The notes beneath the pieces are model-generated. The model was not told the DNA's origin, ran no database searches, and was given only the letters and a program-made list of their open reading frames with translations. DNA of 64,000 nt from Limonium bicolor (Eukaryota; Streptophyta; Magnoliopsida; Caryophyllales; Plumbaginaceae), in the NCBI GenBank assembly GCA_023374045.1, contig CM041776.1, positions 117,447,000 to 117,510,999 of the forward strand, in the 5' to 3' direction. Position 1 is the first letter of the stretch; each line of letters begins with the position of its first letter. This document shows positions 1 through 64,000 of this stretch, piece after piece. The translations under genes and the position numbers were made by a program.

Positions 1-3000
1 GCTTATTTTAGAGGAGTTTAGGGTTTTTAAATGAATTTTATAAAAATTATAAGATTTTATAAAGTTCTGGGGTGAAATTGTAAATATTGGAAAGTTTAAG
101 GTAATCTTTGTAATTACCAAGAAAGTGGGGTCAAAATGATGTTTGGAAGTCAAACATTGACCAAGCAAAAGACTTTGACCAGATTTGATGATTTATTAAT
201 TTAATTATCAAATTATATTAAGTTATGTATTAAAATGTAAAAATTACATAACATATGGGTATATACCGAAAGTTTGGGGTATTAAATGGTATTTTATACA
301 CCTATGGGTCATTAGGAATTTTAAGGAATTTATTTGGTTAAATTTGGAGTTAATATGGATTATATAAGTATAATATATGATATTTTATATCATTGTTAAA
401 TATAGGTAACATATATGGTGGAAACCGTAAATATTGAAAAAAAAAGGTTAGGAATGATGTTTATAACCTTTTGGTATAGTTTGGTAATTTTTGGAGTTAT
501 ATATAAGGTTTTATTAAGATATATGTATAATCTATAGTTCTAAGGACATTAGAAACTATATGTTATAAAATGGGGTTATTTAGTGAATAAGGAAAATTGA
601 TGGGTTGGAAATTAATTTAGAATAGGCCTAGGGTCTGTTCGGTTATTTGGGATTTTATAACCATAGGTTATAATTATATTAAGGTTTAAGGATTATAATA
701 TAAGGTAAATATTATAAGTGTGACAATGGAATATAATTTGGGGATTGATTTGTAAAATCTGAAAGTATGGTGGAATTAAATAAAACCGAGAATACTATGG
801 TACATTTGGTATTTTATAACAATTTATAACCATAGGTTATAATTGTTTAATGACATAAATGTCATAATATATGTTATATAACTATGATATAACATTATAT
901 AAATTATGTGGTGGGTTTTGTAAATATTTAAGAAAATAAATGCTGTTCGGAAATAATGGGAATTCTAGAACAAAAATTTATAATATGGTTTTCAATGTTA
1001 TAAAGGTTATAACATTTATAATATAAGAAATATTCATTAAAAGATAATGAATATATTATAAAGATTTACCAAATAATAAATGGTCCCATAATACATGTAT
1101 ATAAATAAATATATGTTATGGTGTGGAAAAATATAATATGGTTAAATAACCATATATTATCATAATTAAAATGATATAAGATAAAGAGAAAAGAATTACA
1201 AACATTAGATATGGAAATTCTAATGTTAGGAGTATACATGGAAAAAAATAAGGATTTAAATTCAAAGTATTCTTTTTACATATGAATTATACCACATTAA
1301 ACTTTGAAAAACAACCTTAGGAAAATAAATACTAAGGTGAGATGTATAGTATATGATTAAGATTATACATGCAATATAGTGATACACTATATAATATACA
1401 AATGTGTATTAAATTACATGCGATAATAAACGTTTAAAGTTAAGTATATTAATATACTCGATGTAATCACGCATGAAATATGACGTTATTCCAAATCCCG
1501 AGTTAAACCGAAAACCCGACAAACGTTAATAGTTAACAACGGGGAATAAACCGGGATGGTTTAGTAACGGTACGGGGTGCCGTAGTGTATTGTTAGTACG
1601 AGATGCTGATGCATAGTGTGACGCATATTAATAGATTGTAAGAGGCGTCTCGAGGATCACCAGAGAATTTAGCTGATTCATACTCCACGGTCTTATAATC
1701 CCGGTGCACGGTATGTTATTTATGTGGCTTGATTGTCTCTGAGGATTTCCTCAGTTCAGACATTGTGTGAAAATCTGTGTTAAGATTGAGTGTCTGCTTG
1801 TGTGAATTAATATGCTTGAGTTGTGTATTAATGCTGCTTTATTATTATTACTGTTGCACGATAACAGTACCGTTTGTATATATGAGCATATTATAAAACG
1901 AACTAGCGGCAATGATGCTACCTTATATGTGTAATATAAGGAACGTAAGTAAAAACGTTGTAGCATTAGGATAATAAGATATATATATATATATATATAT
2001 ATTATATTATCCGGAGACTTATATACGGAGCATTGGCCTCTTAACGCCGCTCTCGTATCTAACACTGGATCCCGAGTCTACGTACTCAGGATTGGACTAA
2101 CGACCTTAGTCTGCTGTGTTAGGAAAAAAAATAGTAAACGATGCGATGGTATATATAAGTTATCAAGTGGATGTGGCTCTTGCTGTGAACTGTGATCAAT
2201 TAACGATACCAGGATACCATGTGGTAACCGTAAGTATCTGGATAAATTTCCAATGGACTACAGATGGTTCGTCGGTCGGAGACTCTACCGCTGGAGTGGC
2301 TACTGCCGTGGGTGACCCGCCATAGGAGATGGGTAACTTAGAGACACTTCGTCCTAACGAGACGTTGTCATTAGGCATGACTGAACAATTACGAACGACT
2401 ATATTAGCTCGTACATTAGGTGAACATTATTGGGCTAGTATGCCAAAGACGGGAAATTATACTTGTTTATAATTCTCGTTGTTTCGCCTTGTTGCTCAGT
2501 GGTTATGCTTTGTGATATGTGTGGTATGTTGGTGGATTTGTTTGAATGAGCCATTGTGCTCATATTGTGTGTGTGGATTATGGTGGATTGTTTGGTCGAG
2601 TGAGTCGCCGTACTCAATTATGAACTATCAAATGTTTGTTGGAATGGAGTCTCTGTACTCATATAAGCGTTGTAACGCTTCCAGTGGTTTATTACGATGC
2701 GATGTGTGAAGCCGGGGGCTTGTTTGCTAATTGAGTTTACTGCAATATACATTGTTGCTTACAGTTTTTATTTTAAACTACTTGCATGAAAATGAATTGC
2801 ATGCTCTCGACCAATTAACTGATGGTCCGAGGGGGCATGATAGTCATGTAGTAACATACTCAGTAGGGGCTGATTCCATACCACAAACAAACATTTTTGC
2901 AGGTATGCAGCTTCTGGTGTCGGACCAAGAGAGGGACGCGCTGGGTAGTTCAGTTACAGTTGTTTTAACATGCGTTGTTGCATTTCGATACGATCTTAGA

Positions 3001-3251
3001 AACGTGTATAGGATTGGGACACTTAGAATGCTCACTGTGAATGTATTTTATATCAGTTTGGAAGGTTAGATCTATCTCTTGTTGTCACTGTGGGAAATTA
3101 TTTCGTATTAATGAATATATCTATAAGCACGTTATTACTCGTATGGGGAGTGAGAACGGTGACACCAGTAGTTCAATTGTTGAGATTACCGCTGCGATTT
3201 CAATGTTAAGTAAGATGATTAGGAGGAGCTGATTAGAGTAGGGGTGTTACA
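1..3251 (+). repeat. Element A 5' LTR (right-hand part only)
   Basis: This copy matches the last 3.25 kb of the LTR at 23349-28390 and ends in GGGGTGTTACA directly before the primer-binding site. Bases 1-1450 are very AT-rich with several short palindromes of the type ATAACC-ATA-GGTTAT (about 658-675 and 820-850). An AT microsatellite at about 1979-2005 is longer than in the 3' copy. A pyrimidine-rich tract ending TTTTTGCAG at 2894-2902 looks like a splice acceptor and has counterparts in the other LTR families. Short frames within it are not credible genes. Confidence 0.88.
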
Positions 3252-3255
3252 AAAG

Positions 3256-3267
3256 TGGTATCAGAGC
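3256..3267 (+). other. Element A primer-binding site (initiator tRNA-Met)
   Basis: TGGTATCAGAGC lies 5 bases after the LTR end. It is complementary to the 3' end of plant initiator tRNA-Met, the primer used by most plant Ty1 and Ty3 elements. The same 12 bases occur at the corresponding place in B, C and D. Confidence 0.93.
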
Positions 3268-6200
3268 GGAGTACAGCTCTGATGACAAGAGATAGTAGGA
3301 TTTATACAGTGAGCATAGGTTTTGGGAATACGGAAAACGTTGTGAGGATACGTGACCTTGCGGGGTTGATGCAATGCTTAAGGCTTGCACACCATAGCCG
3401 TAGAGGCACTTCAATACTAAACTACCGAGACTACGGTATTAGACCGAGTAAAGGTCTAACCCGTCCTCTTGACATATGACAGGGAGAGGTCTGGGTAACA
3501 GTACTAAGGAAGAACGCGGGGCAGCGGAAGGTGGTGAAGGTCCAGCAACCCCAAGTAATGCGAAGACGGTATGAACCGCTCGCACTTGATGGGAGAGCAC
3601 CCCGAGAAATTTGCAATGGTACCCCACCCGCCGCAGCCCGTACCTCGAGTACTATCTAATGAGGTAAGGAAATGAGAAACACCACGGAGATAACTCTCCT
3701 AATCGGGAGACCCGATGTGGATGCTATGAGAATATATTAATTATGTAGAAAATAAAACTTTGAGTTGTGATGAGTTGTTTAGGACCGGGGGTCCTGGTAA
3801 TAACGTGATGTCTACCATACGAGTGTGAGATGAATATTAAAACAAGGTTGAGGAGATAATTCCCGTAAGACTAAAGGGGCTTGCTTTCTATAAGCAAAGC
3901 AACCCTGTCTTACATCCAAGAAAGCACCGATAGTGCACTTGGGGGGAAAGAGGTGGAAACGTCGAGTAATGATTAGTTTATGAGATATGTAACAGACGGA
4001 AGGAATGACCTTTTTGAAGTCTCACCCGGAGTGAGTAACTCTATCCATGTAATACTGAAGGTTCATGATGGCCTGACGTGCATGAGGAGAGATCATGAGA
4101 GCTGTAGTAACAAGAACTCGCTAGTTGCTATCATGCAAACGCCTCGAGAGGGGGAGTAAGACCTTACTACCACGATGAACTTGTGGAAACGAGTGCGGGA
4201 ATGAGACTACATTAATTTGAATAAAAACTTTTGACAGGAACAGGAACATGATTAGGGAATAGCACTGTACTGACACACCGTACCGGTGGCTCAGTCTGCA
4301 TGGCGCACTTGCCACTGCAAGTGCCACATTAACCAAAGCATTAAATTTCAACCTGCCTTGCGCTCTTGCTACAACAAGTGCAGCGACAGTAAACTAACCC
4401 TAAAGGACGTAGTGGTCCAGGCGGTTACCAATAAATTAAACTTTATGTGAGTCCGTAATGCAATAAAGCAGGACATAGCCTTCTTAAGGGCAGGGGTACG
4501 AAACCTGGGTTTGAGGTCAATAAACCTCGGGAAGACCTAGCCGGTCTAACCATTAGACCTGAAAATGATACACCATTTAGTAGAGTATTAGAAGGGGAGT
4601 AAATGAGAGTAACGATAATTAGTGCCTACAAGCCTAACCCCAGTGCCGGTATAGACATTGAATGTCAATCATTACCGGTGGGGAGTGTCGAGTCTTTACG
4701 ACCAGCATAACCATATTTAGGGAGTGTGCGACACTTGTGGTTAAACCACTACCGTTGAACATTGCCAGAGGGCAAGAAGTGAACTATACGAGCTAAGATT
4801 TTAAATTAAACCTAACCGAGCTGAGTAACGTCGGCTTACAACTCGAGTGAGGGTAATAAAGTGATGTGGACATGGTATCACTAGGATCCAATCAAGCGCT
4901 GAACTTGCTTACCCCGTCCAAGTCTGGAGTTGGGCATCCTGGTTTGGCCGAAGAGAACGGCTCAGCTGTATATAGTGTTTGGGGAAATAATAGAAAGTAC
5001 TGTTATGGTAAACTATTTTGTAGTTGTAAGGAAAATTTAGGTAGATGTGTACGCACAATAAAAAGGGGCCGACATTATGCCACATCACACACACCGGGGG
5101 TGTTGTAAATCCATTATGCTGCTAGACTCCCGTACGGAGGGTAGTGGATATTAACTGAACAGTGAATCTGTCTGAGGACGGAAGATACCGTTACCTCAAA
5201 TAGGATGGAGGAGGAAATACGAGTTGAATAAGAGCAAGGACTACTCAATGTAGAGCGATGATTAGTGGAACCCACTAAGTTGTGGGTATCCAATTGTAAC
5301 ATAAGGAGAAAGTATTAGAACCAACTAGAATTTAATTAAATAAAAAAAAACCAACAATCATTTAATTATCAGAATAAGCACTGAACCTAAATATTGTATG
5401 GCATAGGCCTACGGAAGGATACCTTTAGTACCACCAAAATGACCCAAAACTAGGGGAACAAAGGTGATGAATCACAAGTACTGATTAATATCAGACTAAA
5501 GGGACTACCATAAGACAGGGGAAACACGAGGTGTCAACCTTTATCATGGAGTCCGGACTACACCATAGGGTGTAACCCAATGACGTGGGTGGAGTTTGAG
5601 AACTGAAACTCAAATTTGAAGGCGTTAATAGCCTGGGAGTGAACGGGAGAGATAGTAAATAGTTACTGATCCCCACTCACAGATACTAGATGACGAGCAT
5701 GTGGAATTAGTATTAGGGCGATAAGTCGCAAACACCTATCTTGGAGAAGGTAAGGAAATATACGTTAATAAAGGAACCTATAGAACCCGGAGAACCCTCT
5801 AGGGCCATTCTGACATTAAGGGTTAAGAATTGGCAGCATAGTTACTTCAACATAAATTACCAGGACTAAGAGTACGATAACCACCGGGTACGAACACTAC
5901 GAGTGCACTAAACGGGACATGGCACGACCACACTCCTAGGAGCTTGTGGGCCTGACAAAACTTACTTTAAGTTAGTTGGGTAAGTAGTAATGTATCAGTA
6001 TGATACCCCATGTATGTAAACGAGTAGTGTGAGGACCCAGGAGGTAATCAACTCTGTGTCTAAGTCAATGAATGGAATCCTGACTAGGTAAGCCATGAAT
6101 TGATGAGAGAAATCTCAATCAAACCAACAAGGTTGGGGAAATCAAGGATAGCTTGATAATAAAACGACATAAGGTCATAACTCCACAGTGGATGAGTTAG

Positions 6201-6983
6201 AACACAAGTTTTGCAGATTTTAGTAAACGAGAAAGCCAAGGCCTAATTTGTGGTAAAGGCGAGGTGAACCCATGAAGTGAAAGAGGAATTATGGTATCTT
6301 AGGAAGTTATATTAGAGAAACCTTTGGAAGATTATAGATGCTACCCAAAAAGGGGCACAGAAAGAGCTATATAATGCGCTGAGGGCACCGCGATGATTTC
6401 GCATTACACAATAATAACCACATGCTCAAGCCATAAAATGTTAGTATGTTAGTACCAATTAGGGTTGAACAGAAAATGAATGCCAAGCTAAAACCCACAG
6501 TCGTATTGTATGTTTACAACAGACGAAGGGCAAAAGCGGGCATTATAACAGATACTCTAAGCTGGAGATTAGATACTCCATGCAAACCGCAATAGCGGAT
6601 AACCGTCCAATCGACTGGTACATGGTGCGCAACAAAGCGACCTTTATAATAACTGTTAACCGAATTATGTTGGTGAGAATCAGAATCAGAAGGTGGAAGA
6701 TCAAATAACAAATGATTCCCCTAATCAAGAAGAGGGATGAACCATATGTGTGGGTACTAAAATACCAACACACGAGGGATCGAGTTCACACCAGTAAAAG
6801 AGGACCTATAAGGTACCTAAGGAACGAACTCATCCCAGAAGGAAATAACTTGGACACATGAGGCGCCAGTTAGTTGCGCATATTAGACTCGTTTTGAGAT
6901 TTTAGGGAAATTACTGCAAGCACTAGGTGCTAGACCATAGCTCAACAACCCTTACACCGAAGGTTAGTTCGGTAGGGTGACAT
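3268..6983 (+). mobile_element. Element A internal region, left part: non-coding
   Basis: No frame over about 80 codons and no retroviral motif is visible. Parts align by eye with the interior of LARD C: 4300-4330 with 41435-41465, and 5930-6030 with 41925-42025. Both shared blocks contain inverted repeats: GCACTTGC (4305-4312) with GCAAGTGC (4317-4324), and GTATCA (5992-5997) with TGATAC (6001-6006). Conservation of non-coding sequence between two element families suggests cis functions such as packaging or dimerisation, but this is inference. Element B interrupts the region after the GACAT at 6979-6983. Confidence 0.7.
6979..6983. repeat. Target-site duplication, left side of element B
   Basis: GACAT directly precedes the TG that opens element B. 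The identical GACAT follows its final CA at 21505-21509. A 5-bp duplication is what Ty3/gypsy integrases make. Confidence 0.95.
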
Positions 6984-9900
6984 TGTAACACCCTACAACG
7001 CCCCTATCAACTACCGAAATCGCAGCGGAAATAACCAGCCAAACAATAACTAAACGCTTTGGTGTTACAACGCCGTTAACCACCCATGCGGTTAACTAGG
7101 CAGAATAAATACAAGTGTATCGGTCTGATGATCAGACTCCCGAGCATAGAATCTAACATCCATATATAAACATAACCAACCATACCGAGTATTTAATTTA
7201 CATCACCACTACCAACTGTAAACCTCCACCACTGTTTAACGAACAGTACCAAAATATAACGCCACGGGAGCACAGGCGCATCCCGGGCTCAACATCCAAA
7301 ACAACCAAAAGTACATCATCGACCTAGGATCTAGAGCCACTCCGCTTCTTCGATCCTCATCCTGAAATAAAATATGGAGCCCCCGAGGGGGTCAGCAACC
7401 TTTGCTGGTATGGCTAACGCGCAGCCCATCGGCTACCGGGATACGCGCAACCAATTGTCATGATAACATGGCATTCATTTTAAAACATCCAACATATATA
7501 TATATATATATACCATAGCATAGCAAGGGAAATTGCATAGCACCATAACAATGCATAACACCATAAAATCGGTTCTCACAAGGAACCTTCCACCATAGTT
7601 AGTATACAATGTGAGCCTAGAGATTTTTGCCAATCCCATGTTAAGCTCGTTACCATCCTCGTTACCGTCCAGTTATATAGAACGGTTAACTTATACCCAA
7701 GGTGTGTCGGATATAGTAATCCCAAGCACACCGAAATAACATACGTATGCCCCTGTGGCCCGACGTGAGTCAGTAACTAGCTTTGGATAAGCTAAGGGAA
7801 GGTAGAAACCAAATTGGAATACCACCTATACATACACCAAGAGAGCCGAACCGGATATGATATCGACCCCATCCATCACACGCGTGGCCGGAACAACCGG
7901 ACTCCTCACTCCCCGATTAACACTTGTTAGTGATCACACAATGTTTTGTTAAGTCACATACAAGCAAACATTTAGGTCTTGTTAGACAACCAAGGGAAGG
8001 AGTCACAACACTACAACATCATAATGTATAACAACTGTAAACTCTTTTCATGCCTTAATCTTATAAGGTCGTAACACACATGAAAAACAAACAACACCCA
8101 AGCCGGTGTAAACCGGTAGACAACAGACTGCAGGAAAACCATACCTTGGTCCTTGCCTTGATTGGTTTCCTCCGTAGGTCACTCCTATACATAATTAATA
8201 ATGTCGGTTAATTATTTATGCAATTCAAACTTGTTAAGTATTTAACATGATTGTTTGGCATGTTTTAATGCCTATCTTACCCTAGGTTACCTTCATTATA
8301 CACCCTAGGGTTTACTACATAAGTCACAATCTTTTCTATTTTTTTTTTATATCTTGGTATGTCCGACCCACCGTCCGACCCACAAACTGGGTCGGACCCT
8401 TCCAGTGGTTTTCGGGTCTGAAGAACCTTACCTTGTCTGACCCATGTCCGACCCAACCTTCTGGGTCGGACCATTCCAGAGACATGTCCGGCCCACGTTC
8501 GACTCTAGACTGGGTCGGACCATTACAGAGAATTTCATCGCCCTCAGAACATCCATGTCTGACCCATGTCCGACCCACCCATCTGGGTCGGACCATTACA
8601 GAACATTTTACCGCCTTATAAACATGCTCGTCCGACCCACGTCCGACTCACTCGACTGGGTCGGACCATCCCAGAAACATTTTCCCTCCTTTGAAATATG
8701 ACCGTCCGACCCATGTCCGACCCACCCTTTTGGGTCGGACCATTACAGAACATTTTCCTAACGTCTAACAGAGGCTGTCCGACCCACAACTGGGTCGGAC
8801 CCCTGGGTCGGACGTCCTCTAAACTTACCCAAACTTTGTCAAATCTTCACCAAACTTCTCTTAAGCCTCTTAATGCTTCCTAACAACATTTGGTAACCTT
8901 ATATCCACATACAACATCTATGAAACTCATTTTCTAATTCCTTAAGCCTTTACTTATTTCCTTGTAAATTCCTTAACACTTACAACATTTTATACTAGGT
9001 TTCTAAATGGTGTTTCTCACCTATGATAACTACTATCCCAAAATGCTTTCTCCTCATCTTAACATCATCTCTTAAGCATTATTCCCACAACTAACTCCTT
9101 ATGTCATTCTTGAAGTTCTTTTCCAAGTTTACACTTTCTCCTTATTTACCAAAGTTTGCCTAAGTCTTTACCTAAGTCCAAAATGACTTTGGTACATACT
9201 AAAACCTCAAGATCATGCCCAAGTCCTTGTTACACTCTAGAACACTTAAGACATTATATCTTCACTTGTAAACACCTAGTCATTTCCTAACACTTCTAAC
9301 TCACCAAACCTTATGTAAACACTTAGAACTTCTTACTTCTTACCTAAATTTTGACATGGATTCCCCTAGAACATTACTAAGCCTAAACACTTTGTTTCTC
9401 CATTAAACACACAAGAACATCTAGAATCACCAAGAACACTCTCCCACACAAAACTTTACTCAAATCACACCACATTACAATATAAGCATAACTTAAATTG
9501 CATGGCACTTAGGCCCTTAAAATGCATGGCTCTTAGGCCCTTAAGGTGCTTAAATCATAAACACTGAATTTCCACAAAATATATGCCTTTGACCTGCAAT
9601 TACATACAACAAGACATATGTTCTTTTACTAGTCTCCTTGAGGACATTACTAGGTCATTCACCATTTGCTCTTTAGGTAGTTTTAATAAGCATTTATAAG
9701 CTCATTTCTCCTAAGGCATTAAACAACATTAGGTTAGTAGATTTACCTCTTTTCCAAACCACTTCTTTCTTGTTTCTTATAAAAACCGGTAGGGTATTTG
9801 TTTCCTTGTCAAGTTCTAAACAATATACAAACACCATAATGAGTATTCAAGCTTTAAGCTTCATCTCATTGTAAACCCTAATTTTTCATTATTCAAAAAC

Positions 9901-11039
9901 ATTAATGTAGTTGTTTTACCTTGATCTTTGAGAGAGAGTTTGAATATATAACAAGAGAGGACTCCACCTAGTCCATGAAGAGTTGAAATGAAGCTAGAAC
10001 AAAGTCACACAAAGAGCTATATCAATGTGTATTTTTGGTCAAGGTAAAACATGGAGGAAACATGATTTTTCTTTGAGATTCCTTACCTAGAAGCAAAGGA
10101 GAGTAATAATATGTCAAAATACAAGCTCAAGCTCCTTCAATGGTGGAACAGCTTGGCACCGAAATGGGGCTCTTGGAGTTTTGAGAAGATAGGAATGAAG
10201 AGCTTGATGAGAGGAAGAGATTGGTGGTCTTAGAATTTGATTTGGACAAGTGAGCTTGATTTAGCAAGTGGTCAAAGTTAGAGTTTTAATGGTGGTGGTG
10301 GTATTACCGTGAGAGAACAGCAAGAAGGGAGGAAGATGGTGTTTGGAACCGTGGGAAATGAAGGAAGGAAAGAGAGAATGAGATATAAAGTTGCTTTAAG
10401 AAGATATTTATGCTTATAAAGTAAAAAGTAGTTTTAATTAGTTCTCTTTACTTGTTTAACAAAATAACAAGTGAGTGGTGAGTCACCACACTTAAGAAAC
10501 CGGCCCCCTATATTATAATGAGGGTATTTTAGTCTTTGTTTGTCAATTTAATTACTTAATACAACATATGTTATAAACTAGCTTATAAAAATCACTATTC
10601 ACCTAAACAAGGCACTTAGAAGTGAAATTTTTGATTTCCCATTAATATAGCCACCCAAATGTGATACTATATAGTAAACATATATATTTAAGAGTAATGA
10701 TGGACATTTAGCCACTCAAAACTCATTTACAAGACAATTTTTCAAAAATGTGCTTTAAGACTTCTTAAAGCACATTTTGTGTTTTAACTTGTTTTCAAGC
10801 TTGGTTTTCTTTGGTAATTGATTTAATATGTTCATTATATATAAATAAGGTCTTGGTAAGTTCATTAGGTCTTACCCAAGCTTATTCCAAGCTTAGAGCA
10901 CATTTTAGCTCTTATTGACTTTAAGCACGTTTGTGTTTTCTTTGTGTTTAATTTGTTTACTAATGTTTCTAAGACATTTTCTTGTCTTAGTAAATCATGT
11001 TTTAATGTTTAAACAACATACTAGGTTTGGGGTATTTCA
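6984..11039 (-). repeat. Element B 3' LTR
   Basis: 4056 bp, nearly identical to 17442-21504. Read on the minus strand it opens TGAAATACCCC and closes with GTGTTACA. In sense order it holds the inverted repeat GTGCTTTAAG/CTTAAAGCAC (about 10749-10775), a TATA-like TTATAAGC (about 10413-10420), a CT-rich leader-like stretch, a CCGACCC/GGGTCGG hairpin array (8361-8813), a donor-like AAG|GTATGG (8145-8143), a C-rich/G-rich hairpin followed by TTTCAG (about 7395-7362), and a terminal hairpin at 7075-7096. No host gene is present. Confidence 0.93.
8361..8813 (-). repeat. Hairpin array CCGACCC/GGGTCGG in element B 3' LTR
   Basis: About seven inverted-repeat units at roughly 60-90 bp spacing. Each pairs one or two copies of TCCGACCCA with a downstream TGGGTCGGA. 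Stems are conserved while the sequence between units is not. Corresponding arrays lie at the same relative position in the LTRs of C, D and E with altered but still complementary arms. The short Arg/Pro/Ser/Asp-rich reading frames here are by-products of the repeat. The function is unknown. Confidence 0.85.
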
Positions 11040-11044
11040 ATCTA

Positions 11045-11052
11045 CCCCCCTT
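11045..11052 (-). other. Element B terminal polypurine tract
   Basis: On the minus strand AAGGGGGG followed by TAGAT lies next to the TG of the 3' LTR. This is the plus-strand primer position. It is preceded by the hairpin GAACTTTG-GGGA-CAAAGTTC (11057-11076), which is also present in D and, with a paired base change, in C. Confidence 0.85.
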
Positions 11053-11285
11053 AAAAGAACTTTGTCCCCAAAGTTCACACTTCCCACATATTACTATTAG
11101 AACACGGGGAAAATCTTATAACACAATACTTCCAAAACATCATTACCAACATTACCATCATACTTACACCACAACGGACTCAAGGTCCAAACCACATAAT
11201 ACCATTCAGACACAACGGTCTGTAACATAACATAGACAATGTATACATATACATGTCGTACACAACCATAACCGAAACGGCTCTA

Positions 11286-11293
11286 CCCCCCTT
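11286..11293 (-). other. Element B second (internal) polypurine tract
   Basis: A second AAGGGGGG with the same flank (TTTT before, TAGAG after) lies about 240 bp upstream of the terminal tract, directly after the pol stop codon. It follows a perfect hairpin GGGTACG-ggg-CGTACCC (11299-11315). Equivalent internal tracts exist in A, C, D and E. Extra polypurine tracts can prime additional plus-strand synthesis in retroelements; that role here is inference. Confidence 0.7.
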
Positions 11294-11329
11294 AAAAGGG
11301 GTACGCCCCGTACCCTATACATATAAACA

Positions 11330-12157
11330 CTAAGAAGCAAACAATGACGGGTGCTTCGCCTTCATCTTATCTTCCAGCTCCCAAGTGGCCTCCTCAACGT
11401 CCTGGTTAGACCAGAGGACCTTCACCAGTCTCACAGACTTATGGCGAGTGTCTCGAGTCTTAGTATCCAGAATCCGTACGGGAGTCTCCACTGATCGCAT
11501 GGTCGGCTCTAAGGTTAGCCTTTCAGGCTGAAGCACATGAGACGGATGAGACATATACTTCTTCAACTGGGACACATGAAATACATCATGTACCTTGCCC
11601 AGCTCGGCGGGTAAATCAAGTCTATAAGCTACCGGGCCGATCCGCTCCGTCACAACATAAGGACCTACATATTTCGGGCTCAACTTGCCCTTCTGGCCAA
11701 AACGAAATACTCCCTTCATGGGGGATACCCTAAGAAATACCTGATCGCCTACGGCGAACTCCAGGTCACGTCTGCGCACATCAGCGTACGACTTCTGTCT
11801 ATCCTGAGCTGCTTTCATGTTAGCCTGGATCTGGCGAACTTCTGCCTGAACCTGTTCCAGATACTCTGGTCCTATAATGACCGTCTCACTCGACTCATCC
11901 CAGCATAAAGGCGTGCGGCATGGTCTACCGTACAATGCCTGGAAGGGAGACATCTTGATCGAAGCATGGTAACTGTTGTTGTAACTAAACTCGATCAGAT
12001 GTAACTTATCAATCCAGCTGGTCTGAAAGTCAAGTGCACATGCACGTAACATATCCTCAAGTGTCTGGATGGTGCGCTCACTCTGACCATCTGTCTGTGG
12101 GTGAAACGCTGTGCTCAATTTCAGTTCAGTACCAGTGCCTCTCGTGTAGACTTCCAA
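11330..12157 (-). pseudogene. Element B integrase C-terminal half and chromodomain-like tail
   Basis: A 275-codon open stretch. Near its start it has HPQTDGQSERTIQ, which carries the catalytic glutamate of the D,D-35-E integrase core. It continues through LIEFSYNNSYH and the GKLSPKYVGPY segment (GPY/F-type region) to a tail containing VEEATWELEDKM. Known: this tail is typical of chromoviruses, whose integrases use a chromodomain-like end for target choice in chromatin. The N-terminal integrase parts lie upstream in other frames, so the protein is not complete. The stop is followed within 40 bases by the internal polypurine tract. Confidence 0.92.
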
Positions 12158-12600
12158 TATCTGGATAAGAATCTGGTATCTCTGCTCAGATACAATCGTT
12201 TTCGGACCCCATGATGTCTTACAATCTCTTTGTCGAAGAGCTCTGCAAGCTTAGCCACTTTCCAGGTGTCCTTCATCGTATGAATCGAGCCACCTTGTCA
12301 GTCGGTCTACCACAACCAAAATCATATTCAGACCTCCCCTTGTAGGCGGAAGCCCTACCAAAGTCCATAGATATCTCAAGGAACTTCCACTCCGGCACTG
12401 ACATTGGCTGCACCTACACCACCAGGCCGTCGGTGCTCAAACTTGACCTTCTGACAAGTGAGACACCTCAACACATAATCATTTACATCCTTTTTCATTC
12501 CAGTCCACCAAAAATATCTTTTCATACCTTTAATACATCTTTGAAGCTCCGGGGTGAATCGAAGTCGTAGAACAATGGGATTCACTCAGTATGCGCTCCT
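12158..12600 (-). pseudogene. Element B integrase zinc-binding domain and core start (frameshifted)
   Basis: Frame 12376-12585 reads into an HHCC-type segment ending RCLTCQKVKFEHRRPGG, and the sequence after it encodes parts of the integrase core in shifted frames. D shows the same region at 57960-58570. Several small insertions or deletions prevent one continuous frame, so this is a decayed piece of pol. Confidence 0.85.
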
Positions 12601-13310
12601 TCATTCAGCGCTACTCCTCGGTATACACAACCGGCCATTAAGCCTAATCAGGTCATCATCGTGGAGTATGAAGTCATACTTCTGACCCTCGAATGTGCCA
12701 TCAATAAGCTTCTGTCTAATCTCCATCATATATTGATCCGTCATCTGAGCACTCTTCCGCACCTCTTCAACCAGCCAGTATGAGAGACTAGCGATGGAGA
12801 ATTGTGCTCGGCGACTCAATGCGTCAGCTACACGTTTGCCTTCCCCTCCTTGTACTGTAAATTGATGTCATAATCATTTAGGAACTCGACCCACCTTCTT
12901 TGCCTCATGTTCACTCTTTCTGAGTGAACAAGTATTTCAAACTCTTGTGGTCGGAAATAAATTGTCACGCTTACCCCATACAAATGATGTCGCCATATCT
13001 TCAATGCGAAGACGATGGCACCCAATTCTAAGTCGTGGTAGGGTAGTTCTCCTCATGCTTCTTCAGCTCGGGAGGCGTAAGCCAACCTTCCCGTGTTTGC
13101 ATCAACACACAACCCATACCCCTGCCTGATGCGTCGCAATAGACCTCAAAACCATCTGGAACCGTCTGGTAATGTCAGAACCGGTGCAGATGTTCAGAGC
13201 ATCCTTGAGACTCGTGAAAGCACTCTCACAGTCGACTGTCCACTCGAATGGTGCATCCTTTTTCATCAAGGAAGTCATCGGCTTCGAGACACTGGAGAAG
13301 TCCTTCACAA
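12601..13310 (-). pseudogene. Element B RNase H region of pol (frameshifted)
   Basis: Frame 13102-13308 contains the connection segment [20 protein letters not shown]. Frame 12828-13025 contains ALKIWRHHLYG and [21 protein letters not shown], which are characteristic of the Ty3 RNase H. Frame 12601-12819 covers the linker towards integrase. The segments lie in different frames, and the expected metal-binding aspartate region around YTDHKSL is altered. RNase H degrades the RNA of the RNA-DNA hybrid during reverse transcription; this copy is inactive. Confidence 0.87.
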
Positions 13311-14335
13311 ACCTCCTATAATATAACCTGCCAGACCGAGGAAGCTCCTGATGTCGGTAACTGTCTTCGGCCTAGGCCAGGTGCGCACTGCATCTATCTT
13401 TGCCGGATCAACAGCAATCCCGGCCTCAAAATCACATGTCCAAGGAATGATACTTGGTTTCAACCAACACTTAGAAAATTTAGCATACGCTGATTCTTCC
13501 TCAATGTCTGCAATACATCTCTCAGGTGGCTTTCATGCTCACCTCTCGATTTCGAATACACAAGTATGTCATCGATGAAGACTACCACTGATTTGTCCAA
13601 CTGATCTTGGAACAAACGGTTCATTAAGTCCATGAACTTTGCCGGTGCATTTGACAAGCCAAACGGCATAACTGTGAACTCATAATGCCCATACCTAGTT
13701 CTGAATGCTGTCTTTTTCATATCGCTGTCACGGATGGCAATCTGGTGGTATCCGGAACGTAGGTCTATCTTGGAGAAATACTGATGCTCCCCTCAGCTGA
13801 TCAAATAGATCGTCGATGCGTGGTAAAGGGTAACGGTTCTTCACCGTAACAGCATTCAGCTCCCGATAATCAATACATAGGCGGAGGCTACCGTCTTCTT
13901 CTTCTTCACGAGAGGACCGGCGCTCCCCATGGTGAAACACTAGGGCGGATAAAGCCCTTGTCGAGTAGGTCTCTCAGCTGCTCCTTGAGCTCTGTCATCT
14001 CTGCTGGAGCCATACGATAAGGCGCTTTCGCAATGGGTCCGGTGCCCGGAACTAGATCAATCTCAACTCAAACTCTCTCGTGCTGGCGGCATGCCCGGCA
14101 GTTCCTTAGGAAATACATCAGGGAACTCTGACACTACCGGCACATCTGGGCTGAACTCAGGGTCTCTCTCTATGTCCTGGACATAGCAGAGGTATACATC
14201 ATTTCCTCGTCACAACTCACGATACATGGCCATGGCGGTGATGATCTGTGTCGAAGGCTCCCTGGGCCTCTGGCGGTATGATATAGTACCCCATATGGAC
14301 TCCTAAGAAGCAGTCGATGCTCGGCACATAGGATT
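13311..14335 (-). pseudogene. Element B reverse transcriptase (frameshifted)
   Basis: Frame 13728-13940 holds [16 protein letters not shown] and frame 13460-13720 holds [20 protein letters not shown] and [11 protein letters not shown]; the active-site FIDD is at 13568-13579. These are Ty3/gypsy reverse transcriptase motifs in the right order. At least one frameshift separates them and others follow, so the enzyme is not made intact. The segment from the protease to the first motif (13941-14335) also matches D but is broken. Confidence 0.92.
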
Positions 14336-14703
14336 CTACCCTTGTAACCGCTCCAACCAGTTCATCCCGACAATCGCATCAAAACCTAGTCCGTCGAACT
14401 CTATCAAGTCGATCGGAAACTCCTCATCCATGATTCGAACAACAGCATCTCGGTAGTAGCGGGTACACCTGATCCGCTCTTTCGACGGGAGAGTGACCAC
14501 GAAGTCTGGCATCTCTTCGCCGTCCAACCCCAGCCTCTTCGCAAATGATAGCGAAATAAATGTGTGTGAGGCTCCAGAGTCGAACAAGATCGATGCATCC
14601 ACGCCATTCACTGGAAAGGTACCGGTGAGGATTGTGCCGCTCTTGCCGGCTTCTTCTGCCTTATTATAGACACTCAGTATACCTCCCGTTCCGAGTGCAC
14701 AGC
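14336..14703 (-). pseudogene. Element B aspartic protease (Gag-Pol processing), exon after AlkB
   Basis: The frame from 14703 through 14336 contains ILFDSGASHTFIS, the aspartic protease active site, and later FDAIVGMNWLERL, which matches the C-terminal part of Ty3-type proteases. The frame is open from the base after an AATTAG acceptor-like site (AG at 14705-14704). Joined to the phase-1 donor at 15767 it would continue Gag in frame. The downstream RT is separated by frameshifts, so it is scored as part of a broken pol. Confidence 0.88.
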
Positions 14704-14875
14704 CTAATTCATTGGCAACTCATAAGTATACGATAGTAACACGTTGATACACTCCAAACAACAACATCTTTATTCATTAACACTCTTTACACCATAAGTT
14801 GGTTACATTGTAGACATGGCTAGATATAGCTCCCTTATCAAACCACTGGCTTAACATCACATGATTACACAAGGC
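14704..14875 (-). other. Element B spacer between AlkB stop and protease: predicted intron tail
   Basis: After the AlkB stop codon, about 170 bases carry no recognisable coding. They end AATGAATTAG just before the protease exon. D has a matching spacer at 55729-55884 ending AATTAG. The conserved acceptor-like end suggests that the AlkB stop and this spacer are removed when Gag is joined to protease. Confidence 0.55.
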
Positions 14876-15615
14876 TCAAAACTGCCTGAAAGTCAAATTC
14901 AAACGTCCGGGTTTCAGATGTGTGCCATTTACCACTGTCGACGGTGCGGTATTCAATTTAATCTTCTTGATACCGTGGTATAACATCCTTGATTGTCCTC
15001 CATGATTAATACATCACCTGACTTCAACACTAGCTTCTTTGCGAGATCACCACGCTTCTGCTCGCCGTACATAAAACACAGCGGTATCACCAATGGACCA
15101 AGACACCACGGGTACTCCCTTACTTAGAGACTCGGGTGACTCGTCCTTATCTTGGTGTAACCCTAACCGTCCACCTTTCTGGTAGAAGTTTCACAATGCA
15201 TAAGTCTGCTTCCACGTTCGGAATCGGTTCCGATTCATGTTGCTGAGCAATTCCCACGGTGTGGTTAACAACCGCAAGGAACTCCTCAGGTATTCCTGGT
15301 ACAGTAGCTCCATCTTCAGCTCGTACATCCTGATATGACTTGGTGTAGAGATTCCAGTCCTTACCCATGCACATCATCTTCAGCTTCATCTTCGAACCGC
15401 TCGGGTACTCGGGTGTGTAGAACCTCCTGGTGCTGCTCCAAGTCCGTTACAACGTCTGATGATGTGGATTTGTGCTTCCGGTGTCAGGTATCCATTTAAG
15501 AGTATCATACCTGGTTGGATAACCTGACATTGCTCCAGTGGGAATTCGGTGATGCTGATGGTGGTCTCTTCAGGGTTTGGTGTGGGCAGGATTGGATAAC
15601 AGATATTGAAGGTTC
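14876..15615 (-). pseudogene. Element B AlkB-like 2OG/Fe(II) dioxygenase (frameshifted copy)
   Basis: Colinear with the intact AlkB domain of D. Frame 15655-15386 gives the N-terminal part (GMILLNGYLTPEAQIHIIRR), frame 15389-15147 the middle (GKDWNLYTKSYQ, GIPEEFL). A shifted frame contains GRLGLHQDKDESPESL with the HxD iron ligands, and another RMLYHGIKKIK with the second His. The end reads GRLNLTFRQF then stop (TGA at 14876-14878). At least three small insertions or deletions break the frame. Codon content and order match plant ALKBH1-like proteins. This second copy shows the domain belongs to the element family and is not a chance insertion in D. Confidence 0.9.
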
Positions 15616-15767
15616 CTAAGTTTTCAAATTGTCTAACTTTAGGTGTTTTCCACATCGTTACTTAACTCATTACTTAGGTGGTCGTATATTAGACTCACTA
15701 ATACAACACTCATGCATGAAATGCGGTAAGCAATCACTTTTTTTTTATTTAACAGTTTAGGCGGTAC
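15616..15767 (-). other. Element B predicted intron 2 (gag to AlkB), 152 bp
   Basis: On the minus strand the exon ends CGAGACCAG and is followed by GTACCG; the intron ends AACTTAG before the AlkB exon. Unspliced reading stops two codons later. Joining the two sides is in frame (phase 1). D has the same boundaries, with a 132-bp intron at 54857-54988. Inferred from comparison only; no transcript evidence. Confidence 0.65.
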
Positions 15768-16105
15768 CTGGTCTCGTAGAGGATCCTGGTGCCTCTGACC
15801 GTCCACCACATTCAGGGTGGCCTTGCCGGACCCGTACCCTTCCCCTTCTGGGATTCAGTGTACTTCTTGTCAGAAGTCTGCTGAATGATCGCCTTCGGCC
15901 TTCAGTGGTCGTGGTAGTATTACCCTTCCACTGCCCCTTTGGCTTGTAGTTCCTGCTGTTGGGGTTCGTCCAACACTCAAATTCGCGGTGCCCCATCTTC
16001 TGGCAGTGACGACACCTCACATCGTTCCCCTTGCAGTCTTTGCCGGGTGGTCTCCATTGCACCACTTACAGTAAAAGTGGCGCTCCGGTCCAGAACCCGC
16101 GCTAG
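15768..16105 (-). pseudogene. Element B gag exon with zinc knuckles (nucleocapsid part)
   Basis: Begins after a TTATAGCAG acceptor-like site. It reads FYCKWCNGDHP (first knuckle) and, after a one-base frameshift, CRHCQKMGHREFEC, a perfect CX2CX4HX4C knuckle. The frame stays open to STRP at the phase-1 donor. Nucleocapsid knuckles bind and package the element RNA. One base lost between the two knuckles breaks the frame in this copy. Confidence 0.85.
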
Positions 16106-16188
16106 CTGCTATAACAACACACAATCAATACTCACTTTCCATCTTAACAACATACACCTCAACTAGATACACATGATTTAGTAATTAC
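16106..16188 (-). other. Element B predicted intron 1b (83 bp), absent from D
   Basis: The coding stretch ending PLRSYPPK is interrupted by GTAATTAC...TATAGCAG and resumes in frame before the first zinc knuckle. D is continuously coding at this point (around 54500-54560). Thus the same gag gene either has or lacks an intron in the two elements. Precise loss by reverse transcription of spliced RNA is the simplest explanation; gain in B is the alternative. Confidence 0.6.
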
Positions 16189-16447
16189 CCTTAGGCGGGT
16201 AGGAGCGTAGAGGCTTCGCCGCATACGCATACGTGAGCTTCAGTGGCTCATCAGCTGTGGTGGTCTGGGCTTGGCCCTTGTCACCCTGGTACTGACCCTT
16301 CTGGGGCTGAGGGTAGGGTTTCTTTTTCTTTCCTCCCCCATACCCTTGCTGACTCTGGCCCTCGTTAGTGGCCTTGCGCTTGTGCGCATTCTCCTCGTCC
16401 CTCAGACGGACGGTAATTTCAACCTTAGCAGCGGCATGATAGCACTC
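16189..16447 (-). pseudogene. Element B gag middle exon
   Basis: Opens ECYHAAAKVEITVRLRDEEN directly after an ATTCAG acceptor-like site. It is followed by a Lys/Gln/Gly-rich linker and LKLTYAYAAKPLRS. D has the same segments at 54264-54520. The stretch appears to be in one open frame. It connects the capsid-like part of Gag to the zinc knuckles. Confidence 0.8.
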
Positions 16448-16548
16448 CTGAATTTTAGGATGTCAGTCATGCCCCGCAAAACACTTACCAACTCACATTA
16501 ACATTCACTCATGGTATAATTTGATTCACAACATGGTACTCTAATTAC
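16448..16548 (-). other. Element B predicted intron 1 in gag (101 bp)
   Basis: The exon ends TACCTTGCAC and is followed by GTAATTAG; the intron ends AAATTCAG. D has TACCTTGCAA|GTAATAAG and GGAAAGCAG| at the same codon (54178-54263). Exon ends are conserved, the interior is not, and removal restores one Gag frame in phase 0 in both elements. Confidence 0.65.
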
Positions 16549-17222
16549 GTGCAAGGTAGTATACTCAGCTGGCCCCATCCCGTAGCGGAGACGGTGGCTA
16601 AGTCCATTGTAGAACCGTTCACCAACACTCGGTTCGAGTACCCAAGGTCTGGTAACAGGTGGATAAGGCCGGTGAATGCGGTGTAGTAGTCATCAACCGA
16701 CATCTTATCCCCCTGCCTCAGACTATCCAGCTCGAGGCGCTTGGCCTCCTGCACATGTACAGGGTAATACTTGGCTCGCAGTAGAGCCGTGTACTCCCTC
16801 CAACCAAACTCAGGATCCCATCCTGTCCTCTCCTCTTTCACCAACTTCCACCAACTCTGGGCCGTACCCTTCAAGTAGTAAGCGGCAAGACGGACCTTAG
16901 CTTCAGCAGGCACTGCCAAGGTCTCGTAGGCGGTCTCCAGCTCGGAGATGTACGCCTCCAGCTTTCGAGGGTCGTCTCCCCATTGAATGACGGCGGTCTC
17001 AGATCAGCCAACGCCTTGACCCAATTGGTCTCTTGGCGGTGGTGGCGGTGGCTGAACTCCGGGCTGTTGCCCTTGCTGTATAGTAGCAACCAAATCGGGT
17101 ACCAACTGGGCTACGGCGGCTGCAACTGCCTCAGCCATAGTCTGTGCCGTAGTATCATCGCCCCGATCACCCAAATCTCCAGTACCGCGCCCGCGGCCTC
17201 TACCTCGTGGTCTACCTGCCAT
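16549..17222 (-). pseudogene. Element B gag, N-terminal and capsid part
   Basis: The start ATG at 17222 gives an Arg/Gly-rich N-terminus (MAGRPRGRGRGRG) and a proline stretch. Then, in other frames, WVKALADLRPPSFNGET and VRLAAYYLKGTAQSWWKLV, FGWREYTALLRAKYYP, which is the retrotransposon Gag core. Frameshifts near 17020, 16900 and 16640 split it. Gag forms the particle in which reverse transcription takes place. The homologous part of D is at 53547-54177. Confidence 0.88.
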
Positions 17223-17424
17223 CTGAATTCATATGAACATTTCATTAGCATTATGCTTGCACACTTATCGGTCCAATGGTTATAGCATCTTCCCGACAAC
17301 CAGGTAATTCCACACTTAATTAATGGTTAACCTTTCCAAATCTGTTCACTTAGGTATCTGCAGTTAGGTTTCCTAACTCGGTATATCCCTAAGCTCGGTA
17401 TTCTAGTCATCAGAGCGATACTTC

Positions 17425-17436
17425 GCTCTGATACCA
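17425..17436 (-). other. Element B primer-binding site (initiator tRNA-Met)
   Basis: The minus strand reads TGGTATCAGAGC five bases inside the 5' LTR end. Bases 17223-17424 between this site and the gag ATG form the untranslated leader. Confidence 0.93.
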
Positions 17437-18816
17437 CTTTTTGTAACACCCCTACAACGCCCCTATCAACTACCAAAATCGCAGCGGAAATAACCAACCA
17501 AACAATAACTAAACGCTTTGGTGTTACAACGCCGTTAACCACCCACGCGGTTAACTAGGCAGAATAAATACAAGTGTATCGGTCTGATGATCAGACTCCC
17601 GAGCATAGAATCTAACATCCATATATAAACATAACCAACCATACCGAGTATTTAATTTACATCACCACTACCAACTGTAAACCTCCACCACTGTTTAACG
17701 AACAGTACCAAATATAACGCCACGGGAGCACAGGCGCATCCCGGTTCAACATCCAAAACAACCAAAAGTACATCATCGACCTAGGATCTAGAGTCACTCC
17801 GCTTCTTCGATCCTCATCCTGCAATAAAATATGGAGCCCCCGAGGGGGTCAGCAACCTTTGCTGGTATGGCTAACGCGCAGCCCATCGGCTACCGGGATA
17901 CGCGTAACCAATTGTCATGATAACATGGCATTCATTTTAAAACATCCAACATATATATATATATACCATAGCATAGCAAGGGAAATTGCATAGCACCATA
18001 ACAATGCATAACACCATAAATCGGTTCTCACAAGGAACCTTCCACCATAGTTAGTATACAATGTGAGCCTAGAGATTTTTGCCAATCCCATGTTAAGCTC
18101 GTTACCATCCTCGTTACCGTCCAGTTATATAGAACGGTTAACTTATACCCAAGGTGTGTCGGATATAGTAATCCCAAGCACACCGAAATAACATACGTAT
18201 GCCCCTATGGCCCGACGTGAGTCAGTAACTAGCTTTGGATAAGCTAAGGGAAGGTAGAAACCAAATTGGAATACCACCTATACATACACCAAGAGAGCCG
18301 AACCGGATATGATATCGACCCCCATCCATCACACGCGTGGCAGGAACAACCGGACTCCTCACTCCCCCGATTAACACTTGTTAGTGATCACACAATGTTT
18401 TGTTAAGTCACATACAAGCAAACATTTAGGTCTTGTTAGACAACCAAGGGAAAGGAGTCACAACACTACAACACAACATCATAATGTATAACAACTGTAA
18501 ACTCTTTTCATGCCTTAATCTTATAAGGTCGTAACACACAGGAAAACAACAACACCCAAGCCGGTGTAAACCGGTAGACAACAGACTGCAGGAAAACCAT
18601 ACCTTGGTCCTTGCCTTGATTGGTTTCCTCCGTAGGTCACTCCTATACATAATTAATAATGTCGGTTAATTATTTATACAATTCAAACTTGTTAAGTATT
18701 TAACATGATGTTTGGCATGTTTTAATGTCTATCTTACCCTAGGTTACCTTCATTATACACCCTAGGGTTTACTACATAAGTCACAATCTTTTCTGTTTTT
18801 TTTTATATCTTGGTAT

Positions 18817-19269
18817 GTCCGACCCACCGTCCGACCCATAACTGGGTCGGACCCTTCCAGTGGTTTTGGGTCTGAAGAACCTTACCTTGTCTGACCCATG
18901 TCCGACCCAACCTTCTGGGTCGGACCATTCCAGAGACATGTCCGGCCCACGTCCGACTCACTAGACTGGGTCGGACCATTACAGAGAATTCCATCGCCCT
19001 CAGAACATCCATGTCCGACCCATGTCCGACCCACCCTTCTGGGTCGGACCATTACAGAACATTTTACCGCCTTATAAACATGCCTGTCCGACCCACGTCC
19101 GACTCACTCGACTGGGTCGGACCATCCCAGAAACATTTTCCCTCCTTTGAAATATGACCGTCCGACCCATGTCCGACCCACCCTTTTGGGTCGGACCATT
19201 ACAGAACATTTTCCTAACGTCTAACAGATGCTGTCCGACCCACAACTGGGTCGGACCCCTGGGTCGGAC
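18817..19269 (-). repeat. Hairpin array in element B 5' LTR
   Basis: Same array as at 8361-8813 in the other LTR, with CCGACCC/GGGTCGG stems at 60-90 bp spacing. Small differences from the 3' copy lie mainly in loops and spacers. Confidence 0.85.
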
Positions 19270-20872
19270 GTCCTCTAAACTTACCCAAACTTTGTCAAAT
19301 CTTCACCAAACTTCTCTTTAAGCCTCTTAATGCTTCCTAACAACATTTGGTAATCTTATATCCACATACAACATCTATGAAACTCATTTTCTAATTCCTT
19401 AAGCCTTTACTTATTTCCTTGTAAAATTCCTTAACACTTACAACATTTTATACTAGGTTTCTAAATGGTGTTTCTCACCTATGATAACTACTATCCCAAA
19501 ATGCTTTCTCCTCATCTTAACATCATCTCTTAAGCATTATTTCCCACAACTAACTCCTTATGTCATTCTTGAAGTTCTTTTCCAAGTTTACACTTTCTCC
19601 TTATTTACCAAAGTTTGCCTAAGTCTTTACCTAAGTCCAAAATGACTTTGGTACATACTAAAACCTCAAGATCATGCCCAAGTCCTTGTTACACTCTAGA
19701 ACACTTAAGACATTATATCTTCACTTGTAAAACACCTAGTCATTTCCTAACACTTCTAACTCACCAAACCTTATGTAAACACTTAGAACTTCTTACTTCT
19801 TACCTAAATTTTGACATGGATTCCCCTAGAACATTACTAAGCCTAAACACTTTGTTTTCTCCATTAAACACACAAGAACATCTAGAATCACCAAGAACAC
19901 TCTCCCACACAAAACTTTACTCAAATCACACCACATTACAATATAAAGCATAACTTAAATTGCATGGCACTTAGGCCCTTAAAATGCATGGCTCTTAGGC
20001 CCTTAAGGTGCTTAAATCATAAACACTGAATTTCCACAAAATATATGCCTTTGACCTGCAATTACATACAACAAGACATATTTCTTTTACTAGTCTCCTT
20101 GAGGACATTACTAGGTCATTCACCATTTGCTCTTTAGGTAGTTTTAATAAGCATTTATAAGCTCATTTCTCCCTAAGGCATTAAACAACATTAGGTTAGT
20201 AGATTTACCTCTTTTTCCAAACCTTCTTTCTTGTTTCCTTATAAAAACCGGTAGGGTATTTGTTTCCTTGTCAAGTTCTAAACAATATACAAACACCATA
20301 ATGAGTATTCAAGCTTTAAGCTTCATCTCATTGTAAACCCTAATTTTCATTGTTTCAAAAACATTAATGTAGTTGTTTTACCTTGATCTTTGAGGAGAGT
20401 TTGAATATATAACAAGAGAGGACTCCACCTAGTCCATGAAGAGTTGAAATTAAGCTAGAACAAAGTCACACAAAGAGCTATATCAATGTGTATTTTTGGT
20501 CAAGGTAAACAATGGAGGAAACATGATTTTTCTTTGAGATTCCTTACCTAGAAGCAAAGGAGAGTAATAATATGTCAAAATACAAGCTCAAGCTCCTTCA
20601 ATGGTGGAACACCTTGGCACCGAAATGGGGCTCTTGGAGTTTCGAGAAGATAGGAATGAAGAGCTTGATGAGAGGAAGAGATTGGTGGTCTTAGAATTTG
20701 ATTTGGACAAGTGAGCTTGATTTAGCAAGTGGTCAAAGTTAGAGTTTTAATGGTGGTGGTGGTATTACCGTGAGAGAACAGCAAGAAGGGAGGAAGATGG
20801 TGTTTAGAACCATGGGAAATGAAGGAAGGAAAAGAGAGAATGAGATAAAGTTGCTTTAAGAAGATATTTATG

Positions 20873-20881
20873 CTTATAAAG
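20873..20881 (-). promoter_or_regulatory. Putative TATA box of element B
   Basis: TTTATAAGC lies about 0.63 kb inside the 5' LTR, with a CT-rich leader-like stretch downstream, as in many plant promoters. The same motif and context occur in C at 36891-36899 and 46274-46282. Transcription start not shown. Confidence 0.45.
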
Positions 20882-21504
20882 TAAAAAGTAGTTTTAATTA
20901 GTTCTCTTTACTTGTTTAACAAAATAACAAGTGAGTGGTGAGTCACCACACTTAAGAAAACCGGCCCCCTATATTATAATGAGGGTATTTTAGTCTTTGT
21001 TTGTCAATTTAATTACTTAATACAACATATGTTATAAACTAGCTTATAAAAATCACTATTCACCTAAACAAGGCACTTAGAAGTGAAATTTTTGATTTCC
21101 CATTAATATAGCCACCCAAATGTGATACTATATAGTAAACATATATATTTAAGAGTAATGATGGACATTTAGCCACTCAAAACTCATTTACAAGACAATT
21201 TTTCAAAAATGTGCTTTAAGACTTCTTAAAGCACATTTTGTGTTTTAACTTGTTTTCAAGCTTGGTTTTCTTTGGTAATTGATTTAATATGTTCATTAAT
21301 ATATAAATAAGGTCTTGGTAAGTTCATTAGGTCTTACCCAAGCTTATTCCAAGCTTAGAGCACATTTTAGCTCTTATTGACTTTAAAGCACGTTTTGTGT
21401 TTTCTTTTGTTTGAATTTGTTTACTAATGTTTCTAAGACATTTTCTTGTCTTAGTAAATCATGTTTTAATGTTTAAACAACATACTTAGGTTTGGGGTAT
21501 TTCA

Positions 21505-21509
21505 GACAT
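21505..21509. repeat. Target-site duplication, right side of element B
   Basis: GACAT, identical to 6979-6983. After it the interior of element A resumes. Confidence 0.95.
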
Positions 21510-22470
21510 GAACTCTTGGGAATACACCATGAGCATGTATAGAATTCAGGAAGACTGAATAGAATAGCTAGTTGAAATAATAAGCGTGTGTGACAGATGA
21601 TACCACGTAGCGAAATAATTTACTCCATCCCCATAATTATGGAAGACTGTGTAGAAAACACCGACACGTGGAGTTGAAACCGGCAGGAAACTACTACCAA
21701 AAAGGGGTAATGAAATATGTAGCGCATTAGTGCACGAATAGTACCACTGGAATGGAACATCTTGAACCTATTATTTCAAGATGATATATTCGTAGATTAC
21801 GTGGGCGTAATAGTTTTTAAGGGGGGTAGAGCGATTTCGCACGCTTAAAATATACCGTACGTAGGAGTACGTAGTGCACGGTACTCATGCTGCAAACTAT
21901 TATTGTACGTAGAGTACAAGTATTATGATTGTGTTATATTACTTGAGGTAATATTGTGATGTATTATGTGTATGAACATAAATATATTTTAGTTCGCACT
22001 AGTTGTGGCGAATAGGAAAGGGAGAACAGATAGAGTGTTCTTATCCTATTTCCGATTATTTATGCAAACGTTGCGAACATTAAACACATAAACGCCTAAC
22101 TTGTTAGCTCCAGTCGAGAGTTCAAGTAGATCTATCTGGTAGCTCCGATGGGAGATTTCAATAGAAGGAGTAGAAAGCTCCATACTATATAATTTGTGAC
22201 TCGGTATGAAACCGATTATTGAAATGCGATGAGGGAATCGACATGAGACCGATGTGTAACCTAGTGGAGGTAAAACCTCTAGGTGTTGTATGAATAATTA
22301 TAAGTCGGGAGAACTTGGTACATGGTTAGAATACAAGATCCTATATGCTAATAATTAGATTAATTACACTAGTTGACTTGTGTATCTATAGAACACAAGG
22401 TGGCTAATATCAAGACGAAATAAGATTGGAAATGAATAAACAATTAAATTGATTGAAATTGGCGTGGGAA

Positions 22471-22560
22471 GTTGAACTTGATCCTGGTCCGATCAAGTGA
22501 AACCGAACACAAATTGAGGTGAGAGATAGTTCAACACTGACGCTGACCACGTCGGGGTTG
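22471..22560 (+). ncRNA. Conserved structured RNA block in LARD A (3' region)
   Basis: Stem 1: CTTGATC (22477-22483) with GATCAAG (22491-22497). Stem 2: CTGACG (537-542 of 22xxx) with CGTCGG (22550-22555), extended by CAAC/GTTG. GTTGAAC and GTTCAAC (22471-22477, 22529-22535) could pair as an alternative. E (about 30938-31030) and C (about 44674-44765) keep these stems; stem 2 there is CTGATG/CATCAG, a paired change. Probably an RNA signal of the element and not an independent gene; no function is known. Confidence 0.55.
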
Positions 22561-22627
22561 AATGACTCTCGAAACTTCCTACAAGTGGACACAGATATGA
22601 ATAGAAGTTGGAATTTAGGGCGTCACT

Positions 22628-22820
22628 CGAAGAACCGTGGACCGTGGAGTCCTTCGTCATTAGACCGGTGTGTCTGCGAGTGACATCATCCAAAGAGCCG
22701 TGGACCGTAGAGCCCTTTGTCATTTGACCGGTGTGTTTGCGGGTGATTAAGGAAATTAGGTGATACTGTCCGAGGAGTCGTGGACCGCAGTGTCCTTCGT
22801 TATTAAACCGGTGTGTCCAC
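22628..22820 (+). repeat. Three imperfect repeats with a GGACC...GTCC core
   Basis: Units at about 22628-22679, 22690-22741 and 22770-22820 share CGTGGACCG, a short inverted partner (AGTCC, AGCCC or TGTCC), and ACCGGTGTGT. Their position between structured block and 3' LTR matches a different GACC...GTC array in C (45129-45372). Confidence 0.7.
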
Positions 22821-23015
22821 GGGTAGTAGACGTTTGTTAGCATGGGGTTGGGGATCGTCAAGTCCTGGTCTTTAAGACTTCTTCCCTGTGATTTGTCATC
22901 GTTAAATATATGTGCACACATACATGTGGAGTGATGTGTGGGTATCCTCGCGAGATACTAGCATGTAGATAGGGATACATGGAGTATCCCTTGCAAACAC
23001 CTTTGAGTACTTTAT

Positions 23016-23151
23016 TGAGTTTTGCACCTTGTCTAGTGCTGTGTATGAATGAGTTTTGCACCTTGTCTAGTGCTGTGTATGAATGAGTTTTGCACCTTGT
23101 CTAGTGCTGTGTATGAATGAGTTTTGCACCTTGTTTAGTGCTGATTATGAA
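23016..23151 (+). repeat. Tandem repeat, four 34-bp copies
   Basis: Units start at 23016, 23050, 23084 and 23118, each opening TGAGTTTTGCACCTTG. The first three are identical and the fourth is diverged at its end. Recent local duplication in the interior of element A. Confidence 0.93.
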
Positions 23152-23335
23152 TGAATGTGTCATGATTATTAACTATATGGAATGAGGCTATTGCTGTAAC
23201 GAATGTGATATATATAGACTAGGTCTGAACGTAGTGGGATATACTCCCTAGTGATGATCTGTCTGTGATTACCTAGTGGAACTGGATTCCTTAGGTGAGC
23301 TGATTATGGATAAGGACTTCGGGACGAAGCCTTTT

Positions 23336-23343
23336 AAGGGGGG
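23336..23343 (+). other. Element A terminal polypurine tract
   Basis: AAGGGGGG then TAGAT, adjacent to the TG of the 3' LTR. A hairpin of GGACTTCG with CGAAGCC precedes it (23314-23331). Confidence 0.82.
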
Positions 23344-23348
23344 TAGAT

Positions 23349-26300
23349 TGAAATACCCCTAACCTTAGAAACATAATTAAATGATTTATTAAGGATCTAA
23401 GATGGTTAATATACATCTAAATACCATTGGGAAACAATCTAAAAGATCTCAACAAGGCAAAACATGCTTTAAGATCGGTAAGGCCAAAAATGTGCTTTAA
23501 GACACCATAAAGATTGTATGACCTAAAATAGGATCCAAAGTGGATTCCTAAGTATTATAATGAAGTAAGGAACACAACAAAACTGTTCTCAAAGAAAACT
23601 AAGCTCAGAAACACCCTGTGACACAAAATGTGCACTAAAACACCTTAAAACACGTTTTTGTGTATGAGCTCAAAGATAATGACTTTTTGTCATTTTAAAG
23701 ACTCGAGTATATCATTTAAATCATTAATTTGACATGTTAGACTATATTTTAAAGTCTAAATCAAAGTTTGAAAATAAAAATCAAAATATGACATTTATTT
23801 GTGAATAGTAACCCAAATAGTGCATTTTTTTAAGCAAATTGACCAAGTTTGGTCAATGGTCAATTAATTGACCATTCTTATCCTTTGGCTGTCGGCAGGC
23901 AAGGAGGAGGAAGGACAGCACACACAGCATTAATGCTAAATATCTACTTAATGTGATGATTCACCATTTTACTATTCCTTTTTTTACATTTTAACCATTT
24001 AAACACCTTTCCTCTCATTCTCTTGCCTCTTGTCCCATTCCAGCCAAGCCCTTAGCTCTTCCAAACTCTCTCAAGCTGTGTTCTTGAGTGTGGAAGACAA
24101 ATCAACCTCTTAAGCACTTAAGGTAATGGTTTAAGGCATATTTTAGCTCTTTTTCTTCATCTCTTCATTACCTACACTTGGAGCTCATGATCTATCACTT
24201 CTCATGGCTCATTCTCAGTGTTTTAAGGCTTGAACAAACATCAATCTCGGCTGAAGCAAATATAGGGACCAAGGTTTCCAAAATTTGCATTATAAGGTAA
24301 AAACATACCTTAAGCATCTCTAGTCTTCATGCGGTTTTCTTCTTCTGATTTTTATGAGTTTATTCACTCATAATCTTCATATTTACATGTTCACTCAGTT
24401 TGTTAACCATTTGGAGCAAGGGTGGCCAAAATTCAAAGGAAATACCATTCTTTAAGGCATTTTGCCAAGGTAAAACCTATTACCATAGCAGCTTCTTGTA
24501 GTCTAGCTATTTCCTATGTTTATATGGTGAATTTAACACCATGTGGTGTGTTTAATTCACCCCGAAATCCTTTGGAAACTTCCTTGCATTTTTAAGGTGA
24601 TTTTTGCCTTAAATCTTACATTAATTCTTCTTTATGGTTAAGCTCATGCTTGGAGTATAACCATATCTTATTTTGGTGTATTAAACATGTCTAAATGATG
24701 TGGTGATTATTCCTCCAAGCTGCCGAGTTGTTACAAGCATAAACCAAGGTATAAACACCTTAAACTTATGATTTTTATGATTTCTTAGCATATATATATT
24801 ATGTGCCGAGAGTGGAGTTAAATATATGGGTTATATTAACCTAAAAATGGAAAAAAAATGACGAAGATAAATTAAACTAGTCATTTAAGTGATTTAATTA
24901 ACATAATGGTCAGATTATAACATTATGTGGAAAAATAAATAAACTACAGCAAGGCCGTGAGTTACTGTATAAATTGAGCTATTTATGTGTAATTTTATGT
25001 TATAAAGCAAAGTTGTAATAAGGCCATGTCATTAGGCATTTTAATCTAAGTTTAAAGCTTACTTAGTTTAATTTATGCTTATATAATTAAGTTTGGGGTC
25101 AAATGGTAATTACTAGTAAAATATAAAGCTGTGGGCTTATTTTAGAGGAGTTTAGGGTTTTTAAATGAATTTAATAAAAATTATAAGATTTTATAAAGTT
25201 TTGGGGTGAAATTGTAAATATTGGAAAGTTTAAGGTAATCTATGTAATTACCGAGAAAGTGGGGTCAAAATGATGTTTGGAAGTCAAACATTGACCAAGC
25301 AAAAGACTTTGACCAGATTTGATGATTTATTAATTTAATTATCAAATTATATTAAGTTATGTATTAAAATGTAAAAATTACATAACATATGGGTATATAT
25401 GATATTACCGAAAGTTTGGGGTATTAAATGGTATTTTTTACACCTATGGGTCATTAGGAATTTTAAGGAATTTATTTGGTTAAATTTGGAGTTAATATTG
25501 ATTATATAAGTATAATATATGATATTTTATATCATTGTTACATATAGGTAACATATATGGTGGAAACCGTAAATATTGAAAAAAAATAAGGTTAGGAATG
25601 ATGTTTATAACCTTTTGGTATAGTTTGTTAATTTTTGGAGTTATATATAAGGTTTTATTAAGATATATGTATAATCTATAGTTCTAAGGACATTAGAAAC
25701 TATATGTTATAAAATGGGGTTATTTAGTGAATAAGGAAAGTTGATGGGTTGGAAATTAATTTAGAATAGGCCTAGGGTCTGTTCGGTTATTTTGGGATTT
25801 TATAACCATAGGTTATAATTATATTAAGGTTTAAGGATTATAATATAAGGTAAATATTATAAGTGTGACAATGGAATATAATTTGGGGATTGATTTGTAA
25901 AATCTGAAAGTATGGTGGAATTAAATAAAACCGAGAATACTATGGTACATTTGGTATTTTATAACAATTTATAACTATAGGTATAATTGTTTTAATGACA
26001 TAAATGTCATAATATATGTTATATAACTATGATATAACATTATATAAATTATGTGGTGGGTTTTGTAAATATTTAAGAAAATAAATGCTGTTCGGAAATA
26101 ATCGGAATTCTAGAACAAAAATTTATAATATGGTTTTCAATGTTATAAAGGTTATAACATTTATAATATAAGAAATATTCATTAAAAGAGAATGAATATA
26201 TTATAAAGATTTACCATATAATAAATGGTCCCATAATACATGTATATAAATAAATATATGTTATGGTGTGGAAAAATATAATATGGTTCAATAACCATAT

Positions 26301-28390
26301 ATTATCATAATTAAAATGATATAAGATAAAGAGAAAAGAATTACAAACATTAGATATGGAAATTCTAATGTTAGGAGTATACATGGAAAAAAATAAGGAT
26401 TTATATAATTCAAAGTATTCTTTTTACATATGAATTATACCACATTAAACTTGGAAAAACAAACCTTAGGAAAATAAATACTAAGGTGAGATGTATAGTA
26501 TATGATTAAGATTATACATGCAATATAGTGATACACTATATAATATACAAATGTGTATTAAATTACATGCGATAATAAACGTTTAAAGTTAAGTATATTA
26601 ATATACTCGATGTAATCACGCATGAAATATGACGTTTTTCCAAATCCCGAGTTAAACCGAAAACCCGACAAACGTTAATAGTTAACAACGGGGAATAAAC
26701 CGGGATGGTTTAGTAACGGTACGGGGTGCCGTAGTGTATTGTTAGTACGACATGCTGATGCATAGTGTGACGCATATTTATGGATTGTAAGAGGCGTCTC
26801 GAGGATCACCAGAGAATTTAGCTGATTCATACTCCACGGTCTTATAATCCCGGTGCACGGTATGTTATTTATGTGGCTTGATTGTCTCTGAGGATTTCCT
26901 CAGTTCAGACATTGTGTGAAAATCTGTGTTAAGATTGAGTGTCTGCTTGTGTGAATTAATATGCTTGAGTTGTGTATTAATGCTGCTTTATTATTATTAC
27001 TGTTGTACGATAACAGTACCGTTCGTATATATGAACATATTATAAAACGAACTAGCGGCAATGATGCTACCTTATATGTGTAATATAAGGAACGTAAGTA
27101 AAAACGTTGTAGCATTAGGATAATAAGATATATATATATATATATTATCCGAGACTTATATACGGAGCATTGGCCTCTTTAACGCCGCTCTCATATCTAA
27201 CACTGGATCCCGAGTCTACGTACTCAGGATTGGACTAACGACCTTAGTCTGCTGTGTTAGGAAAAATAGTAAAATGATGCGATGGTATATATAAGTTTAT
27301 CAAGAGGATGTGGCTCTTGCTGTGAACTGTGATCAATTAACGATACCAGGATACCGTGTGATAACCGTAAGTATCTGGATAAATTTCCAATGGACTACAG
27401 ATGGTTCGTCGGTCGGAGACTCTACCGCTGGAGTGGCTACTGCCGTGGGTGACCCGCCATAGGAGATGGGTAACTTAGAGACACGTCGTCCTAACGAGAC
27501 GTTGTCATTAGGCATGACTGAACAATTACGAACGACTATATTAGCTCGTACATTAGGTGAACATTATTTGGGCTAGTATGCCAAAGACGGGAAATTATAC
27601 TTGTTTATAATTCTCATTGTTTCGCCTTGTTGCTCAGTGGTTATGCTTTGTGATTATGTGTGGTATGTTGGTGGATTTGTTTGAATGAGCCATTGTGCTC
27701 ATATTGTGTGTGTGGATTATGGTGGATTGTTTGGTCGAGTGAGTCGCCGTACTCAATTATGAACTATCAAGTGTTTGTTGGAATGGAGTCTCTGTACTCA
27801 TATAAGCATTGTAACGCTTCCAGTGGTTTATTACGATGCGATGTGTGAAGCCGGGGGCTTGTTTGCTAATTGAGTTTACTGCAATATACATTGTTGCTTA
27901 CCGTTTTTATTTTAAACTACTTGCATGAAAATGAATTGCATGCTCTCGACCAATTAACTGATGGTCCGAGGGGGCATGACAGTCATGTAGTAACATACTC
28001 AGCAGGGGCTGATTCCATACCACAAACAAACAATTTTGCAGGTATGCAGCTTCCGGTGTCGACCAAGAGAGGGACGCGCTGGGTAGTTCAGTTACAGTTG
28101 TTTTAACATGCGCTGTTGCATTTCGATACGATCTTAGAAACGTGTATAGGATTGGGATACTTAGAATGCTCACTGTGAATGTATTTTATATCGGTTTGGG
28201 AAGGTTAGATCTATCTCTTGTTGTCACTGTGGGAAATTGTTTCGTATTAATGAATATATCTGTAAGCACGTTATTACTCGTATGGGCGAGTGAGAACGGT
28301 GACACTAGTAGTTCAATTGTTGAGATTACCGCTGCGATTTCAATGTTAAGTAAGATGATTAGGAGCCGATTAGAGTAGGGGTTTTACAAG
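23349..28390 (+). repeat. Element A 3' LTR (about 5.04 kb)
   Basis: Opens TGAAATACCCC after the polypurine tract and ends GGGGTTTTACA. Its last 3.25 kb match bases 1-3251. The first part has a CT-rich leader-like stretch (24003-24080) and several AGGTAA donor-like sites. The middle (about 24780-26640) is very AT-rich, with palindromes of TATAACC-ATA-GGTTATA type where the other LTR families carry GGTCGG hairpins. An acceptor-like TTTTGCAG is at about 28034-28041. It has no coding. Confidence 0.93.
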
Positions 28391-31300
28391 TATGACTAAG
28401 AAGCAGCTTTGATAGTACTGGGTAAAAACATGTGAATAGTCGGTATAGAAGCAGACACAGAATGTGTACGAGGTAAATGGTGGAAGGATAACGCTCAAGA
28501 GCATAGAAAATTAAAGAGTTTTATACTCTATAATCAACCAAGCAAATGGTGAACCATTGTATAAATGGTGGAAGTACGTAAGCGGTGGCTAAAGCAGTGA
28601 AACCTCGTCATGAGGCTTGTGAGTGGAAATAAACCCCTCAACAAGAAATTTCACTTATCAGTGATAGAATACTCTTCTATTAGGAAATGGGACCAGAATA
28701 CCCTTGGAGTTACCTTGGGATGTCCCAATGAGGTGCATAGAGAAGCAAGGATGCACGTCTAGACCTTTTACCCAATGCCAAAAGCTATAAGGAAGTGAGC
28801 GTCAAAAGCAATCAATGTGAATGCGTATTTTAACACCGCAAATAACCAATGCTCAAAAGAGCTTATGACCAGATATATCATTTCATTCTCAGTCAACCAA
28901 GTCACTTGGTAAGTGATGCCATAAGTGATGCGAGAATGCGAGGTAAACTAACCTTCACAAAAACCCGAAATGGAAGTAGAACATCTTCACATTAACAAGA
29001 TAATGACATTACGGTATGCTATAGCGACCGTCATACACACGAACATAGAAACTCCGGATGTGTTCACACCAAAAGGGGATTGAGCATAAAACGTAACGTA
29101 AAAGTGTACGGTTGAGTAATGGTGCCAACAGCAAAGGCAATGGGTAGAAGCAGGCTACCACAGTAGCAGAGGTCCTAAAAGCAATGTTTGTACGATGAGT
29201 AAGATTATGGTGTGCAACAAGCGACCACTATGAGAATGTAGTTAGACAATGACATGGGAAACAAACCATGAGCTGGACTCAGCGGAGTCGAGATGCAGGA
29301 ATTGGCAGATAGACTAGGCGTTCAAGCCCATAGTCTGAGCCATATAACAAAGATCTCACAAGGAATGCATTGTTCATTCCTGATGCAATTGCACAGGGAA
29401 CTGAAGGTGCATACCTAGTAGACCAACACGATCAGAGGAATAATAGCTTGGGATATGAATACCTATTTGTGAACAACGAACCATATTATGTACAGAAGAC
29501 TTACACAAATGCAACAGTGAACATGGTGCACGCCAGTTTTAGCGTAAATCTAACAATAAACCGTTCGGCCCTTCGGCCAAAGATGCACGTGGAACGTTGG
29601 AGACGCCAACAATCACAACCAGTGAATTCCACCTGAATAAAAGCAGAAACAAAATCATAAACGCTATGAGGATCGAGGCTTATGAAATGCATCATTGTGC
29701 AATAAAAGAAAACTGGTATAACATTACATGAGTTAATAGCCAGAAACCAATGATCACAGGAAGCACTACATATGTGTAGTAGCTTAACCCAACCGACAAC
29801 AAGTCGGAGGAACTAAATGAGTAATCACAGAAGTATACAGTAGTATGTATGATAGATTTCCAGAAACTGGATAGAAAATATGCAATACAATGAGTTCGCG
29901 TACGGTAAGAGAAGGGATAAGAAGTGGATGCATAACATAGTTAGAATAACAAAAAGGGCGAATTAAGCTCAAAAGTTATCAGGGTCGCGCAGCAGAAGCT
30001 AGTGGGCCCTAGCTCAGAGGTTTAATAAACCCACTAAGTATGAGAGAAAGCTAATTATCAATGTCGTGAAGCCTAATAGGCTATAACCGAACCGGTGATT
30101 AGTTAAATAAACCCCAATGAGAATTCTTGGTGCAGGGACTAACCGTTAGTATGGTTAAAACCCTTTGACCAGAATACATTGTACACCAAACCGCATGGAA
30201 GCTAAAACGCTTCAGGATGCCCGAATTGAGTGAACCAATGTTCAATGATAACATATGGTTGATTACGTGGGCGTAATCCCTTTTAAGGGGGGTAGAGCGA
30301 AAAACCACTTAGTGTAAGTTTCACGTATTAAACACGTAAACTATAATGTGCATAGCACAAAGGAGAATTGTTTGATGATTGGTATCTACGTTACATAAAC
30401 ATATGCACCCAGTCATAGCCTAGTTATGGTTATCAAGCACAGGTGATGAGAATACCATGTATATAAAAATATACCTATCTTGTTAACTCGTGTGTGAGTA
30501 TACAAGGACAAAGGAGTAGAGAAACTCCTGGGGAAAGAGAATCCCTATAGTATATGTCAATCTGAAGTTAGACACGGTATTGTGATGTTTGAGTCGGTAT
30601 TAAGCCGATGTAGAACCTAGAGCGAATTGAGTTCCCTAGGTAATTGTTTTGAGGCAAATTGAGAATGATTGGTGGACTGAATTCGTCAAGTATTGTATTC
30701 CTTAGATAGATTATTTGAGAGGATGGAGAGTAATTGATGAAAGTAGCAATAGTCGATGAAATGAGTCCCATAGGCATTGAATCCCGAAGTAAAGTATTTG
30801 GAAGTAAATTGAGGATGATTGATGGACTGAATTCCATCCTTCGGAGATGTATCAATTTGTAATTATGACTAGGAAGAGTAAAAAGATAGAAAATGGGAAT
30901 AATTGAATTATTTGATTGTGTGAAATTGATGTAGGAAGTTGAACTTGATCCTGATCAGATCAAGGGAAATCGAACACAAATTAGGGTGGAAAGATAGTTC
31001 AACACTGATGCTGATCACATCAGGGTCGAATGATTCTTGAAGCTCCCCTCTAGTGTTCACAAGTAATCACGCATAGGATAGATGTAATGAAAATAAATTG
31101 GAATTTGGAGTTGTTGTGTTTCAAAAGGATTTCAAATTAGTGGTTGCGAAAGGATTTTCCTTCAGACTTGAGAATAAGGATTTGTGTGAAACCTCTACCG
31201 GGGGAACGGTAGTAGTGTATGGTGTTGTATCATTCCAAGGGCAGCGGGACGTAGAGAAGTCCTGTGTCTAGATGACCTGAGTACCTACGGGATCATACGA

Positions 31301-31569
31301 AAGAGTATTCTTGCATTGCTTTGGGATAGCTTTGCATTGTATGTATGTATAATCTTGTATTGTAAAGCCAGATGGTTGGTTGTAATGCTGATCGGAGTGA
31401 TTGTAGTGTACTTGCATGGTATTGTATGAGAGACCTTGTGTAACCGATTTGGGAATTTGTAAGGAGGAGGAATGTATGATCTTTGGCATTAGACATGTCT
31501 AAATGAGTGGAGATAGTAATCCTTCAACTTTGAACAACTTTGAGGGCAAAGTTCCTTAAGGGGGGTAAA
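28391..31569 (+). mobile_element. Element E internal region: non-coding LARD, outermost host of the nest
   Basis: No coding similarity. It aligns by eye with the interior of LARD C: 29781-29815 with 43610-43650 (inverted repeat CCGAC/GTCGG in both), 30116-30240 with 43988-44115, the GATTACG-tggg-CGTAATC hairpin plus internal polypurine tract at 30261-30292, and the structured block at about 30938-31030. It ends with a hairpin AACTTTG-aggg-CAAAGTT (31536-31553) and polypurine tract (31558-31564). Insertion of A has separated it from its own 5' part. Confidence 0.78.
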
Positions 31570-33640
31570 TTGAAATACCCCGAACTTAATTATAGTGGTT
31601 AAGATTATTCTAATATGGTATTTAAGGGCCTAATAGTGCCTAAGGAATATTGGGAAGGAAATAAAACCAAAAGAAAAGGGAAAACGCTTAAAAAGCAAAA
31701 AATGTAAAAATGAGTGTTGCATAACCATAGGAGTTATGTGACCTTGACTAGGATCCTAGGTGGATTCCTAAGGCTTATTTATTCCCAAATAGTATGTAGA
31801 AACAATTCCCGAAGAAAACGGATCCATAAAATGGATTAAAACCACAAACGAACCTTAAAGCGTGTTTTTCAAGGAAACCGGGAAAACGTGACTTTAAGCG
31901 GGTTAAATAGACCCGTAAAAATTTTAGTCAATCAAATGTCTATACTTAGACATTAGTGAAGGTCTAGAACCATTAAAATTAATTAAACGAGAAAAATCCG
32001 GAAAACGGGTTCCGGTTAGTCAATAGTATAAAAACTAGAACTTGTGGGGTGTCAGTTGTAATAAGCCCAAAGTAACTACCCCCATTTACAAAAAAAAATC
32101 AGACTTCTTGTGTGTGTAGCCACATTTTCCAGCCCTTCTCCCCTCCTCTTTATTTGCTTTTAGTCACAAAAGACAAAACACATAAAGTAAAAGTACAAAA
32201 GTAAAGAGTAACCTCTCCCCTCCATTCTCTTGCCCTCTCTCATCTATTTTGATTCACACTCGTAATTCTTCCCCTTCTCTGAACTCTTTCTTCCTCCACA
32301 AATCCAACAATGGCGATTTAGAAGACCCCCATTTAGCCCTCTCTTCACCTCCATTTTTGAAGGCTCGAACAAGCTCCAAAAATTACAATTATACCATTTA
32401 ACACCCCTCACTTAGGAGAGTATTTCCCTCTTTTCAAAATCAGATACACACCACCTTCATCTCCATGGGTGTGGCTCCTCTTGAAGCATGATGATCACCA
32501 TTGGAAGCACCTTCATCTCCTTGTTGTTTTGAGGTAAAAAGAGTCTTAAAAATCCATCTTTTTCTGGCTCATTCTTGCAAAACGAAAATTCAGGTAGAGC
32601 TCTTGTTTTCCCCCCATACCAGCCATTTATGATGCTCACTGTGAAGCTGGAAACTTTGCCCCTTTGCTGTTCCTAAAACCTCACCTAGAAGCACAAGGTA
32701 AGAACTCCTTTAAGCCTTAATGGGTATTAGATTCTAGGTAAGTTTAAGGGTTAGTTTTCTAAGCTAGTATTGGTATGTATGGGTGGCTGTAGCATTTCTG
32801 GAATTGTGAGCCAAGAACAAGAAACAATGGAACAAAGAATGAAGAGGAAAGGAGAAAGGAAGAAAAGAAAGAAAACTAGCAAGTTTGAGGTAAATGAACT
32901 CACCTTTGAGCTAGTTTTGTATGTAGTGAGAAAACAGAATTTTAATGCTTATGTATGAAGAAATTTACATGGTTTGAGTATCGGTTGTGTTATTGAATAA
33001 TGAGGAAGAGGTTGAGTTGTTTAGTGTTGATTAAATGATGAATAACGGCTTGGAAGCCAAGGGAAGTAGATTGTGTATGTGCAGGAATTTAATGTGTTGA
33101 TAGTGCTTAAGTGGATGTGAGTATTGGAATTGTGTTGATGTGCTGAGTAAACAATGTGGGCAATGTTAAAACTTTAGGGGAACCTCTGTCGAAATTTAGG
33201 TAGAAACTAGATGACTTAAGTATTTTAGTTAGGGAGGAAAGAGCCTAGGATTGACTAGGTGTTGTAGAGGTGAATTTAAGTGGCTAAATTGCCTTGATTT
33301 TGGATTAGAAGTGTATGATGTATTTGAGGTGAATTTGGGAATAAGGAATGATGTAAGTGTGTGCTAGAATAGCATTAAGTGTAAACCATGGAAAGGGGTA
33401 AAGAAGAGGCAAAATCTGTAGCATAGAAGACTAGAGAATAAGTGCAAGCTCTTGGAGAATGTAAGTGTGGAATTTGTGTAATTTAGACATGGATTGAGTA
33501 ATGAAGTTAGTAAATGATTTAAGAAGGGTTAAGGAGTATTTAAAGGTGTTTAAACATGTGGAAATGATTAGGAAAGGATTGGATAAGAATTGAGGTGAGC
33601 TTGGAGTCCTAACTGAGTAGTTAAAATGGGTACTGGGCTG

Positions 33641-33795
33641 GACCGACCTTGGTAGGGTCGGTCGGCCTAAAACTTGCAAATCCGGAGTATTCTGACTTCG
33701 ACCGACCTTAGGACCGACCTTGGTAAGGTCGGTCGGGCTTAAATTTTCAAATCCGGAAGCATTCTGACTCCGACCGACCTTGCAAGGGAGGTCGG
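33641..33795 (+). repeat. Hairpin array CCGACCTT/AAGGTCGG in element E LTR
   Basis: Three inverted-repeat units, each GACCGACCTT with AGGTCGGTCGG or a near version. The arms differ from the CCGACCC/GGGTCGG arms of B and C by paired changes. Confidence 0.82.
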
Positions 33796-35136
33796 GTAAA
33801 AAAAAATTAAAACAAATATATAGTAATCATGGATGTATATATGTATATATATGGCACTAGTAGTAAACCATTGATAGAGTAATGGTGGTGAGAAAATATG
33901 CACATAAGTAAGGAAACAAGCTTGAGAAGTAATGAGGAGTAAGTAACTTAGGTGGATGAATTGGAATGGTAAGGAATCAGTATTTGTATGTTGGAAAACT
34001 CTAAAGATTAGAAGAGTTTGGTTAATCCCAAAGAATTAACCGTCCGATTCCGTGTACGATATAGGATTCGAATGGTTGGACTTCGAAGGTGAATCGGTGA
34101 TCGTACAACTATGGTGAAGGTATGATTTTCTCATGCCCCGTACGCTACCTTGCCTACCTGATTTGTGTGTTTATGTGATCACCTAAATAAGATAAATGCA
34201 CGAATTGGGTTTTTAATGCACTTACTTGCGCTTGTATTATATTGTTCTTGTTGTATTGTCTTAAACCTATAGTTTGTATAATTCATCAAATGTATGAATG
34301 TGAATGAAGTGTATGTGTGGCCTTGATGTGTAGTGTATTAACCCATTGTATGGAAGGAAGGACTTCTAACTAATTCCTAACTACCTAACATCCTAACTTG
34401 TGAAATTAGTAAATTGGAATAAGTAGAAGTCCGATATAGTTTCGGCCACGCGTGAGGATGAGGAGACACAAGAGGTTGGATCCGAATACTGGCCTTTATC
34501 TTTTCCATGGAACAAATCCCTTAAGTGGGTAGCATCCGGGATTAGTGTGCCACCCTAAAGCCCGGTGGTAGGATGTCGTAGTCCCTGCCGGGAGGTCGCA
34601 CTGGCTTGAGTTGACTATGTAAGTAAGAAAAGTATTTGTATTGTAACGGTCACGGCTAGTGTAAGTCATTGACCACGAGTAAAAGAGTAAAGTACACCCG
34701 ATTAACCCGGGTGAGTAAGTAACTAACAAGTATTGGGTATGAATTGGTGAATTGTATCTTCATCCCTCGGTACGTATGAACGGTGAACTTGTGAATGTCT
34801 TCCTTTCAATGTATTGTGTTGTATGTATGTTGTACTATGGTAAGAATGTATGTTTGCCCTGTATAGCATGTATGCATGAAATAAATGAACCGCATGTATT
34901 CGACCAAGTAGCCGGCGTACCCCCGTTAGCACGCGGGGTATGCGAATTTCAAATGCAGCTTTTGCTGAGCCCCTTGGGGCACTGTTTTCATATTTCAGGT
35001 ACCCGACAAAGCTAAGAGGTCAAAAGTGAGAACTGGCTGTTATGCCTAGTATTAGCTAGGGATTAATTGAATGATGTATTGATTGTATAAGGCTTGTAGC
35101 CCAGCTGAATTTCCGGTGTACCAAGAGGTGCATCCT

Positions 35137-35141
35137 TAAGT
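35137..35141. repeat. Expected target-site duplication of element D (left copy)
   Basis: TAAGT directly precedes element D. The right copy lies beyond the window, so it cannot be confirmed. Confidence 0.4.
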
Positions 35142-36103
35142 TGAAATACCCCAAACTTAGATATGGTGTTTAAGTGATAAACTAAGATATAAGGAGACTA
35201 AATAATGCCTTAGAAACATTAGGAAACAATTTAAACCAAAGGAAACACCATAAGAGCAGTTTAAGCAAAAACGTGCTCTAAGCTTGGAGAGACTTGGGTG
35301 AGCACCCAAATATCATTCTATGACCTTAGTAATATCCTAATGGTCATTTTAAGTCAATTACCAAAGAAAACCAAGCTCAAAAACTAGTTAAAACACAAAT
35401 TGTGCTTTAAGGACTCTTAAAGCACATTTTTGAAAAATTGTCTTAGAAAGGGGTTTTAAGTGGCTAAATGCCCATGATTACTCCTTAATTAACTTGTGTA
35501 CTATTTAGTATCACATTAGGAAGTATAAATCAATGGGAAATCAAAAATTTCACAAATATGTGCATTAGTTGGTGAATAGTAACCAAATAGTGCCTAGTTT
35601 AGTCTTTAGTCAATTAAGTTCAATTAATTGGTCAAACAAGACCATGACTAGCTTAATTATAGGGTGTGGCCGGTTTTTAAGGTGATGATTCACCACATGA
35701 TTAAATAACAAAAGAAAAGAAGAGAAAAAGTAAGTAAGGTTACTATTTGCTTTTAAAAGAAAACTTACCTTTTAAGCCATCTCTCTCCTCCTTTCTTCAT
35801 TCTTCATCTTCCTCACTGTTTTCTCTTGCTCTCTTTCTTCTTCCTTCACGTAAAGGGCAGCCTCCATGCTAGCTCCATCTTCCTTTGACCACTACTTGCT
35901 CATTTTAGCTCCAAAACCAAAACAAAACACATATTCTTCTTAGTTAGCTCAAGCTCCTTCTTCCTATCTATTCAAAACTTCAAGAGCTTTGATTTGTTGC
36001 CAAGCCAAACCGCCATTAGGGGAGGAAACTCAAGCTTGGAGACTCCATTATCTTCTCCATTTTCTTAAGGTAAAGAATATGTAAGAAAAATCAAGTTCCT
36101 ACC
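35142..36103 (+). repeat. Element D 5' LTR, first piece
   Basis: Opens TGAAATACCCC and matches 59591-60550 of the 3' LTR. It contains the inverted repeat GTGCTTTAAG/CTTAAAGCAC at about 35401-35425, a possible TATA-like TTTTAAAAG at about 35751-35759 and a CT-rich stretch after it. It ends where LARD C begins. Its last five bases CTACC correspond to the CCACC of the intact copy. Confidence 0.93.
36099..36103. repeat. Target-site duplication of LARD C (left)
   Basis: CTACC, against CCACC at 50013-50017 and CCACC in the uninterrupted LTR copy near 60550. One C-to-T change has occurred since insertion. Confidence 0.85.
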
Positions 36104-36891
36104 TGAAATACCCCAAACCTTGATATGTGGTTTAAATATTAAACTATGGTATGTAAAGGCTAAAAAGTGCCGTAGAAACATCAGTGAAAAACTTAAACCA
36201 TAGTAAAATGCAATAATGCACTAAGATACAGTTTGAGCAAAAACATGCTTTAAGCTTGGAGTGAACTTGGTTAGGACCCAAAGAACCTACCAGGACTTAA
36301 TAATATTCAATTATGATTTAATAAGGCTAATTAAGTCCTTAGGGAATTTTGGTAGACAGTTAAACCAAATAAAACACAAGAAATACCTTAAAGTCAATAA
36401 GAGCAAAAATGTGCTCTAAGCTTGGGATAAATTTGTATAAGACCTAATGGTCATACCTATACCTTATAAATATGTTAATGAACATATTAAATCAATTACC
36501 AAAGAAAACCAAGCTTGAAAACAAGTTAAAACACAAAAAGTGCTTTAAGGAGCCTTAAAGCACGTTTTTGAAAAATTGTCTTGTAAATGAGTTTTGAATG
36601 GCTAAATTTCCATCATTACTCTTTAATTAACATGTGTACTATATAGTATCACATTTGGAAGTCTATATCAATGGGAAATCAAAAATTTCACTTCTATGTG
36701 CCTTGTTTTTATGAATAGTAACTTTTATAAACTAGTTTGTAACATATGTTTGTATAAGTAATTAAATTGACAAATAAAGACTACATTACCCCTAAGTACT
36801 ATTGGGGGCCGGTTTTCTTAAGTGTGGTGACTCACCACTCTCTTGTTAGTATGTTAAGAAAATAAAGAAGACTACTCAAGTTACTTTTTAC

Positions 36892-36900
36892 TTTATAAGC
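36892..36900 (+). promoter_or_regulatory. Putative TATA box of element C
   Basis: TTTATAAGC, 0.79 kb into the LTR and followed by a CT-rich region resembling a plant 5' untranslated leader. Conserved with element B. A start here would give a leader of about 3.7 kb within the LTR. Confidence 0.45.
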
Positions 36901-38532
36901 ATAAATATCTTCTAAAACGCAAAACAAACTCACTTATCTCATTCTCTCATTTCTTTCCTTCATTTCCCACGGTTCCAAGTCTTCTTCAACCTCTCTTCTT
37001 CTCTTCATTCACGATTTGCAATAGTAAACACACAAACTCCATCTTTGACCACTTGTAATTCCTAGCTCACTTAACCAAATCAAAAACAAACACCACCATT
37101 CTCTTCCTCTCATCAAGCTCTTCATTCCTATCTTCTCAAAATTTCAAGAGCCCCATTTCAGTGCCATGGAGTTCTACCATTGAAGGAGCTTGAGCTTATA
37201 TTTCTACATATTATTACTCTCCTTTGCTTCTAGGTAAGGAATCTCAAAGAAAAATCATGTTTCCCCCATGTTTTTACCTTGACCGAAAATGCCCATTAAT
37301 GGTGCTCTTTGTGTGACTTTGTTCTAGCTTCATTCCAACCTTTCATGGACTAGGTGGAGTCCTCTCTTGATATATATTCAAACTCTCTTCAAGGACCAAG
37401 GTAAAACAACTACATTAATGTTTTTGAAATAATGTAAACCTAGGGTTTACAATGAGATGAAGCTTAAAGCTTGAATACTCATTATGTTATTTGTATAATG
37501 TTTAGTAGTTGACAAGGAATCAAATACCTTATCGGTTTTATAAGGAAACAATGAAGAAGTTTGTGTGGAAAAGAGGTAAATATGCTAACCTAATGTGGTT
37601 TAAGGTCTTAGGAGAAATGAGCTTGTATTGCTTATGAAGATGATCTAAGGAGCCAATGGGAAGTGACTTAGAAGAATGCTCTCAAGAGCTTAGTAAAAGG
37701 CATATGTGTTGTTGAGTGTATTTGCAGGTTAAAGGCAAATATATTGTGGAAATTCAGTGTTTAAGGTTTATGCAATTTAAGGGCCTAAGTGCCAAGCAAT
37801 TTAAGCTTATGCACTATATTGTGAGGTAGTGCTAAATATGTGAAGTTTGTGTATAAAATGTGTTTGATGGATTTTAGGTGTTCTTGAATGGAATAAGGTA
37901 AAAACCTAAGTGTTTGGATGTGTGAATATACAAGAGAAGCTATGGCAAAATTTTAGTTGATGAACAAAGGTGTTCATGTGTTGTAATGAGATTTTATGAC
38001 CTAGAAGGTGCTAGGAATGGTTGACTGTGAAGATGGTGAATTAAGGTGTTCTTAAGTGTTAAGATGCCTTGGGCACAATCTTGGAGGATTTAGAAATCAA
38101 ATGAGTGTTTTATACACACCAAGGTTATGATATGTGAAGTATTAGGTCTTGTTAAAGTTTAGGTAAACAAAGGAAAAGTAATGCCTTGTGAAGGTCTAAG
38201 TGTAAACTTGAGGATATAGAAGGAGTTGTGTAATGGAGGTGTTTGTGAGGAATGATGCTTGGAGTAGATGTGATGGTGGTGAGAAAACATTTTAGTTAGT
38301 TGTTATCATAAGTATAAACCACCACTTAGGAACTTAGGGGAAAATGTTATAAGTGTTAAGGAATTTTACAAGGAAATGAGTAGATGCTTGAAGAGTTTAG
38401 AAATGAGTTAGAACTTGAGTTTAATGGATGTTATATGAAGTATTTAGTGTGCCATATGGTGTTGCAACACATTGGGAGTCTTAAGGAAAAGTTTGGAACA
38501 ATTTGGACAATTCTTAGGAAGTTTCAGCAGTA

Positions 38533-38704
38533 GACCGACCCGGGGGACCGAACCTGGCAGGGTCGGTCGTACTGTAAATAGCAGGGTAAAAATGCTTCTG
38601 TTAGAGGCCGACCCATGGGACCGACCCTGTCTGGGTCGGTCGGATAGGAAGAAAAGACGGTAAATGTCTCTATTAAAGACCGACCCAAGGGTAGGGTCGG
38701 TCGG
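38533..38704 (+). repeat. Hairpin array in element C 5' LTR
   Basis: Three units at 38533-38569, 38609-38643 and 38678-38704, each GACCGACCC (or GCCGACCC) paired with GGGTCGGTCGG. The 3' LTR copy (47916-48100) has an extra 13-bp TAGGGTCGGTCGG unit. Confidence 0.85.
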
Positions 38705-39020
38705 ACCAAAAACATTGTTTAAGGTTATAAAATGATATGTAATGATGGGGATTGACTAGTAATGATGTTATAAGGTTGTTTAAGACATGTTAGGTGGGTT
38801 ATAATGACAATTTAGTGGGGGAAAAGGTGTATTAAGATGTAAAAGTAAAACAAGTTAAAAAGTGAAGTTATGTAATTAAGTTAACAGGGAAAAATTATAA
38901 GCATTAGACTTTGAACAATCATGCTACCCCGATGTTAATAAAATACATGTAATGTTATCAGTTGTTCGAGGATTGCTCGAGGAACATAAGTGAACACGAT
39001 AAAGTGGACTCCGGTGACAG

Positions 39021-40259
39021 GTATGGTTTTCTTGCAACCTGTGTCCTACCGGATTACACCGGCTTGTATGCCAATGTGTTTTTCTGTATGTTTGCCACAT
39101 TATAAGATAAATCATGTAACGAGTTTACAGTCGTTATTGTTGTTGTATGTCTACGTGCCGATACCGGTAACCTCGAATGCGGTTGAAGGGCAAGTTAACC
39201 ACTATTAGGTAAACGTAAGAGAACGGTATCCGGTGATAACGTTTCCGACCTAAGGAACGTTCTAACCACGGCTAGGCGTGTGCTAGTTAGGTGATGTTTG
39301 TGGGTGATGTTTGCGTGTGAAAGTATGACTCTCCCTTCCCTTGTGTGTGTGTCTAACAAGACTTAACCCAATGTTGTGATTGTTTAACTAAGTTCAATGA
39401 TGAACTTCTGACAAGTGCTAACGGGGGAAGTGAGGAGTCCGGTCTGTTCCGGCCACGCGTGTGAGTATGGGGGTCGTTGTCATAGCAGGTTCGATCCTCT
39501 CCGTATGTTATGGTTGTTTTCCATTTTGGTTTTCAACCTTCCCTTTAGCTTAACCAAGGCTATTACTGACTCACGTCAGGCCACAGGGGCATACTATGTT
39601 ATGTTTGTTCGGTGTGCTTGGATCACTATATCCGAGACACCTTGTGCTAAGTTATTCGTTCATTTAACGACACGGTAACGAGTTATGTAACGAGCTTATC
39701 ATGAGACTGGCAACATTCTCTAGGCTCACCAGTGTATTAACAATGTTTGGGTCGGTACCTAAGAGAACCGTTCCCGTTATGTTATGTGATGTTGTTGTAA
39801 TGCAATTTCTATTGCGATGTTATTATGTGCACGTTGAAACGTGAAAGTGTTGTTATGTGTTGTTATGGGATGCATGTTATATGTTGTAAAATGTGGAGTA
39901 TGTGGATCATGGATATGAATCCCAGTTTGTGATAAGAGGCGTTTAAGGATAACCCGATTATTGGGTAGTTGTCGTCTATTAAGGAAGTAGCTCCATTAGA
40001 GGAGGAACACTCTAGGGATAATGAATACCGTGAGTGACTTATTAAATAAGGATGTATTATCCGTTTATTGAGCCCATTGAGGCGAAATGTTGTGTGTTGT
40101 GTGTTTACAGTTGCATGCACGATTTAAATATAATCAACCGCATGCTAAGACGACAATTAGTTGTGCGTGGCCCGGTAGCATGCGGGCTGCGGGATTACCA
40201 TACCAGCAAAGGTGCTGAGCCCCTTGGGGGCCACCCTTTCTCTTCTTTTCCTATTTCAG
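39021..40259 (+). other. Possible leader intron within element C LTR
   Basis: A donor-like CAG|GTATGG at 39018-39026 and an acceptor at 40258-40259 preceded by a long pyrimidine tract (about 40232-40257). A GCCCC-TT-GGGGGC hairpin sits before the tract. B, E, D, A and F have the same hairpin and acceptor arrangement, and B and E also have AAG|GTATG donors. Splicing of the long leader is inference. Confidence 0.42.
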
Positions 40260-40621
40260 GTACAAAGAGCAGGAAGCCGTTCGAGAGTAGGACGGGGTAG
40301 TCGTTGTACATGGGTAATCATTTAAGCGTATATATACAGTAGGTGTAGTAAGACCAAAATTGTTATCGGCATCAGTTTGTGAATACTCGGTACAGTTGAA
40401 AGGTGTATGTTGTTGTTGTTGTTAATGGAAAGGGATAGTAATGTGTAGTCGCTCGGGAATTTAGCCCATCAGACCGGTACAATGTATATGTATTAGCCTT
40501 GTTAGCCACGTGGGTGGTTAACGGCGTGTAACACCAAGAAGTTAAGTAATGTGTTGAAGTTTGCTTTCCGCTGCAGTTTGTTGTTAAATGTGTTTGTTGT
40601 TGGATGGGGTGTTACAAAAAG

Positions 40622-40633
40622 TGGTATCAGAGC
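40622..40633 (+). other. Element C primer-binding site (initiator tRNA-Met)
   Basis: TGGTATCAGAGC, five bases after the 5' LTR. Confidence 0.93.
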
Positions 40634-43600
40634 GAAGTATCGCTCTGATGACTGAATTACCGAGCTTAGGAAGTACCGAGTTAGGATTTTAGTACTTTGG
40701 GTTAAGGGTTGAGTGATAGCGTGAGAGATACGCTAGTTAGGTATTACCAGTGTGTACTGGAAACCTACAATATCCATCCCGCCCTCCACAATCCCTGTAT
40801 ATAACTTGGGGAAAGAACGCCAGAGAGATGGAAGTCCACTCTTACTCGGGAATACCCGATCTGGCTGTTATTAAATACCTTTTAAGGTACAGAGAACCTG
40901 TCATACGGTAGATCCCGAAAACTGGGAATCCCGGAGACGGTTTCCATCTGAGCAATGTTAACCGCATTTCATAGCGAAGAGTGAAGAATCAGTGTATAGA
41001 AGAATGGAATTTCCGGCAACCTGGGTCAACATGCTGAGCAGTCGAGAACAACCAGCTTGCAGTGCAACAGGAAAGAAGTGGATTAATAAAACCCAAGACG
41101 AGTGTCTACGGGACCACAGTTGATAAATAATACACCAACGGTATACCAACCGACAAAGGAACTACAACGTAGTGCCCAAACAAGAGACAAGTCTCAGTAA
41201 CCACGACAATGCGTGGAACGGGCTACGAAGAGGAAACAATACAAAAGAAAAGGGGGTCTCCCAGAATGGGAAACACCCTAGTTGATGATTATCATGTGAA
41301 GACAGTGAGAAGTCACCTAGAGGAGTTATTATCAAGACAGTAAGATCAGTGAGGGCCAACAAGGCCACTGATGACAGTGCGGGTAAGAACAGTACCGCAA
41401 CCGGTAAGTGTTGAACCGATAGCCAGTTAGCATGCATGGCGCGCTTGCCATGGCAAGTGTTGCTATAACAGGGCTGTTCGGGAAATTTATAACCACTACA
41501 AGTACTTGGTAAAGTACCATAAAGTTAAGCGTGATCGTCATAACAGTGGAAGGGCCTGTTAGCCTAACCTCTGTAATTGTAAGTACACCAGTCAGCAAGA
41601 AGCTAGACTTGGTTAAGGCAAGAAGATGTTGTGAAACCATGAAAATTTTCTTTCAAACTCAGATTTATTTCAAACTCTTTTCTTTTCAAAACCAGATTTT
41701 CTTTCAAACCAATACTTCTTTCTAACCTTCTTTCAAACCAAACCAGTAAAACCAAGGGCAATTGATAAGAATTCAACAATGGATAAACTTTCCCTCGATT
41801 AAGTTCGGGAAGCATGGAATGAATATTGTCACGGGACAATATAAGGGAGTTGACAACAGAATACTTCACCTAGGCGTGTGACGGACACTACAAGTGTACT
41901 AACTGTAATGTGGGACGACCGCACACCGATAGGAGCTTGTGGGCCTGACAGACCTACTTATGGGTTAGTTGGGTAAGTAGTAATGTACCAGTATGGTACC
42001 CCACATATGTATACGAGTAGAGTGCGAAACACGGGAAGTAGTCGACTCCGTTCTACGGTCAGCAGTATAAGTCAAACAACAGCTAAGGATTACCATGAAT
42101 GGTTGAAGTAAAGGAACCCAGTTAAGTTAACGAGACTAAAGGAATTAGTGAATTCCTTTCAACGAAATGCTTAAGAGTCAGGAGGTGCGAAGTGCACTAA
42201 CTGTAATGTAAAGACATCGTATACGTCTTAAGGATCCTCAGGGATAAACATGTTAGCTGGAACGGTGACCCAGCCTGTACATGGCAAGCAGATGCCTAAT
42301 GTGGACACATTAATGTGCAATGAACGGGATGAAACTCCCAGAATGAGTACCTACACTATCAGGAAATGTTGATCTTCACAGAAGAAGATAATAACCAGTT
42401 AAGAGCGCAAACGGCGTGGCTAACGGAATGTACCAATGAGTGTGAACTAGATGTAAAGGCATAACTTAGCAACACCCAGGAGCGATCCTTGAAGGGTGTT
42501 TGCATCAACGATAATTGAACAAGATAACGTGATAGAAACACGAGGGTTGAAACTAACACCCAGTTTAGACATAAGTTGTCAGGAGATGGACTGGCAATCC
42601 TAAGGGGCATCCCGTAAAAGGAAACGTGATGCAACGACCTTGTCATGGAGCCCAATATAATATCTAAATCATCAAATGTTGCACAGAGAAGTACATGTGT
42701 GTGGACAGCCGATAATGAGCGCAGCTCAAGACAATAAGGCTTATAAGCCACAAGCAAGATATGTTATGTAAGTTTGATCGATTGCAGGACTTTATGTTAT
42801 ACAAGTAAATAGAGTGGTAAACGAACCACTGCATTAAGAGTGGGGATACCTCTCGATATTGTGAGACCGCAGGAGCGGTAGTTATGTGAATCAAGTTCAA
42901 GAAATATGTTAAGGATGGACGACATTATTATTGAAAGAGAGCAGTTAGCTTAGTAGTATGTGTGTATAAAGTGAAACACCGAGCTGAATAATGTCGGCTT
43001 GTGACTCGAATGATCGATGCTCAAGGAGCATTCGGTAGTCATCCAGATGAATGACGAACCATCATATAAGTATGGGTGTGGAAGTTAATGTGACAGTAAA
43101 TACGATATAAGCTGATGTTATACAAGGAGTAAGAGCACGGTGCGCAGCAAGTGTTGTTGAATGATAATGTGGCAGATAAGACCAGTTATGAGTTAAACTT
43201 AGTAGAGATACAAAGTAAGTGATGTTAAACAGACTGGGCAATAAGACAGTGGTAGGTACTATGTGATGAAGAACTCAGTGTGAATTCCATGGCGAATCGC
43301 ATAAGAGATTTACTGTCAAGAGTTTACGCCTCTGCACTCTGTATGACTGAGTGTTTTGGTATTGCACTTGCGCAGTAATGATCGAGTGGGATAGCTAGGA
43401 GTTGGAAACATGTTAATTGTGGAGGAATAATGTTATAATGGCCGATGCATAGGAAATGCAAGGCCGCACCAATAAAAGAGTACTTGTACAAAACCAAATG
43501 TGGAGACATGATTAACAGTAAGTGACTACAGTAGCACTAACTGCTAAATATCGGTATGGAATATACCCCAAATGTTGTAGATAGCTGAGAGAGCACTACA

Positions 43601-45475
43601 CACTAGGTAGTAGCTCAATCTCAACCGACAGTAAGTCGGAAGGGAACAAGTCAATCATTGTGAAATACGTAGCTGTATACACAGTAAATCGTTATGGAAG
43701 TAAATAGAAAGTTTATAACTCACCGAATTCGCTAACGGTAAGAGATACCACGCGTCGGTTGAGAAACCATTGTTACCAAGATGAAGGTGACAATTGGGGA
43801 TGTACAATACAGTAAGAATAACAAATGGGGCAACTAAGCCCTACAGTAGTCAGAGTTGCGCAGTAGACGCTAGTGAACCAGTGATTCAAATGTACAACGT
43901 GAATAATGAAAATGAGTGAATGGCTAGTTATTAATGCCGAGTAGCCTAACAGGCCAGAATCGTAACCAACTGAGAGTTTAAACAAACTCCAATGAGAATT
44001 CTTGGTTTAAGAACTAAACCGCTAATATGGTTAAGATCCTCTAATCAGAATCCATTGTGTAATAGACCGCGTGGAAGTTAAAACACTTCAAGACGGCAGA
44101 ACATCTTAAGCCAATGTTTAGTGATTGATTACGTGGGCGTAATCCCTTTTAAGGGGGGTAGAGCGCAAAACCACTTAGTGTGTATTACCGTACAAGTGTA
44201 CGTGATTTATGTTGTGCATAGCATAAAACAATTGGTTTTGATGATTGGTGTGTGTGTTATGTAAACATACGCATTCATTCATGGTTTAATTGTGGTATTG
44301 CGCACAGAAGATGCGAATACCATTGTGGTAAGTGTGTGTATTTGTTAACAATTGTGTGTGATAGTACAAGTGTGGGAGTAGAGAAACTCCCGGGGAACAA
44401 AAACCCCGACAGTGTATAAATGTGAAACTATGTGTGGTATTTTGATAAAATATATGTGTATATATATACTATATAGTGATTCATGAAAGAGTACGAAACT
44501 GACATAGAACCTAGTGAGAATGAGATTCACTAGGTAACAATATTAAAGTGAATGGAATTAACTGATAGACGGAGTTCTATCCCTTGGAGATGTATGATCA
44601 TGATTAGAATGATTAAAAAGATAGAAAATTGGAAATGAGTGATTTACTTGATGCTTGAAATTGAAGTGGGAGGTGAAACTTGATTATCATGAGATCAAGG
44701 GAAGCCGAACACAAATTGGGGTGGAAGGATAGTTCAACACTGATGCTGATCACATCAGGGTTGGATGATTCTTGAAGCTCCCTGTAAGTGGTCACAAATA
44801 ACCACACTAAGAAAAGAAGAAAGGAGCATAAGTTGGACTTGGAGTTATGTGTGTTTTCAAAAATGATTTTGAATTGGTATTTATAAAACGTCGATAGATA
44901 TTTTACATAGTTAAAGTTCTCTTAATTAACCTCATAAGGAAATTTTAAATTTAAGTGATTGTTTTGATCTCCCAAAGGCACGGGGACGAAAGGTGTCCAT
45001 CGCGACCGGGTTCTGCGGGATCACAGTGTATATCAAAGATATTTTTGATTGCTATACATGCTATGACATGTTGTGTGGTATGTGTAATAAATGTTATTTT
45101 GACTTTGATTTTCTAAAGTGTGTGCTATTAAGACCTATGAGTCTAAATGTGTTGTGTTACATAGACCTATGTGTCTAAAGGCTGTTATGTTATCAAGACC
45201 TATGTGTCTAAATGTGGTTATGTTACCCAAGACCAGAGAGTCTAAGGGTTGTTATGTATGTGTAAATGTTGTTAAGATACCCGGACCATTGAGTCCGAGG
45301 TTATCTTGTGAATATGTTATGTTATGTATGGATGTGAATGTGTTACCCGGACCATTAAGTCCGAGGTTGTAATGTAAAGTGTGTTTGGTTATGGAAGTTT
45401 TATTGCTATAAGTAATCCCCGTATTCTAATCTAATGATGTGTGGGAAGTGTGAACTTCGAGGACGAAGTTCCTTT
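40634..45475 (+). mobile_element. Element C internal region: non-coding, conserved with A and E
   Basis: 4.8 kb without gag or pol similarity; frames are short and random. Conserved pieces: hairpin CGCTTGCC/GGCAAGTG (41442-41459), hairpin GTACCA-GTA-TGGTAC (41985-41999), CCGAC/GTCGG hairpin near 43625, GATTACG-tggg-CGTAATC (44126-44143) with internal polypurine tract (44151-44158), structured block (about 44674-44765), and a GACC...GTC array (45129-45372). A TTTCAAAC-rich pyrimidine tract lies at 41645-41745. Such conservation of non-coding sequence argues for cis-acting RNA functions. Confidence 0.78.
45129..45372 (+). repeat. Array of short GACC...GTC inverted repeats in element C
   Basis: About six units: AGACCTATGAGTCT, two with GACCTATGTGTC, GACCAGAGAGTC, and two with GGACCATT(G/A)AGTCC, spaced 30-65 bp. 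The two last units change both arms together (extra G and C). Precedes the 3' LTR, as do comparable repeats in A. Confidence 0.72.
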
Positions 45476-45482
45476 AAGGGGG
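45476..45482 (+). other. Element C terminal polypurine tract
   Basis: AAGGGGG then TAGAT adjacent to the 3' LTR. Preceded by a perfect hairpin GAACTTCG-agga-CGAAGTTC (45452-45471). Confidence 0.83.
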
Positions 45483-45487
45483 TAGAT

Positions 45488-48400
45488 TGAAATACCCCAA
45501 ACCTTGATATGTGGTTTAAATATTAAACTATGGTATGTAAAGGCTAAAAAGTGCCTTAGAAACATCAGTGAACAACTTAAACCATAGTAAAATGCAATAA
45601 AGCACTAAGATACAGTTTGAGCAAAACATGCTTTAAGCTTGGAGTGAACTTGGTTAGGACCCAAAGAACCTACCAGGACTTAATAATATTCAATTATGAT
45701 TTAATAAGGCTAATTAAGTCCTTAGTGAATTTTGGTAGACAGTTAAACCAAATAAAACACAAGAAATGCCTTAAAGTCAATAAGAGCAAAAATGTGCTCT
45801 AAGCTTGGGATAAATTTGTATAAGACCTAATGGTCATACCTATACCTTATAAATATGTTAATGAACATATTAAATCAATTACCAAAGAAAACCAAGCTTG
45901 AAAACAAGTTAAAACACAAAAAGTGCTTTAAGGAGCCTTAAAGCACGTTTTTGAAAAATTGTCTTGTAAATGAGTTTTGAATGGCTAAATGTCCATCATT
46001 ACTCTTTAATTAACATGTGTACTATATAGTATCACATTTGGAAGTCTATATCAATGGGAAATCAAAAATTTCACTTCTATGTGCCTTGTTTTTATGAATA
46101 GTAACTTTTATAAACTAGTTTGTAACATAGGTTTGTATAAGTAATTAAATTGACAAATAAAGACTACATTACCCCTAAGTACTATTGGGGGCCGGTTTTC
46201 TTAAGTGTGGTGACTCACCACTCTCTTGTTAGTATGTTAAGAAAATGAAGAAGACTACTCAAGTTACTTTTTACTTTATAAGCATAAATATCTTCTAAAA
46301 AGCAAAACAAACTCACTTATCTCATTCTCTCATTTCTTTCCTTCATTTCCCATGGTTTCAAGTCTTCTTCAATCTCTCTTCTTCTCTTCATTCACGATTT
46401 GCAATAGTAAACACACAAACTCCATCTTTGACCACTTGTAATTCCTAGCTCACTTAACCAAATCAAAAACAAACACCACCATTCTCTTCCTCTCATCAAG
46501 CTCTTCATTCCTATCTTCTCAAAATTTCAAGAGCCCCATTTCGGTGCCATGGAGTTCTACCATTGAAGGAGCTTGAGCTTATATTTCTACATATTATTAC
46601 TCTCTTTTGCTTCTAGGTAAGGAATCTCAAAGAAAAATCATGTTTCCTCCATGTTTTTACCTTGACCGAAAATGCCCATTAATGGTGCTCTTTGTGTGAC
46701 TTTATTCTAGCTTCATTCCAACCTTTCATGGACTAGGTGGAGTCCTCTCTTGATATATATTCAAACTCTCTTCAAGGACCAAGGTAAAACAACTACATTA
46801 ATGTTTTTGAAATAATGTAAACCTAGGGTTTACAATGAGATGAAGCTTAAAGCTTGAATACTCATTATGTTATTTGTATAATGTTTAGTAGTTGACAAGG
46901 AATCAAATACCTTACCGGTTTTATAAGGAAACAAGGAAGAAGTTTGTGTGGAAAAGAGGTAAATATGCTAACCTAATGTGGTTTAAGGTCTTAGGAGAAA
47001 TGAGCTTGTATTGCTTATAAAGATGATCTAAGGAGCCAATGGGAAGTGACTTAGAAGAATGCTCTCAAGAGCTTAGTAAAAGGCATATGTGTTGTTGAGT
47101 GTATTTGCAGGTTAAAGGCAAATATATTATGGAAATTCAGTGTTTAAGGTTTATGCAATTTAAGGGCCTAAGTGCCAAGCAATTTAAGCATATGCACTAT
47201 ATTGTGAGGTAGTGCTAAATGTGTGAAGTTTGTGTATAAAATGTGTTTGATGGATTTTAGGTGTTCTTGAATGGAATAAGGTAAAAACCTAAGTTTTTGG
47301 ATGTGTGAATATACAAGAGAAGCTATGGCAAAAATTTAGTTAATGAACAAAGGAGTTCATGTGTTGTAATGAGATTTTATGACCTAGAAGGTGCTAGGAA
47401 TGGTTGAGTGTGAAGATGGTGAAATAAGGTGTTCTTAAGTGTTAAGATGCCTTGGGCACAATCTTGGAGGATTTAGAAATCAAATGAGTGTTTTATACAC
47501 ACCAAGGTTATGATATGTGAAGTATTAGGTCTTCTTAAAGTTTAGGTAAACAAAGGAAAAGTAATGCCTTGTGAAGGTCTAAGTGTAAACTTGAGGATAT
47601 AGAAGGAGTTGTGTAATGGAGGTGTTTGTGAGGAATGATGCTTGGAGTAGATGTGATGGTGGTGAGAAAACATTTTAGTTAGTTGTTATCATAAGTATAA
47701 ACCACCACTTAGGAACTTAGGGAAAAATGTTATAAGTGTTAAGGAATTTTACAAGGAAATGAGTAGATGTTTGAAGAGTTTAGAAATGAGTTAGAACTTG
47801 AGTTTAATGGATGTTATATGAAGTATTTAGTGTGCCATATGGTGTTGCAGCACATTGGGAGTCTTAAGGAAAAGTTTGGAACAATTTGGACAATTCTTAG
47901 GAAGTTTCTGCAGTAGACCGACCCGGGGGACCGAACCTGGCAGGGTCGGTCGTACTGTAAATAGTAGGGTAAAAATGCTTCTATTAGAGACCGACCCATG
48001 GGACCGACCGTGTCTGGGTCGGTCGGATAGGAAGAAAAGACGGTAAATGTCTCTGTTAAAGACCGACCCAAGGGTAGGGTCGGTCGGTAGGGTCGGTCGG
48101 ACCAAAAACATTGTTTAAGGTTATAAAATGATATGTAATGATGGGGATTGACTAGTAATGATGTTATAAGGTTGTTTAAGACATGTTAGGTGGGTTATAA
48201 TGACAATTTAGTGGGGGAAAAGGTGTATTAAGATGTAAAAGTAAAACAAGTTAAAAAGTGAAGTTATGTAATTAAGTTAACGAGGAAAATTATAAGCATT
48301 AGACTTTGAACAATCATGCTATCCCGATGTTAATAAAATACATGAAATGTTATCAGTTGTTCGAGGATTGCTCGAGGATCATAAGTGAACACGATAAAGT

Positions 48401-50012
48401 GGACTCCGGTGACAGGTATGGTTTTCTTGCAACCTGTGTCCTACTGGATTACACCGGCTTGTATGCCAATGTGTTTTTCTGTATGTTTGCCACGTTATAA
48501 GATAAATCATGTAACGAGTTTACAGTCGTTATTGTTGTTGTATGTCTACGTGCCGATACCAGTAACCTCGAATGCGCTTGAAGGGCTAGTTAACCACTAT
48601 TAGGTAAACGTAAGAGAACGGTATCCGGTGATAACGTTTCCGACCTAAGGAACGTTCTAACCACGGCTATGCGTGTGTTAGTTAGGTGATGTTTGTGGGT
48701 GATGTTTGCGTGTGAAAGTATGACTCTCCCTTCCCTTGTGTGTGTGTCTAACAAGACTTAACCCAATGTTGTGATTGTTTAACTAAGTTCAATGATGAAC
48801 TTCTGACAAGTGCTAACGGGGGAAGTGAGGAGTCCGGTCTGTTCCGGCCACGCGTGTGAGTATGGGGGTCGTTGTCATAGCAGGTTCGATCCTCTCCGTA
48901 TGTTATGGTTGTTTTCCAATTTGGTTTCCAACCTTCCCTTTAGCTTAACCAAGGCTATTACTGACTCACGTCGGGCCACAGGGGCATACTATGTTATGTT
49001 TGTTCGGTGTGCTTGGATCACTATATCCGAGACACCTTGTGCTAAGTTATCCGTTCATTTAACGAGACGGTAACGAGTTATGTAACAAGCTTATCATGAG
49101 ACTGGCAACATTCTCTAGGCTCACTAGTGTATTAACAATGTTTGGGTCGGTACCTAAGAGAACCGTTCCCGTTATGTTATGTGATGTTGTTGTAATGCAA
49201 TTTCTATTGCGATGTTATTATGTGCACGTTGAAACGTGAAAGTGTTGTTATGTGTTGTTATGTGATGCATGTTATATGTTGTAAAATGTGGAGTATGTGG
49301 ATCATGGATATGAATCCCAGTTTGTGATAAGAGGCGTTTAAGGATAACCCGATTATTGGGTAGTTGTCGTCTATTAAGGAAGTAGCTCCATTAGAGGAGG
49401 AACACTCTAGGGATAATGAATATCGTGAGTGACTTATTAAATAAGGATGTATTATCCGTTTATTGAGCCCATTGAGGCGAAATGTTGTGTGTTGTGTGTT
49501 TACAGTTGCATGCACGATTTAAATATAATCAACCGCATGCTAAGACGACAATTAGTTGTGTGTGGCCCGGATAGCATGCGGGCTGCGGGATTACCATACC
49601 AGCAAAGGTGCTGAGCCCCTTGGGGGCCACCCTTTCTCTTCTTTTCCTATTTCAGGTACAAAGAGTAGGAAGCCGTTCGAGAGTGGGACGGGGTAGTCGT
49701 TGTACATGGGTAATCATTTAAGCGTATATATACAGTAGGTGTAGTAAGACCGAAATTGTTATCGGCATCAGTTTGTGAATACTCGGTACAGTTGAAAGGT
49801 GTATGTTGTTGTTGTTGTTAATGGAAAGGGATAGTAATGTGTAGTCGCTCGGGAATTTAGCCCATCAGACCGGTACAATGTATATGTATTAGCCTTGTTA
49901 GCCACGTGGGTGGTTAACGGCGTGTAACACCAAGAAGTTAAGTAATGTGTTGAAGTTTGTTTTCCGCTGCAGTTTGTTGTTAAATGTGTTTGTTGTTGGA
50001 TGGGGTGTTACA
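45488..50012 (+). repeat. Element C 3' LTR (4525 bp)
   Basis: Near-identical to 36104-40616. The length difference is largely explained by a 13-bp duplication in the hairpin array at 48080-48100. Ends TGTTACA before CCACC, the right target duplication (50013-50017). Confidence 0.94.
47916..48100 (+). repeat. Hairpin array in element C 3' LTR
   Basis: Same three units as 38533-38704, plus a duplicated TAGGGTCGGTCGG at the end, so the array changes by stem-unit duplication. Confidence 0.86.
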
Positions 50013-53000
50013 CCACCATTTCTTCACATGTCCGAAAATTATCACTCATGGGGCTTCATGTTTATGCCTTGTTCTAGCTTGTTTTCAATTCTCCAAGGGC
50101 TAGAGGATGTCCTTCTTGCTTCATATCCAAGCCTATTCTAAGACTCCAAGGTAAAACAATCAATTTAATACCTTAAAGCACATTTTTAACCTAGGGTTTG
50201 TTCCTTAAGGTTAATGTATTATCTAGCACTCATTAGAGTCATTGGATATTGGTTAGAACATTGGCAAGGAGAGTTTAAGTGGTGACCAAGATTGTTCAAG
50301 GAATAAGGCTAAGGAAGAAAGTTTGTGAGCTTGTAAAAGAACAAGGTAAATTACTTACCTTAAGGTGTTTTATTGTTTAAGGGGATGGGATTTAGATATG
50401 TGATGAGTTTAGTGTAGAGTTTACATTGGGAAAGAGTTATAAAAACCTAGGAGAAACAATTATTATACTTGTGAACTTGTGACTAAGGAGCAAATGAGAA
50501 AAGAGATAGTTTAAGAACTACAAGGTGAATTATAAGAGAATTTACATTGCAATGGGAGCCCTATTGTGTGTATTTGCAGGTCAAAGGCTTTATATATTGA
50601 GGAAATTCAGTGTTTAAGATTTATGCATTTAAGGGCCTAAGAGCCAAGTCATTTAAGGGCCTAAGTGCCAAGCAATTTAAGTTTACGCACTATGTCGTGT
50701 TGTAGTGTAGTTTTGGTGTATGATGTGTGTTGAGATGGTGTAATGACAATTTAGGTGTTCATGGTTGTTTGGTGGTGAAAAACTAAATGTTGTGGTGTAA
50801 CAATATACTAGAGAACCCATGTCAAAATTTGGTGAAGAACCTAAGTGTTTAAGATGTGTTAAGGAGATTTTATGACTAAGGAAGCACTAGGAAACTTTAG
50901 GAGTTGTCTTGATGAAAAAGAGTGAGTTTAAGGTGTTGTTGAGAATTATAATGACTTAGGCATCATCATGGAGGATTTAGGAATCAAATGAATGTCTTGG
51001 GATATACTTGTGTATTTAGGAGTTAGGCAAATATTGGTAAACAAGTAGGAAGGAAATAATGTGTTGGAAGAAGGAGGCATAAACTTGTGAAGGAACTTTA
51101 AGTTATTGCATAAAGGAATTTTAGATGGTGAAAGATGCTTGGGAGATGATGTTATAGTGGTGAGGAAACATTTTGGCATAGTGGTTATAATAGGTATGAA
51201 CCACCACTTAGGAGCCTAGTGAAAAACATTACAAGTGTAGACATTATTATAAGGAAAATGCATAATGACTAAGGTGGATATTGGTGAGTGATTTAATGAG
51301 TTTAGTGGAAGTCTTAAGGTGTGTTTGAAGTGCCCAAATGAGGTTAGAACATACTAAGATATATGGGGTGAAGTTTGGAGTCAAATGGGAATTTAGAAAC
51401 AAAGGTCTGGAGCTGGCCGACCTTAGGGACCAGACCTGCAAGGTCGTTCGAGCCTAGTCTACACTACCGGAAAGAGTTTCTGGAATGGACCGACATTGGG
51501 GACCGGACTTGCAAGGTCGGTCGGGCTTGTATTTTGTGTACGATTTGAGTCTCTGGAAAGGACCGACCTTGGGACCGGACTTGCAAGGTCGGTCATGCCT
51601 AAAATTTTGTATGAGAATTAGTCTCTGGAATCGACCGAACTTGGGACCGACCTTGACAAGGTCGGTCGGGCTTAAATTTACAGAGGGGAAAACCCTCGGG
51701 AATGGTCCGACCTTGGGGACCGGACTTGCAAGGTCGGTCGGGGTAAAAACTTTCAACGGTAATAAGTACTGGAATGGACCGACCTTGGATAAGGTCGGTC
51801 GGTAAGGTCGGTCGAGCCAAAAACATAAAAAAAAAAAAGAAGAAACCTTTAAGATCAAAAGATGTTAATTGGTGTTAGGGTACCCCATTAAGAGGGTAAT
51901 GATGATTAGGAACCTAATGACCTAAGGAATTAAATAAAGTTAAGTATAAACTTTAATGTTTAAAATTAAGTTTATAAGGTTAAGTGGTAAGGACATAAGA
52001 GAGTATTGAATGGGAATCTTTAGGGACTAAGTGAGTTAAGTGAGGTGCAAATAACTAATGGCTTAAAAATGAATGAATGTTTTAGGTTTGTGAATTGGGA
52101 CCTGGGAGAAGGTTAAACAAACGACAGTCGACGGTGAACGGTACAGTCTTTCTTGTGACCTGCTTGCTAACGAGGTGTCCCTCGGCTTGTGTGCTATCTG
52201 TTTATTTGCTATGACTAAGACAAGATAAAGCATGCAACCGGTTATACTTGTTCTTGTTGTGAATGTGTTTTCTTTACACTAACCCGCGAGACTTGAGATT
52301 GTTACTAATTAAGTTTAGTACTTGTTGAGTTAAGAAGAGGAGTTAAGTATTGGTATCTGTTGGTTAATACCCGTTAAGGTTTAACTAACACATGGTTTGT
52401 AAGATTTTCACTAACTGGAACTTAAGGGGGGAGTGAGGAACCCGGGACTGACTCCGGTCATGCATGCTAAGGAAAGGGGGTCGGTATCTGAATCAGATCC
52501 GTCCTCCGCTTAAGGAATTGTCTTCGGACTTGTTGCCTAGGGTCGGTTGCGGGCTCAGCTACACTGGACTCCCGTCCAAGGTAGGTGGCATTAAGATGGT
52601 GCAGTAGGATCACATAAATCCTAAGTTTAAGATAAGATACAACTGTTTCCATTCTAGAAACGGTTTGTATAATGAGATTAAGATAAGTATAAGACTGAGG
52701 TAAGTTAAGGAGAACTGAGGATTAGTGGAATCAGATCTGGAGGAGGTTATTACTAACCCACTCGTTTAGGGAACGCTTGAGTCGTTCATTTGTGTGTGAA
52801 CTATGTATGTTCCTTTGTGGTATGTTGATTTATTGCACTTCATATTATGATTGTGATTCTAATCAACTTCCATGCTATCGACAATTAGTCGTCGTAGCCC
52901 CGTTAGCTTGGGGGCCACGAGAGGGTCGTACCAGCATTCGTGCTGACCCCCTTTGGGGGTTGTTTTTACACTTGCAGGTAAGCGGCCCATGAAGTCACAC

Positions 53001-53308
53001 CATGAGAGTAGGACCGGTTAGACTTAGGATGGGTTTTATTTTTGAGCACGGGTTGCGCATGTGCGCCCGTTTGTTTATATTTAAATTGATGGAAGTTTAT
53101 GTTGTCACTTGAGATACTCGAAACTCGGTTGGTGGGAATTTTGGACGGTATGTATATTTTGGATAAGTGTTGTAAATTATTAAAGTTCGGTATGTTCTTT
53201 TGATCAGACCGTGGCAAGGTCCTGGTGCCAGTTTATTCCGTTGTGATCATTGTGATTAAGTTGTTAAGTTCTGCGATAACCACGATTGGCTTTGGACGGG
53301 GTGTTACA
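50013..53308 (+). repeat. Element D 5' LTR, second piece
   Basis: Resumes with CCACCATTTC after LARD C and ends GGGGTGTTACA. Matches 60551-62955. Contains a conserved TATTTGCAGGTCAAAGG acceptor-like site (about 50573-50589), the hairpin array (about 51416-51816), an ACCCCC-TTT-GGGGGT hairpin and acceptor CTTGCAG (52971-52977), and an inverted repeat around GCGCATGTGCGC (53054-53066). Confidence 0.93.
51416..51816 (+). repeat. Hairpin array CCGACCTT/AAGGTCGG in element D 5' LTR
   Basis: Six units at about 60-65 bp spacing, most reading GACCGACCTTGG...AAGGTCGGTC. The frames rich in Gly/Pro/Arg that cover it on both strands are by-products. The matching array in the 3' LTR is at 61949-62350. 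Confidence 0.86.
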
Positions 53309-53313
53309 AAAAG

Positions 53314-53325
53314 TGGTATCAGAGC
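53314..53325 (+). other. Element D primer-binding site (initiator tRNA-Met)
   Basis: TGGTATCAGAGC, five bases after the 5' LTR. The next 220 bases form the leader to gag. Confidence 0.93.
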
Positions 53326-53546
53326 GTAGTTACGCACTGATCAAGAAACACCGGACATAAGTGACCACCGATTAGGATATAAGTTAAGATATAAGTATTG
53401 GGTTAAGGGTGTGAGAAATTAGAGTGAGTAGAGTCAGATGACCACTGTTAAGTGTGGATCGTCTTTACCGTCTACGGACGACACAAATTCTTGAACCGAA
53501 CCGTTATGGATACAAATCTAATGTGAGTTGTACTTATTCAGATGTC

Positions 53547-54177
53547 ATGAAGGAGACAAGGCCGAGGCCGTGGTCGGGGCGACGAGACTGAGATACCGGG
53601 AGGGTAGACGATTGCAGAGATCGTAGCTGCCGCTTTAGGGCACATGGGCTATCAGCCAGGAGTGGGAGCACCACCTCCACCGCCATAGCCCCGGGAACCA
53701 AACTGGGTGAAGAGTCTAGCTGAGCTTCGACCCGCACACTTCAAGGGGGAGACTGATCCCGTCAAGCTTGAGGCGTACATCTCCGAGCTGGAGACCGCCT
53801 TCGAGACCCTTGATGTCCCTGCTGGGATCAAGGTACGTCTGGCTGCGTTCTACCTGAAAGGGGCAGCAGGCGATTTGTGGAACCTGGTGAGGGCCGAGCA
53901 TGTGGCCAATCCAGAGTTCGGCTGGGAGCAGTACACCGCATTGATACGAGCTAAGTACTATCCCGCCCATGTCCAGACAAAGAAGCGCCTACAGTTGGAT
54001 ACGCTTAAGCAGACCGACAAGATGACGGTGGACGAGTATTACTCAGAGTTCACCGCCTTGCTCCGTCTTCTGCCAGGTCTTGGATATTCAGACCCGATAC
54101 TGGTGGACCGCTTCTATGGCGGGCTTAGCCATCGACTCCGCTACGGCATGGGGCCGACGAGCTATACTACCTTGCAA
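53547..54177 (+). pseudogene. Element D gag exon 1 (capsid part)
   Basis: The likely ATG at 53547 begins an Arg-rich N-terminus that is out of frame with the rest. From 53707 the frame is open: LAELRPAHFKGE, VRLAAFYLKGAAGDLWNLV, FGWEQYTALIRAKYYPAHV, ALLRLLPGLGYSDPILVDRF, the retrotransposon Gag capsid core. The exon ends TACCTTGCAA before a GT donor; read on without splicing it stops 8 codons later. It forms the particle shell. The N-terminus is frameshifted, so this copy would not make the full Gag from its ATG. Confidence 0.88.
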
Positions 54178-54263
54178 GTAATAAGAATGGTTGAGATATG
54201 AGTAAGTAAATGAGTAAGATTTAGGTTGTGAGAAATAAGAGAAACTAATACTTTGGAAAGCAG
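54178..54263 (+). other. Element D predicted intron 1 in gag (86 bp)
   Basis: GTAATAAG...GAAAGCAG between LQ and ECYHAAAKVE. Removal gives one Gag frame (phase 0) where the unspliced frame stops at 54201. B has an intron at exactly the same codon with a different interior. Confidence 0.68.
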
Positions 54264-54856
54264 GAGTGCTATCATGCCGCTGCTAAGGTTGAGATAACCG
54301 TCCAGCTGAGGGACGAGGACAATGCTAAGAGAAAGAATGCCGGGAAGAGCATCGAGCATCAAGGGCAAGGAGGGTACAAGAAACAGAAGTATCAGCCTCA
54401 AGCCCAGAAGAGTCAGAACCAAAAAGGGAAGGAGGAAAAGGAGAAGGCTCCAGTAGAGCCACTGAAGTTGACATATGCATATGCAGCTAAGCCCCTGCGC
54501 TCAAGGGCACCAAAGGGATCTGAGATTGATAAGGGAGCCGGTGATGGCTACCAGCGACGCTACATCTGTCAGTGGTGTCACAAGGACCACCCTGGGCTCG
54601 ATTGTAAGGGGAACAAGGTTGAGTGCAACTATTGTGGGGTGTATGGGCACCAAGCATACGAGTGTTTCCAGAACCCCGCTAGTAGAGCCTTTAGGCCCGA
54701 GATGAAGGGCAAGGGCAAGACCGATCATGGAGCTGGATCAGACAGTCAGAGAAGGTGCAGCAAGCTGCAAAAAGAACCCACAGGTAGCCCAGAAGTCGGG
54801 ACCCACACTACACATGGTGGACTGGGACGATGAGCCTGAACCCACATCGAGACCAG
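54264..54856 (+). pseudogene. Element D gag exon 2 (linker and two zinc knuckles)
   Basis: Frame ECYHAAAKVEITVQLRDED..., a Lys/Gln-rich linker, then CQWCHKDHPGLDC and CNYCGVYGHQAYEC (54624-54665), which bind nucleic acid. A one-base shift near 54745 moves the rest (ending SRP, then a phase-1 donor) to another frame. Compared with B, no intron splits the linker from the knuckles. Exon end CGAGACCAG|GT is identical to that of B. Confidence 0.87.
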
Positions 54857-54988
54857 GTACTGCTAAAACCGTTAAGTGATATAATTACCTGCTTACCGCA
54901 TTATCATGCATGTTTGGTGAATAATTGAGTTAAGTAAGAATAAGATAAGATTAGAACTTAAGTGAGATATGACCTATTACCACCTTAG
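54857..54988 (+). other. Element D predicted intron 2 (gag to AlkB), 132 bp
   Basis: Donor CCAG|GTACTG, acceptor CACCTTAG|GAAAC. Joining is in frame in phase 1 and leads into the AlkB exon; unspliced, a stop follows after eight codons. The donor can alternatively pair with the acceptor at 55884 (see findings). Confidence 0.68.
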
Positions 54989-55728
54989 GAAACTTCAACA
55001 TTTGTTATCCAATACCTTCGACACCTAACCTGGAGGACACCGACATCGAAACCCGAGACTTTTCAACCGAACAATGTCAGGTTATCCGCCCAGGTATGAT
55101 TTTATTAAGGGGATACCTGACACCGGAAGCACAAATAGCCATCATCAGGAGATGCAGTCAACTAGGAGTGGGACCGGGAGGTTTTTATACACCGGAGTAC
55201 CCAGGAGGAGCAAGAATGAAGTTAAAGATGATGAGCTTAGGCAAGGATTGGAATCCTTATGCCAAGATGTACCAAACCACGAGGATACAAGATGGAGTCT
55301 CACCACCGGGAATACCAGAAGAGTTCCTTCCGGTTATTACACAAGTCGTGGAGATCGCTCAGCAGTTGGAAGCTGACCCGATTCCAGACATACAAGCGGA
55401 CATCTGCATTGTAAACTTCTATGAGAAAGATGGGCGACTTGGACTACATCAGGACAAGGACGTGACAACGGAGTCTCTCGAACGAGGGATACCTGTAGTG
55501 TCTTGGTCCATTGGAGATGACGCTGAATTTTTGTACGGCGAGCAGAAGCGTGCGGACTGTGCTAAAATGTTAATACTTAAGTCAGGGGATGTATTAGTTA
55601 TGGGAGGAGAATCAAGGATGTTGTACCATGGGATTAAGAGAATCAAGCCGAATACAGCACCGTCAGCAGTAATCAATTCGACGCATATGAGACTAGGACG
55701 GTTAAACCTAACCTTTAGACAATATTAG
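54989..55728 (+). CDS. AlkB-family 2-oxoglutarate/Fe(II) dioxygenase carried by element D
   Basis: An open frame of 246 codons from the splice acceptor to TAG; an internal Met at 55096 gives 210 residues. Counted from that Met: iron ligands His118 and Asp120 in GLHQDKD, His178 in YHGI, and 2-oxoglutarate-binding Arg202 and Arg208 in GRLNLTFRQY. GDVLVMGGESRM matches the AlkB family core. Known: AlkB enzymes remove methyl groups from RNA or DNA bases, using 2-oxoglutarate and O2. The central region (GPGGFYTPEY, LGKDWNPY, GIPEEFL, ADICIVNFYEKDGRLGL) most resembles plant ALKBH1-like proteins, so it was probably captured from a host gene. Inferred role: demethylation of element RNA or cDNA. It would be made as a Gag fusion if intron 2 is spliced; independent translation is less likely. 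No frame breaks in contrast to neighbouring pol. Confidence 0.93.
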
Positions 55729-55884
55729 TTATGTAACGTATTAAGTAAGAAGTAAAGATTGAGATGTAAGAAAAACACATGATGTAAACAAGATGGTTAT
55801 GAATAAAATAACAGTGTTGTTCATATAACTTGTTACGACTCTTGTTATACCATCATACTCATGAAAGCTTGTGAATACAATTAG
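55729..55884 (+). other. Element D spacer after AlkB stop, ending in acceptor AATTAG
   Basis: 156 bases without coding, mixing A-rich sequence with a pyrimidine-containing stretch (55826-55860), then ACAATTAG|G. Position and end match 14704-14875 of B. Predicted to be the downstream part of a 1.03 kb intron (54857-55884) that contains the whole AlkB exon. Confidence 0.58.
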
Positions 55885-56290
55885 GTTATGGACTCGGTAT
55901 GGAAGGTGCACTAAGCATACTTACAGAGGCACAGGCCGACGCCAGCGGCACTATCCTCACCGGCACCTTTCTGATTAATGGAATTGAGGCATCAGTTCTC
56001 TTCGACTCAGGGGCCTCGCATACCTTTATCTCGACATCGTTTGTGAAAAGGTTAGGGCTAGACGCCGATGAGCTACCCGACTTCACGGTTACGCTCCCGT
56101 CTAAAGAGAAGGTTCGTTGCACTCGCTACTACCGAGGAGCCATTGTCAGAATTAAGGGGGAGATTTTCCAGTCAGTTGTATTGAGTTTAAGGAGTTGGGA
56201 TTTGATGTTATTTTTGGGAAGAATTGGTTGGAGCGGCACAAGGGTCGTATCCTCTGCGCCGAGCATAGACTGCTACTCAGGAGTCCATCT
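55885..56290 (+). pseudogene. Element D aspartic protease (frameshifted at end)
   Basis: Frame from the acceptor gives LFDSGASHTFIS (FDSGAS at 56001-56018), the protease active site, and LPDFTVTLPSKEKVRCTRYYRG. A frameshift near 56165 moves the C-terminal part ([14 protein letters not shown]) into the RT frame starting at 56195. Cuts Gag and Pol polyproteins. Joined to the gag donor it would be in frame. Confidence 0.88.
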
Positions 56291-57109
56291 AGGGTAACAA
56301 TATCATACCACCAGAGGCCTAGAGAGCCTTCGACTAAGATCGTCACCACTATGGCAATGTATAAGGAGTTGAGGAGGAAGGAAGAAGTATATCTCTACTA
56401 TGTCCAGGACATAGAGAGGGACCCCGAGTTCGACCCCGACTTACCAGTAGTGTCGGAGTTCCTCGATCTGTTTCCACGGGAACTACCCGGCATGCCACCC
56501 ACTCGGGAGGTAGAATTCACCATCGAGCTGCTACCTGGTACCGGACCGATAGCCAAGGCACCATACCGCATGGCTCCGACAGAAATGAATGAGCTGAAAG
56601 AACAGTTAAAAGATTTATTGAATAAGGGATTTATCACACCGAGTGTATCACCTTGGGGAGCGCCAGTTCTCTTCGTGAAAAAGAAGGATGGTAGTCTCCG
56701 CCTCTGCATCGACTACAGAGAGTTGAATGCAGTGACTGTGAAGAACAAGTACCCACTACCCTGCATTGACGATCTGTTTGATCAGTTGAAGGGGGCATCT
56801 GTGTTTTCCAAGATTGATCTCAGATCGGGGTATCATCAAATAGCCATTAGGGAGGGGGATATTGAGAAGACGACATTCCGAACACAATACGGCCACTATG
56901 AGTTCACAGTGATGCCGTTCGGTTTGTCGAACGCACCGGCGAAATTTATGGATCTGATGAACCGCTTGTTCTGGGAACAGCTGGACAAGTCGGTTGTGGT
57001 ATTCATCGACGACATATTAATATATTTAGAGTCAAGGGCTGAACATGAGGAACATTTGAGGAGGGTGTTAGAGATATTAAGGGAGAACCAGTTATATGCT
57101 AAATTCTGA
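56291..57109 (+). pseudogene. Element D reverse transcriptase
   Basis: Open frame to 57109 with [48 protein letters not shown] and FIDDILIY (57003-57026), all core Ty3/gypsy RT motifs. A stop (TGA) interrupts AKF*KCEFW just after the palm, and a TAA follows in the WLD*VSFLG segment, so the enzyme is truncated before the thumb/connection region. Confidence 0.93.
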
Positions 57110-57790
57110 AAATGCGAGTTTTGGCTTGACTAAGTCTCATTCTTGGGTCATATTATCTCAGATGCTGGGATCTCAGTGGATCCAGCAAAGATTGATGTCG
57201 TACGTACTTGGCCAAGACCGAAGACTGTTACCGACATCCGGAGCTTTCTCGGTCTGGCAGGTTACTACCGGAGGTTTGTTAAGGATTTCAGCAAGGTCGC
57301 GAAGCCGATGACCAGTCTGATGAAGAAAGATGCACCGTTCGTGTGGACGGCTGATTGTGAGAGTTCGTTTTAGAGTTTGAAGGACTCATTGACCACTACA
57401 CCGGTTCTGACTATTCCAGACGGTATGGAGGGCTTTGAGGTTTACTGTGATGCATCCGGCAGAGGGTTGGGTTGCGTGCTCATGCAACATGGCAAGGTGG
57501 TGGCATATGCCTCACGCCAGTTGAAGAAACATGAGGAGAACTACCCCACACATGATTTAGAGCTGGGAGCTGTAGTCTTCGCTTTGAAGATATGGCGCCA
57601 CTACTTATACGGGGTTAGTGTGACGATCTACACCGATCACAAGAGCTTGAAATATATATTTACTCAGAAGAAGTTGAATCTCAGACAGAGGAGATGGTTA
57701 GAATTTCTGAAGGACTATGATATTGACCTCCAATACAAAGAGGGAAAGGCCAATGTTGTAGCGGATGCCCGGAGTCGTCGAGCACACTCA
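57110..57790 (+). pseudogene. Element D RT connection and RNase H
   Basis: Frame 57143-57373 holds [20 protein letters not shown], and frame 57377-58138 holds [35 protein letters not shown] and [12 protein letters not shown], the RNase H catalytic Asp and Glu positions. A TAG at 57371-57373 separates the two parts. Degrades RNA during cDNA synthesis. Confidence 0.92.
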
Positions 57791-58585
57791 CTCCATTCGC
57801 TAGTTTCTTTCTCCAGCTTGGTTGATAAGGTGCGAGAGGCTCAGAGGACAGATGAGTACATGAGGGAGGTCAGACAGAAGCTGACAGATGGTACCTTTGA
57901 GAGTCAGAAATATGACTTCAGACTTCACGACGATGATCAGATCAGACTTAAGGGCCGGTTATGCATACCACGGGGCAACACGGATCTGAAAGACCGTATA
58001 CTTAGAGAATCGCACTGTTCTTCAATTTCCATCCATCTGGGAGCCTCTAAGATGTATAAAGACATGAAGAGGTACTTCTGGTGGTCGGGGATGAAGACAG
58101 ATGTTACCGAGTTCGTCTTGAGGTGTCTCACATGTTAGAAGGTGAAATTCGAGCAGCGACGACCAGGCGGAAGGGTACAGTCGATGCCAGTTCCGGAGTG
58201 GAAGTTTCATGATATCTCCATGGACTTCGTAGTTGGACTCCCACCTGCTAGGGGAGGTCTCAACATGATATGGGTGGTGGTGGATCGCCTTACCAAAGTA
58301 GCCCAATTCATACCGATGAAGGATACTTGGAAGGTAACAAAATTAGCTGAGTTATTTGAGAAGGAAATTATGAGGCATCACGGGATACCTAAGACCATAG
58401 TATCAGATAAAGATACTAGATTCCTTTCGAGGTACTGGAGAGCTACTAAAGAAACGTTGGGTACGGAACTGAAGTTGAGTACCGCATTCCATCCTCAGAC
58501 AGATGGTCAGACTGAGCACACAATTCAGACACTCGAGGACATGATGAGGGCATGTGCCTTAGACTTCTAGGGCAGTTGGATTGAC
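57791..58585 (+). pseudogene. Element D integrase: zinc-binding domain and catalytic core
   Basis: HHCC region ([25 protein letters not shown]) is followed by TAG at 58136, where B has CAG. The core has MDFVVGLPP with the first Asp, VSDKDTRF with the second Asp, and HPQTDGQTEHTIQTLEDM with the Glu (the usual Arg is His). A second TAG, at 58568, again replaces CAG of B. The catalytic triad is present but the protein is broken. Confidence 0.92.
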
Positions 58586-59263
58586 AAATTGCATCTGATC
58601 GAGTTTTCATACAACAACAGCTATCACGCTTCGATCAAGATGGCACCTTTTCAAGTGTTGTACGGTAGACCATGTCGTACATCGCTCTGCTGGGATGAGT
58701 CGAGTAAGACGGTCATTATAGGACAAGAATACTTAGAACAGGTTAAGGCTGAAGTTCAGCAAATCAGGGAGAACATGAAAGCTGCTCCAGATAGGCAGAA
58801 GTCGTATGCTGATGTTCGACGACGAGACTTGGAGTTCGCAGTGGGCGACCGGGTATTTCTGCGAGTTTCACCGATGAAGGGTGTATTCAGATTTGGGCAG
58901 AAGGGCAAATTGAGCCCGAAGTTTGTTGGTCCTTATGAGATTACGGAGCGGGTGGGCCTAGTTGCTTACAGGTTGAATTTACCTGCTGAGCTGGGTAAAG
59001 TGCATGATGTTTTTCATGTTTCACAGCTAAAGAAATACATGCACCACCCCTCCCATGTGTTAGAACCTGAGAGGTTGACATTAGAACCAAATATGAGATT
59101 AGTGGAGGTTCCTCAGAGAATCCTGGATAGTAAGACTAGGGACACTCGCCATAAGTCAGTGCGACTGGTGAAGGTTCTCTGGCCTAACCAAGATGTCGAA
59201 GAGGCCACGTGGGAATTAGAGGATAAGATGAGGTCGAAGTACCCTTCTTTGTTTACCGACTAG
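58586..59263 (+). pseudogene. Element D integrase C-terminal region and chromodomain-like tail
   Basis: Open 224-codon frame: LIEFSYNNSYHASIKMAPFQ, a GKLSPKFVGPYEITERVG segment (GPY/F-type), VHDVFHVSQLKKY, and the tail VEEATWELEDKMRSKYPSLF typical of chromovirus chromodomains, which bind histone marks and steer integration. It ends at 59263; the internal polypurine tract follows 35 bases later. Confidence 0.93.
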
Positions 59264-59576
59264 ATCTTCTGTATAGAGTATAGGGCGTACCCCTTTTTAA
59301 GGGGGGGGGGGTAGAGCTTCCTCGCTTTTGAGTTAGTAAACGAACATGTTTGTCGTTTTGTTTGGTTGGTGTAAGATGTGGTTTGTGTAAGTTGTGTAAG
59401 TTATTACACCTTGGTGGTAAGTTTTAGATATGTAAAATACTTATGTATTGTATTTGTGGTAGACCTTTGAGTCTTGAGATGTGTGAATGAGAATATAAGA
59501 TGTGGTGTTAAGATTGGGAAATTGAGTACCGTGAATGATTAAGTACACGTGCGAACTTTGGGGACAAAGTTCTTTT
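59264..59576 (+). other. Element D 3' untranslated region with internal polypurine tract
   Basis: About 310 bases between pol stop and terminal tract. Contains a run of A2G11 (59299-59311) in the same flank as the internal tracts of A, B, C and E, and, at the right end, the hairpin GAACTTTG-ggga-CAAAGTTC (59553-59572). No coding. Confidence 0.78.
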
Positions 59577-59585
59577 AAGGGGGGG
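59577..59585 (+). other. Element D terminal polypurine tract
   Basis: AAGGGGGGG then TAGAT before the 3' LTR. Confidence 0.85.
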
Positions 59586-59590
59586 TAGAT

Positions 59591-62500
59591 TGAAATACCC
59601 CAAACTTAGATATGGTGTTTAAGTGATAAACTTATATATAAGGAGGCTAAATAATGCCTTAGAAACATTAGGAAACAATTTAAACCAAAGGAAACACCAT
59701 AAGAGCAGTTTAAGCAAAAACATGCTCTAAGCTTGGAGAGACTTGGGTGAGCACCCAAATATCATTATAAGACCTTAGTAATATCCTAATGGTCATTTTA
59801 AGTCAATTACCAAAGAAAACCAAGCTCAAAAACAAGTTAAAACATAAATTGTGCTTTAAGGACTCTTAAAGCACATTTTTGAAAAATTGTCTTAGAAAGG
59901 GGTTTTAAGTGGCTAAATGCCCATGATTACTCCTTAATTAACTTGTGTACTAATTTATTATCACATTAGAAAGTCTAAATCAATGGGAAATCAAAATTTT
60001 CACAAATATGTGCATTAGTTGGTGAATAGTAACCAAATAGTGCCTAGTTTAGTCTTTAGTCAATTAAGTTCAATTAATTGGTCAAACAAGACCATGACTA
60101 GCTTAATTATAGGGGGTGGCCAGTTTTTAAGGTGATGATTCACCACATGATCAAATAACAAAAGAAAAGAAGAGAAAAAGTAAGTAAGGTTACTATTTGC
60201 TTTTAAAAGAAAACTTACCTTTTAGGCCATCTCTCTCCTCCTTTCTTCATTCTTCATCTTCCTCAACGATTTCTATTGCTCTCTTTCTTCTTCCTTCACG
60301 TAAAGGGCAGCCTCCATGCTAGCTCCATCTTCCTTTGACCACTACTTGCTCATTTTAGCTCCAAAACCAAAACAAAACACATATTCTTCTTAGTTAGCTC
60401 AAGTTCCTTCTTCCTATCTTTTCAAAACTTCAAGAGCTTTGATTTGGTGCCAAGCCAAACCGCCATTAGAGGAGGAAACTCAAGCTTGGAGACTCCATTA
60501 GCTTCTTCATTCTCTTAAGGTAAAGAATATGTAAGAAAAATCAAGTTCCCACCATTTCTTCACATGTCCGAAAATTATCACTCATGGGGCTTCATGTTTA
60601 TGCCTTGTTCTAGCTTGTTTTCAATTCTCCAAGGGCTAGAGAAGGTCCATCTTGCTTCATATCCAAGCCTATTCTAAGACTCCAAGGTAAAACAATCAAT
60701 TTAATACCTTAAAGCACATTTTTAACCTAGGGTTTCTTCCTTAAGGTTAATGTATTATCTAGCACTCATTAGAGTCATTGGATATTGGTTAGAACATTGG
60801 AAAGGAGAGTTTAAGTGGTGACCAAGATTGTTCAAGGAAAAAGGGTAAGGAGGAAAGTTTGTGAGCTTGTAAAAGAACAAGGTAAATTACTTACCTTACG
60901 GTGTTTTATTGTTTAAGGGGATGGGATTTAGATATGTGATGAGTTTAGTGTAGAGTTTACATTGGGAAAGAGTTATAAAAACCTGGGAGAAACAATGATT
61001 ATACTTGTGAACTTGTGACTAAGGAGCAAATGAGAAAGGAGATAGTTTAAGAACGACAAGGTGAATTATAAGAGAATTTACATTGCAATGGGAGCCCTGT
61101 TGTGTGTATTTGCAGGTCAAAGGCTTTATATATTGAGGAAATTCAGTGTTTGAGATTTATGCATTTAAGGGCCTAAGAGCCAAGTCATTTAAGGGCCTAA
61201 GTGCCAAGCAATTTAAGTTTATGCACTATGTCGTGTTGTAGTGTAGTTTTGGTGTATGATGTGTGTTGAGATGGTGTAATGACAATTTAGGTGTTCATGA
61301 TTGTTTGGTGGTGAAAAACTAAATGTTGTGGTGTAACAATATACTAGAGAACCCATGTCAAAATTTGGTGAAGAACCTAAGTGTTTAAGATGTGTTAAGG
61401 AGATTTTATGACTAAGGAAGCACTAGGAAACTTTAGGAGTTGTCTTGATGAAAAAGAGTGATTTTAAGGTGTTCTTGAGAATTATAATGACTTAGGCATC
61501 ATCATGGAGGATTTAGGAATCAAATGAATGTCTTGGGATATACTTGTGTATTTAGGACTTAGGCAAATATTGGTAAACAAGTAGGAAGGAAATAATGTGT
61601 TGGAAGAAGGAGGCATAAACTTGTGAAGGAACTTTAAGTAGTTGCATAAAGGAATTTTAGATGGTGAAAGATGATTGGGAGATGATGTTATAGTGGTGAG
61701 GAAACATTTTGGCATAGTGGTTATAATAGGTATGAACCACCACTTAGGAGCCTAGTGAAAAACATTACAAGTGTAGGCATTATTATAAGGTAAATGCATA
61801 ATGACTATGGTGGATATTGGTGAGTGATTTAATGAGTTTAGTGGAAGGCTTAAGGTGTGTTTGAAGTGCCCAAATGAGGTTAGAACATACTAAGATATAT
61901 GGGGTGAAGTTTGGAGTCAAATGGGTTTTTAGAAACAACGGTCTGGAGCCGACTGACCTTAGGGACCGGACCAACAAGGTCGGTCGAGCCCAGTCTACAC
62001 TACCGGAAAGAGTTTCTGGAATGGACCGACCTTGGGGACCGGACTTGCAAGGTCGGTCGGGCTTGTATTTTGTGTACGAATTGAGTCTCTGGAATGGACC
62101 GACCTTGGGACCGGACTTGCAAGGTCGGTCATGCCTAAAATTTTGTATGAGAATTAGTCTCTGGAATCGACCGAACTTGGGACCGACCTTGACAAGGTCG
62201 GTCGGGCTTAAATTTACAGAGGGGAAAACCCTCGGGAATGGTCCGACCTTGGGGACCGGACTTGCAAGGTCGGTCGGGGTAAAAACTTTCAACGGTAATA
62301 AGTACTGGAATGGACCGACCTTGGGTAAGGTCGGTCGGTAAGGTCGGTCGAACCAAAAACATAAAAAAAAAAAAAGAAAAATTTAAGATCAAAAGTTGTT
62401 AATTGGTGTTAAGGTACCCCATTAAGAGGGTAATGATGATTAGGAACCTAAGGACCTAAGGAATTAAGTAAAGTTAAGTATAAACTTTAATGTTTAAAAT

Positions 62501-62955
62501 TAAGTTTATAAGGTTAAGTGGTAAGGACATAAGAGAGTATTGAATGGGAATCTTTAGGGACTAAGTGAGTTAAGTGAGGTGCAAATAACTAATGGCTTAA
62601 AAATGAATGAATGTTTTAGGTTTGTGAATTGGGACCCCGGAGAAGGTTAAACAAACGACAGTCGACGGTGAACGGTACAGTCTTTCTTGTGACCTGCTTG
62701 CTAACGAGGTGTCCCTCGGCTTGTGTGCTATCTGTTTATTTGCTATGAGTAAGACAAGATAAAGCATGCAACCGGTTATACTTGTTCTCGTTGTGAATGT
62801 GTTTTCTTTACACTAACCCGCGAGACTTGAGATTGTTACTAATTAAGTTTAGTACTTGTTGAGTTAAGAAGAGGAGTTAAGTATTGGTATCTGTTGGTTA
62901 ATACCCGTTAAGGTTTAACTAACACATGGTTTGTAAGATTTTCACTAACTGGAAC
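59591..62955 (+). repeat. Element D 3' LTR, cut by element F
   Basis: Matches 35142-36103 joined to 50013 onward. It is uninterrupted through 60550, giving the empty-site sequence for LARD C. At 62955, where the 5' copy continues TTAAGGGGGG (52426), it breaks into the TGTAACACCCC of element F. Confidence 0.92.
61949..62350 (+). repeat. Hairpin array in element D 3' LTR
   Basis: Same six-unit array as 51416-51816. Differences include the first unit, where GACCTGC in the 5' copy is GACCAAC here. Confidence 0.86.
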
Positions 62956-64000
62956 TGTAACACCCCAACCGTTAATCTCGTCATTACCTCTTAAACTGTT
63001 ACTAATTACTCCTACTCACGCAGCGGAACTCTAATTACAGCGAGGGGTGAAACAACGCCGTTAGCCACCCATGTGGCTAACCAGGCCTTTCTTACATACC
63101 GTAACGGTCTGATGAACTGGAACAACCGAGTACTTCATACAAATACAATACTCAATTCATATCTCTACTATACCGAGTCTACAATATACGGATGCCGATG
63201 ACATACTCGGACTTACACCTCATTCAAACGCATAAGTAATTACAATCTAACTATCCATGCTCACAGCAGTCCCCGTCCTACTCTCTCGAACGGTGGTCAG
63301 CTTCAAGTACCTGCACACTAAAAACGTTCCCCCTAGGGGGTCAGCTTACGCTGAATATGAAATTCGCATATACCGCGTGCTAACCGCGGTACGCCGACTA
63401 CTTTGGGTCGGATATACATGGAGTTCATTTTAATCAAACAACATGCATCATGGCAATACAATATATATGTATATCACACAAGGAATCTACATCCAATCAC
63501 GGAACACGATTCCTAACTAACATAACAATGTTGTTAGTGGTAACTGGTTACTCTTAGGCATTGAGGGTTATTCCTCACTATGCCTTGTTTACTTATTCAA
63601 TACCTCACCCGCTCTCTCGGGTTACTTATTCATATACACACCCATTCTCTTGGGCTACTCGTACTATACTCACCCACACTCTCGGGTTACTTATTCTCAT
63701 TATCTCACCCATACTCTTGGGTTAATTATACTCATTATCTCACCCACACTCTTGGGTTATTCATACTCAAGCTCTTGTAGATTCTCGAGACACTACAGGT
63801 CTCCTACGTCACGCTTGTTACTCTTATTACATACTTAAGCCAAAACTCATGGCCCTCGTGCATAGTCTTACTTCCCCGGTTTCGACCCTACTCTGGGTCT
63901 AGCATGGTGGGAAGGTTCAACTAGCTCACGGAACTCTCTCTTAGTTCCTATCTCTTTTACTTAGGTCCGACTACTCTCGGACTACTCTCATTCCCATACA
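62956..64000 (-). mobile_element. Element F: edge of a further LTR retrotransposon (LTR end, minus strand)
   Basis: Opens TGTAACACCCC, the reverse of the GGGGTGTTACA ends of the other LTRs, inside the LTR of D. Features seen in reverse: hairpin GTTAGCCAC-ccat-GTGGCTAAC (63060-63081), acceptor-like GTGCAG (AG at 63312-63311) with CCCCCTAGGGGG before it, and a repeat of about 35 bp (63604-63770). The rest lies outside the window, so coding content is unknown. Confidence 0.82.
63604..63770 (-). repeat. Imperfect tandem repeat in element F LTR (about 35-bp units)
   Basis: Five units starting near 63604, 63638, 63670, 63706 and 63740, each with CACCC...CTC(T/G)(T/C)GGG as a short inverted core and a TACTCATTATCT-like spacer. 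The short frames here follow the repeat and are not genes. Confidence 0.7.

What the first reader, a model, noticed from the sequence alone, without database searches (positions are those of the whole stretch)
54989..55728. AlkB-type demethylase domain inside a Ty3/gypsy retrotransposon
The domain between Gag and protease has the full AlkB active site: HxD in GLHQDKD, the second His in YHGI, and the two Arg in GRLNLTFRQY. A second, frameshifted copy sits at the same place in element B (14876-15615), so it is a family trait. AlkB domains are known in some plant RNA viruses, where they act on viral RNA; I am not aware of a described LTR retrotransposon carrying one. Host AlkB enzymes have been reported to affect retrotransposon RNA methylation, so a self-encoded eraser would be a plausible counter-defence against RNA methylation or alkylation damage. 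The role is inference.
Basis: partly seen in the sequence, partly recalled or inferred. Interest (0 to 1): 0.96.

Follow-up and report, generated by a model that had tools for sequence, protein, structure and literature searches.

The report
Retrotransposon splicing Gag to captured AlkB
A large family of LTR retrotransposons in this unnamed, plant-like genome carries a conserved AlkB-type dioxygenase, likely captured from a plant ALKBH1 gene, between gag and pol; copies that lack introns exactly indicate that one splice donor in gag joins either to AlkB or to pol, which would make Gag-AlkB or Gag-Pol proteins, and the AlkB part is predicted to remove methyl groups from the element's own RNA or cDNA.

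Summary
Window 54989-55728 encodes a complete AlkB domain (Pfam E=1.3e-45; model pLDDT 92.5; best PDB match rice ALKBH1) between gag and protease of a chromodomain Ty3/gypsy element; the diverged element B has it in the same place. It is a family trait: 150 of 150 scored matches in the genome cover the domain, 126 without a stop. Between B and D, AlkB dN/dS is 0.13 at dS about 1.6: old purifying selection, not one recent duplication. This one differs in element lineage, AlkB subfamily, position and expression. From B and D I predicted that one donor in gag serves two acceptors, before AlkB and before protease. Genome searches then found 14 gag-to-protease and 11 gag-to-AlkB copies with those junctions (reversed controls 0), recurrent on a tree, 15 B-type gag-to-protease junctions, and a second intron inside gag. 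So AlkB looks like an alternatively spliced Gag extension. No RNA was seen, and no copy had both the gag intron and the AlkB-proximal intron removed. Substrate and benefit (cleaning packaged RNA or cDNA) are inferred.

The parts
35142..36103 (+). Element D, left part of the 5' LTR (starts TGAAATACCCC)
   Evidence: Matches 59590-60553 at 97%
36104..50012 (+). Element C nested in the 5' LTR of D (LTRs 36104-40616 and 45488-50012; flanks CTACC/CCACC)
   Evidence: K2P between its LTRs 0.0143
50013..53308 (+). Element D, right part of the 5' LTR (first 5 bases are the target-site copy; ends GGGGTGTTACA)
   Evidence: 50013-52425 matches 60549-62960 at 97.7%; end read
53314..53325 (+). Primer binding site TGGTATCAGAGC (Met-tRNA type, recalled)
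   Evidence: Pattern scan: 4 matches in the window, chance mean 0.23
53689..54177 (+). gag exon 1 (capsid; true start not determined)
   Evidence: PF03732 E=2.9e-15; 3' end set by the intron junction
54178..54263 (+). gag intron, 86 nt, GTAATA...GCAG; its removal joins the two gag frames
   Evidence: Exactly absent in 7 of 14 gag^PR copies; junction at 553 places genome-wide, control 0; present in 28 of 30 AlkB-bearing copies, 2 unclear
54264..54856 (+). gag exon 2 with two CCHC knuckles, up to the shared splice donor CAG^GTACTG; one frame break in D itself
54857..54988 (+). Intron before AlkB (132 nt, 67% AT)
   Evidence: Predicted; absent in 11 of 11 gag^AlkB copies
54989..55728 (+). AlkB exon: 2OG-Fe(II) dioxygenase, HxD...H and the two Arg, own stop TAG
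54857..55884 (+). Long intron (1028 nt, includes AlkB) whose removal joins gag to protease
   Evidence: Junction at 14 places, control 0; the whole stretch absent in 14 of 14
55885..59263 (+). pol: protease, RT, RNase H, integrase, chromodomain; interrupted by stops and frame changes
59591..62955 (+). Element D, 3' LTR up to what looks like another insertion
14876..15615 (-). Element B, AlkB exon (indels; the same catalytic residues)
16448..16548 (-). Element B, predicted gag intron (101 nt, same phase as in D)
   Evidence: sequence only
6983..21504 (-). Element B (LTRs 6983-11039 and 17441-21504; PBS 17425-17436)
   Evidence: K2P between its LTRs 0.0140

Best explanation
This is a chromodomain Ty3/gypsy retrotransposon family that carries an ALKBH1-type AlkB dioxygenase, likely captured once from a plant gene, as an alternative exon between gag and pol: judging by exact intron losses in genomic copies, one donor at the end of gag is spliced either to AlkB, which would give Gag-AlkB, or past AlkB to protease, which would give Gag-Pol. 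Shown: the domain, its purifying selection, both junctions in genomic copies that look like reverse-transcribed spliced RNA, and open frames across each junction in some copies. Inferred: that both RNAs are translated, that Gag-AlkB assembles with Gag into virus-like particles through its capsid part, and that the enzyme removes methyl or alkyl groups there (m1A, m3C or N6-methyladenine on single-stranded template RNA or nascent cDNA), so that reverse transcription of host-modified or damaged templates can proceed. I think this packaged template-cleaning role likelier than a free cytoplasmic m6A eraser, because the enzyme is tied to Gag and its nearest studied relatives act on single-stranded or unpaired DNA.
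For: Domain and fold. Catalytic residues. Selection between B and D: AlkB dN/dS 0.13 (bootstrap 0.06-0.20; 241 of 242 codons), against 0.84 and 0.99 in the two flanking spacers (few codons, intervals 0.36-2.5). Splice prediction made before the genome search answered: only 1 of 9 conserved GT-AG pairs keeps frame into AlkB and 2 of 21 into protease in both B and D, the same donor each time; both spacers are 65-72% AT against 47-54% in exons. Test: gag^PR junction 14 places, gag^AlkB junction 11 places, 7 without mismatch, B-type gag^PR 15 places, loci not fetched, reversed controls 0 each; the unspliced donor at 2,159 places. Introns absent in 14 of 14 and 11 of 11 fetched copies. The junction copies are not one clade: 8 forced changes for each class, AU p=3.9e-5 and 2.8e-8. 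L036 reads open 417+395 codons across gag^PR, L047 203+246 across gag^AlkB (most of the 25 copies are shorter). L045, a gag^AlkB copy, has paired LTRs, a PBS and AAGGC on both sides. One capture: six retro AlkBs form a clade at 100/100; D, B and P0213 form a clade on RT, SH-aLRT 100.
Against: No RNA or protein data. No copy was seen with both the gag intron and the AlkB-proximal intron removed (gag intron present in the 8 of 11 gag^AlkB copies that could be judged), so the fully spliced Gag-AlkB messenger is not directly shown. Splice-site scores are only moderate (donor rank 7 of 130 in D, 13 of 171 in B; acceptors ranks 5 and 7 of 92 in D, 7 and 9 of 82 in B; weights recalled). The B-type gag^AlkB search did not complete. 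Junction copies are rare (14 and 11 against 2,159), and on the tree they are more clustered than shuffled labels (17 changes, shuffled mean 22.1), so some share a source. The AlkB tree puts the retro clade beside seed plants, not inside a host clade, and AU does not settle it (p=0.24). A conserved in-frame ATG 105 nt into the AlkB frame in both B and D would also allow a free AlkB. The substrate is untested.
Confidence: 0.72

Rival explanations
1. Free RNA eraser: AlkB is translated separately (for example from the ATG at 55096) and demethylates m6A on the element's RNA to escape host control, as proposed for orchid Gypsy elements and as host ALKBH9B does for ONSEN.
For: An in-frame ATG at the same place in B and D; the orchid precedent with in vitro m6A activity (PMC9289625); ALKBH9B and ONSEN (PMC12786077 passages).
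Against: The 35 codons upstream of that ATG also look coding between B and D (pN 0.23, pS 0.53, 22 of 35 residues the same), and gag^AlkB junctions exist in frame. The nearest host group is ALKBH1-type, not ALKBH5/9.
Confidence: 0.2
2. Acting on chromosomal DNA: AlkB removes N6-methyladenine from the element's cDNA or the target chromatin and so affects silencing or integration.
For: Closest solved protein is OsALKBH1; [quoted passage not shown]
Against: No test here; nuclear entry of a Gag fusion is unknown.
Confidence: 0.2
3. Passenger: a captured host fragment without function, kept because it is harmless.
For: D and B are broken elsewhere, as are several fetched copies.
Against: dN/dS 0.13 over 241 codons at dS about 1.6, like capsid (0.11), and about 0.9 (wide intervals) in the neighbouring spacers; 126 of 150 best copies without internal stops (a biased top slice).
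Confidence: 0.03
4. The junction copies are not from spliced RNA: they are deletions amplified from one source, or ancestral elements without AlkB.
For: L042-L043 are more diverged (71-84% identity); some junction copies come as close pairs (for example L038-L039, 9.2 kb apart); labels are somewhat clustered on the tree.
Against: 12 of 14 gag^PR copies have protease-RT 88-92% identical to D; junctions fall on GT-AG in two alternative ways; 8 forced changes for each class and AU rejects one clade; 7 of 14 also lack the gag intron exactly.
Confidence: 0.05

Closest known systems
Gypsy_Pa_2799, Phalaenopsis orchids (PMC9289625)
   Same: Ty3/gypsy element with an AlkB/2-ODD domain (PF13532), retained and amplified; proposed to counter host RNA control
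   Different: By that paper: Ogre/Tat lineage, 25.5 kb, AlkB of ALKBH5/9 type at the C-terminus of a separate ORF2. Here a chromodomain element, ALKBH1 type, between gag and protease, apparently reached by alternative splicing. The two AlkBs were not compared directly here
Plant ALKBH1 / ALKBH1D proteins (5xeg OsALKBH1)
   Same: 49% identity and TM 0.83/0.93 to 5xeg; the FDIC segment before the domain is shared
   Different: Most listed host proteins have longer N-terminal regions and are free enzymes; the retro clade is separate (100/100)
EVADE (copia) short-GAG splicing and Ogre gag-pro/pol intron
   Same: Alternative or partial splicing of an LTR element to make different Gag and Pol products (PMC12786077 and PMC6317226 passages)
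   Different: Here the alternative exon carries a captured enzyme, with one donor and two acceptors
AlkB domains of plant RNA viruses
   Same: Virus-like genome carrying AlkB
   Different: Only distant in structure (viral library: TMq at most 0.63 and 8-21% identity in the 50 rows listed)

Membership tests
AlkB-type 2OG-Fe(II) dioxygenase | PF13532 match above its curated cut-off | tested here: met
   156.5 bits against 31.2
AlkB-type 2OG-Fe(II) dioxygenase | HxD...H iron ligands and two 2OG-binding Arg | tested here: met
   H153, D155, H213 invariant and R237, R243 nearly invariant over 59 sequences
AlkB-type 2OG-Fe(II) dioxygenase | AlkB fold | tested here: met
   pLDDT 92.5; Foldseek best 5xeg, E=4.4e-29
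AlkB-type 2OG-Fe(II) dioxygenase | Oxidative demethylation activity | not testable with these tools
   Needs an assay
Plant ALKBH1 group | Groups inside the host ALKBH1 tree | tested here: inconclusive
   Retro clade with seed plants at 87/84 and 89/80 but outside them; AU p=0.24 for grouping with angiosperms
Ty3/gypsy chromovirus | Gag-PR-RT-RH-INT order with chromodomain | tested here: met
   chromodomain weak (22.7 bits, below the cut-off 25.1; E=9.6e-5)
Ty3/gypsy chromovirus | LTRs and tRNA primer site | tested here: met
Ty3/gypsy chromovirus | 5-bp target-site copies | tested here: inconclusive
   C has CTACC/CCACC; L045 has AAGGC twice; not seen for L034; D's own right end was not read
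Tekay clade | RT placement among reference Tekay elements | not tested
Orchid AlkB-Gypsy (Gypsy_Pa_2799) family | Ogre/Tat RT with ALKBH5-like ORF2 separate from the gag-pol ORF | tested here: not met
   Chromodomain present, AlkB between gag and PR, nearest ALKBH1; no RT tree with the orchid element
Spliced LTR retroelement (Ogre/EVADE-like) | Introns removed from element RNA | tested here: met
   From genomic copies, not from RNA:

The most novel reading that the evidence does not exclude
A retrotransposon lineage that has turned a host DNA/RNA repair demethylase into an optional structural part of its own particle: alternative splicing sets the ratio of Gag, Gag-AlkB and Gag-Pol, and the particle-borne enzyme clears base methylation that blocks reverse transcription or marks the element for silencing.
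Probability: 0.35. Interest if true: 0.93.

Novelty: new variant of a known kind. Interest (0 to 1): 0.83.

Why it matters
It appears to be a second AlkB capture by Ty3/gypsy elements, differing from the orchid one (as that paper describes it) in element lineage and AlkB subfamily, which suggests that base demethylation is a recurrent need of plant retroelements. It also offers a clear mechanism: the enzyme would be an alternative Gag extension, delivered to where reverse transcription happens. With over two thousand unspliced gag donor sites in one genome and the junctions mapped, whether host base methylation restrains retrotransposition becomes testable with RNA reads and a simple enzyme assay. 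Some frame breaks in plant retroelements that look like decay may be introns.

Tried and rejected
Rejected readings: chance match; one recent B/D duplication; a plain frameshift at gag 54201/54249 (it is an intron); independent initiation of pol (the first in-frame ATG of B lies 189 nt into the protease exon; D has one at 12 nt); Cinnamomum P0159 as a second gag-AlkB element (its AlkB groups with host genes, so it is probably a gene-model fusion). Led nowhere: viral contigs (244 pattern hits, none confirmed); plasmids (50 records, bacterial genera in the part of the tally shown); long annotated gag-AlkB proteins (44 hits of 541 candidates; only P0159 carried a gag domain). Queries with P0002 and P0003 in the own genome did not complete, so diverged subfamilies were not surveyed. 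One search used the wrong codon phase and is replaced. Searches stopped with script errors; 82 was repeated; 94 printed L001-L030 before it stopped. In one search the gag frame of D at the donor was set wrongly; one search corrects it.

Results against my reading: no doubly spliced gag^AlkB copy among the 8 of 11 that could be judged; moderate splice-site scores; target-site copy not seen for L034; no clear LTR pair in the stretches fetched for L036, and only 505 bp of one for L047; the left LTR of L045 lacks its TG; most frames across junctions are short; junction copies partly clustered on the tree.

Full report
What is there. Window 54989-55728 (+) encodes a complete AlkB domain with HxD, the distal His and both Arg. 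Pfam PF13532 scores 156.5 bits, E=1.3e-45. The nearest solved protein is rice ALKBH1 (5xeg/5xoi, E=2.3e-71; Foldseek E=4.4e-29, TM 0.83/0.93 on a model of pLDDT 92.5). Viral AlkB models are far more distant. H153, D155 and H213 are invariant in 59 relatives, and R237 and R243 nearly so.

The element. D has gag capsid, zinc knuckles, AlkB, protease, RT, RNase H, integrase and a weak chromodomain match, and a TGGTATCAGAGC primer site at 53314. Its 5' LTR starts at 35142 and is split by element C, which is flanked by CTACC/CCACC. D itself is decayed: a frame break in gag exon 2 and several in pol. B, on the minus strand, has the same order. LTR divergence (K2P) is 0.023-0.030 for D, 0.0140 for B, 0.0143 for C and 0.0175 for A; at a recalled rate of 1.3e-8 that is roughly 0.5-1.1 My, a rate unchecked for this host.

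Selection. Between B and D the AlkB exon has dN/dS 0.13 (bootstrap 0.06-0.20), dS about 1.6, 241 of 242 codons used. Capsid has 0.11, gag C-terminus 0.39, integrase/chromodomain 0.05; the two non-coding spacers around AlkB have 0.84 and 0.99, with wide intervals. So AlkB has been under purifying selection since B and D parted; dS is near saturation, so the ratio is approximate.

Family and origin. In the 2.92-Gb own genome, 150 of 150 scored matches are 89-100% identical; 126 of 150 have no stop (hand count); 52,867 first-look candidates, of which only these 150 were scored. The 150 are the best copies and so biased to intact ones. Of 30 fetched copies, D included, 28 show gag upstream and 30 protease and RT downstream. 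In protein databases the four nearest proteins, P0002-P0005, come from unnamed contigs. P0003 (AlkB) and P0213 (pol, 73% identity over 99%) are each on an ENA contig of 26,561 bases, probably the same one. Six retro AlkBs form one clade (100/100), placed beside seed-plant ALKBH1 with weak support; AU does not reject grouping with angiosperms (p=0.24). On RT, D, B and P0213 form a clade (SH-aLRT 100) among hits whose proteins carry no AlkB; none of the 120 listed pol hits has a convincing AlkB match (best E=0.12), and in the 23 of 120 that show both a zinc knuckle and the protease motif the linker is 39-126 residues. One capture into a gag-pol element without AlkB fits.

Splicing predicted. Between gag and protease, D and B have stops in all three frames. 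With the gag-tail frame, only donor 54857 with acceptor AG 54987 keeps frame into AlkB in both elements (1 of 9 conserved GT-AG pairs), and only donor 54857 with 55883 or 55904 into protease (2 of 21); both spacers are AT-rich. Site scores are moderate. Over 30 copies the donor is GT in 27 and the two acceptors AG in 29 each; of the 27 copies with a scored donor, 21 stay open from the gag end through AlkB and 27 from the gag end over about 110 nt of protease.

Splicing tested. If spliced RNA is sometimes reverse transcribed, exact junctions should lie in the genome. gag^PR: 14 places with up to 3 mismatches, reversed control 0; in 14 of 14 no match to the short intron, AlkB or spacer was found between gag and protease. 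gag^AlkB: 11 places with up to 2 mismatches, 7 with none, control 0; in 11 of 11 the short intron is absent while the spacer and protease remain. B-type gag^PR: 15 places with up to 3 mismatches, control 0, loci not fetched. The unspliced donor occurs exactly at 2,159 places, control 0. An 86-nt gag intron (54178-54263) came out of the same comparison: absent in 7 of 14 gag^PR copies (6 keep it, L044 unclear), its junction at 553 places, control 0, present in 28 of 30 AlkB-bearing copies with 2 unclear; read unspliced, gag meets a stop in or at this intron in 29 of 29 aligned copies (27 after the donor, 2 at it), and B has a 101-nt counterpart of the same phase.

These look like recurrent events. 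On a tree of 55 copies built without the spliced parts, gag^PR needs 11 changes and gag^AlkB 8, with 8 forced for each, and AU rejects one clade for either (3.9e-5, 2.8e-8); but the labels are more clustered than shuffled ones, so some copies share a source. L036 is open over 417+395 codons across gag^PR, L032 over 274+505, and L047 over 203+246 across gag^AlkB; most of the 25 are shorter. L045 has paired LTRs and AAGGC on both sides. Against: no copy shows the gag intron and the AlkB-proximal intron both gone, so the full Gag-AlkB messenger is inferred; recombination between spliced and unspliced RNAs during reverse transcription could explain it.

How it likely works (inferred). The unspliced RNA would be the genome. 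Removing the gag intron alone would give Gag; adding the short intron, Gag-AlkB; adding the long intron, Gag-Pol. Gag-AlkB would enter particles with Gag. [quoted passage not shown] coli AlkB structures with methylated A, C and m6A substrates are among the closest folds. A particle-borne enzyme would thus clear lesions from template RNA or cDNA. Substrate, packaging and benefit are untested.

Compared with what is known. PMC9289625 (outline, parts 1-4 of 7 and the Discussion read) describes Phalaenopsis Ogre/Tat elements with an ALKBH5-like ORF2 active on m6A RNA, and saw the domain in two Phalaenopsis genomes and no other of its 121 plant genomes. PMC12786077 (passages) tells of splicing in EVADE and Ogre and of the orchid case; PMC6317226 (passages and section 9) of the Ogre intron and of extra ORFs, most without known domains. 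In the listings of my searches I saw no chromovirus or Gag-linked AlkB (open-licence PMC only, listings capped in most, supplements not searchable). So the kind is known; the lineage, AlkB subfamily, position and alternative-exon expression are new as far as these searches show.

Noticed in passing
window 36104-50012: Element C has LTRs of about 4.5 kb, parts of which are about 85% like those of B, but no pol match inside: a probable non-autonomous partner that could use B-type proteins.
   Followed up: partly
window 1-3252 and 25135-28389: Element A: LTRs 25 kb apart with B nested between them; PBS at 3256, no pol match in its interior.
   Followed up: partly
window 62956 onward: The 3' LTR of D breaks off into TGTAACACCCC..., which looks like the inverted LTR of another element.
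   Followed up: no
L038 and L039 (C7:199518916 and 199528122): Two spliced gag^PR copies 9.2 kb apart in the same orientation and nearly identical: perhaps a tandem or shared-LTR array of a spliced copy.
   Followed up: no
P0122, P0123 (Smallanthus sonchifolius): Annotated plant proteins with several AlkB stretches in one chain (4 and 2), host-type rather than retro-type by their FDIC-region sequence.
   Followed up: no
P0133, P0135, P0145 and others: Fern, gymnosperm and liverwort ALKBH1 relatives carry extra domains PF23134 and PF06221 that the named angiosperm ones in that table lack.
   Followed up: no
window 54890-54912 and B partner: A block of about 22 bases (TGCTTACCGCATT(A)TCATGCATG) is nearly identical between B and D inside the otherwise diverged intron before AlkB; possibly a splicing signal.
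   Followed up: no
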